Shown here piece after piece: positions 1 through 39,325 of a stretch of DNA of 39,325 nucleotides (its first letter is position 1; every line of letters starts with the position of its first letter). The notes under the pieces are model-generated. The model was not told the origin of the DNA. It did no database searches and saw only the letters and a program-made list of their open reading frames with translations. Source of the stretch: Fimbriimonadaceae bacterium. GTDB lineage: Bacteria; Armatimonadota; Fimbriimonadia; Fimbriimonadales; Fimbriimonadaceae. A program made the position numbers and the translations under genes. Location of the stretch: contig JANJUB010000194.1 in NCBI GenBank assembly GCA_024710805.1, positions 1 to 39,325 on the forward strand, in the 5' to 3' direction.

Positions 1-1412
1 CGATTGTGATACAGCCCGAACGAGTCCGGAAAGTCGATGCCGAGCAGACCGTCAAGTTGGTCACAGCTTTCGAAAGGAAGGTGCTTGAAGTACCCGAGGT
101 TTTGACGGTCTTTTCAAGGAGTGGCACGCCCGAGGTGGCGACAGACCCAATGCCGCTAAGTCTGACGGACAGTTTCATCATGCTCAAGCCGCGCGACCAG
201 TGGCGAAGGGGTCTGACCAAGGAGGGGCTTGTCGAAGAGCTTGAAGCCAAGGTCGCCGAGGTTCCGGGCCAAGGCTACAACTTCTCGCAACCCATTCAGA
301 TGCGCTTCTCCGAGTTGGTATCTGGAGTCAAGGCCGACGTCGGCATCAAGGTATTCGGTGAAGACCTCAAGGAGCTGAAATCCAAAGCGGATGAGATTGC
401 TGCGGTCATGCGGGACCTTCCAGGTGCGCAGGATGTCGAAGTCGAGCAGGTCGATGAGGTACCGGTTCTTCAAATCGACATTGACCGCGACGCGATTTCC
501 CGACTAGGCATCAATATTGATGAAATTCAGGAACTAGTCGCGACAGCGCTCGGTGGCGAGCCCGTTGGGCAAATTATCGAGGGAGACAAGCGATTTGCTC
601 TAACGGTGACGATGCCCAATGAACTTCGGAACGACATCGACGCTATTAAAGGCATGCTCGTGGAAACTCCGGATGGGGGAGGCGTCCCCCTAAGCTCGGT
701 CGCGCACATCGACAACGTGCCCGCTCCGGCTCAGATTTCCCGAGAGATGGGTAAACGACGGGTCGTCGTCCAACTCAACGTGAGAGGGACCGACCTGGGC
801 ACGTTCGTTGCCAAGGCGCAACTGGCAATCAAAGAAAGGGTCAAACTCAAGGAGGGTTACTACATCACGTGGGGCGGCCAGTTTGAGAACCTGCAGCAGG
901 CTTCTCAGCGACTGACTCTCGTTGTGCCGGTTGCCCTTGCGTTGATTTTCATTCTTCTCTTCTCAACATTTGGGTCGCTCAAGCAGGCGATTCTCATCTT
1001 CACCGGCGTCCCCCTCGCAATCACTGGGGGCATCTTGGCGCTTGCCATGCGGAGCTTGCCATTCAGCATCACAGCAGGCATAGGCTTCATAGCATTGTCT
1101 GGCGTGGCAGTGATGAACGGCGTCGTCATGGTCTCGGCAATCAACCGACTGCGCACCGAGGGGCGGACGGTTGCTGATGCCGTTCGAGAGGGCGCGACCG
1201 AACGCCTACGCCCTGTTCTGATGACCGCTCTTGTCGCCGCGCTTGGGTTCATTCCAATGGCCCTCAACACAGGCATTGGCGCTGAAGTGCAACGACCGCT
1301 GGCCACTGTGGTTATTGGCGGAATTGCTTCAGCAACGTTGCTCACGCTGGTCGTTCTTCCCGCTCTCTATGCCATGTTTGAAAAAGATGCCGATGTCGAG
1401 GAGGAGCTTTGA
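1..1412 (+). CDS. czcA: CzcA/CusA-family heavy-metal RND efflux pump, C-terminal part (5' end outside window)
   Basis: Inner-membrane RND transporter subunit that drives proton-coupled export of divalent or monovalent heavy metals through a periplasmic adaptor and an outer-membrane channel. The reading frame is open to the window edge, so this is only the last ~470 residues of a protein normally about 1,040 long. Visible are the second periplasmic porter/docking half (MRFSELVSGVKADVGIKVFG is typical of the heavy-metal branch) and the final bundle of membrane helices, from LTLVVPVALALIFILLFSTF to the last helix before the acidic tail. The GTG at position 6 is an internal codon, not a real start. 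Its TGA stop overlaps the TTG start of the P-type ATPase, so the two are translationally coupled. Metal specificity cannot be read from this half; the partner ATPase suggests Zn/Cd/Co. Confidence 0.94.
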   Translation, partial: IVIQPERVRKVDAEQTVKLVTAFERKVLEVPEVLTVFSRSGTPEVATDPMPLSLTDSFIMLKPRDQWRRGLTKEGLVEELEAKVAEVPGQGYNFSQPIQMRFSELVSGVKADVGIKVFGEDLKELKSKADEIAAVMRDLPGAQDVEVEQVDEVPVLQIDIDRDAISRLGINIDEIQELVATALGGEPVGQIIEGDKRFALTVTMPNELRNDIDAIKGMLVETPDGGGVPLSSVAHIDNVPAPAQISREMGKRRVVVQLNVRGTDLGTFVAKAQLAIKERVKLKEGYYITWGGQFENLQQASQRLTLVVPVALALIFILLFSTFGSLKQAILIFTGVPLAITGGILALAMRSLPFSITAGIGFIALSGVAVMNGVVMVSAINRLRTEGRTVADAVREGATERLRPVLMTALVAALGFIPMALNTGIGAEVQRPLATVVIGGIASATLLTLVVLPALYAMFEKDADVEEEL

Positions 1413-3514
1413 AGTCGGTCTTCCGCATCGAGGCCATGGACTGTTCTGCTGAGGAGCAAGTCCTCAGAAAGAGGTTCAGCAAAGTCAGCGAGGTCTCCTC
1501 GTTGACTTTCGACCTCGTGAACCGGCAGTTGACGGTGGACCACGAGTTCGTTTCCGATGAGCCCATCCGCCAGATATTGGCGGAAGTCGGAATGCCCGCG
1601 GCGGCCGATTGCGAGGTTGGGTGCACACCTGAACCCAGACCTGCTTCCAAAGCCGACCTGCTTCTGGGGTTGGCCCTTGGTGTCGCGATTGCTGCAGAGC
1701 TATTGGCCGTCTACACGGGGAACGAGCGTTCGTTCCCCGTCGCGGCACTGGCGGTCTTGGCAATCGTAATGGGAGGAGTGCAGACCTTCAAGAAGGGTCT
1801 CGTCGCAGTTCGAACATTCGCGCTCAACATCAATTTCCTGATGTGCTTGGCCGTGATAGGAGCCTTTATTATCGGCTCCTACCCTGAGGCCGCGATGGTG
1901 ACCGTGCTGTTCGCGATTGCCGAACGCATTGAGTCGTTTGCGCTCGACAAGGCGAGGGACGCCGTGCGCTCGCTAATGAGCCTAGCGCCCGACAACGCTC
2001 TTGTCTACCGTGGCGGCACGTGGGTTGAGGCCACAGCATCAAGCGTCGAAATTGGCGAAGTTGTACGAGTCCGGCCGGGTGACCGAATACCGCTCGACGG
2101 GACTGTGGTTGGAGGGTTAAGCAGTGTCAACCAGGCTCCAATTACGGGGGAGAGCATCCCCGTGGATAAGGTTGTTGGTTCGTCCCTCTTCGCTGGCACC
2201 ATCAACGAGGAAGGTGTACTTGAGTTCGAGGTCACTAGCGCCAAGGGGCATACAACTCTCGACAGAATTATCAAGACCGTTCAGGAGGCTCAAGGGTCTC
2301 GGGCCACATCACAGCGGTTCATCGACTCATTTGCCCGTGTATACACGCCGGTGGTAGTTTGCCTAGCCCTGCTTGTGGCGATTGTTCCAAGCATTGTCTT
2401 CGGTCAGCCGTTCGTGCCTTGGCTTTATAAGTCGCTGGTCCTGCTTGTCATCGCGTGCCCGTGCGCCCTGGTCATCTCAACTCCGGTCACTGTCGTTAGT
2501 GGGCTTGCAGCGGCAGCCAAACTCGGAATCCTCGTGAAGGGCGGTGCTCACCTTGAGTCGGGCAAGCACCTAACTGCCATCGCATTGGACAAGACTGGCA
2601 CACTCACCTTTGGCAAACCAAGGGTCGAGGCCATGGTTCAGCTTCACGGCTTTGACGAGAAGCTGGCTAAACAGGTTGCAGCCAGTCTGGACCACCTTAG
2701 TGCGCACCCGGTTGCCAAGGCTATCGTCGAACACTGGGACGGAACGCTACTCGCTGTCGACTCATTTGAGTCTTTGCCCGGCCGCGGTGTGAAGGGCATC
2801 GTCGACCGCGAGCCTTTCATCCTCGGCAACCATCGTCTGATTGAGGAGAGTGGCGTCTGCTGCGACCATGTACATGACGCTCTGCTCGATTTTGAGAAGA
2901 ACGGCATGTCAGTCGTTATCCTAGCTACCGCCAAGGAGGCAGTCGCGGTCTTTGCCGTTGCTGACGCAGTTAGGCCGGAGAGTGTCGAAGCCGTTCAGGA
3001 ACTTCACGCTATGGGTCTCAAGGTGGTGATGCTTACCGGAGACAACCTAGCAACGGCCAATGCCATCGGTGCGAAAGTTGGGATTGACCAGGTCCAGGCT
3101 GAAATGCTCCCCGAAGCCAAGCTGACGGCTATCGAGGAGTTGATATCGCAGGGCGACAAAGTTGGCATGGTTGGCGATGGCGTGAACGATGCACCAGCGT
3201 TGGCGAAGTCGACGGTTGGATTCGCCATGGGCGCAGCAGGCACCGACACCGCTATCGAAACCGCTGACGTTGCCCTTATGGACGACGACCTCCGAAAGAT
3301 TCCAACCTACATTCTGCTCAGCAGAAGAACCGCGACCATCTTGGCGCAAAACATTGCCTTTGCGCTCGGCATCAAAGTCGTCTTCTTTGCCTTGGCTCTG
3401 GTGGGAGTTGCCACGTTGTGGATGGCTGTGTTTGCAGATATGGGCGCAAGCTTGCTAGTAGTCTTCAACGGCCTCCGAATGCTAAGAACGCCCGTCAGAC
3501 ACAGAGATACTTAG
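1409..3514 (+). CDS. cadA: Zn/Cd/Pb-exporting P1B-type ATPase
   Basis: ATP-driven export of Zn(II), Cd(II) or Pb(II) across the inner membrane; 701 residues, full length. Starts with TTG at 1409, overlapping the stop of the RND gene, with GAGGAG just upstream. The N-terminal metal-binding domain carries a DCxxEE motif (C12, E15, E16), the variant typical of Cd/Pb/Zn pumps, instead of CxxC; C68 and C72 may add ligands. Other visible motifs are TGES (246-249), the membrane CPC motif (C350-P-C352), the phosphorylated aspartate in DKTGT (D394), SxHP (H433-P434) and GDGVNDAP (from G589). The last helix has D677 in ADMGASLLVVFNGLR, the acidic ligand characteristic of ZntA-type pumps. Together with the upstream RND gene it forms a metal-resistance pair: cytoplasm to periplasm, then periplasm to outside. 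Confidence 0.97.
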   Translation: MKSVFRIEAMDCSAEEQVLRKRFSKVSEVSSLTFDLVNRQLTVDHEFVSDEPIRQILAEVGMPAAADCEVGCTPEPRPASKADLLLGLALGVAIAAELLAVYTGNERSFPVAALAVLAIVMGGVQTFKKGLVAVRTFALNINFLMCLAVIGAFIIGSYPEAAMVTVLFAIAERIESFALDKARDAVRSLMSLAPDNALVYRGGTWVEATASSVEIGEVVRVRPGDRIPLDGTVVGGLSSVNQAPITGESIPVDKVVGSSLFAGTINEEGVLEFEVTSAKGHTTLDRIIKTVQEAQGSRATSQRFIDSFARVYTPVVVCLALLVAIVPSIVFGQPFVPWLYKSLVLLVIACPCALVISTPVTVVSGLAAAAKLGILVKGGAHLESGKHLTAIALDKTGTLTFGKPRVEAMVQLHGFDEKLAKQVAASLDHLSAHPVAKAIVEHWDGTLLAVDSFESLPGRGVKGIVDREPFILGNHRLIEESGVCCDHVHDALLDFEKNGMSVVILATAKEAVAVFAVADAVRPESVEAVQELHAMGLKVVMLTGDNLATANAIGAKVGIDQVQAEMLPEAKLTAIEELISQGDKVGMVGDGVNDAPALAKSTVGFAMGAAGTDTAIETADVALMDDDLRKIPTYILLSRRTATILAQNIAFALGIKVVFFALALVGVATLWMAVFADMGASLLVVFNGLRMLRTPVRHRDT

Positions 3515-3705
3515 ATTGGGCATTCTCCATCAACGAAGCCAGCCAAAGAACTTCGGCTTGAAGTCCGAGGATAGTCAACCGAGTTCGTTGCGTCCATACA
3601 GCAAGCTGTTCAGCCGAGCGAGCTACTTGTCGTGGAGGTCAAATTGATGGATGGACGACCGGTGGTGAGCAAGACATCCTGGACTCTGATTGGCCCAGGT
3701 TGTCT

Positions 3706-5007
3706 TCACTCAACGTCGTCGAGAAGCATGTCCGCTAGGTTCGTCTCCTCGGGCGAGTCCGACATGCGTGCGCTCGCCGCCCGCTGCGCAAGTCCTTCTT
3801 CAAGCTTCGAACCGATGCGGTCACTGATTGCATCCGTGGTCGACTTGCGCGTCCGGGTGTAGATGCCAAGTGTTTGCTCGACACGCGAATGGCCGAGAGT
3901 CTTGGCAACTGCTTTCGGGTCAAAGCCGGCCTCGATGCTGTTGGTCGCGGCCGTTGCGCGCCAATCATGTGGTGTGCTTGGATGTAGGTTCAGCTTCTTG
4001 CGAAGCTTGTGATAGGCCGTTCGGAACGCATTGTACGACCACATCCCGCCAGTCTGATTTGGACAAACGAAGAGCTTGTCTTCAGACTCTTTGGCCTGGG
4101 TTCGGACTCTAACTGGTATTGCCGAGTCCTTGGCCGCTTGAATACAGGTCAGGTGAAACTGATGGAGCTTGACCTTGCGAGTCGACGAGAACCGCTTTGT
4201 GGGTCCTAGGCCAAGTTCGCTCTTAACCTTCGATAAGCCTTGGTCCTTCTTGGCGACCCGTATCTGTTGATGCCGCACGTGCAGGATGTCCCCATCAACT
4301 TCATCCCAGGTTGCGCCAAGAACCTCGTCAATGCGGAGTCCAAGGGTCAGCAAGGCCAGTGCGGCTCGCATCGACGGCGACTTGGCTTCTGCAATCATCG
4401 ACGTCATGTATTCATCCGACAGGGCCTCTCGCTCTCGATAAACACGCTGAACTTGGTCGAGGTCGCTGACGTGGTTGCGAGACATCCAGCCTCGTCTCAC
4501 TGCTCGCTTGAAAGTCCGGGAGAGCAGCGTCCTCATGACACCCTCCGAACTGGCTGAATAGTCCTTGCGAAACTTGGCAAGGAACACCTCTACGTCTTCG
4601 TAGGCGACCTCGTCCAGCCTCACATTTCCAAGTAACCGGGCACGCTCTGGCAGCCAGTTCAGACTTGTGTTGACGTCGTAGGTTGGGTCAAGCAGGAACT
4701 GAGCGACCTCTTTGTATCGCTTGATTGACTGCTCCCGGATGCTGTCAAGGTCGAGGCATTCAAGGGCGAACTCATAAACCGTCCTGACTCGCTCTCTTTC
4801 TGAGGCGAACTCCGGCTCACACTCAATGTCCGGCACAGCAGACGCTGCAAACCGAGCGTTCGCGAAGGCCTCCTTTTCCGACTTCCCGTGACCGTAGAAC
4901 TTCTTGCCTTCGGCCCCGTATACGTAGGCTTCATAGTAGGTTCGGATAGAGCCATCCTTTCGCTTAGCAGTTCGCTTCTTCGAGCTCCCCGTACCGTAGG
5001 CTTTCAT
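3706..5007 (-). CDS. Tyrosine site-specific recombinase (island integrase)
   Basis: 433-residue phage/island-type integrase that would catalyse integration and excision at a tRNA attachment site. The N-terminus (about 1-60) is a basic, aromatic arm-binding-like domain (YYEAYVYGAEGKKFYGHGKSEKEAF), followed by a SAM-like core-binding domain (about 75-180) and the catalytic domain. Catalytic residues can be assigned: R225 (GLRIDEV), K271, H347 and R350 (HDWR), H373 (LGHSR) and nucleophile Y383 (GIYTR). It is convergent with the metal pump genes and lies next to a likely attachment-site remnant at 5127-5147. No good ribosome-binding site is visible before ATG 5007. Sampled lines of this gene are near 52% GC, below most of the window. 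It appears intact, so the island may still be mobile. Confidence 0.95.
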   Translation of the reverse strand: MKAYGTGSSKKRTAKRKDGSIRTYYEAYVYGAEGKKFYGHGKSEKEAFANARFAASAVPDIECEPEFASERERVRTVYEFALECLDLDSIREQSIKRYKEVAQFLLDPTYDVNTSLNWLPERARLLGNVRLDEVAYEDVEVFLAKFRKDYSASSEGVMRTLLSRTFKRAVRRGWMSRNHVSDLDQVQRVYREREALSDEYMTSMIAEAKSPSMRAALALLTLGLRIDEVLGATWDEVDGDILHVRHQQIRVAKKDQGLSKVKSELGLGPTKRFSSTRKVKLHQFHLTCIQAAKDSAIPVRVRTQAKESEDKLFVCPNQTGGMWSYNAFRTAYHKLRKKLNLHPSTPHDWRATAATNSIEAGFDPKAVAKTLGHSRVEQTLGIYTRTRKSTTDAISDRIGSKLEEGLAQRAASARMSDSPEETNLADMLLDDVE

Positions 5008-5020
5008 GGCAGCTTTGGTT

Positions 5021-5044
5021 TTACCCCGAGATTTACCCCAAGAT
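5021..5044. repeat. 12-bp tandem repeat upstream of the integrase
   Basis: Two adjacent 12-mers, TTACCCCGAGAT and TTACCCCAAGAT, differ at one base and sit 14 bp upstream of the integrase start codon. Short direct repeats here are often arm-type binding sites for the integrase or its excision factor; that role is inferred from position only. Confidence 0.4.
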
Positions 5045-5126
5045 TTGGCGCATCTCCTTAGATTCGGAGAACCTAGCTACAACCTACCCAGATGCATCAA
5101 TCAGGTTCAAATGGAGAAGATTGTTA

Positions 5127-5147
5127 CGAATCTCATCATCTCCACCA
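5127..5147 (+). other. Orphan tRNA 3' end, probable island attachment site (att)
   Basis: The stretch reads like the end of a tRNA gene, probably tRNA-Ser-like. A T-loop-like TACGAAT (5125-5131, one base off TTCGAAT) is followed by a 5-nt T-stem strand (CTCAT), a 7-nt acceptor strand (CATCTCC) and an encoded ACCA. The upstream T-stem half does not pair well and no 5' half of a tRNA exists here. A strong terminator follows 13 bp later. This is what remains when an island integrates into a tRNA gene: the intact copy would lie at the other island end, left of this window. The integrase next door supports this. No second copy of the repeat is in the window, so the call is an inference. Confidence 0.5.
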
Positions 5148-5160
5148 TCTATCAGATTCG

Positions 5161-5184
5161 AAAGCCCCTCATCGGGGCTTTTTT
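5161..5184 (+). terminator. Rho-independent terminator
   Basis: Perfect stem AAAGCCCC / GGGGCTTT around a TCAT loop, ending in six T on the plus strand. On the plus strand it would be the terminator of the disrupted tRNA. It may also serve nifJ on the minus strand, whose stop lies about 55 bp upstream, although only three T follow in that direction. Confidence 0.85.
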
Positions 5185-5238
5185 GCTGCCTGATGGGGCA
5201 TGCCTTGGTGGAAGCCATGCCCACGCCAGTCTCAGGTC

Positions 5239-8200
5239 TCATCGAATCTGAGCGAGTTGCTCATAGAGCATCCAGCGCTTTGCGATGTGCTCTTCGGCTT
5301 GCTCCATCAGTTCGTCGGCGTGACCCGGGTTGGTTTGCCGCAGCATCCGATAGCGAAGCTCGTTCTGCGTGTACTCCGCGAAGTCGCAAGTTGCTCGCTG
5401 AGAGTCGAGTTGGAAGGGCGGTTCGCCGAGCTCGCGGAGCTGAGGGTTGTAACGCAGGAGCGGCCAGTAGCCCGAGTGAACGGCACGGTGCTGCTGCTTG
5501 AGGCCCTGCTCCATATCGATGCCATGGGCAATGCAGTGGCTGTAGGCGATGACGAGCGAGGTGCCGGGGTAGGCATCAGCCTCGCGAAAGGCCTGCAGCG
5601 TTTGCTGGGCACTGGCTCCCATCGCGATCCTGGCGACGTAGACGTTGCCGTAGGAGATCGCCTGCAGGGCGATATCCTTCTTGCCGACCATCTTGCCGCC
5701 GGTCGCGAACTTGGCGACCGCAGCGAGCGGCGTCGCCTTGGAGGCTTGTCCACCCGTGTTCGAGTAGACCTCGGTGTCCATGACGAGGATGTTCACATTT
5801 CGGCCCGAGGCCAGCACATGATCGAGGCCACCCGAGCCGATATCGTACGCCCAGCCATCGCCGCCGACGATCCACACGCTTCGGTGCGTGAGGTGGTCGG
5901 CGATGGAAAGCAGGCGCTGGGCCTTGGGCGAGTCCATCTGCTTGAGCCGCTCGATGAGCTCGGCGACCCGCACGCGTTGCTTGCGAACATCGCTTTCCAG
6001 AACCTGCGGCTGCTTGACGAGACTCTGCACCAGTTCCGAGCCGAGTTCCGGTTCCAGCTCCGCCAATAACGACTGCGCTTCACTCAAGTGGCGGTCGGCC
6101 GCCAGTCGCATCCCGAGGCCAAACTCGGCATTGTCCTCGAACAGTGAGTTGGCCCACGCTGGTCCGCGCCCTTCGCTGTTCATGGCCCAAGGTGTCGTCG
6201 GGAGGTTGCCCCCGTAAATCGAGGAACAACCCGTGGCGTTGGCGACGATCATGCGATCGCCAAAGAGCTGCGATAGCAGCTTGAGATACGGCGTCTCGCC
6301 GCACCCCGCACAGGCCCCCGAGAACTCGAAGGTCGGCTCAAGGAACTGGGTGCCGCGAACCGTCGAGAAGTCGACGGCGGCCCGATCGTTGACGGGCAAC
6401 GCTTCGAAGAACGCCATGCTCGTCTTCGCGGCTTCGGAGCCCTCCTCCTTAGGCGCCATGTTGATCGCCCGCCGCTTTGCAGCGTCGGGATGGTTCACCG
6501 GACACACCTGCACGCAGAGACCGCAACCGGTGCAGTCTTCGTCATAGATCTGCAGCAGGTATCGCGTCTCGGGGAATCCTCGAGCATCGATTGGAGCCGA
6601 AGGCATCTCGGCATTCGCGCCTTCAAGGTGTGAGGCGTGGAAGAGCTTGGCGCGGATCGCCGAGTGCGGACACACGAAGCTGCAGTTCCCGCACTGCACG
6701 CACGCGTCCGGATCCCAAATCGGGATCGTTTCCGCGATGTTGCGCTTCTCCCAGCGCGACGTCGCGCTCGGGAACGTACCGTCGATCGGCATCGCGCTGA
6801 CGGGCACCCGGTCTCCATCCCCGGCCATCAAGCGCCCGACGAAGTCGCGAACCCTCTCTGGAGCGTTCGGCGCAACAATCGGTGCCATTTCGACGGTGCT
6901 CGTCGCCGCATCGGGGATCGCGACCTCATAGAGATGGGCGAGCGTATGGTCGACCGCACGCCAGTTGCGCTGCACAATTTCGCGCCCCTTCCGACCGTAC
7001 GTCTTCTCGATCGACTTCTTGATCTTCTCCACCGCTTCGTCGCGAGGCATGACGCCGGAGATTCCGAAGAAGCACGTCTGCATGATCGTGTTCGTGTGCG
7101 ATCCCATGTCCGTCTCTCGGGCAACCCGATTGGCATCGATGACGAACAGCCGCAAACGCTTCTCGATGATCGTCTCCTGGACCGAGCGCGGCAGCAAGTC
7201 CCAAACGGTATCGGGCCCATGCGGACAGTTGAGGAGGAACGTCGCGCCGGGAGCGGCAAGGGACAACACGTCGAACTTCTGAACGAGGCCGAAGTGGTGG
7301 CACGCCACGAAGTGGGCGTCCTGAATCAGATAGGCAGAACGGATCGGCCGCTTTCCGAATCGCACGTGCGAAACCGTCCGCGATCCGGATTTCTTCGAGT
7401 CGTAAACGAAGTAGCCCTGAGCGAAGAACCGCGGATCCTCTCCGATGATCTTGATCGTGTTCTTGTTGGCGCCGACCGTTCCATCGGAGCCAATGCCATG
7501 AAACACGGCCCGGAACACATCCGCGTCTTCGGTCGTGAAGCTCGGGTCGAAGTCGATGCTCAGGTGCGTGACATCATCGTCGATACCGACCGTGAAGTGA
7601 TTCTTGGGTTCGGGCTTCTCGAGTTCGTCGAACACCGCCTTGACCATCGCCGGCGTGAACTCCTTCGAGGAGAGTCCGTACCTGCCATTGATCACCCTCG
7701 GTGCGTCGCCGGAGGCTCGGCTCAGCGTGAGCACCACGTCTGAGTAGAGCGGCTCGCCCAAGGAGCCGGGTTCCTTAGTTCGGTCCAATACGGCAATGGA
7801 CTTCGCGGTTTTGGGCAGGCATTCGAGGAAGCGTTTGGAGTCGAAGGGTCGGTAAAGCCGAACTTGCACCAGACCGACTTTGTCTCCTCGGGCACTCAGG
7901 TGATCGACGGTTTCCTTGACCGTCTCGACACCCGACCCCATCAGCACGATGATGCGCTCCGCGTCCTGCGGGCCGAAGTATTCGAAGATCGAGTATTGCC
8001 TTCCGGTAAGAGCGGCGAAGCGATCGAGGGTCGCCTCGACGATGTCGGGGCACGCAAGATAGAACGAATTCGACGCCTCTCGAGATTGGAAGTACGTGTC
8101 TGGGTTGCTGGCGGTCCCTCGCACGGAGGGGTGATCCGGGTTCAATCCCCGCCTCCGATGAGCCAGGATGTCTTCTTCGCTGAGCAGCGCCCGCATGTGG

Positions 8201-8811
8201 TCGTCGTCGATCAACTCGAGCTTGCTGACTTCGTGCGATGTGCGGAATCCGTCGAAGAAGTGCAGGAACGGGATGCGCGACGCCAGGGTTGCCGCCTGAG
8301 CGACCAGCGCCATGTCGTGCGCTTCTTGAACCGATGCTGACGCCAACAAGGCAAATCCCGTTTGGCGTATTGCCATGACATCCTGATGGTCGCCGAAGAT
8401 CGAGAGCGAGTTCGTGGCAATGGAACGAGCAGCGACGTGGAAGACCGTCGGGGTGAGCTCGCCAGCGATCTTGAACATGTTCGGGATCATCAGGAGCAGA
8501 CCCTGGGATGCGGTGAAGGTCGTGGTCAGCGCTCCGGCTTGAAGGGAGCCGTGGAGCGCACCCGCAGCGCCGCCTTCGCTCTGCATTTCGATGACGTCTG
8601 GCACGACACCCCACAGGTTCGTCAACCCTTCGCTCGCCCACTGATCCGCCCATTCCGCCATCGTGGAAGAAGGGGTGATTGGATAGATCGCGCAGACTTC
8701 GTTGCACCGATAGGCGACGTAGGCGACGGCCTCGTTGCCATCCATTGTCGCGGTTTGGGGCTGGTTCACAGCAGGGCTCGACTGATCTTCGCGGACACTC
8801 GTGGTGGTCAT
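5239..8811 (-). CDS. nifJ: Pyruvate:ferredoxin (flavodoxin) oxidoreductase, copy 1
   Basis: Single-chain PFOR (1,190 residues) that oxidatively decarboxylates pyruvate to acetyl-CoA and CO2 while reducing ferredoxin or flavodoxin; cytoplasmic. Domain I has the thiamine-activating glutamate in VIEMQSEGGAAGALHG. Two ferredoxin-type clusters are bound by CVQCGNCSFVCP (near 700) and CTGCGLCVQVCP (near 760). The proximal cluster cysteines are in CAGCGETPYLKL (near 835), ATGCSSIYGG and AYSHCIAHGIDM (near 1,090). The thiamine-diphosphate site is GGDGWAYDIGSGG (near 980) with the distal Asn-containing segment. I chose ATG 8811: the upstream in-frame extension lies inside the GltD-like gene, and ATG 8811 overlaps that gene's TGA as ATGA, indicating translational coupling. 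A second full paralogue is transcribed divergently at 10906. The substrate could be another 2-oxoacid, but pyruvate is most likely. Confidence 0.96.
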   Translation of the reverse strand: MTTTSVREDQSSPAVNQPQTATMDGNEAVAYVAYRCNEVCAIYPITPSSTMAEWADQWASEGLTNLWGVVPDVIEMQSEGGAAGALHGSLQAGALTTTFTASQGLLLMIPNMFKIAGELTPTVFHVAARSIATNSLSIFGDHQDVMAIRQTGFALLASASVQEAHDMALVAQAATLASRIPFLHFFDGFRTSHEVSKLELIDDDHMRALLSEEDILAHRRRGLNPDHPSVRGTASNPDTYFQSREASNSFYLACPDIVEATLDRFAALTGRQYSIFEYFGPQDAERIIVLMGSGVETVKETVDHLSARGDKVGLVQVRLYRPFDSKRFLECLPKTAKSIAVLDRTKEPGSLGEPLYSDVVLTLSRASGDAPRVINGRYGLSSKEFTPAMVKAVFDELEKPEPKNHFTVGIDDDVTHLSIDFDPSFTTEDADVFRAVFHGIGSDGTVGANKNTIKIIGEDPRFFAQGYFVYDSKKSGSRTVSHVRFGKRPIRSAYLIQDAHFVACHHFGLVQKFDVLSLAAPGATFLLNCPHGPDTVWDLLPRSVQETIIEKRLRLFVIDANRVARETDMGSHTNTIMQTCFFGISGVMPRDEAVEKIKKSIEKTYGRKGREIVQRNWRAVDHTLAHLYEVAIPDAATSTVEMAPIVAPNAPERVRDFVGRLMAGDGDRVPVSAMPIDGTFPSATSRWEKRNIAETIPIWDPDACVQCGNCSFVCPHSAIRAKLFHASHLEGANAEMPSAPIDARGFPETRYLLQIYDEDCTGCGLCVQVCPVNHPDAAKRRAINMAPKEEGSEAAKTSMAFFEALPVNDRAAVDFSTVRGTQFLEPTFEFSGACAGCGETPYLKLLSQLFGDRMIVANATGCSSIYGGNLPTTPWAMNSEGRGPAWANSLFEDNAEFGLGMRLAADRHLSEAQSLLAELEPELGSELVQSLVKQPQVLESDVRKQRVRVAELIERLKQMDSPKAQRLLSIADHLTHRSVWIVGGDGWAYDIGSGGLDHVLASGRNVNILVMDTEVYSNTGGQASKATPLAAVAKFATGGKMVGKKDIALQAISYGNVYVARIAMGASAQQTLQAFREADAYPGTSLVIAYSHCIAHGIDMEQGLKQQHRAVHSGYWPLLRYNPQLRELGEPPFQLDSQRATCDFAEYTQNELRYRMLRQTNPGHADELMEQAEEHIAKRWMLYEQLAQIR

Positions 8812-10463
8812 AGCGTCGCCTCGCCAACGGGCTCGGGAACGAGGGAGATCGCGTGAACCGGGCATTGGTCGAAGCACGTTCCGCAACCCGTGCACAGGTC
8901 GAAGTTGACCTTGTATCCCAATCCTGGGCCAAGCTTGACGATGGCGTCTTCAGGACACGCACCGTAGCATCCGTCACACTCGAAGCAGTTCCCGCACGAG
9001 AAGCACCGGCGAGCCTCGAACTGGGCATCTTGCGATTCCAGGCCCTTCGTCACTTCCCCGAACGTCCCTGTGCGCTCATCGAGGGGAAGCCGGTCCTGAG
9101 CTCGTGCCGCCGCATCGGCGAAGAACCACAGGCGCAATTTCTCAAGCGTGGCGATGTCCTTGCTCGCTTTAGGCTCGACTGCCTCGTTGCGCAGATACGC
9201 GTCGATGTTGCGGGCGGCCTTCTTGCCGTGGCCGACGGCCACGGTTACCGTGCGCTCTGAAGGCGCCATGTCGCCGCCTGCGAAGACCCCGGGGCGGCCC
9301 GTCATCATGGTGTCATCCACAACCACGACGCCGTCAGGTTGGAAGGCAATGTCCTCCATCTGTCGCAGGAACGTCGTGTCCGTGTCTTGGCCGAGGGCAA
9401 GGATCAAGTCGTCCGCTTCCAACGTCTCGATTTCCCCGGTCGGCTGAGGGCGGCCGTTTTTATCCAGGGCCATGACTTCGATCTCGACGGTTCCTTCTCC
9501 AACGGATTTGATCGTTCGAAGCCAATGGATCTTGATGCCTTCTTCGACGGCTTCGTCCGCCTCAAAGGCGTGAGCGGGCATGTGATCCTTGTCTCGACGG
9601 TAGATGATGAGGGGCTCGACTCCCAACCGGCGAGCGACCCGCGCCGCATCCATCGCCGTGTTGCCTCCGCCGTAGACGGCGACCCGCCGACCGAGGCGTG
9701 GCTGCTCGCCCATCTCGACACTCTTGAGGAAGCTGACGGCATCGAGAACCTTGCCCGCGTCTCGGGCGGGGATGTCCGTCTTCTTGCCGAGGTGGGCACC
9801 GACGGCGACGAATGCCGCGTCGAAGCGACCTGCCGTCATCTCCGCACGGAGGTCTTCGACCTTGTGGTTGAAGACGATGTCGACACCCAAGTCCTGGATG
9901 CGCGCGATCTCGGCATCCAGGATATTGCGCGGCAGTCGATAGGCCGGAATGCCGAAGTGCATCATGCCACCCGCCATCGGCCCCGCCTCAAGGATCACCA
10001 CTTTGTGACCCCGTCGCGCCAGTTGGTAGGCGCAGGAAAGACCCGCGGGCCCTGCCCCCACGACGAGGACGCGTTTCCCGGAGTCCGTTTGGGGGGTAGG
10101 GAAGCGCCACCCCTCCTGGATCGCAAGGTCGCCGAGATAACGCTCGACCGCGTGGATGCTGACCGGGCTCTCCATTTGGCCTCGGTTGCAGCTGGTTTCG
10201 CAAGGGTGATAACAGACGCGCCCGTGAACGGCGGGCATAGGATTGTCCTGAACGAGGATCTCCCAAGCTCCCCGATCATCGCCTTCGACGATCTTGGCAA
10301 GCCACCCTTGGATGTTCTCTCCTGCCGGGCATGCCGCATTGCAGGGCGGCATCAGGTCAAGGTAGATCGGACGCCTAGAACGAATCGCGCCCGTTGCGCG
10401 ATGCTGAGTCAGGTCCGGCGGCAAGGTCAAGTCACGGCGCTCTTTGCTCAAAGGAAACTCCAT
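8808..10463 (-). CDS. GltD-like NAD(P)/FAD oxidoreductase with C-terminal ferredoxin domain
   Basis: 551-residue flavoprotein of the glutamate synthase small-subunit / NfnB superfamily. The N-terminal Fe-S domain has CNAACPAGENIQGWL (from C41) and CYHPCETSCNRG (from C84). An FAD Rossmann motif, GAGPAGL, is at 136-142 and an NAD(P) motif, GGGNTA, at 265-270. The C-terminus adds ferredoxin-like cysteine clusters (CFSCGNCFECDGCYGACP and CTGCGTCFDQCP), which a plain GltD lacks. No large glutamate synthase subunit is nearby, and the gene is coupled to nifJ by a 4-bp overlap. It therefore probably exchanges electrons between PFOR-reduced ferredoxin and NAD(P)H. That function is an inference from context; the exact nucleotide and direction are unknown. 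No clear ribosome-binding site precedes ATG 10463. Confidence 0.9.
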   Translation of the reverse strand: MEFPLSKERRDLTLPPDLTQHRATGAIRSRRPIYLDLMPPCNAACPAGENIQGWLAKIVEGDDRGAWEILVQDNPMPAVHGRVCYHPCETSCNRGQMESPVSIHAVERYLGDLAIQEGWRFPTPQTDSGKRVLVVGAGPAGLSCAYQLARRGHKVVILEAGPMAGGMMHFGIPAYRLPRNILDAEIARIQDLGVDIVFNHKVEDLRAEMTAGRFDAAFVAVGAHLGKKTDIPARDAGKVLDAVSFLKSVEMGEQPRLGRRVAVYGGGNTAMDAARVARRLGVEPLIIYRRDKDHMPAHAFEADEAVEEGIKIHWLRTIKSVGEGTVEIEVMALDKNGRPQPTGEIETLEADDLILALGQDTDTTFLRQMEDIAFQPDGVVVVDDTMMTGRPGVFAGGDMAPSERTVTVAVGHGKKAARNIDAYLRNEAVEPKASKDIATLEKLRLWFFADAAARAQDRLPLDERTGTFGEVTKGLESQDAQFEARRCFSCGNCFECDGCYGACPEDAIVKLGPGLGYKVNFDLCTGCGTCFDQCPVHAISLVPEPVGEATL

Positions 10464-10485
10464 TGAGGAACGCGCGCGGAATCCG

Positions 10486-10812
10486 TCAGTCTCGAGGGTG
10501 GGTCATTTCAAACTCGCGTTCACAGCGTTCGATCCGGTGAGCTACCTCTCGATCGGACAGGACACGCAGGTACTGAACGGCGAGAACGTTGACCCAGTAG
10601 ACGTCGCCGGGAGGGCGAGAATCTTCGGTGTTGCCGTAAGCGAGGGCAAGACAGAGCATGTCGGAGTCGATTCCCCGCACAACGAAAACGCACTCTTCAG
10701 AGTGCAACTTCCCGAGGACATGACCAAGTGCCCACTTGACCTCGACCAACTGGCCGATAATCTCCATTTTCGATCGGTCGACAGATAGCGCGTTGCGTTC
10801 CATCACGCCCAT
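10486..10812 (-). CDS. Small hypothetical protein upstream of the GltD-like gene
   Basis: A 108-residue open frame on the same strand as, and 22 bp upstream of, the GltD-like gene, so it could be the first gene of that operon. I do not recognise the family. The sequence reads as a plausible soluble alpha/beta protein (VYWVNVLAVQYLRVLSDREV, with a charged C-terminus), with no membrane segment or signal peptide. The start is uncertain: ATGs at 10812, 10803 and 10767 are in frame and none has a good ribosome-binding site. A shadow frame runs opposite on the plus strand. It may equally be untranslated leader. Confidence 0.42.
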   Translation of the reverse strand: MGVMERNALSVDRSKMEIIGQLVEVKWALGHVLGKLHSEECVFVVRGIDSDMLCLALAYGNTEDSRPPGDVYWVNVLAVQYLRVLSDREVAHRIERCEREFEMTHPRD

Positions 10813-10905
10813 GTTAGTCTGAATGTTGTCGCAATAGTTGACCTAATTTCTATGGACTCTGATGAGCGACGAGTTCCTAGTATGCTGTCGAAGAAGGCGA
10901 TCTTC

Positions 10906-14493
<3,588 letters not shown>

Positions 14494-14517
14494 AGGCAGT
14501 CAAGGAGCATGCTTCAA

Positions 14518-15516
14518 ATGAACTTATCAACTCGGTATCTAGGACTCGACCTCAAGCACCCGATCGTGGCTTCATCGTCGCCACAATCGAGGACTCTGGA
14601 CGGAATCCGTCGATTGGCTGATTCCGGTGCTGCGGCCATTACGCTATTCTCGTTGTTTGAGGAGCAGATCAGAGCCGAGCAAGAGACCATTGACTTCCTC
14701 ATTGGAAGAACCACGTACAGCCACGCGGAATCCTTAAGCTACTTTCCTCCCGCCGCTGAGTACTCAGTCGGCCCCGGCGAATACCTCGAGTTGATCTATC
14801 AGGCTACGCAGGCGGTCGAAGTTCCCATCATCGGCAGCCTGAACGGTATCACCGAGCATGGCTGGATCGACTACGCCAAGGACATGGTCGATGCGGGTGC
14901 CCGTGCCCTCGAACTGAATATCTTCTTCCTCCCGGTCGACATCACGACCACTTCGCAAGAGGTCGAGGAGCAGTATGTCCGGGTCGTTGAAACCGTCAGC
15001 TCCGCGGTTTCGGTGCCCATCACCGTTAAGCTCTCGCCCTACTTCAGTTCGACAGGGCATATGGCTCAGAGATTGGTCGCGGCTGGTGCCCAAGGGCTCG
15101 TGCTGTTCAACCGGTTCTATCAGCCCGACTTCGATGTCGAGGCTCGAGTGGTCCAGTCCCGGCTCGATCTCAGCCAACCGAGTGAGATTCGCCTTCCTCT
15201 GCTGTGGATTTCGGTGCTCTTCGACCGACTCCAATGCTCGCTCGCCGCAACGACTGGTGTTCATTCGTCGCTCGAGGTCGTCAAGTATCTGATGGCGGGT
15301 GCCGATGCGGTCATGACGACGTCATCCCTGCTGAAGCATGGTGAGGGGCACATCGCGACCTTGCTCACGGACCTCCAAGAGTGGATGTCGTCTCACGGGT
15401 TCGAATCGGTCGAGCAGATGAAGGGATCGATGAGCCTCAAGAACTGCGCGGAGCCCGAGGCTTTTGTGCGCTCGAACTACTTGAAGGTGCTGCAGAGCTA
15501 CTCAGGCCACCGTTAA
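14518..15516 (+). CDS. Dihydroorotate dehydrogenase-like flavoprotein
   Basis: 332-residue TIM-barrel protein of the class I dihydroorotate dehydrogenase superfamily (N-terminal YLGLDLKHPIVASSSPQS, internal PITVKLSPYFSSTGHMAQRLVAAGAQGLVLFNRF, and C-terminal phosphate-binding segment YLMAGADAVMTTSSLL). No pyrimidine gene is nearby. DHOD-like genes of this type are known next to nifJ in other bacteria, so it probably serves as a flavin enzyme or electron carrier linked to PFOR rather than in UMP synthesis; that is inference. I prefer ATG 14518 because AAGGAG at 14502-14507 is 10 bp upstream, whereas ATG 14509 would leave only one base of spacing. Its stop abuts the convergent acyl-CoA dehydrogenase stop with no room for a terminator. 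Confidence 0.88.
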   Translation: MNLSTRYLGLDLKHPIVASSSPQSRTLDGIRRLADSGAAAITLFSLFEEQIRAEQETIDFLIGRTTYSHAESLSYFPPAAEYSVGPGEYLELIYQATQAVEVPIIGSLNGITEHGWIDYAKDMVDAGARALELNIFFLPVDITTTSQEVEEQYVRVVETVSSAVSVPITVKLSPYFSSTGHMAQRLVAAGAQGLVLFNRFYQPDFDVEARVVQSRLDLSQPSEIRLPLLWISVLFDRLQCSLAATTGVHSSLEVVKYLMAGADAVMTTSSLLKHGEGHIATLLTDLQEWMSSHGFESVEQMKGSMSLKNCAEPEAFVRSNYLKVLQSYSGHR

Positions 15517-16659
15517 CTAGTCGCCGACGAGGGCGCGACCGATGACCAGTCTCTGGATCTCGCTCGTGCCCTCGTAGATCTCGGTGATCCTCTGGTCGCG
15601 ATAGAGTCGCTCGACCTTGTACTCCTTCATGTAGCCATAGCCGCCATGGATTTGGAGCGCCTTGTGGCACACACGGTGGGCCATCTCAGCTGCATAGAGC
15701 TTGATCATCGCCGACTCTTTCGTGTGCTTGATGTGCTGGTCCTTCATCCAAGCGACGCGGTAGAGCATCGTCTTGGCGACTTCGAGTTCCGTCGCCATGT
15801 CGGCCAGCATGAACTGGATGGCCTGGAAGTCGGCGATCTTCTTGCCGAACTGGGCACGGTCCTTGGCGTACTTGACCGCCTCCTCGAGGGCGCCCTCGGC
15901 GATCCCTACGGCCTGAGCCGCGATACCGATTCGTCCGCCATCGAGCGTCGTGAGCCCGATGTTGAGGCCCTTGTTCTCGGTGCCGAGAAGGTTGGCGGCA
16001 GGAATACGGCAGTTGGTGAAGACCATCTCGGTCGTGGAAGAGGACCGTATACCGAGCTTGTTCTCGTGCCTGCCGACTGCGAATCCTGGAGTCGAACTGG
16101 GGACGAGAAAAGCAGAGATTCCCTTTGCGCCAAGCGACATGTCGGTTTGGAAGAAGCCGATGATGAGATCGGCGAACCCGCCGTTGGTGGTGAAGTTCTT
16201 GGTGCCGTTCAGGATGAAGTGGTCGCCGTCTCGGGTGGCAGTCGCCTTCATGCCGCCAGGGTCGGATCCCGCTCCACCCTCCGTCAGGGCGAAGCAACCC
16301 ATCATTTCGCCGGTCGCAAGCTTAGGCAGGAACTCTCGCTTCTGCTCTTCGGTGCCCCACTTGACGACGGTGTCGTTGACCAGCGAGTTCTGAACTGAGA
16401 CCGCCACGGCAGTGCCCGCGTCCACCTTGCTGAGCTCGATCATGACGTCCGCGTAAGCGAGGGCACCCATCGCGGTGCCGCCATATTCCTCGGGCACGGT
16501 CATTCCGTAGAACCCGAGCTCGCCCAAGGCTTTGAGCGCGGCGAAGTTGACTTCCTGCTTCTCGTCGAACTCGGGAGTGACGGGCGCGAGTTCCTTCTCG
16601 GCGAACCGCCGGGCCATGTCGCGGATCAGCAGATGCTCTTCAGAGAATGTAAAGTCCAT
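15517..16659 (-). CDS. Acyl-CoA dehydrogenase (short/branched-chain type)
   Basis: 380-residue FAD enzyme introducing a trans-2,3 double bond in an acyl-CoA and passing electrons to ETF. Visible are the N-terminal helical domain, the flavin-binding stretch CFALTEGGAGSDPGGM, the substrate/FAD segment around FGKKIADFQAIQFMLADM, HGGYGYMKEY, and the catalytic glutamate in IYEGTSEIQ (E363), the position used by short-chain and butyryl-type enzymes. ATG 16659 shares one base with the TGA of the upstream mutase small subunit (TGATG), so the start is well supported. As the last gene of a methylmalonyl-CoA mutase operon it fits catabolism of branched-chain amino acids or odd-chain fatty acids; the exact chain length is not readable. 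Confidence 0.95.
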   Translation of the reverse strand: MDFTFSEEHLLIRDMARRFAEKELAPVTPEFDEKQEVNFAALKALGELGFYGMTVPEEYGGTAMGALAYADVMIELSKVDAGTAVAVSVQNSLVNDTVVKWGTEEQKREFLPKLATGEMMGCFALTEGGAGSDPGGMKATATRDGDHFILNGTKNFTTNGGFADLIIGFFQTDMSLGAKGISAFLVPSSTPGFAVGRHENKLGIRSSSTTEMVFTNCRIPAANLLGTENKGLNIGLTTLDGGRIGIAAQAVGIAEGALEEAVKYAKDRAQFGKKIADFQAIQFMLADMATELEVAKTMLYRVAWMKDQHIKHTKESAMIKLYAAEMAHRVCHKALQIHGGYGYMKEYKVERLYRDQRITEIYEGTSEIQRLVIGRALVGD

Positions 16660-17078
16660 CAGACGGCGTCCTCTCGCGGGTGCTCTCGTATCCACTCGCG
16701 AATGTAGTCAACGATCGCGTCCGGGTCATCGCCGGGACCAAACAACTTCCCCACCCCGAGCGCGGCGAGCGTCTCTTGGTCCTTGGTCGGAATGATGCCT
16801 CCTCCCGTCAGGAGTCGATCCCCGAGGCCCTTCTCCTCCATCAAGGCTCGCACCCTCTTGAAGTGGGTCATGTGTGCCCCCGAGAGCACCGACAATCCGA
16901 TGACGTCGGCATCTTCTTCGAGGGCGGCGGCCACGATCGACTCCGGCGTTTGCCGCAGCCCAAGATAGACCACTTCCATCCCCGCTTCCACCAGGGTGCG
17001 GGCGACCACCTTGGCTCCGCGATCATGCCCATCGAGGCCAGGCTTTCCGACGACAACTTTGATTGGAGATCCACTCAT
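16659..17078 (-). CDS. Methylmalonyl-CoA mutase small (B12-binding) subunit
   Basis: 139-residue stand-alone cobalamin-binding domain. The DxHxxG motif is D16-G-H18-D-R-G21, with H18 as the lower axial ligand of cobalt; the supporting SVLSGAH and GGGIIP segments of the B12 Rossmann fold are present. In many bacteria this domain is the C-terminus of the mutase chain, but here it is a separate gene directly downstream of the catalytic subunit, the split arrangement seen in archaea and several bacterial phyla. Overlaps the acyl-CoA dehydrogenase start by one base. Confidence 0.95.
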   Translation of the reverse strand: MSGSPIKVVVGKPGLDGHDRGAKVVARTLVEAGMEVVYLGLRQTPESIVAAALEEDADVIGLSVLSGAHMTHFKRVRALMEEKGLGDRLLTGGGIIPTKDQETLAALGVGKLFGPGDDPDAIVDYIREWIREHPREDAV

Positions 17079-17089
17079 GATCGATCACT

Positions 17090-18721
17090 TCAGAAGAACG
17101 ATTGCTCGCGAAACTCACCGAAGACCTTGATCAGCGTCTGAGTGATCTCGCCCTCGGTTGCGTAAGCCCGGGAGCAATCCAGCATATGGGGAACGAGGTT
17201 AGCGTGGGTGCGCGCCGCGCGCTCGAGAGCGTCCAATTCCCGGCTCACGGCGATGTTGTCTCGGGTTTCCCGCAACTTCTTTACCGCGGCGATTTGGTCA
17301 CGCTCGACCGACTCATCGATCTCCAAGATCGGAATGAGCAGTTCTTCATTCTCGTTCACGAACTCGTTGACTCCAACGATGATCTTGCGCTTGTCCGACA
17401 GAGCACGCTGATACTCGTAGGCCGCTCTCGTGAGTTCCTGTTGCGGGAACCCCTTCTCGATCGCCTGGATCATGCCGCCCATCGCCTCGATCTGCGCGAA
17501 GTAGGCCTCCGCTTCGTCTTCCAAGTCCCGTGTCAGGCGCTCGATGAAGTAGGAGCCCCCCAGCGGATCCGCCACGTTCGCGGCGCCACTCTCGAAAGCA
17601 ATCACCTGCTGCGTCCGAAGCGCGATCTCGACCGCCTTGTCTGATGGGAGTGCAAGAGCCTCGTCCATCGAGTTCGTATGGAGACTTTGACATCCACCCA
17701 AGACACCGGCGAGGGCTTCCAGAGCGGTGCGTACGATGTTCACCTCCGGTTGCTGAGCGGTGAGGCTGCAACCCGCGGTCTGAACATGGAACCGGCAAAG
17801 CCAAGAACGCGGGTTCTTGGCGCCGTACCGCTCCTTCATGTGTCTCGCCCAGATCCGTCGGGCGGCTCGAAGTTTGGCGATCTCTTCGAAGAAGTCGAGA
17901 TGCGAGTTGAAGAAGAACGAAAGCCTTGGAGCGAAGTCGTCGATCGACATTCCAGCTGCGAGGGCGTGCTCTACGTAAGTGAATCCATCCTGAAGCGTAA
18001 ATGCCAGCTCTTGAGCCGCAGTGGCACCCGCTTCTCGAATATGGTAACCGCTGATCGAGATGGTATTCCACTGGGGAACATGCTCTGCGCAGAACGAGAA
18101 GAGATCGGTAATGATCCGCATGTGCGGAGCGGGTGGGAAGATCCACTCCTTCTGCGCGATGTACTCTTTTAGAATGTCGTTCTGAAGCGTGCCTCGGAGC
18201 TTCTCGAACGGGATGCCGCGACGCTCGGCATTGGCGAGGAACATCGTGAAGATCCACGCCGCAGGTGCGTTGATGGTCATCGACGTCGAGACTTGATCGA
18301 GAGGGATCGAGTCGAACAGCCGCTCCATGTCCTGGAGCGAGTCCATCGCCACGCCGGTCTTTCCGACTTCACCCTCAGAAAGCGGGTGATCCGAATCCCA
18401 GCCGTAGAGCGTTGGATTGTCGAATGCCGTCGAAAGGCCGGTCTGCCCTCGTGAGAGCAGGAAGCGGAAGCGCTCGTTTGTCTGCTCCGCGGTTCCCATG
18501 CCGGCAAACTGGCGCATGGTCCAGAGCTTCCCGCGGTACATCGAAGGGTGAATCCCCCGGGTATACGGATACTCTCCTGGTAGCGGTAGATTGGCGCCGA
18601 GATCGTCGGGGGCGATATCGGCTTCGCTGTAGACCGGCTTTACTTCACGTCCAGAAACGGTGGTGAAGTCTCGACCAGGTTCGGTTTCGGGTGACTCGAT
18701 GGGTGTCGTTCCTTGTGCCAT
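17090..18721 (-). CDS. Methylmalonyl-CoA mutase large (catalytic) subunit
   Basis: 543-residue TIM-barrel subunit of a B12-dependent acyl-CoA mutase, interconverting methylmalonyl-CoA and succinyl-CoA with the separate small subunit. Core motifs include [50 protein letters not shown] (H227) and [10 protein letters not shown]. At the specificity positions it has F72 (RQFAG) where the Propionibacterium enzyme has Tyr89, but R202 (PHMRI) where that enzyme has Arg207. The retained arginine favours a carboxylated acyl group, though isobutyryl- or ethylmalonyl-type activity is not excluded. ATG 18721 overlaps the TAA of meaB by one base (TAATG); the longer in-frame start lies inside meaB and is rejected. 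Confidence 0.94.
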
Positions 18722-19752
18722 TATGCGTTTGCCTTTGGGTCTACCGTCAGTTGGATATTGGAGCACATCTCTCTTACGAACTTATAAGCCGAGCCACCCG
18801 AGGCGGCGAGGTGCTTTGCCGCGTTTTCGATCACGCGCTCGGCGTCGCTCTGTCTCAGATATCGCTGCCACAACTCGTCGACGATGCCGCTCTTGATCTC
18901 TTCAACCAGGCGTTGCTGCCGCAACTCTTGATGGCGTCCGGATTGAATGATCGAGGTGGAAAGTTGCTCGAGCGTGTCGACCAGCTCCTCGATGCCCTCG
19001 GTCTGTTGAGCGGACACCGCCAGCAGCGGTGGTGCTTTTCCCGACTTCGCGCTGCCCAAGCTGTAGACGAAACGGAGGGACTGGAGCACGGTATCCGCCC
19101 CAGGTAAGTCCGACTTGTTGACGACGATCAGGTCGGCGGCTTCGATGATCCCCGCCTTCATCGACTGGATCGCATCTCCCGTAATCGGCTGAAGCACCAG
19201 CACCACGAGGTCGGCGGTGTTCATGACATCGAGCTCGGCTTGGCCGACACCAACGGTTTCGATGAGGATCCGATCCATGCCGAACGCTTCGATGACGTCG
19301 GCAACGTAGGGCGTAGATGGTGACAGGCCCCCACGGCCTTCCCGTGAGGCGAGCGATCGCATGAAAATCCGATCGTCCCCAACGAACTTGTCCATGCGGA
19401 CTCGATCGCCCATGAACGCGCCGCCGGTGAAGGGACTCGACGGGTCGACCGCGATGACGCCGACGCGGTGCTGCCGATCCGCCAAGCCGAGGGCGATTGC
19501 CGAGCAAAGCGTGCTCTTGCCGACGCCAGGGGGGCCGGTTACGCCGATTCGGATGGCATGCCCCAACCTGTCTGCCAAGCGTTCCCTGATTCCTGGGATC
19601 GAATTCGGCTCGTTTTCGACCTTGGTAATGAGCCGAGCGCACGCCCTTCGGTCTCCATCCCAAAAAGAGGTCCACAACCCCTCAGCGAGAGCCGGAGAAA
19701 CGCCGGCACTCAAGTTCGACAAGTCGTCGATGCGAACGTTATCGGTTCCCAC
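18721..19752 (-). CDS. meaB: MeaB/ArgK-family GTPase, mutase chaperone
   Basis: G3E-family P-loop GTPase that loads or protects the adenosylcobalamin of methylmalonyl-CoA mutase. The Walker A motif GPPGVGKST is near residues 73-81, followed by [18 protein letters not shown], the ETVGVGQAE switch and NKSD for guanine specificity. The C-terminus is the helical dimerisation region. The frame extends upstream to 19917, but that part has no family resemblance and overlaps the previous gene. GTG 19752 (or TTG 19755) gives about 343 residues, near the usual size, with a weak AAGAAGC upstream; the start is uncertain by a few codons. It overlaps the mutase start by one base. Confidence 0.93.
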
Positions 19753-19850
19753 CAAGGCCAGTGTACACGAGCTTCTTGCTCTCCAGGCCCTTCGGGGTTG
19801 CCCTGTCCATGAAATCAAGGACAAGCTTCCCTTGAACTTGTCCGTGGGTG

Positions 19851-20798
19851 TTAGGCACGGGCCAGAGAGATCTGGCGGGCGATGTGACCGAGGTGCTTCT
19901 CCCAGGTGCCGCAACATCCGCCCCAGATATCGATGTGCGGGTATCTCCGCGCAAGCTCGCCCATCCGCTGACCCAGTTCCTGCGGATCACCTTCCTCCAG
20001 ATGGCCGATCTTGCACAGGGCGATCTTCTCCATGGCCGAAGCGTTAGGTCGAAGCATGCGGATTCGCTCGATCCAATCCCCGGGTTCCAGCGCGGGCAAG
20101 AACTCAAGCGGATGTGTGCAGTTGACGCCATAGAAGTCCGGCTTCGCGTCACCACACTCGCGGTCCGTGGTTTCGATCGCTTCGCGAAGTGAGGGCCCAG
20201 ACATCAGGCGCGACGTGCTGCTGTCCAAAGTGAACGATAGGCCCAGGGGCAGACCAACCCGCGCGGCCGCTCGTGCCACGCCAATAGCTTCAGCTACGGA
20301 GTTGAACGTTAGGGCCGTGACCACGTCCACGTCAGCGCGCGCCAGTGTCCGCATCTGGTGGAGGTGGTACGTCTCCGCCTCGTCCGATGTTATCTCTCGG
20401 TTGAGCGAGTAGGCGTCCCCCCGCGGCCCAATGAGCCCGGCGATCAGGATCTCGGGCAGTCGATCCCGAAAAGGCTCTGCCACCTCTCGCAGGAAGTCAA
20501 TGCAGCGCACCTGCGCATCGGCGAGGGCTTCAAGCGAGTAGCCGAGCTTCGCACCCCAGTCGGGACTCGCACGATAATCCAGGCCGCCCATGACGACCGC
20601 CAGTCCAGCTTCTGCGGCCACCTCGAGGTAGCGCGCATACATCCTCCTCAGAGTCTCCAGCGCATCAGGTCGGTCGAGCAGCGGAAACATCGCAAACTCG
20701 GGCAGATCGTGCCCGAATCTGTACATGATCTCGGTCTCCGGGCCGCCTTCCGTGAGATACGCTTTGCCCTTCGTCGGGGGTGGGAACTGCCTTCGCAT
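19851..20798 (-). CDS. Homocysteine S-methyltransferase-family protein
   Basis: 315-residue TIM-barrel methyltransferase of the family that includes betaine-homocysteine methyltransferase and the N-terminal domain of MetH. The zinc-binding cysteines are visible: C227 in GVNCTHP and C295-C296 in GGCCGT. The N-terminus has the family signature LTEGGPETEI. The methyl donor cannot be read; S-methylmethionine, a betaine or another methylated compound is possible. It heads the B12 mutase operon about 100 bp upstream of meaB, but a functional link is uncertain. ATG 20798 has GAGG 7 bp upstream. Confidence 0.88.
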   Translation of the reverse strand: MRRQFPPPTKGKAYLTEGGPETEIMYRFGHDLPEFAMFPLLDRPDALETLRRMYARYLEVAAEAGLAVVMGGLDYRASPDWGAKLGYSLEALADAQVRCIDFLREVAEPFRDRLPEILIAGLIGPRGDAYSLNREITSDEAETYHLHQMRTLARADVDVVTALTFNSVAEAIGVARAAARVGLPLGLSFTLDSSTSRLMSGPSLREAIETTDRECGDAKPDFYGVNCTHPLEFLPALEPGDWIERIRMLRPNASAMEKIALCKIGHLEEGDPQELGQRMGELARRYPHIDIWGGCCGTWEKHLGHIARQISLARA

Positions 20799-20899
20799 GC
20801 GCCTGCCTCAAGCTCGACCGCAGATTACCGGTTGGCGACCTGAAAGGCACGCGATACATCTTGTTAGGCGCGAACCAACGGTCATGGGTGACCGCGGGT

Positions 20900-20905
20900 T
20901 ACAAT
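20900..20905 (+). promoter_or_regulatory. -10 box giving a probable leaderless transcript
   Basis: TACAAT ends 5 bp before ATG 20911, which would put the transcription start at or next to the start codon. There is no Shine-Dalgarno sequence in the gap. No good -35 hexamer is visible. Confidence 0.45.
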
Positions 20906-20910
20906 GAGCT

Positions 20911-21204
20911 ATGGTAGTCCTCACCGCTTACAGCCGTGTCCGCGCCGACCGCGTCGAAGAGGCGATTGCTGCTTGCCGAGCGGTGCGCAGCCAGTCGGTC
21001 CAAGAACCCGGTTGCGAGCGATACGACTTCTTCCAAAGTCCGGACGATCCTCAGTTGATCGTATTTGTCGAAGAGTGGACTTCGATCCATGACCTGCACG
21101 TCCACTTCGAGCAACCCGCGTTCAATACGTTCATGGAGGCCATGAACGGCATGCTCGAATCTCCAGCGGAGATTCGCATCTTCGACGCCCAGAAAGTCGA
21201 CTAG
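20911..21204 (+). CDS. Antibiotic biosynthesis monooxygenase (ABM) domain protein, YgiN-like
   Basis: 97-residue dimeric alpha+beta barrel protein of the ABM/quinol monooxygenase family. Typical pattern: an N-terminal strand ([10 protein letters not shown]), a helix with [36 protein letters not shown] in the centre, and [14 protein letters not shown] towards the end. The substrate is unknown; such small proteins act on quinols, aldehydes or simply detoxify. It has no neighbour in the same operon. The stop codon (TAG) overlaps the malic enzyme stop on the other strand as CTAG. The start is likely used without a leader. Confidence 0.85.
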
Positions 21205-23459
21205 CGAGCGGTCGTCGCCCGGAAGCAGCTGATCGTCGCGAGGTTGGCGATCTCGCGCGGCGTCGAGTTGAACGAGGCGACGTTCACGGGGTGGCGCAAG
21301 CCCTCCAGGAGCGGGCCGATCGTCTCGTGGCCCTGGCCAAGGTACGTCGCCAGTTTGAAGGCGATGTTCGCGGCATCGAGGCTCGGGAAAATCAGCACCG
21401 TGGCGTCTCCCCTGATATGGCTGTGAGGGAAGTTGCGCTTTGCGAACTCGGGGAGCAGGGCGACGTCCCCGTGCATCTCTCCATCCACCACCAGGTCGGG
21501 CAGTTCGTGGCGCAGCATCGCGACCGCATCGCGGACCTTCCGGGCGCGCGGATGTCGGCTGTCTCCAAAGTTCGAGAACGACAGCATCGCAATCCTTGGC
21601 TCGATGCCGATATCGCGAGCCAGCGCCGCACCCATCTTCGCGATTCCGGCGAGGGCACGCGCATCGGGATCGACTTGGAGCGTGGTGTCCCCGAAGATCA
21701 GCACTTGACCCTCGATAATCAGGAGGTGGAACCCCGCCGCTCTGAGGACCCCCTCGCGCACCTCGATCAGGGGCAGTAGCGCTCGGATCGTATCCGAGTA
21801 GGCGTCCTCGGCTCCAGCAACCATCGCATCCGCCCGTCCCAGCCGCACCATCATTGCACCGAAGCGCATCGAACTGCCGACGAGGTGCCATGCCTTCTGC
21901 GGAGTAAATCCGTCGCGCGCACCCAAGCGATAGAGCTCATCGGCAAACACGTTTCGGTCTGGCGAGGTCTCGGGGTCGATGACGTCGTAGCTGCCGGCGT
22001 CGATCGAGAGACCGCTGGCTCGCTCGTGGATCACGTCCGGGCGTCCGAGGAGCACCGGGTGCCCCGTCTCCTCCTGAAGCATGATTCGGCAAGCTTCCAG
22101 AACGCGGGTGCACTCACCATCGGCGAAGACGATTCGCTTGCGGTTCGTGCGCGCCACTGATCGGATGCGCTGCATCACGATCTCGCTGTGGCTGGTCATG
22201 CTGCTCAGCCGGACGGAATAGGCATCCCAATCGGTGATCGGCTCTCTCGCGTAGCCAGTCTCGCACGCGGCTTGGGCAACCGCCGAAGAGACAACCTCCA
22301 GCAGGCGCGGATCGAACGGCTTGGGGATGATGTAGTCAGGCCCGAAGTCGAAGTGCTGACCGGCGTAGGCCATGCTGACCTCTTGAGGAACCGGTTCGCG
22401 GGCGAGCGCGGCCAGGGCCTTGGCCGCGGCGACCTTCATCGCCTCGTTGATGCCGGTGGCGCGAACGTCCAGCGCTCCGCGGAAGATGTACGGGAAGCCC
22501 AGCACATTGTTGACCTGGTTCGGGTAGTCGCTCCGTCCGGTGGCGACGATCGCATCCGGGCGGGCGGCTTTGGCCTCGTCGTAGTCGATCTCGGGGTCGG
22601 GGTTGGCAAGGGCAAGAACGATGGGGTCCTTGGCCATCGTGCGAAGCATCTCGCCCGTGACCAGGCCCTTCGCCGAGCAACCGAGGAACACGTCGGCACC
22701 AACCAGCGCCTGGGCGAGCGTGCGTCGGTCGGTCTCTTGGGCGAAATGTTCTTTGTAGCGGTTCATACCGTCCGTGCGACCCCGGAAGATTACGCCCTTC
22801 GAATCCACCATCAGGATGTGCTCGGTTCGTACGCCGAGCGCTTCATAGAACTTTGCGCAGGCGATGGCCGACGCGCCAGCCCCGCTGACGACCACGTGGA
22901 TGTCACCAATCGCCTTGCCATTGAGCTCGAGCGCGTTCAGCAGCGCGGCCCCGGAGATGATTGCGGTTCCGTGCTGATCGTCGTGGAACACGGGAATCTG
23001 CATCGTGCTCCGCAGGGTTTCTTCGATCTCAAAGCACTCGGGGGCCTTAATATCCTCTAAGTTGATCCCCCCAAAGGTGGGCTCGAGCACCTGGCATGCC
23101 CGGATGATCTCTTTCGGATCGGTGGTATCCAACTCGATATCGAATACGTCCACTTGGGCAAACCGCTTGAACAGCACGGCCTTGCCCTCCATCACCGGCT
23201 TGCCCGCCAGCGCGCCGATGGCGCCAAGGCCCAAGACTGCCGTGCCATTGGAGAGAACGGCCACGAGATTGCCTTTGTTCGTGTAGCGATAAGCCAGGTG
23301 CGGATCTTCGGCGATGGCGAGGCAAGGCTCGGCGACGCCGGGTGAGTAGGCGAGGGACAGATCGCGGGCCGTTACGCACGGCTTGGTGGGAATCACCTCG
23401 AGTTTGCCGGGCCGTCCCTGTTCATGATAACGGAGCGCGTCGGAATCGCGGTGAACCAT
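21201..23459 (-). CDS. maeB: NADP-dependent malic enzyme with phosphotransacetylase-like domain
   Basis: 752 residues, the usual MaeB length. Oxidatively decarboxylates malate to pyruvate with NADP, feeding the PFORs upstream. The N-terminal malic domain (about 1-430) shows [58 protein letters not shown] and a nucleotide-binding [13 protein letters not shown] near residue 190. The C-terminal ~320 residues form a phosphotransacetylase-like domain ([34 protein letters not shown]), normally regulatory (acetyl-CoA sensing) and not catalytic. The open frame extends 185 codons upstream through the divergent gene at 23505; this is rejected because family similarity starts at [12 protein letters not shown] (ATG 23459). 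No Shine-Dalgarno is present, but promoter elements end 6 bp before the ATG. Confidence 0.95.
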
Positions 23460-23465
23460 GCCCCT

Positions 23466-23493
23466 AGTATGTCGAACGAGGGCTGACTGTAAA
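23466..23493 (-). promoter_or_regulatory. Promoter of the malic enzyme gene, probable leaderless transcript
   Basis: On the minus strand TTTACA (23493-23488) is followed after 16 bp by CATACT (23471-23466), 6 bp before ATG 23459. The spacing puts the start of transcription at the start codon. The same segment read on the plus strand has TAAACT (23490-23495), 9 bp before ATG 23505, so divergent promoters may overlap. Confidence 0.5.
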
Positions 23494-23504
23494 CTTAAAA
23501 GACA

Positions 23505-24368
23505 ATGCTCATTGCCGCCCTCTCGTTGTTGCCCATCGTCGTTGCCCCTAAGCCCACCACAAATCCCTTGGGATTCCTCTACGACTTGCCCGAAGGGTGG
23601 TCGGTCGCGGCGACTCAAGGCACCTATCAAGTCCTGAAACGAACCGGTCAAACCGAGAACGAGATCTACATCATCGGCGGTGCTCTCGAGTTCGAAGCCA
23701 AGACCTCGTGGGACAAGAAGCTGCAGGACGAGGACATCGCATTGCTGAAGCAGATGGGTCCCTGGACTCAGAGCGGGGAAGCCCAGAGCTTCGATGCCAA
23801 GGGCGGCAAGGGGATGCTGATGCTCTTTCGGGGAGCGAACCAGGGCGTCGAGTTTGCGGCGCAAGTGTGGTCGCTCCTCGCTGAAAAGAAGCGCTTCGGG
23901 ATTCTCGCAATCACGCCAATCGAGCAGTACGAGGCCCGCTATGCCGAGTTCTTCAAGATCGCGGCCAGTCTGCGACCCGACCCCGCGCGGAAGCTCTCCA
24001 CCAACAATGCCCACGCCAAGACGTGGAGTCAGCGCATTGCCGGCTTCAAGTTGGTGGCGAGCACGGCTGGCAACAGCAACAGCGGATCGGGTTCAGCAGG
24101 TGATGCGGGAGAATACGCGTTCACGTTCCTCCCGGATGGTACGTTCCAGTTCGCATCGCGCCGGATGACGTTCATCAGCGCGGGCGACTTCAGCGCAAAC
24201 AGCCAGAGTAACGATGAGGCGGTCGGTACGTGGTCCGTCCAATCGGACGGTAAGAAGGCGCTACTGGTGCTCAAACCGGTTGGCAAGCCGACTGAGCAAC
24301 TGGAACTCTCGCAGAGCGGAGAATACGTGCTGCTGAGCGGGAGAGCGTTCCGCAAGGTGCGGCTCTAA
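23505..24368 (+). CDS. Hypothetical exported protein
   Basis: 287 residues with a short N-terminal hydrophobic segment ([17 protein letters not shown]) that may act as a signal peptide. I do not recognise the family. The first half ([35 protein letters not shown]) resembles secreted proteins in which a 'DLPEGW' strand opens a small alpha/beta domain. A Gly/Ser/Asn-rich linker near 190 leads to a C-terminal part with [18 protein letters not shown] and [10 protein letters not shown], a beta-rich lipocalin-like or 'expression of phenotype' pattern seen in many uncharacterised secreted proteins. It is divergent from maeB with a shared 45-bp spacer; no function is proposed. Confidence 0.83.
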
Positions 24369-24377
24369 CAGAGTTGT

Positions 24378-24401
24378 GGGGCCGAGATAGTTCTCGGCCC
24401 C
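24378..24401. terminator. Bidirectional terminator-like hairpin between convergent genes
   Basis: Perfect 10-bp stem, GGGGCCGAGA / TCTCGGCCCC, with a TAGT loop, 9 bp after the stop of the upstream plus-strand gene and 21 bp past the stop of the minus-strand gene. No T-run follows in either direction, so Rho-independent efficiency is uncertain. Confidence 0.6.
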
Positions 24402-24422
24402 GGTGTCTTGGGAGTCAAGGTC

Positions 24423-24887
24423 CTAATGGACAGTTAGATTTCCGCTCTTGATGGGGAACGGGCCGATGAAGCCATTGCCGAAGGGAGGCACGTTAAGCCA
24501 CTGGTAGCCTAGCATGTCGCCATTGCGTCCGGGCGTGCCGCCATCCTTTACGGAGACGCGGATGATTCCGCCCACCGCGAACGGATAGGGGTTGCTGTAC
24601 GTAACGAGGACATCAAAGAAGGCCTCTTTCGTAAGCAAGTTCACTTCCGCGTTGACGACCATGCCACCAAAGGCGTGCGGATACATTCCACCCACGGTCA
24701 TCCAGTCCATCCAGCCCTTGTCGCCCGTCATGCCCATGTCGTGGGCGTTGAAGGAGACGTTTGCTACGCCGCCAAAGAAGTCGAACGCTACCGTTCCATT
24801 TGCTTTGGGGTGAGATTGCGCAACGGCTCCACCCACGATTCCCACGGCCAGAAGGGCCATTGCGAAGGGTTTCATTAACTTTCTCAT
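24423..24887 (-). CDS. Small secreted hypothetical protein
   Basis: 154 residues with a clear signal peptide (MRKLMKPFAMALLAVGIVGGAVAQ, cleavage probably after AQ). The mature part is Gly-, Asn- and aromatic-rich and probably beta-structured (GTVAFDFFGGVANVSFNAHD, GGIIRVSVKDGG). I do not recognise the family. ATG 24887 is chosen because GAGGTG lies 7 bp upstream; the in-frame ATGs further upstream lack this and would bury the signal peptide. Monocistronic by position, with a hairpin beyond its 3' end. Confidence 0.83.
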   Translation of the reverse strand: MRKLMKPFAMALLAVGIVGGAVAQSHPKANGTVAFDFFGGVANVSFNAHDMGMTGDKGWMDWMTVGGMYPHAFGGMVVNAEVNLLTKEAFFDVLVTYSNPYPFAVGGIIRVSVKDGGTPGRNGDMLGYQWLNVPPFGNGFIGPFPIKSGNLTVH

Positions 24888-24973
24888 GTCACACACCTCA
24901 GGTTCAAAATAGCCCATCGGCGACACGAATTGATGCCCTTACCTTCCCGTCCTAAGAAGTTGGGACAGTCGCT

Positions 24974-25747
24974 TTAAGCGCCGACGACCGAGCGGGCGTG
25001 CTCGAAGAACTGAACCAGATTCTTGGCTCGAAACTCCGCGGGATAGCCGACCACGATCCAACCGTTGTCCACATACCATCGCTCGCCCTTGGGCGAACTG
25101 AGCAAGGTTGGTCGCACCGAAAGGTCGAGGAAGCGATGGGCGGTATCCGCAGCGCCGTAGACGACCCACTTGTCGTCGAACTCGTCGTCACCGAGGATCA
25201 CGTCTTCGCCGAACTGACGGTTTGAGAGGCGGGTCTCGCCCAAGCGCGGCCGGATCGCGACGAGCCAGTTGGTCACCTGGTCGGGCTTGGCAAACGCGAT
25301 GATCGTGTAGGTGTGGGTGACCGTGTGCTTTCCGCTACCGGTGACGTGTTGGTGCTCGAAGACGAGGAGTTGCGGGTTGTAGGCCATCCATTGGATGCCT
25401 CCCACCCCGTTTCGGAGGTCGTAAACCCGCTGCATGCCTTCGAGATGCGGAACCACGTAGTTGCGGATGGACTCCGGCGGGTCGGCGACGGTTTCCAATC
25501 CGTACTCCTTGAGCGCAATCGCGATTTCATCGAGTCGGCGGAGTCTCATGCGGCCCGAGAGGATCGCCGCGATGATGATCATGATGAGCAGCGGCAGCAC
25601 CGCGAAGAGCAGGATCCAGGCTTGGAGTCGCTCCTGATAGGGATGGAGCAGGTAAATCGTGACGATCTGACCCGCCAAGCCGATCAGGATCATGACGAAC
25701 CAGAATAGGCTCTCGCGGGCGTTGCCGCCTTTGTAAGGTGTTGTCAA
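24974..25747 (-). CDS. Hypothetical membrane protein with two N-terminal helices
   Basis: 257 residues: two transmembrane helices near 12-34 (LFWFVMILIGLAGQIVTIYLL) and 42-63 (AWILLFAVLPLLIMIIIAAIL), then a basic loop and a cytoplasmic-looking soluble domain of about 190 residues (LLVFEHQHVTGSGKHTVTHTYTIIAF, KWVVYGAADTAHRFLD). The layout recalls uncharacterised DUF3137-type proteins with two helices and a tail, but that similarity is only a general impression. It is divergent from the lipoprotein gene at 25796 with a 48-bp spacer. No function is proposed. Confidence 0.83.
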   Translation of the reverse strand: MTTPYKGGNARESLFWFVMILIGLAGQIVTIYLLHPYQERLQAWILLFAVLPLLIMIIIAAILSGRMRLRRLDEIAIALKEYGLETVADPPESIRNYVVPHLEGMQRVYDLRNGVGGIQWMAYNPQLLVFEHQHVTGSGKHTVTHTYTIIAFAKPDQVTNWLVAIRPRLGETRLSNRQFGEDVILGDDEFDDKWVVYGAADTAHRFLDLSVRPTLLSSPKGERWYVDNGWIVVGYPAEFRAKNLVQFFEHARSVVGA

Positions 25748-25760
25748 AGCGCTCTCCGAG

Positions 25761-25790
25761 TTGCCGAAAAGTCCTGCACTCCCCTATAAT
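25761..25790 (+). promoter_or_regulatory. Sigma70-type promoter giving a probable leaderless transcript
   Basis: TTGCCG (25761-25766), an 18-bp spacer and a consensus TATAAT (25785-25790) end only 5 bp before ATG 25796. Transcription should begin within a few bases of the ATG, leaving no room for a ribosome-binding site. Confidence 0.7.
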
Positions 25791-25795
25791 GGACC

Positions 25796-26557
25796 ATGGT
25801 GCTCAATCGGATTGCGGGTTTCCTGCTCCTAACGCTCATGGCTACCGGGTGTAGAAAGGGTGAGCGGTCCGTCAGCGCTGAACGACCGCCGGATTGGTAC
25901 TACGAGATTGCCATCGAGAAGCCGGTCATCAGCAAAGGCCGGAAGACCGTCTTCAGGCTCAGTCAGGGCATTCGAATCTACCGGGAAGGAAAGGCGTTGA
26001 CCTTATCACCGAATGGCTTCGGAATGGACAACGATACTCCACCGCCGAAGCCCTCAGAACTTCAACCGGGTGGCTTTTGGTTGCGCCGAGAACGCGGACA
26101 TCCGTGGGAGATTTCGCCCGATGAACCCGTTTCACGCCGTCCGACCTTCCGCAATGTGTTGGAGCACGGTTATGGAGAGGTGGTTTCAGCATTGGGGGTC
26201 GATGCCGTTGGCCCCGTCGACTATCCCGAGATCACGGCTTATAGGAAGGTAGGCGACTCCTGGCCCGTTTCCATCATTGTGGGGACCCGCCACAACAAGC
26301 GTAGAGTCGCCATGGTTTGCACCTTGCGAGAAGGTGTCGACGGCCGGAGAATCGAGTTCATCACGGCGGATTCGAGTAGGCAAAAGGGGGCATGGACGAT
26401 CGACGCCAAGGGTGAGTTGGTCGCTTACGAATCAGAGCAGATAGTCATCTCTACCCCAGTTGGAGTCCCCGAGAAGACGTCGATCTCGAAGGTCACGGTG
26501 AAGAAGAAGTTGGCCGCAAAACCAACGCCTCCGCCGACCGCGCGACAGGCGCTCTAG
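25796..26557 (+). CDS. Hypothetical lipoprotein
   Basis: 253 residues with a lipoprotein signal: MVLNRIAGFLLLTLMATGC, lipobox MATGC with C19 as the lipidated residue. The mature protein is basic at its C-terminus (KVTVKKKLAAKPTPPP) and has no motif I recognise; WYYEIAIEKPVISKGRKTVF and VVSALGVDAVGPVDYPEITAYR are the most structured parts. Starts without a Shine-Dalgarno, directly behind a near-consensus -10 box. Its TAG stop overlaps the convergent kynureninase stop as CTAG. Confidence 0.87.
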   Translation: MVLNRIAGFLLLTLMATGCRKGERSVSAERPPDWYYEIAIEKPVISKGRKTVFRLSQGIRIYREGKALTLSPNGFGMDNDTPPPKPSELQPGGFWLRRERGHPWEISPDEPVSRRPTFRNVLEHGYGEVVSALGVDAVGPVDYPEITAYRKVGDSWPVSIIVGTRHNKRRVAMVCTLREGVDGRRIEFITADSSRQKGAWTIDAKGELVAYESEQIVISTPVGVPEKTSISKVTVKKKLAAKPTPPPTARQAL

Positions 26558-27744
26558 CAGCCCTGGACCCTGGCCGTAATCTCTGCTGCACGATGGAGCT
26601 CGTCCACCGAGTTCAGCAGGTCGGGGCCAAAACGCACGTTGCCGCTCCGGGTGTCCGTGTTGACTCCCGCTCGGTACAGCGCTTCTCGAAACGCTTTCGC
26701 ATCCGCGTGGGGCATCAGAGCAAAACCGCCGAACTGGGTCGGATCAGACGGATCGAAGAACGGCACCCCGTTCCTTCGGAATGCCTCGCGCAACTCGGCG
26801 AGCTGTACGAGCGAGTACTCGCGCAAGCGATCGACGCCCATCTCCAGCGTGAACTCCAATCCCGAGCGGGCCTGATAGAACGGTAGGATCGCGGGCGTGG
26901 ATTCGAGCCAACCGTCGCCCCCCTCCGCGCGGATGGGCTCTTCAGGCCGGGCGTAGCTCCACACATCCTTCTTCGCAAACCAGCCGGTATCCAGCGTGCG
27001 CAGGTCCATCGCCCGAGGATGGATGGCCAACCAGCACGCACCGGTTCCGCCGCGCACGTACTTGTAGGACCCTCCCACCATGAAGTCGCAGCCGAGATCA
27101 TCCATCGAGAGCGGAATGACTCCGGCGGCATGATAGACATCGACGACGACTCTTGCGCCGACCGTATGTGCTTTCGCGACGATCTCAGCTAGGCCGTCGA
27201 TGATCTGACCGGTCGTGAACACGACCGCCGAAACCATGACCACGTCGACCCCCGGCTCGATCGCGGCGAGAATGTCGGAGGTATCGAAGAGCGCGGGGCT
27301 ACCCGGCGGCGGTTCAACCCATCGCACGTCGGCGCGGCCGCGCTCGCGATAGGTCTTGAGAATGAAGTCGATGCTGTCGAACTCCCCTCGCGTGGCAACG
27401 ACGGTCACCTTGTCCTTCGGGATCGCGTTCAAAACCGCGCGGAACCCCTGCCCGGCTGCCGTCTTGGGGACGACGTCTCCCGGCTTGGAGAGCCCGATCA
27501 GCCGGGCGATGTTGTCCCGAAACCGGCGTGCCTCATCCATCCAACCGCCGTCGTCCCAGACGCCGTCGAGCCGTTCGTACCAAAGGTCGAGCGCCTCTTG
27601 GACATCGGCGGCAAGGCGATCCAGCGGCCGGCCCAGAGAGTGGTTGGCGAGATAGATCTCGTCGCGTTGCAACACCCGCGAGAAGCGGGGCCACACGTGC
27701 TCGCGCAATCCGGCTTCGGTCAAGGCACCCGCCGGCAAGCTCAT
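26554..27744 (-). CDS. kynU: Kynureninase-like PLP enzyme
   Basis: 396-residue class V fold-type I PLP enzyme. Probably cleaves L-kynurenine to anthranilate and alanine. The Schiff-base lysine is K228 in GGSYKYVRGGTG, close to the kynureninase pattern, preceded by the PLP-binding aspartate segment VDVYHAAGVIPLSMDDLGCDFMVGG. The N-terminal IYLANHSLGRPL loop matches the substrate loop of the family. ATG 27744 overlaps the TGA of the dioxygenase as ATGA; the longer in-frame extension lies inside that gene. No arylformamidase gene, the expected middle step, is in the window. Confidence 0.92.
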   Translation of the reverse strand: MSLPAGALTEAGLREHVWPRFSRVLQRDEIYLANHSLGRPLDRLAADVQEALDLWYERLDGVWDDGGWMDEARRFRDNIARLIGLSKPGDVVPKTAAGQGFRAVLNAIPKDKVTVVATRGEFDSIDFILKTYRERGRADVRWVEPPPGSPALFDTSDILAAIEPGVDVVMVSAVVFTTGQIIDGLAEIVAKAHTVGARVVVDVYHAAGVIPLSMDDLGCDFMVGGSYKYVRGGTGACWLAIHPRAMDLRTLDTGWFAKKDVWSYARPEEPIRAEGGDGWLESTPAILPFYQARSGLEFTLEMGVDRLREYSLVQLAELREAFRRNGVPFFDPSDPTQFGGFALMPHADAKAFREALYRAGVNTDTRSGNVRFGPDLLNSVDELHRAAEITARVQGC

Positions 27745-28577
27745 CGGCCGATCTCCGTGCGCACGTCCCATAGCTCGGGGAACAGCCGGATGCCGAGCCC
27801 CTTCGCAAGGAACGGAATGCCCGACGAGCCGCCGGTGCCCATCTTGAAGCCGATGATCCGCTCGACGGTCTTCATGTGGCGGTAGCGCCAAAGCGAGAAC
27901 TGCTCTTCGACATCGACCAGCTTCTCGCACATCTCGTACGCATCCCAATACTGGGTGGGATCTTCGTAGATGCGCTTGAACACGGCGATGACATCCGCAC
28001 TTTCCTCATAGGGCTGCGACCAATCGCGTTCGACGCGGTCGGCAGGAATCGCGAAACGCCGCCGCGCGAGGTGGCGCAGGAACTCGTCGTACAGACTCGG
28101 TGTGTTGAGGAGCGCCGTTAGCTCGGCGTGGATCTCTGGCGCATGTTGAAACACCTTGATCGCCTTGGCGTCCTTGTTGCCGAACAGAAACTCGATCATG
28201 CGGTTCTGATAGCTTTGGAGACCGCTCGCCTGGCCCAGCACACCGCGGAACTGGGCGTACTCGCTCGGGGTCAGCGTTTCGAGCACCGCCCACTGCTCGA
28301 AAAGCATGCGCTGGATCTGCTTCACGCGAGCGAGGATCTTGAAGCAGGGCTCGAGTTTGTCGTGCTTGACATGCTCGACCGCTGATTTCAGCTCGTGGAT
28401 CGCGAGCTTCATCCAGAGCTCGGACGTCTGGTGTTGGATGATGAAGAGCAGCTCGTCGTGGTGGTCGGAAATCGGCTTCTGCGAGTCGAGAATCTGGTCC
28501 AACCCCAGATAGCTGCCGTAATCGAGCTTGTTCTCAAAATCGGTCTGGATGGTGTCTTCAAAGGCGCGCTCGGCCAT
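27741..28577 (-). CDS. kynA: Tryptophan 2,3-dioxygenase
   Basis: 278-residue haem enzyme opening the indole ring of L-tryptophan to N-formylkynurenine with O2; cytoplasmic. Visible features: HQTSELWMKL with active-site H49, QSYQNRMIEFLFGNK with the substrate-binding arginine R126, the proximal haem ligand H234 in RYRHMKTVER and the flexible GTGGSSG loop (T248). Length and layout are those of bacterial TDO. Two-gene operon with kynU. Use of O2 shows that the organism meets oxygen at least part of the time, despite the PFORs. Confidence 0.97.
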   Translation of the reverse strand: MAERAFEDTIQTDFENKLDYGSYLGLDQILDSQKPISDHHDELLFIIQHQTSELWMKLAIHELKSAVEHVKHDKLEPCFKILARVKQIQRMLFEQWAVLETLTPSEYAQFRGVLGQASGLQSYQNRMIEFLFGNKDAKAIKVFQHAPEIHAELTALLNTPSLYDEFLRHLARRRFAIPADRVERDWSQPYEESADVIAVFKRIYEDPTQYWDAYEMCEKLVDVEEQFSLWRYRHMKTVERIIGFKMGTGGSSGIPFLAKGLGIRLFPELWDVRTEIGR

Positions 28578-28647
28578 TCGAGGACGTTACCCGGGGGAGG
28601 TTCAAACTCGTTCGGGTTGCTCGGAGTTGACGCAACCCCAAGTTCAC

Positions 28648-28683
28648 GGGGGCCGCTAAGCTGAGTGAAGCTCAGTGGCCCCC
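28648..28683 (-). terminator. Strong hairpin after ccmE, probable end of the cytochrome operon
   Basis: Outer stem GGGGGCC (28648-28654) pairs with GGCCCCC (28677-28683); inner stem CTGAG/CTCAG closes a TGAAG loop, with an asymmetric bulge between. It lies 34 bp downstream of the ccmE stop and before the next minus-strand operon. No T-run follows, so termination may need Rho or the hairpin may protect the 3' end. Confidence 0.5.
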
Positions 28684-28717
28684 AAGTTTTGCTAGGGTTA
28701 TTCCACCCGGGCAAACA

Positions 28718-29110
28718 CTACGTAGGCGACTTCGCCTTTGAAGCCGCGTCGTTCTCGCTCTCGTACTTCGAAGGACACTTCACGAGCATCTGCTTCGAGT
28801 GGAACGAACCGTTCTCCTGGTAGCCGATGACAACGACCTGCGTTGCGGAAGCAAGGTTCGACTGCGGCGGGCCCGTGTAGATCACCGGAATCTCGCCGGT
28901 CTCGTCCTTAAGGACGAAGCGGGTCTCGCGACCGAGCGTGTTCAACGTCAGCGACCCAGGAACGAGCTGCCCCACGACGTGGACGTCGCGGCTTTGCGCA
29001 GCGGCCTCTTTGATGGTGACGTAAGGGCTGGCGTTCTGGACGAACACCGTCGTCAGCCCCACGGTCGCCACGAGGGCGACGACTCCAGAAATCAATGCAC
29101 CTTGTCTCAT
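28718..29110 (-). CDS. ccmE: CcmE-like periplasmic haem chaperone, CXXXY type
   Basis: 130 residues: an N-terminal membrane anchor (about 5-25), then a small OB-fold domain (VHVVGQLVPGSL, RFVLKDETGEIPVIYTGPPQ, VVVIGYQENGSFHSKQMLVKC). Classical CcmE binds haem through the histidine of HxxxY; here the motif is C112-P-S-K-Y116. This CXXXY form is the one known from Desulfovibrio and archaea, in a Ccm variant that lacks some classical components. GAGAGG lies just before ATG 29110. As the last gene of the multihaem operon it probably delivers haem to the cytochromes encoded upstream, together with CcmF. The OB-fold pattern and CXXXY support the call. Confidence 0.8.
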   Translation of the reverse strand: MRQGALISGVVALVATVGLTTVFVQNASPYVTIKEAAAQSRDVHVVGQLVPGSLTLNTLGRETRFVLKDETGEIPVIYTGPPQSNLASATQVVVIGYQENGSFHSKQMLVKCPSKYESENDAASKAKSPT

Positions 29111-29126
29111 ATTGCCTCTCTATCTC

Positions 29127-31094
29127 TTAATCCTTTGGTTGCTCATCCGTGGGCTCGTGCGAAGTTTCGGATGCGGGCTCATCGGATGGCTCAGCCGGTG
29201 GTTCCTCGGTTTCGACGGCTTCAGTCTCTTCGACCACTTCCTCAACTGCAGATGCCGGTTCCTCAGCCGCTTCCTCGGTTGTGGCCGGGGCTTCGGATGC
29301 GGCAGCCGCACCCTCCATCGCCTGGATGCGCTTCAACTCGTCGCCATGCTCTTCGCGCATTTCCTCTTCCGTCAGTGTGCCCGTGATGAAGACCGGGTTC
29401 ATGGGGAAACTCGACGGCTTGAAGTGGGTGTTGTAGAAGTGCCACGTCACGATCGTCAAGAAGGCGAGCACCGATTCATCTGTGTGGGCGATGTAGGCCA
29501 ACGGGATTCCGATGTCGGGTAGGAAGCCGCCGAAGAACACCGGGAACCACAGGATGAGGCCGGAGAACACCATGATCGGCATGCCCCAGTACACGGCGAA
29601 ATAGTCGAACTTCTCGCGGAACTGGAAGCGATCGTAGGACGGCGGATGCGGGCTCTTGCCCAAGTGGTACTTGACGGTTCCGACCAAGTCGCTGATGTCG
29701 CGTTTCCTCGGCCACATCGTCCACGAGTCGAAACTGAAGTTGGCTTTCTTCCAACGCCAGAGCAGCTCGAAGGTGTGGTAGATCCACACGGCGATCAGGC
29801 CGATTGCGGCGCCGCGGTGTACGACCTGCATCACTTCCATGCCTCCCATCGCCATGTAGAAGGCATGGAGGAAATCGTTGTTCGGGTAGCGGATCGGCAT
29901 ACCCGTCACCACGAGGAGCGTGAACGTGATGATCGTCAGCAGGTGCTGGATTCGCTGGGAAACCGTAAATCGCTGGTACCTCTTGACGCCCTCGATCTTC
30001 GTTTTCTTCTTCCTGGTGAAGATGTGGGTGCCCGCGGCCAGCATGCCAAACCCGACGGAAGCGATGGTGGTGTAGTAGCCGATGGGATTCGCGAAGACCG
30101 CAAACATGATCGAGGCGATCAGCGTCGCAAAGCCGAGCGCGACAAAGACGACCACTGGCGGAGAGACCCCGGAAGGCTTCTTGCCGAAGAGCGCCACGCG
30201 CATGTCGAACAGGATGCCGAGCAGCAGGAGTCCGAGCACGCCGAACGTGAGAATCTTGAAGAACCACTCAGTCGCGGTCAGAATCGGGTCATTCTTCACC
30301 GTGATGTGAAGGTGGCTGAAGCCCGAGTTCGCGAAGTTCATGGTCGCGCCAGCATGGCAACCGGCCTGGCCGCACGTCTTCGTTAGGTTTTCGCGGTGGG
30401 TGGTTGACTCTGGCTCGGAAGACGCCAAGACGCTGTGGCCGGTATGGCAGTCGGTGCAGATCGCGGTGTCCTCGCGACCAAATCGTAAGAGAGCCTTGCC
30501 GTGGAAGCTGGCCTCGTAGGAGGGCACGGCGTCGGTATCGACCTCGTGTCGCTCCATCTTGGCGACATCGTTATGGCACGAGGAGCACAGCTTAACCCGC
30601 TCCTTGCGGGTGCCCTCGCTTGGGCGAACCACTGCATGCGCATCGGTACCCGTCGTGTGGCAAGAGATGCAGGTCGGGGCATCTTCAGGGAAGTTCTCGA
30701 TCTTGCCATGGACGCTAAGCATCAAGGCATCGGCGGCGTCGGGGTGGCAAGAGGCACAGTCCGGCTTCTCTGCCTTCATCTCATCCGTGTGCGGATACTC
30801 TGGCGTATAGCTGGTGTGGCAACTGGTGCAGTCCAAATCCTTGTGAGGGGACTTGTCTAAAGCCGCCATGTGCACGGCAGGAGCCGATTCCGTTTCCGGA
30901 TCGTGACAGCCCAAGCAGGCTTGGTTCGTCTCTGACCGCTCTTGGGCGAGGTTCTTATCGGGTTGCGCCAGCAGGTCTTGGGCAAACACGCCGACCAAAA
31001 CAAAGGGCACAGTGGCAATGAGGAGGGGCAGAACGCGACGCCCAATAGGAAGCATAAGCCGCTTGATCAGCGAAGATTGCTCTGAGTTACGCAT
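29127..31094 (-). CDS. Inner-membrane heptahaem c / b-type cytochrome fusion (CbcL-like quinol dehydrogenase)
   Basis: 655 residues. A signal/anchor (about 11-38) precedes a periplasmic domain with six CXXCH motifs (C60, C89, C113, C142, C170, C213) and one CX4CH (C241-GQAG-C246-H247). From about 273 on there are several membrane helices with histidines placed for b-haems (H384, H426, H440, H537, H552), resembling formate dehydrogenase gamma / cytochrome b561-type subunits. The c+b fusion layout is that of Geobacter CbcL, an inner-membrane quinol oxidase for extracellular electron transfer. The last ~60 residues are a Glu/Pro/Ala-rich tail. ATG 31094 is preferred: AGGAGG is 6 bp upstream. It probably passes electrons from the quinone pool to the cytochromes of the same operon; direction and substrate are inferred. 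Confidence 0.9.
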   Translation of the reverse strand: MRNSEQSSLIKRLMLPIGRRVLPLLIATVPFVLVGVFAQDLLAQPDKNLAQERSETNQACLGCHDPETESAPAVHMAALDKSPHKDLDCTSCHTSYTPEYPHTDEMKAEKPDCASCHPDAADALMLSVHGKIENFPEDAPTCISCHTTGTDAHAVVRPSEGTRKERVKLCSSCHNDVAKMERHEVDTDAVPSYEASFHGKALLRFGREDTAICTDCHTGHSVLASSEPESTTHRENLTKTCGQAGCHAGATMNFANSGFSHLHITVKNDPILTATEWFFKILTFGVLGLLLLGILFDMRVALFGKKPSGVSPPVVVFVALGFATLIASIMFAVFANPIGYYTTIASVGFGMLAAGTHIFTRKKKTKIEGVKRYQRFTVSQRIQHLLTIITFTLLVVTGMPIRYPNNDFLHAFYMAMGGMEVMQVVHRGAAIGLIAVWIYHTFELLWRWKKANFSFDSWTMWPRKRDISDLVGTVKYHLGKSPHPPSYDRFQFREKFDYFAVYWGMPIMVFSGLILWFPVFFGGFLPDIGIPLAYIAHTDESVLAFLTIVTWHFYNTHFKPSSFPMNPVFITGTLTEEEMREEHGDELKRIQAMEGAAAASEAPATTEEAAEEPASAVEEVVEETEAVETEEPPAEPSDEPASETSHEPTDEQPKD

Positions 31095-31115
31095 TCCACC
31101 CCTCCTGAAGTTCAT

Positions 31116-31442
31116 TTACTTGAGACCAGGGTTGCTGTCAGCCTTGATTTCGTCGATGTTCTTCTTGCCGTCCTTGTCGGAGTCGAGGTTCTCGAGTTCC
31201 TTGAGAATAGCCGGCGTCAGCTTCTTAGACTTCGCCTTCTTCATCTCGACCTGCATATCGATCCCGTAGGGATTGAGTTTGCCCCCCTTGGGTGACACAT
31301 GGCAGACAGCGCATGCCGCCTTCTTCAGGCCCGAGTCCTTCGCGACCTTGTAATGGTCGTCAAAGACCTTACCGAGCGGGGCAAACGCCATAGCAAGAGC
31401 TCCGAGACCGGCGATCATGCTGACGGTGAGTAGTCGTTTCAT
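31116..31442 (-). CDS. Small monohaem cytochrome c with calcium-loop motif
   Basis: 108 residues: a signal peptide (MKRLLTVSMIAGLGALAMAFA), one haem site C44-AV-C47-H48 followed by SPKGGKLNPYG, and a C-terminal DSDKDGKKNIDE segment (D87, D89, D91, E98) matching a DxDxDG calcium-binding loop of EF-hand/thrombospondin-3 style. Probably a soluble periplasmic electron carrier between the inner-membrane cytochrome and the outer conduit; that is inference. Two adjacent ATGs (31445, 31442) are possible; the second has AAGGAG with 6-bp spacing. The preceding ccmF stop TAA overlaps that ribosome-binding site. Confidence 0.87.
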   Translation of the reverse strand: MKRLLTVSMIAGLGALAMAFAPLGKVFDDHYKVAKDSGLKKAACAVCHVSPKGGKLNPYGIDMQVEMKKAKSKKLTPAILKELENLDSDKDGKKNIDEIKADSNPGLK

Positions 31443-31452
31443 CATTTTCTCC

Positions 31453-33846
31453 TTACATTGATTTGACGAGCGGGGGGGCCTCCGATTTCGCCTCACTTGA
31501 ATCTGAGACATCGGTTGGGCGCGGCCCGCGGTATCGGCGATAAGCGGCGGCTAAGAACCCGGCAATCGTCATGATCGCCGTCCCCAGCCAAACAAGCCCG
31601 ACGAGTGGCTTATGGAAGATCTCGACGGGATAAATCGGAGTGTTGAGCTGCACACGGAGGGTGATCGAGCGGTCCGCGGCATTCATGCCGGTCATCACGA
31701 GCTGCATGTTCTGGTCGAGTTCGACCGCGTGCTCTATGGGGTCTCCACCCGTGCCGACTTCCAGCTTCGGAATGATCGTATCGTCACGGCCTTGCCCAGT
31801 AACCTTGATTTTGGCTCCGAAAAGGGTGCCCTTCGAGCCCATCTCCCCTTCACGCACCATCTCTTCGTAGGTCAGGGTCAACTCACCGAGTTTGACTGAC
31901 TTACCGACGGGAACGTTCACGTCTTGGCTGGCGCGATCTTGGGGCGGTCCTAGCGAGACATAGACGTCATGGAGAATGCCGCGCTGAATGTGCGGCCAGA
32001 CCATCGAGTTCATTTGGTCGCCCTGGCGTACGTTATAAAGACCAGGACTGGCCGTGAAGAGAACCTCACCATTCTTATGCGGGTCGCGGAGCTCGAAGAG
32101 CACTTGGTTGTTCCGATCCGAAAGATCGGACGTCATGCCCTTGTAATGCACTTCGTAGCCGAGTAGCCGTCCGGGGTGATCTCGCATGACCACCGTTTCA
32201 TCATGTTGCTCGAATCCGCGAGAGACAATGAGTCCCGCCATGAGGATCGCGATGCCGATGTGCGACGTGAACGACATCACGCCCATCTTTGTGCGCTTGA
32301 CGAGTTCGATGACACGCCACGTGTTGGCGACGAGCACCATGTAACAGATGCCCACCAGCAGCAACAGGAACATCAGCCCCTTGACCTTGTAACCGCCGGT
32401 CATGGTGATAGTCGGGTTCAAGTTGATGAGGGTTCGGGCCGGTGTAACGACCGTCAAGAAGAGGGTGATGCCGGTTAGACCGATCGCAATGCAGGCGATC
32501 GAGTAGAAGCGTCCCCAGAACTCCTTCGGCTTCATGGATCGCCAGCTCACGAAGGGCGTGATCGCCATGAGCAGCATCAGCGGAATGAAGATGTAGGGGA
32601 GCACCTGGTGGTACAGCGCTTCTTCGACGACCTTTGGCTTCTGGCCCATGAGCGCCATCACCAAGGGGACGCTCATTCCAATCGCCGTGGCGAGGCCCAT
32701 GAGGACGAGCAACAACGCGCCCATCATGTAGAACACTTCCCGGCGGAACACGCCCCCCGGCTCATCGGCGTGCATCGCGTTTCGGCGAGCCTGGAAGGCT
32801 CGAACGGTCCAGAGCCCCAAGAAACCGAGCACCGAGGCGCCCATGACGGCCACAAGCAGTTTGAGGGCCGACCGATCCATCTCGGCAAAGCTGTGAACGC
32901 TGGCTTCGGACAGCAGGCCCGAGCGGGTCAAGAACGTTCCGTACACGAACGCTAGGAAGGGCAGCGAAGCCAGCAGCGTATTGGTGATCTTCCAGGTCTT
33001 TCGCGTCGACTGGACGATGACGCCGTGGATGAGCGCGACCACAAAGCACCAGGGGACAAAACTGACGTTCTCGACCGGATCCCACATCCAGAAGCCGCCC
33101 CAGCCAAGGGTCTCATAGGCCCAGAATCCGCCCATGCAGAGGCCGAGGCCGACCAGCGTCGCCGCGATGATGGCCCAGGGCCGCACGATCGGCAACCACT
33201 CGTCGTAGTCGCGCCGAACCAGCGCGGCGATTGCGAGGGCGAAGAGAACGGTGAGCGATCCAAATCCGAGGAAGATCGTCGGGGGGTGGATCGTAACCCA
33301 GTAGTTCTGCAGCGATGGGGCAAGTCCCATGCCCTCGACAGGGACAAAGGGCGTACCCTCGAACTTGTTCAAGTCGAACGGCGACTCGAAAGCCAGGATA
33401 TTCGAGATCGCGCCCAGGAAGAGCGCATAAACGATGGTGAACCATCGCCGTAGGTTCTGGGCGTGACGAACGGCGAGGATGCCAAAGATCGCTGCGCTTA
33501 CGGCCCACAGAAGGAAACTGCCCTCTTGGCCCGACCAGATGCCGGCGATGCGATAGGGGACCGCGTTCTTGGTATCGGCGTGTCCCCAAACATATTCGTA
33601 TTCAAATCGGTTGCCTACGAAGAGCGTGGCGAGCCCAAGAAAGGTGCCGAAGAGCGAGAGGCACCCGAGGGTGAAAGACCAAGCGCCGACGCGTTCGAAG
33701 GCTTGCTTGCGCGGGCTGATGTACCAGGCGAGAGCCGAGATCGCAAAGAGCAGAGCGGCGGCGATCACGAGGGCTCGACAACCTGTGCCCAGAGCGAGAG
33801 ACCATGCGGGCGGTGAGACGAGGTTGTTCGGGTCCAGTTCGGTCAT
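31453..33846 (-). CDS. ccmF: CcmF/NrfE-type cytochrome c haem lyase
   Basis: 797-residue polytopic inner-membrane protein attaching haem to apocytochromes c on the periplasmic side. The tryptophan-rich WWD-type motif is visible as WGGFWMWDPVENVSFVPW near residues 244-262, with flanking conserved histidines (SVHSFAEMD, VTIHPPTIFLGFG). It is longer than the usual ~650 residues because of a large periplasmic loop before the final helix (FKGMTSDLSDRNN... to LNTPIYPVEIFHKPLVG). No CcmA-D, CcmG or CcmH is in the window. It lies downstream of a stable stem-loop that separates it from the structural cytochrome genes. The ribosome-binding site is weak. Confidence 0.95.
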   Translation of the reverse strand: MTELDPNNLVSPPAWSLALGTGCRALVIAAALLFAISALAWYISPRKQAFERVGAWSFTLGCLSLFGTFLGLATLFVGNRFEYEYVWGHADTKNAVPYRIAGIWSGQEGSFLLWAVSAAIFGILAVRHAQNLRRWFTIVYALFLGAISNILAFESPFDLNKFEGTPFVPVEGMGLAPSLQNYWVTIHPPTIFLGFGSLTVLFALAIAALVRRDYDEWLPIVRPWAIIAATLVGLGLCMGGFWAYETLGWGGFWMWDPVENVSFVPWCFVVALIHGVIVQSTRKTWKITNTLLASLPFLAFVYGTFLTRSGLLSEASVHSFAEMDRSALKLLVAVMGASVLGFLGLWTVRAFQARRNAMHADEPGGVFRREVFYMMGALLLVLMGLATAIGMSVPLVMALMGQKPKVVEEALYHQVLPYIFIPLMLLMAITPFVSWRSMKPKEFWGRFYSIACIAIGLTGITLFLTVVTPARTLINLNPTITMTGGYKVKGLMFLLLLVGICYMVLVANTWRVIELVKRTKMGVMSFTSHIGIAILMAGLIVSRGFEQHDETVVMRDHPGRLLGYEVHYKGMTSDLSDRNNQVLFELRDPHKNGEVLFTASPGLYNVRQGDQMNSMVWPHIQRGILHDVYVSLGPPQDRASQDVNVPVGKSVKLGELTLTYEEMVREGEMGSKGTLFGAKIKVTGQGRDDTIIPKLEVGTGGDPIEHAVELDQNMQLVMTGMNAADRSITLRVQLNTPIYPVEIFHKPLVGLVWLGTAIMTIAGFLAAAYRRYRGPRPTDVSDSSEAKSEAPPLVKSM

Positions 33847-33877
33847 TGTTTCAAGTCCAAATCAAATCTAGGGTGTT

Positions 33878-33909
33878 GCTCCGTGCCAACCCGAAGGCTG
33901 GCACGGAGC
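33878..33909 (-). promoter_or_regulatory. Stable UUCG-capped stem-loop inside the cytochrome operon
   Basis: Read on the minus strand, a 14-bp stem (GCTCCGTGCCAGCC pairing with GGTTGGCACGGAGC, one G-U pair) is closed by a C(UUCG)G tetraloop. It lies between the octahaem cytochrome stop and the ccmF start with no T-run after it. Such hairpins often protect the upstream message or partly stop transcription. Confidence 0.7.
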
Positions 33910-33916
33910 GAATAGG

Positions 33917-35356
33917 CTAGTTGTCTTCGGGCAGATTCATCTCTGCCTGGTTAGCCTTCTTTCGGTGCTCTTCGATGACTCTGAGCTGCTGCTCAGCGCT
34001 CATCTTCGGAGCGGCCGGTCTCGGTGCATTCAGCGCGTCCAGGTTCGTGTTGGCTACGGTCACCAAGTGCTTGGCATACGGGGCGTTGTGCACGCCGTAG
34101 TCGCCCGAGCGGATGATGAAGTAGTAGTTGTGTCGAGCTCGCTTGATCTCGATCGGCACGTTGGCCTGGTTCGGAGGTGTCTTACCCTCTGCCTGAATGA
34201 GCGACGTGTAGTCCCAGAAGTCGGCATCGCCGAGGTTCGCCGCTGCCCACGCTTCCATTCGGCCGCGCAGGGAAGTCAGCAGACCAAGGACTTCCGACTT
34301 CACTTGGCCCGTTCGGGCGGCGGCATCGGCTGCCGTATGGCAGGGGGCGCAACCCTTGTCGAAGCTGACGGTGAAGCTATGTCGAGAGTCCGGCATATGG
34401 CACTTCGTACACTGTCCCGGCGCATTGGCGTGAGCCGTGTTGCGCTGGACGGGGCCAGAGCCCTCCACGCCGCCGAAGCCCATCAGCATGTTGTACTGAT
34501 TGCTGTCGTGCATGCTCGGACGAGACGTGCTTGCCTGCAATCGAGAATCGGCAGGGTTCGTACCGCGGCCATTGTGGCATTGCGCACAGCCGTGATCGAA
34601 GTTGGTGAACTGCTGAGCCGTCGTTCCCGGAGCAACGTCGGTGGTGTCGGTGTTGAAGTTCTTCTTGCGAAGCATGACTTCTTTGCCGTCATCCGTCAAG
34701 TTGCCGGTCTTCGAGTGAGGGTTGTGGCACGTCACGCAGGTAGCCGAGTGAGGTGCACTGGTCAACGTGTTCTCTGCAATCCAGCGAATCTCGTCGTCCT
34801 GTAGGTCAGCGAGGACCTTGCCCTTATCGTTAACCATGTTGCGGAACAAGCCGCTATGGCACGACATACAGGCCGAGCTTCGAGACTGACCTGGGTTCGT
34901 CACGCCGCTGTCGACGGGCGAGGCGATCAGCTTCACGTGAGCCGAGAAGTTGTACTGGTCGTGGGTCGGACCGTGACATTGCGCACAAACGATCGGCGAG
35001 GTCGCCTTTGGGAATGTGAGAATGTTCTCTTTGGACGGTGCGGCTTGGTGGGCGCTGCCCGGGCCATGGCACCGTTCGCAGGTCACGCCCTTTTCGGCGT
35101 GAACTGTGTCCTTCCAGTGAGCGTAGATTGGGTCGTCGGGGCTCTTACCGCCGTGACATCCCGCGCAGGCATCCGCCCCGATGTAGGTAGCTGACTTTTG
35201 GTCAACTCCTAGCAAGGCGAGAAACTGCTGGGTCACTGACGGCAATCCACCCGTATCCGTTTGCGGTCCACCCACGCCGCCGCAGCTCTGGAGGGCCAGC
35301 GCCGCCGCGATGATGGGAATCGACGCAAACAGGGTCATGAGCCATCGGGATCTCAT
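33917..35356 (-). CDS. Octahaem c-type cytochrome lipoprotein
   Basis: 479 residues with eight CXXCH motifs (first cysteines at 64, 93, 124, 163, 207, 257, 316, 336). The N-terminus ends in ALQSCGG, so C25 is a likely lipidation site. The C-terminal haem-free segment (KRARHNYYFIIRSGDYGVHNAPYAKHLV) resembles the C-terminal helices of octahaem nitrite/tetrathionate-reductase-type cytochromes. It follows the beta-barrel gene by 46 bp and could be the outer-surface terminal cytochrome of the conduit, as MtrC is in Shewanella, though the haem layout is different. A catalytic periplasmic role is the alternative. GGAGGA lies 5 bp before ATG 35356. Confidence 0.92.
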   Translation of the reverse strand: MRSRWLMTLFASIPIIAAALALQSCGGVGGPQTDTGGLPSVTQQFLALLGVDQKSATYIGADACAGCHGGKSPDDPIYAHWKDTVHAEKGVTCERCHGPGSAHQAAPSKENILTFPKATSPIVCAQCHGPTHDQYNFSAHVKLIASPVDSGVTNPGQSRSSACMSCHSGLFRNMVNDKGKVLADLQDDEIRWIAENTLTSAPHSATCVTCHNPHSKTGNLTDDGKEVMLRKKNFNTDTTDVAPGTTAQQFTNFDHGCAQCHNGRGTNPADSRLQASTSRPSMHDSNQYNMLMGFGGVEGSGPVQRNTAHANAPGQCTKCHMPDSRHSFTVSFDKGCAPCHTAADAAARTGQVKSEVLGLLTSLRGRMEAWAAANLGDADFWDYTSLIQAEGKTPPNQANVPIEIKRARHNYYFIIRSGDYGVHNAPYAKHLVTVANTNLDALNAPRPAAPKMSAEQQLRVIEEHRKKANQAEMNLPEDN

Positions 35357-35402
35357 AGTAGTCCTCCGTTCGTAACTGTTCCTTCTCTCCGTAGCGAAAG
35401 AT

Positions 35403-37034
35403 TCAAAACTTCACCGTGTAGCGAACCCCGAGGAATGTTGTTTCATACCCCGTAAGTCCGTAGAGTCGATCAGAAAACCGCCAAGGCGCGACGACCAGAT
35501 CGAGAGAGTGGTCGGTCGAGATTTGGCGGCGATACTGCAGCGTCAGCTGAGTGCCGCTCCAGTTGTTGGTGCCAAAGGTGTTCAGGCTGGCCGACAGAGT
35601 TTCGCGTTCATTGCGAACCCAGTCAAGCCCCATCGAGAATGCCGTGCTGTTCGGGAAGAACATATCCAGCGTATCGTTGGTGCCTTCCGAAGCACCCTTG
35701 GCGCGAATCGCGTCGTAGCTCCACTCGGCATAGCCGAGCAGGCTCGGTGCGAACTGATAGCTTCCACCGAGTGCGATGTTTTGCCAGCCTACGTCGACGC
35801 CGCGTTGCTTGTTCTGGCGGAATCGGTAGGTGTAGCTCGCATAGCCGGTGAACAGCTCGTTTCCGCCGTCCAACTTGATTTGGCCCATCGCTTTGTCGTC
35901 CCACAGCATCTGCCGCGGATCGGCGCCCGCGATGCGGGCCGAGGCCGTCATGTCTTCCCAGTTTCCACGTAGGGTCACGCGGATACCGTTATTGAGCCGT
36001 CCGCTGAGGCGCGCATCGTACGTATTCCACTTGGGAACATCGACGAACGAGCGATCGGTGCGAACGCGCTCCGCCTCTCGGTGACGGAATCCAAGCTGGA
36101 GGTTCCAGCTGCCTAGTTGGTGGTTCAGTTTCAGGCCTGAGTTGAACCGTTTCCGGGTGTAGGCGTTCTGAACCATGTTGCGGATGTCGAACTCGTCTCG
36201 TCCCGCGTTGAACTGCAGTGAGGTAGCAGGACCCAGGTCGAAGTAGCCGGCCATGGCCAGCGTCCGGACATTGCCGGAAGGCCGACCCGCCTGCTCGATC
36301 CGCGTGTATCCTGCGGCACCTTGCAGACTCAATCGGTCGCCAATCGTGCCCGCGATGTGGCCCTCGATTCGGCGCTGCAGCGTTGCCGGCTGCCGGCCAG
36401 TGTCGTCGAAGGTGCGGCGATCCGTGATGTTCACTCCGGCTTGGATCGGGCCGAAGCGACCCTCAAGTCCGCCGGCGACCGTTCGCGAGCGCACCCGCCC
36501 CGTAGCCTTAGGAGGAACGTAGCTTTGGGAGCGATCATCGCTGCGGTAGCTGACGAAGGCTCCGACATTCGGAGCGATCGCATGCTCGACTGAAATCGTG
36601 CCGACCTTGTCGCGGCTCCGCGCCGTAGGAACCCAGCTGGGTTCTGCGTGGTATTGCCGCTCTTGGACGCTGCCGCGGATCGCGGTCAGGCCGGAGTTGA
36701 GATACACCAACCCAGAGCCGTACGAGTCCTGACCCGGCGTACCACGCCAGACCAAGGAGTAATAAGGATGACCCTCGCCGCCCGGGTTCATGTACTTCAG
36801 CTCGGCCAGCGTGAGCCCCTCGGGGACACGGGCGAACTGGCCCATCCGGAACCGGTTGCCGCTGGCTTTCCAAGTGGAATAGCCAAAGGTCAGCGAGTTG
36901 TACCGGACGGGGATTTCGACTTCTTCCTGCTCTTCGGGTTCCTCGGTGGGCGTCGTTTCCTGAGCCCACGCCCCCATCGCCAGCACGAGAACTCCCGCGA
37001 GCGATGCTAGATTGCGCAGTGTGGTTTGACTCAT
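35403..37034 (-). CDS. Outer-membrane beta-barrel protein, MtrB/PioB-like porin of a cytochrome conduit
   Basis: 543 residues: a signal peptide (MSQTTLRNLASLAGVLVLAMGAWAQ), a short acidic Glu/Pro linker (TPTEEPEEQEEVE), then a long run of alternating amphipathic strands rich in Gly, Tyr, Arg and Asp, ending in ...FLGVRYTVKF, whose terminal Phe is the assembly signal of outer-membrane barrels. The N-terminal part (LTFGYSTWKASGNRFRMGQF, LAELKYMNPGGEGHPYYSLVW) has the look of decahaem-associated barrels. ATG 37034 is chosen because GAGG precedes it; the longer frame runs into the decahaem gene. The TGA of that gene lies 8 bp upstream. The gene order decahaem then barrel is that of mtrAB/dmsEF. 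The family is inferred mainly from architecture and neighbour. Confidence 0.8.
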   Translation of the reverse strand: MSQTTLRNLASLAGVLVLAMGAWAQETTPTEEPEEQEEVEIPVRYNSLTFGYSTWKASGNRFRMGQFARVPEGLTLAELKYMNPGGEGHPYYSLVWRGTPGQDSYGSGLVYLNSGLTAIRGSVQERQYHAEPSWVPTARSRDKVGTISVEHAIAPNVGAFVSYRSDDRSQSYVPPKATGRVRSRTVAGGLEGRFGPIQAGVNITDRRTFDDTGRQPATLQRRIEGHIAGTIGDRLSLQGAAGYTRIEQAGRPSGNVRTLAMAGYFDLGPATSLQFNAGRDEFDIRNMVQNAYTRKRFNSGLKLNHQLGSWNLQLGFRHREAERVRTDRSFVDVPKWNTYDARLSGRLNNGIRVTLRGNWEDMTASARIAGADPRQMLWDDKAMGQIKLDGGNELFTGYASYTYRFRQNKQRGVDVGWQNIALGGSYQFAPSLLGYAEWSYDAIRAKGASEGTNDTLDMFFPNSTAFSMGLDWVRNERETLSASLNTFGTNNWSGTQLTLQYRRQISTDHSLDLVVAPWRFSDRLYGLTGYETTFLGVRYTVKF

Positions 37035-37042
37035 GATAGGCC

Positions 37043-38017
37043 TCAATGCTTCAAGAATCGCGGATCCGTGTTGCTTCCGTGCGATGCGACGTGGCAGCCA
37101 GCCGTCCAACAGGTTTGACCCGGGTAGTGGCGGCCCAGCTTGTCGGTGTGACACTGGGAGCAAAGGCCGCGGGATACCGAGTTCAACATCTTCGGGTTGT
37201 TCGAGCCGTGCGGCTGGTGGCATTCCAGACAGCCGTCGCCCGTGTGGCCGGAAACCGGATCATGCTCGAATACGAAGGGTCCCGCCATCTCTGTGTGGCA
37301 CGTGACGCAGTTGTTCTTAAGCGCGTCCTTGCGAACCTTCGCATCCTTGGTGGGGTGCGGCGTATGGCAGTCGCTGCACACCATGGAACCTTCTGGAACC
37401 GGGTGGTGCGAAGCGTGCTTGAAGTCGCCCAAGGTGGGCCCGTGGCAGGAACCGCACAACGTGGCCTCATCCGCTCTGAGCATGGCTTTGGGGTCGACCT
37501 TGGCCACGAAGAGCGGCGAACGAGCATCCTTGGCGTTACCCTTCTTGACGCCCGTTAGTGCGGGGTCGGAGGTCGGGTGAATCTGGTGGCACGAAACGCA
37601 CGATAGGCCAGCTTTCTTGTGCTCATTGACCTTCCAGTGCACTTCGCTCAGCGTTTGGCCGTGGCATCGCATACAAGCGGCGCTGGACTCTTCCGGCGTC
37701 ATCTTGCGGAACGCGATAACTTCGGCGTTTTCTTCGGCTTGGTGGATGCGGCCCGGTCCGTGGCATCCTTCGCAGCCCTGCTTATCAAGCGGTAGGCCAG
37801 CGTGGGCCATTAACGGGGCATGAGGCGATGCCGCAAACCCCTTCGAAACATCTTCGTGGCAGCTGGCACATGCCTCGCTGCCCATGTAGTCGTCTTCGGT
37901 TGCGCGGGCGAAGAGCCGCTCGGCCTGGGATTTCCCCTTGCCTTGCTGCTCCGAATGCGCAAAGCCGAAGAGCAACAACAAGACGCCAATCGCAAGAAAG
38001 ATGGCCTGATACTTCAT
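37043..38017 (-). CDS. Decahaem c-type cytochrome, MtrA/DmsE-like
   Basis: 324 residues, near the 333 of MtrA. Signal peptide (MKYQAIFLAIGVLLLLFGFAHS), then nine CXXCH motifs (first cysteines at 50, 82, 115, 140, 188, 214, 237, 263, 286) and a tenth, CX4CH site, C303-WTAG-C308-H309. The repeats CHQPHGSNN and the terminal CH-x-ASHGSNTDPRFL match the typical HGSN...FL end of the DmsE/MtrA family. Such proteins form a haem wire inserted in an outer-membrane barrel, here encoded 8 bp downstream. ATG 38017 has AGGGGA 8 bp upstream; the longer frame in the AT-rich promoter region is rejected. It is probably the first gene of the operon. Confidence 0.93.
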   Translation of the reverse strand: MKYQAIFLAIGVLLLLFGFAHSEQQGKGKSQAERLFARATEDDYMGSEACASCHEDVSKGFAASPHAPLMAHAGLPLDKQGCEGCHGPGRIHQAEENAEVIAFRKMTPEESSAACMRCHGQTLSEVHWKVNEHKKAGLSCVSCHQIHPTSDPALTGVKKGNAKDARSPLFVAKVDPKAMLRADEATLCGSCHGPTLGDFKHASHHPVPEGSMVCSDCHTPHPTKDAKVRKDALKNNCVTCHTEMAGPFVFEHDPVSGHTGDGCLECHQPHGSNNPKMLNSVSRGLCSQCHTDKLGRHYPGQTCWTAGCHVASHGSNTDPRFLKH

Positions 38018-38125
38018 CCTCGTTTTCCCCTCGTCTTCGACTTCATGTCGCCCTTGGGACGGTGTCCCATTCCAATCATGGCCCAAATATGACGAAGAGT
38101 TGCCAAAAATGACTAAATTTCAGCC

Positions 38126-38149
38126 CGTGTACATAAAAATTGCGACACG
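38126..38149. promoter_or_regulatory. Palindromic operator candidate upstream of the cytochrome operon
   Basis: CGTGT and ACACG form an inverted repeat separated by an AT-rich 14-bp centre, about 110 bp upstream of the decahaem start codon, in the most AT-rich stretch nearby. The regulator is unknown and a clear -35/-10 pair was not found. Confidence 0.3.
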
Positions 38150-38156
38150 AATAGAA

Positions 38157-38176
38157 CCCAAAACAGGCGTTTTGGG
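38157..38176 (-). terminator. Terminator-like hairpin downstream of the SUMF1-fold gene
   Basis: Perfect 8-bp stem CCCAAAAC/GTTTTGGG with a 4-base loop, 27 bp past the stop of the minus-strand SUMF1-fold gene; the following minus-strand bases are moderately T-rich. It would separate that gene from the cytochrome operon. Confidence 0.5.
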
Positions 38177-38203
38177 GCCTTAGGGGCTGGGGGTGAGGTG
38201 CGC

Positions 38204-38980
38204 CTACGGCTCGCAGACGACGCGGAAGCCCACGATCGGGCCGTCAGAGAGCCACCAGCGGCTCTTCGGAAGCTGGGGATCGGACATCTGCCAGTCGGGG
38301 TCATAGGGCCGCCGAGCGGTCGGAATCTGTAGGTCCAATTTGTCCCGGAAGGTGCCCCCGGCAAGCACCGGTTCGCCCTTCATGTCGAGCACCCATTCTC
38401 CAACGTTGCCGTACATATCGTGGATGCCCCACGCGTTCGGCTCTTTCTTGCCGACGGGCTGGGTTTGACCCTTGCTATTACCTGCGTGCCAAGCAACCTT
38501 GTTGGCGGTGGGCAAGTCCATCATCGCGTTGCCAACCTTGCCGGCACGGCAGGCAAGCTCCCATTCTGCCTCGGTCGGCAACCGATACTTCTTCTTCGTC
38601 ACCGACGAAAGCCAGCGGGCGTACATCTCGGCAGACGAGACGTTCAAGTTGATGGCTGGATACCCGTTGTGCCCCCAGCCCAGGTCGGGCAAGGTGTAGC
38701 CGCGGCTCGGGCGGGCGATCGCGTCCGCCGCGTACTCGGTCTGATCATAGGGCTTCGACGGCTCGCCGCTCGCGAGGAACGCATCGAAGGCTTCCCAGGT
38801 CGTCTCCGTCTTCGCAATGTAGAACGGCTTGACCTCGACTTCCTTGTTCCCGATCTTGACCTTCCCCGCCGGAACGGCGATCATCTCGACCTTGGCCGTA
38901 GACTTGGGCAGCGTTTCGGTGAAGGGTCGCAGTACGGGGCCGTCCTGCAGAGACGTCAAAACAATCAAAGTGGCAAGCAT
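38204..38980 (-). CDS. SUMF1/FGE-fold protein without catalytic cysteines
   Basis: 258 residues with the formylglycine-generating-enzyme fold: FYIAKTETTWEAFDAFL, the hallmark YRLPTEAEWELACRAG, MYGNVGEWVLDM, AGGTF and a C-terminal VGFRVVCEP. True FGE enzymes carry an active-site cysteine pair before the last strand; the segment here (TARRPYDPDWQMSDPQLPKSRWWLSDGP) contains none, so sulfatase activation is unlikely and a structural, ligand-binding or regulatory role is more probable. A short hydrophobic N-terminus (MLATLIVLTSL) may be a signal. Its ATG overlaps the divergent apbE start. Confidence 0.9.
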   Translation of the reverse strand: MLATLIVLTSLQDGPVLRPFTETLPKSTAKVEMIAVPAGKVKIGNKEVEVKPFYIAKTETTWEAFDAFLASGEPSKPYDQTEYAADAIARPSRGYTLPDLGWGHNGYPAINLNVSSAEMYARWLSSVTKKKYRLPTEAEWELACRAGKVGNAMMDLPTANKVAWHAGNSKGQTQPVGKKEPNAWGIHDMYGNVGEWVLDMKGEPVLAGGTFRDKLDLQIPTARRPYDPDWQMSDPQLPKSRWWLSDGPIVGFRVVCEP

Positions 38981-39325
38981 GGGAGTTCTTCTAGGTCTAG
39001 TGGCCGCAGCTATGGTTTCGACGCCGCAGCCGCTTGAACGTTTTACCTTTACGCAGTATCACATGGGGGTCGACGCCCGCATCATCGCCTACGCGCCCGA
39101 TGAAGCTACGGCAGAAAAGGCCTGTGCGGCGGCATTTGCGCGGATCGCTGAGCTCGACTCCATCATGAGCGACTACCGCAAGGATAGCGAACTGAATCGC
39201 CTTTGCGCGCGGGCCGGTGGCCCACCCGTCCAGGTGTCAGCCGACCTGCTGACCGTGTTCATCCGGGCCCAGGAAGTATCGAGACTGACCGGTGGCGCTT
39301 TCGATATCACGGCTGCGCCGGTGAT
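38979..39325 (+). CDS. apbE: ApbE-family FAD:protein FMN transferase (3' end outside window)
   Basis: First ~115 residues of an ApbE protein, which attaches FMN covalently to Thr/Ser of periplasmic or membrane-associated flavoproteins. Motifs: YHMGVDARIIAYAPDE near the N-terminus, then ELDSIMSDYRKDSELNRL and SRLTGGAFDITAAPV. A short hydrophobic N-terminus (MGVLLGLVAAAMVS) suggests export. The frame is open to the window edge. Start: ATG 38979, overlapping by two bases the ATG of the divergent SUMF1-fold gene (CATG); ATG 39012 and GTG 38970 are alternatives, with no clear ribosome-binding site. ApbE beside a porin-cytochrome operon suggests a flavinylated electron carrier, which is not visible here. 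Confidence 0.88.
   Translation, partial: MGVLLGLVAAAMVSTPQPLERFTFTQYHMGVDARIIAYAPDEATAEKACAAAFARIAELDSIMSDYRKDSELNRLCARAGGPPVQVSADLLTVFIRAQEVSRLTGGAFDITAAPV

Follow-up and report, generated by a model that had tools for sequence, protein, structure and literature searches.

Several trans-envelope electron conduits offer points of comparison for the locus described here. In MtrCAB of Shewanella (6R2Q), the decahaem cytochrome MtrA, the 26-strand barrel MtrB and the multihaem lipoprotein MtrC, itself decahaem, are clustered, and CymA serves as the quinol module. MtoAB and PioAB likewise pair an MtrA-family cytochrome with an MtrB-type barrel. Descriptions of these pairs do not usually include a cytochrome at the outer surface. 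The Pcc conduit of Geobacter (OmbB-OmaB-OmcB) follows the same logic of barrel, periplasmic cytochrome and outer cytochrome, and is defined by an 8-haem periplasmic and a 12-haem outer cytochrome (PMC4245776). OcwA (Thermincola) and OmhA (Carboxydothermus), with 9 and 11 haems, are cell-surface multihaem cytochromes of the NrfA/MccA superfamily from Gram-positive bacteria, which have no outer membrane, and have been implicated in Fe(III) reduction. Quinol modules of the CbcL/MtrH/MtoC type join an N-terminal multihaem c domain to a HydC/FdnI-like b-type membrane domain.

We analyzed a window of 39,325 nucleotides; taxonomic assignment, one of the checks proposed with the original prediction, placed the contig, and hence the host of the seven-gene block studied here, in Armatimonadota. 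The NCBI name of the genome from the same genus, Methanoregulaceae archaeon SJ84, would point to an archaeon, but we discarded that host because the remaining close relatives are MAGs of Armatimonadetes/Chthonomonadales. The block very probably encodes a trans-outer-membrane electron conduit whose barrel is missed by the standard MtrB profile, and we give roughly three chances in four to the reading of the whole operon as a trans-envelope electron conduit of this bacterium, running most likely outward. With MtrCAB it shares an MtrA-homolog decahaem cytochrome, a predicted 26-strand barrel of MtrB fold and a clustered multihaem lipoprotein. It differs from MtrCAB in that the barrel, at 543 aa, is shorter and falls below the sequence-profile threshold, in having, in the position of decahaem MtrC, an octahaem protein from a different family, and in combining a CbcL-type module, rather than CymA, with embedded CcmE and CcmF. 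Compared with MtoAB and PioAB, the locus has an additional, conserved octahaem lipoprotein and a barrel that TIGR03509 does not recognize, and the haem counts of its periplasmic and outer cytochromes (10 and 8) depart from the 8 and 12 that define Pcc.

All seven genes lie on the minus strand in the order originally given, separated by gaps of 0–70 bp. Upstream lies an FGE-sulfatase gene, set apart from the decahaem gene by an intrinsic-terminator-like hairpin at the end of that upstream gene (38157–38176, minus strand; a consensus match only), which marks the 5' boundary of the block; a promoter scan returned no match above chance. Together, the four cytochromes carry 26 haem c motifs. To call the conduit "complete", as predicted, goes too far: the seven-gene operon encodes no multihaem periplasmic shuttle dedicated to it, and exposure of the octahaem protein at the surface and co-transcription of the genes are presumed.

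The first gene (37043–38017) encodes a decahaem c-type cytochrome of 324 aa with nine CXXCH motifs and one CX4CH motif, a Sec signal and no lipobox. It scored 192.8–193.2 bits against TIGR03508, just above the cut-off of 192.2, and its profile matched MtrA of the Shewanella complex (6R2Q_A) with E = 3.4e-41. TIGR03508 and NF041028 were the best NCBIfam models for this protein; the latter, together with NF041027, describes the GSU2203-GSU2204 pair of Geobacter, and both the decahaem cytochrome and the barrel score below the curated cut-offs of these pair models. All ten haem motifs are retained in full-length orthologs. Judged by its sequence, the protein is an MtrA/DmsE-family cytochrome, as had been proposed.

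Eight base pairs downstream lies the outer-membrane beta-barrel gene (35403–37034), whose product carries a Sec signal and no cysteine. Here sequence profiles and predicted structure gave different pictures. The window barrel matched neither the MtrB/PioB profile TIGR03509 nor any Pfam family, PF11854 included; among its relatives, TIGR03509 matched 1 of 11 (E = 0.003), and NF041027, the best NCBIfam model for the barrel, matched weakly in 3 of 11 members. In addition, one relative matches Porin_4 and another Wzi, and sequence identity among the barrels is low, all of which would fit a barrel that is a common porin or a receptor of the TonB type and only happens to neighbor periplasmic cytochromes, with no wire across the membrane. 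The AlphaFold model (pLDDT 81.8), in contrast, has 26 strands, as many as MtrB is reported to have (PMC7198977), and its best PDB match by both Foldseek and VIA-align was Shewanella MtrB (6R2Q_B; Z 25.4, TM 0.71, 487 aligned residues, rmsd 3.2), far above all TonB receptors and well separated from the runner-up at Z 17.2. The family of the barrel had been named beforehand as one point on which the conduit reading could be refuted; because the predicted fold is that of MtrB and the neighboring decahaem cytochrome is MtrA/DmsE-like, the reading survived.

Gene neighborhood across the phylum bears on the same question. In a sample of 291 Armatimonadota genomes, the decahaem cytochrome was found in 63, the barrel in 60 and both in 59 (hypergeometric p about 1e-55, a value that ignores shared ancestry). 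The barrel gene lies directly downstream of the decahaem gene in 57 of the 59 genomes with both, an adjacency that also counts against an unrelated porin, and the octahaem gene follows the barrel directly in 53 of 55; all four exceptions are genes placed on different contigs. The trio thus recurs in the same order, and nearly always adjacent, in about 60 of the 291 genomes, which answers the call for a synteny check in relatives, and this co-occurrence and adjacency argue that the grouping does not reflect chance. Taken with the fold match, they leave the porin reading very improbable.

The third gene (33917–35356), 46 bp beyond the barrel, encodes a 479 aa lipoprotein with eight CXXCH motifs and a lipobox (LQSC) whose cysteine, C25, is conserved in full-length orthologs. 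Its profile matched 6QVM, the undecahaem cytochrome OmhA of C. ferrireducens (E = 8e-12), and 6I5B, OcwA (E = 8e-11), matches that are partly driven by the CXXCH motifs themselves. A C-terminal G-x-x-G-[VI]-H-N motif is common to the octahaem protein and OcwA/OmhA, but the haem-free C-terminal slice, searched alone, gave OcwA as its sole hit with an E value of no more significance than 0.72. The structural model, built from only ten sequences, reached a pLDDT of 46, owing to which only its C-terminal helices were used, and its fold match to 6QVM was weak (E = 0.08). Assignment by Pfam (MtrC domain II/IV, c7, c3, c552) was dropped because these matches mostly reflect CXXCH motifs. An identity with the outer-surface decahaem MtrC was likewise rejected: the protein has only eight haems, PF22113 matches 4 of 10 members over part of the protein, and the nearest solved relatives are OmhA and OcwA, from which it differs in being an 8-haem lipoprotein beside an outer-membrane wire. 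We regard it as a candidate outer-surface terminal cytochrome that would replace MtrC.

Alternatively, the octahaem protein could itself be a catalytic reductase of the NrfA superfamily, acting on nitrite, sulfite or another soluble acceptor and fed through the outer membrane in the manner of DmsEFAB. It matches profiles of NrfA, MccA and cytochrome c552 as well as OcwA, and OcwA itself reduces nitrite (PMC6703420). Seven histidines outside the haem motifs are strictly invariant for eight haems, leaving room for one open site; three more, however, are conserved at 83–87%, so that all haems may be bis-His ligated. Given also that its sequence contains no CXXCK haem and that the seven-gene block encodes no DmsA-like molybdoenzyme, we consider a catalytic role unlikely.

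Electrons would enter the conduit through the product of the sixth gene (29127–31115), a c/b fusion with six CXXCH motifs and one CX4CH motif followed by a b561-type membrane domain (PF01292, 39.7 against a cut-off of 30.1). PF14522 and PF14537 also exceed their cut-offs, TIGR01583 remains below its own, and hydropathy alone indicates several weak segments in a protein whose CbcL/MtrH/MtoC counterparts are defined by six C-terminal transmembrane helices. As judged from these motifs and domains, the protein has CbcL-type architecture, in line with the predicted CbcL-like inner-membrane cytochrome; Geobacter CbcL has nine haem motifs rather than seven, and the likeness is one of architecture, not of direct sequence comparison. 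Immediately upstream (gap 0 bp), a small secreted monohaem cytochrome with one CXXCH motif (31116–31445), a candidate periplasmic carrier, matches NF041762 weakly and belongs to no confident family.

Because relatives of CbcL, MtrH and MtoC serve both electron directions, those of Fe(II) oxidizers included (PMC6295460), direction cannot be read from the c/b fusion. The same conduit might run inward in the manner of Mto and Pio, oxidizing extracellular Fe(II) or taking up electrons, with the c/b fusion passing them on to the quinone pool; an MtoA of another Armatimonadota MAG groups near PioA/MtoA (PMC9671151), and the genome has an oxidase. We nevertheless hold inward flow to be rather improbable: the locus has kept an octahaem lipoprotein with kinship to terminal reductases, which MtoAB/PioAB as usually described lack, and the metabolism encoded in the window looks heterotrophic.

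Two maturation genes complete the block. CcmF (31453–33846, 797 aa), 70 bp from the octahaem gene and about 10 bp from the monohaem gene, carries the WGGFWMWDPVE motif, and PF01578 and PF16327 exceed their cut-offs; CcmE (28718–29110), 16 bp beyond the c/b fusion, matches PF03100 at 56.9 (cut-off 24.6) and carries the Cys-type haem motif CPSKY, of the CXXXY type found in archaea and some bacteria. The cytochrome-assembly domain of CcmF and the haem-binding residue of CcmE are those of Ccm System I. CcmF is duplicated, and the operon copy is a conduit-linked paralog, falling in the corresponding clade (99/98). The operon thus has a CcmF of its own, as predicted, but not a full maturation system, since CcmB and CcmC are located outside it. 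Nor is the bundling as unusual as first supposed: six mtrCAB clusters adjoin complete ccmA-I operons and two adjoin partial ones (PMC8805035).

In the outward conduit that we favor, the seven-haem c/b fusion would connect the quinol pool with the periplasm, where the monohaem protein may carry electrons. The decahaem cytochrome, predicted to insert into the MtrB-like barrel, would form an insulated haem wire across the outer membrane, and the octahaem lipoprotein, if displayed at the surface in MtrC's place, would act as the outer electron exchanger, while CcmF and CcmE would help to supply the many covalent haems. Under oxygen shortage, electrons would presumably reach an extracellular acceptor, for example a humic compound or the metals Fe(III) and Mn(IV). 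The genome encodes a COX1 oxidase and the window two pyruvate:ferredoxin oxidoreductases, which together suggest a facultative lifestyle for the host.

The original prediction allowed for a phylum without described conduits; one Armatimonadota MAG, however, has been reported to contain MtoAB-like proteins (PMC9671151), which rules out a first conduit in the phylum. Whether Armatimonadota have a conduit lineage of their own, with an MtrAB-type wire, a barrel beyond profile recognition, an NrfA/OcwA-superfamily lipoprotein for MtrC, conduit-linked CcmF/CcmE and interchangeable quinol modules, we judge to be evenly balanced. Surveys of extracellular electron transfer rely on profiles of known parts. 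Only one other genome among the 291 passes the TIGR03509 cut-off, whereas about 60 have a barrel homolog beside an MtrA homolog (the MtrB fold being modeled for the window copy), and counts of the trait are probably too low in any group with diverged barrels. The trio further points to an exchangeable outer-surface cytochrome, whose place can be taken by a member of an unrelated family otherwise familiar from iron reducers that are Gram-positive, and relatives with single-contig genomes lend themselves well to tests with electrodes or Fe(III). If a lineage of its own, present in about one fifth of the sampled genomes, is confirmed, extracellular respiration would be a common trait of Armatimonadota.

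Seven packed minus-strand genes run from 38017 down to 28718 of the window, as the original prediction had described, with intergenic gaps of 8, 46, 70, ~10, 0 and 16 bp for the ATG starts chosen here. Domain searches identified, in order, a DmsE/MtrA-type decahaem cytochrome (37043–38017), a protein without a Pfam domain (35403–37034), an octahaem cytochrome (33917–35356), CcmF, a monohaem protein, a multihaem/b561 fusion and CcmE, for which we counted 9 CXXCH plus 1 CX4CH, 0, 8, 0, 1, 6 CXXCH plus 1 CX4CH and 0 haem motifs, respectively. A terminator-like hairpin separates the block from the FGE-sulfatase gene upstream; the tryptophan 2,3-dioxygenase and kynureninase-like genes downstream (26554–28577) lie on the same strand and are possibly co-transcribed with the conduit. 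An ApbE-type FAD:protein FMN transferase gene (38829–39323, plus strand), cut by the contig end, appears to resume on another contig of this genome, C171, and such a gene also adjoins the conduit in another genome (G001).

The predicted fold of the second protein, originally taken for an outer-membrane barrel, is that of MtrB, the very point on which the original prediction had called for a check. The AlphaFold model (11 sequences, pLDDT 81.8) has 26 strands, as does Shewanella MtrB (PMC7198977). Foldseek ranked MtrB of the MtrCAB structure 6R2Q first (E 1.8e-12, TM 0.71; other rows ~0.4–0.5), and VIA-align gave Z 25.4 and rmsd 3.2 over 487 residues (next best Z 17.2). A PF11854 search of the barrel returned no match, the GSU2204-family profile matched three barrel relatives weakly, and TIGR03509 detected one relative at E 0.003. 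The window's barrel sequence contains no cysteine. Across 291 Armatimonadota genomes, TIGR03509 exceeded its cut-off in one, which lacks this trio of decahaem, barrel and octahaem; this sole barrel above the MtrB/PioB cut-off (genome G217, C1:3201771–3203747) lies <2 kb from decahaem-type matches (C1:3204160–3204858), and the pair is perhaps of the published MtoAB-like type. Because sequence profiles see almost nothing of the window's barrel, we infer that profile-based surveys would overlook it.

The decahaem scores slightly above the TIGR03508 (DmsE/MtrA-type) cut-off, and a 12-ortholog profile matched the MtrA chain of 6R2Q across both halves (E 3.4e-41); that chain is misnamed in the sequence table, the entry itself being the Mtr complex. 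Strong decahaem matches occur in 63 of the 291 genomes, barrel matches in 60 and octahaem matches in 61. Decahaem and barrel co-occur in 59, and the barrel is the next same-strand match in 57 of these (median gap 63 bp, between match ends rather than gene ends); the octahaem directly follows the barrel in 53/55 genomes carrying these two. The members sit on different contigs in all four exceptions, two for each pair. Homology, fold and adjacency of the parts are matters of observation. Since the trio order recurs in other families, including Chthonomonadales-labelled loci without embedded CcmF, these three genes make up the core, with the fusion, the monohaem protein, CcmE and CcmF as accessories of the loci nearest the window. 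Named genomes recovered with the decahaem were Armatimonadetes and Chthonomonadales MAGs. The same-genus locus (L051, JADZEW010000016.1; 89–99% protein identity to the window) is recorded as 'Methanoregulaceae archaeon isolate SJ84'; the contig encodes an armatimonad locus, for which the archaeal name cannot be right, and the genome is probably misnamed or a mixed bin.

The original prediction had considered that the phylum might lack described conduits. Armatimonadota are absent from the mtrCAB carriers listed by Baker et al., which are Acidobacteriia, Gemmatimonadetes and classes of Proteobacteria (PMC8805035). Kato et al. did report such proteins from the phylum, with MtoAB-like ones in one MAG, Cyc2 in a second, and cytochromes of at least six haems confined to the other two class-level clades and not in their Fimbriimonadia MAGs (PMC9671151). 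We found no description of the trio in the literature searched, which reached few subscription papers.

The octahaem has a conserved lipobox, and among its histidines outside haem motifs seven are invariant and three more 83–87% conserved in 23 orthologs, a pattern compatible with a substrate-accessible haem as well as with none. The nearest solved structures to its profile were 6QVM, whose title names an undecahaem S-layer cytochrome from Carboxydothermus ferrireducens and which fits the 11-haem OmhA (PMC7829351), and 6I5B, which is OcwA (PMC6703420); both are multihaem cell-surface cytochromes with an implied role in Fe(III) reduction. By structure, OcwA groups with NrfA, c554 and MccA. Beyond CXXCH, the octahaem shares with them its predicted C-terminal helices and, also at the C-terminus, a G-x-x-G-[VI]-H-N motif; the haem-free C-terminus searched alone matched only OcwA, non-significantly (E 0.72). 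On these matches and shared features we class it, with moderate confidence, as OcwA/NrfA-superfamily-like, not MtrC-like.

Bundling of Ccm genes with a conduit had been thought unusual, but six complete and two partial Ccm operons adjoining mtrCAB were already described (PMC8805035). The addition here is a conduit-linked CcmF paralog clade. In a 35-row tree, conduit-linked CcmFs form one clade (support 99/98), together with a protein from genome G009 on whose 4.3-kb contig linkage cannot be seen; the remaining CcmFs fall outside, including that of the second CcmE–CcmF pair, located elsewhere in the window's genome. Of the genomes in the relatives set, most with a conduit have two CcmF copies and most without it have one. 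The same-genus genome has CcmB and CcmC ~6 kb upstream of the conduit, whereas in the relative's locus L056 similar ORFs directly precede the decahaem. With ccmB–ccmC or ORFs like them abutting or within ~6 kb of the conduit in L056 (8342–9882) and L100 (9332–10764), more Ccm therefore clusters here than the window shows. All CcmEs examined, the second copy included, carry CXXXY, a type already described in archaea and in some bacteria (PMC9084895).

The fusion has the architecture of CbcL/MtrH/MtoC. By eye, the inner-membrane partner varies among relatives, L033 additionally encoding a NapC-like multihaem ORF (2–1096), and L053 (16954–17766) and L056 (16983–17837) a monohaem protein fused to a tail in the membrane, which suggests that quinol modules are interchangeable. 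At least two paralogs of the small monohaem protein surround the conduit in L036, L038, L042 and L056.

Assembly, localisation, direction and acceptor we infer as follows. The fusion would oxidize quinol and hand electrons to the decahaem, either directly or via the monohaem protein; they would cross the membrane within the barrel and exit via the octahaem. Inward electron flow and service to a dedicated soluble-substrate reductase are live alternatives to this outward path. Elsewhere in the window (5239–8895, 8808–10463 and 10852–14493), a glutamate-synthase-small-subunit-like oxidoreductase lies between two pyruvate:ferredoxin/flavodoxin oxidoreductase genes, one on each strand. A haem-copper oxidase in the genome and the two pyruvate:ferredoxin oxidoreductases in the window are compatible with a facultative organism that would use the conduit when oxygen is scarce.
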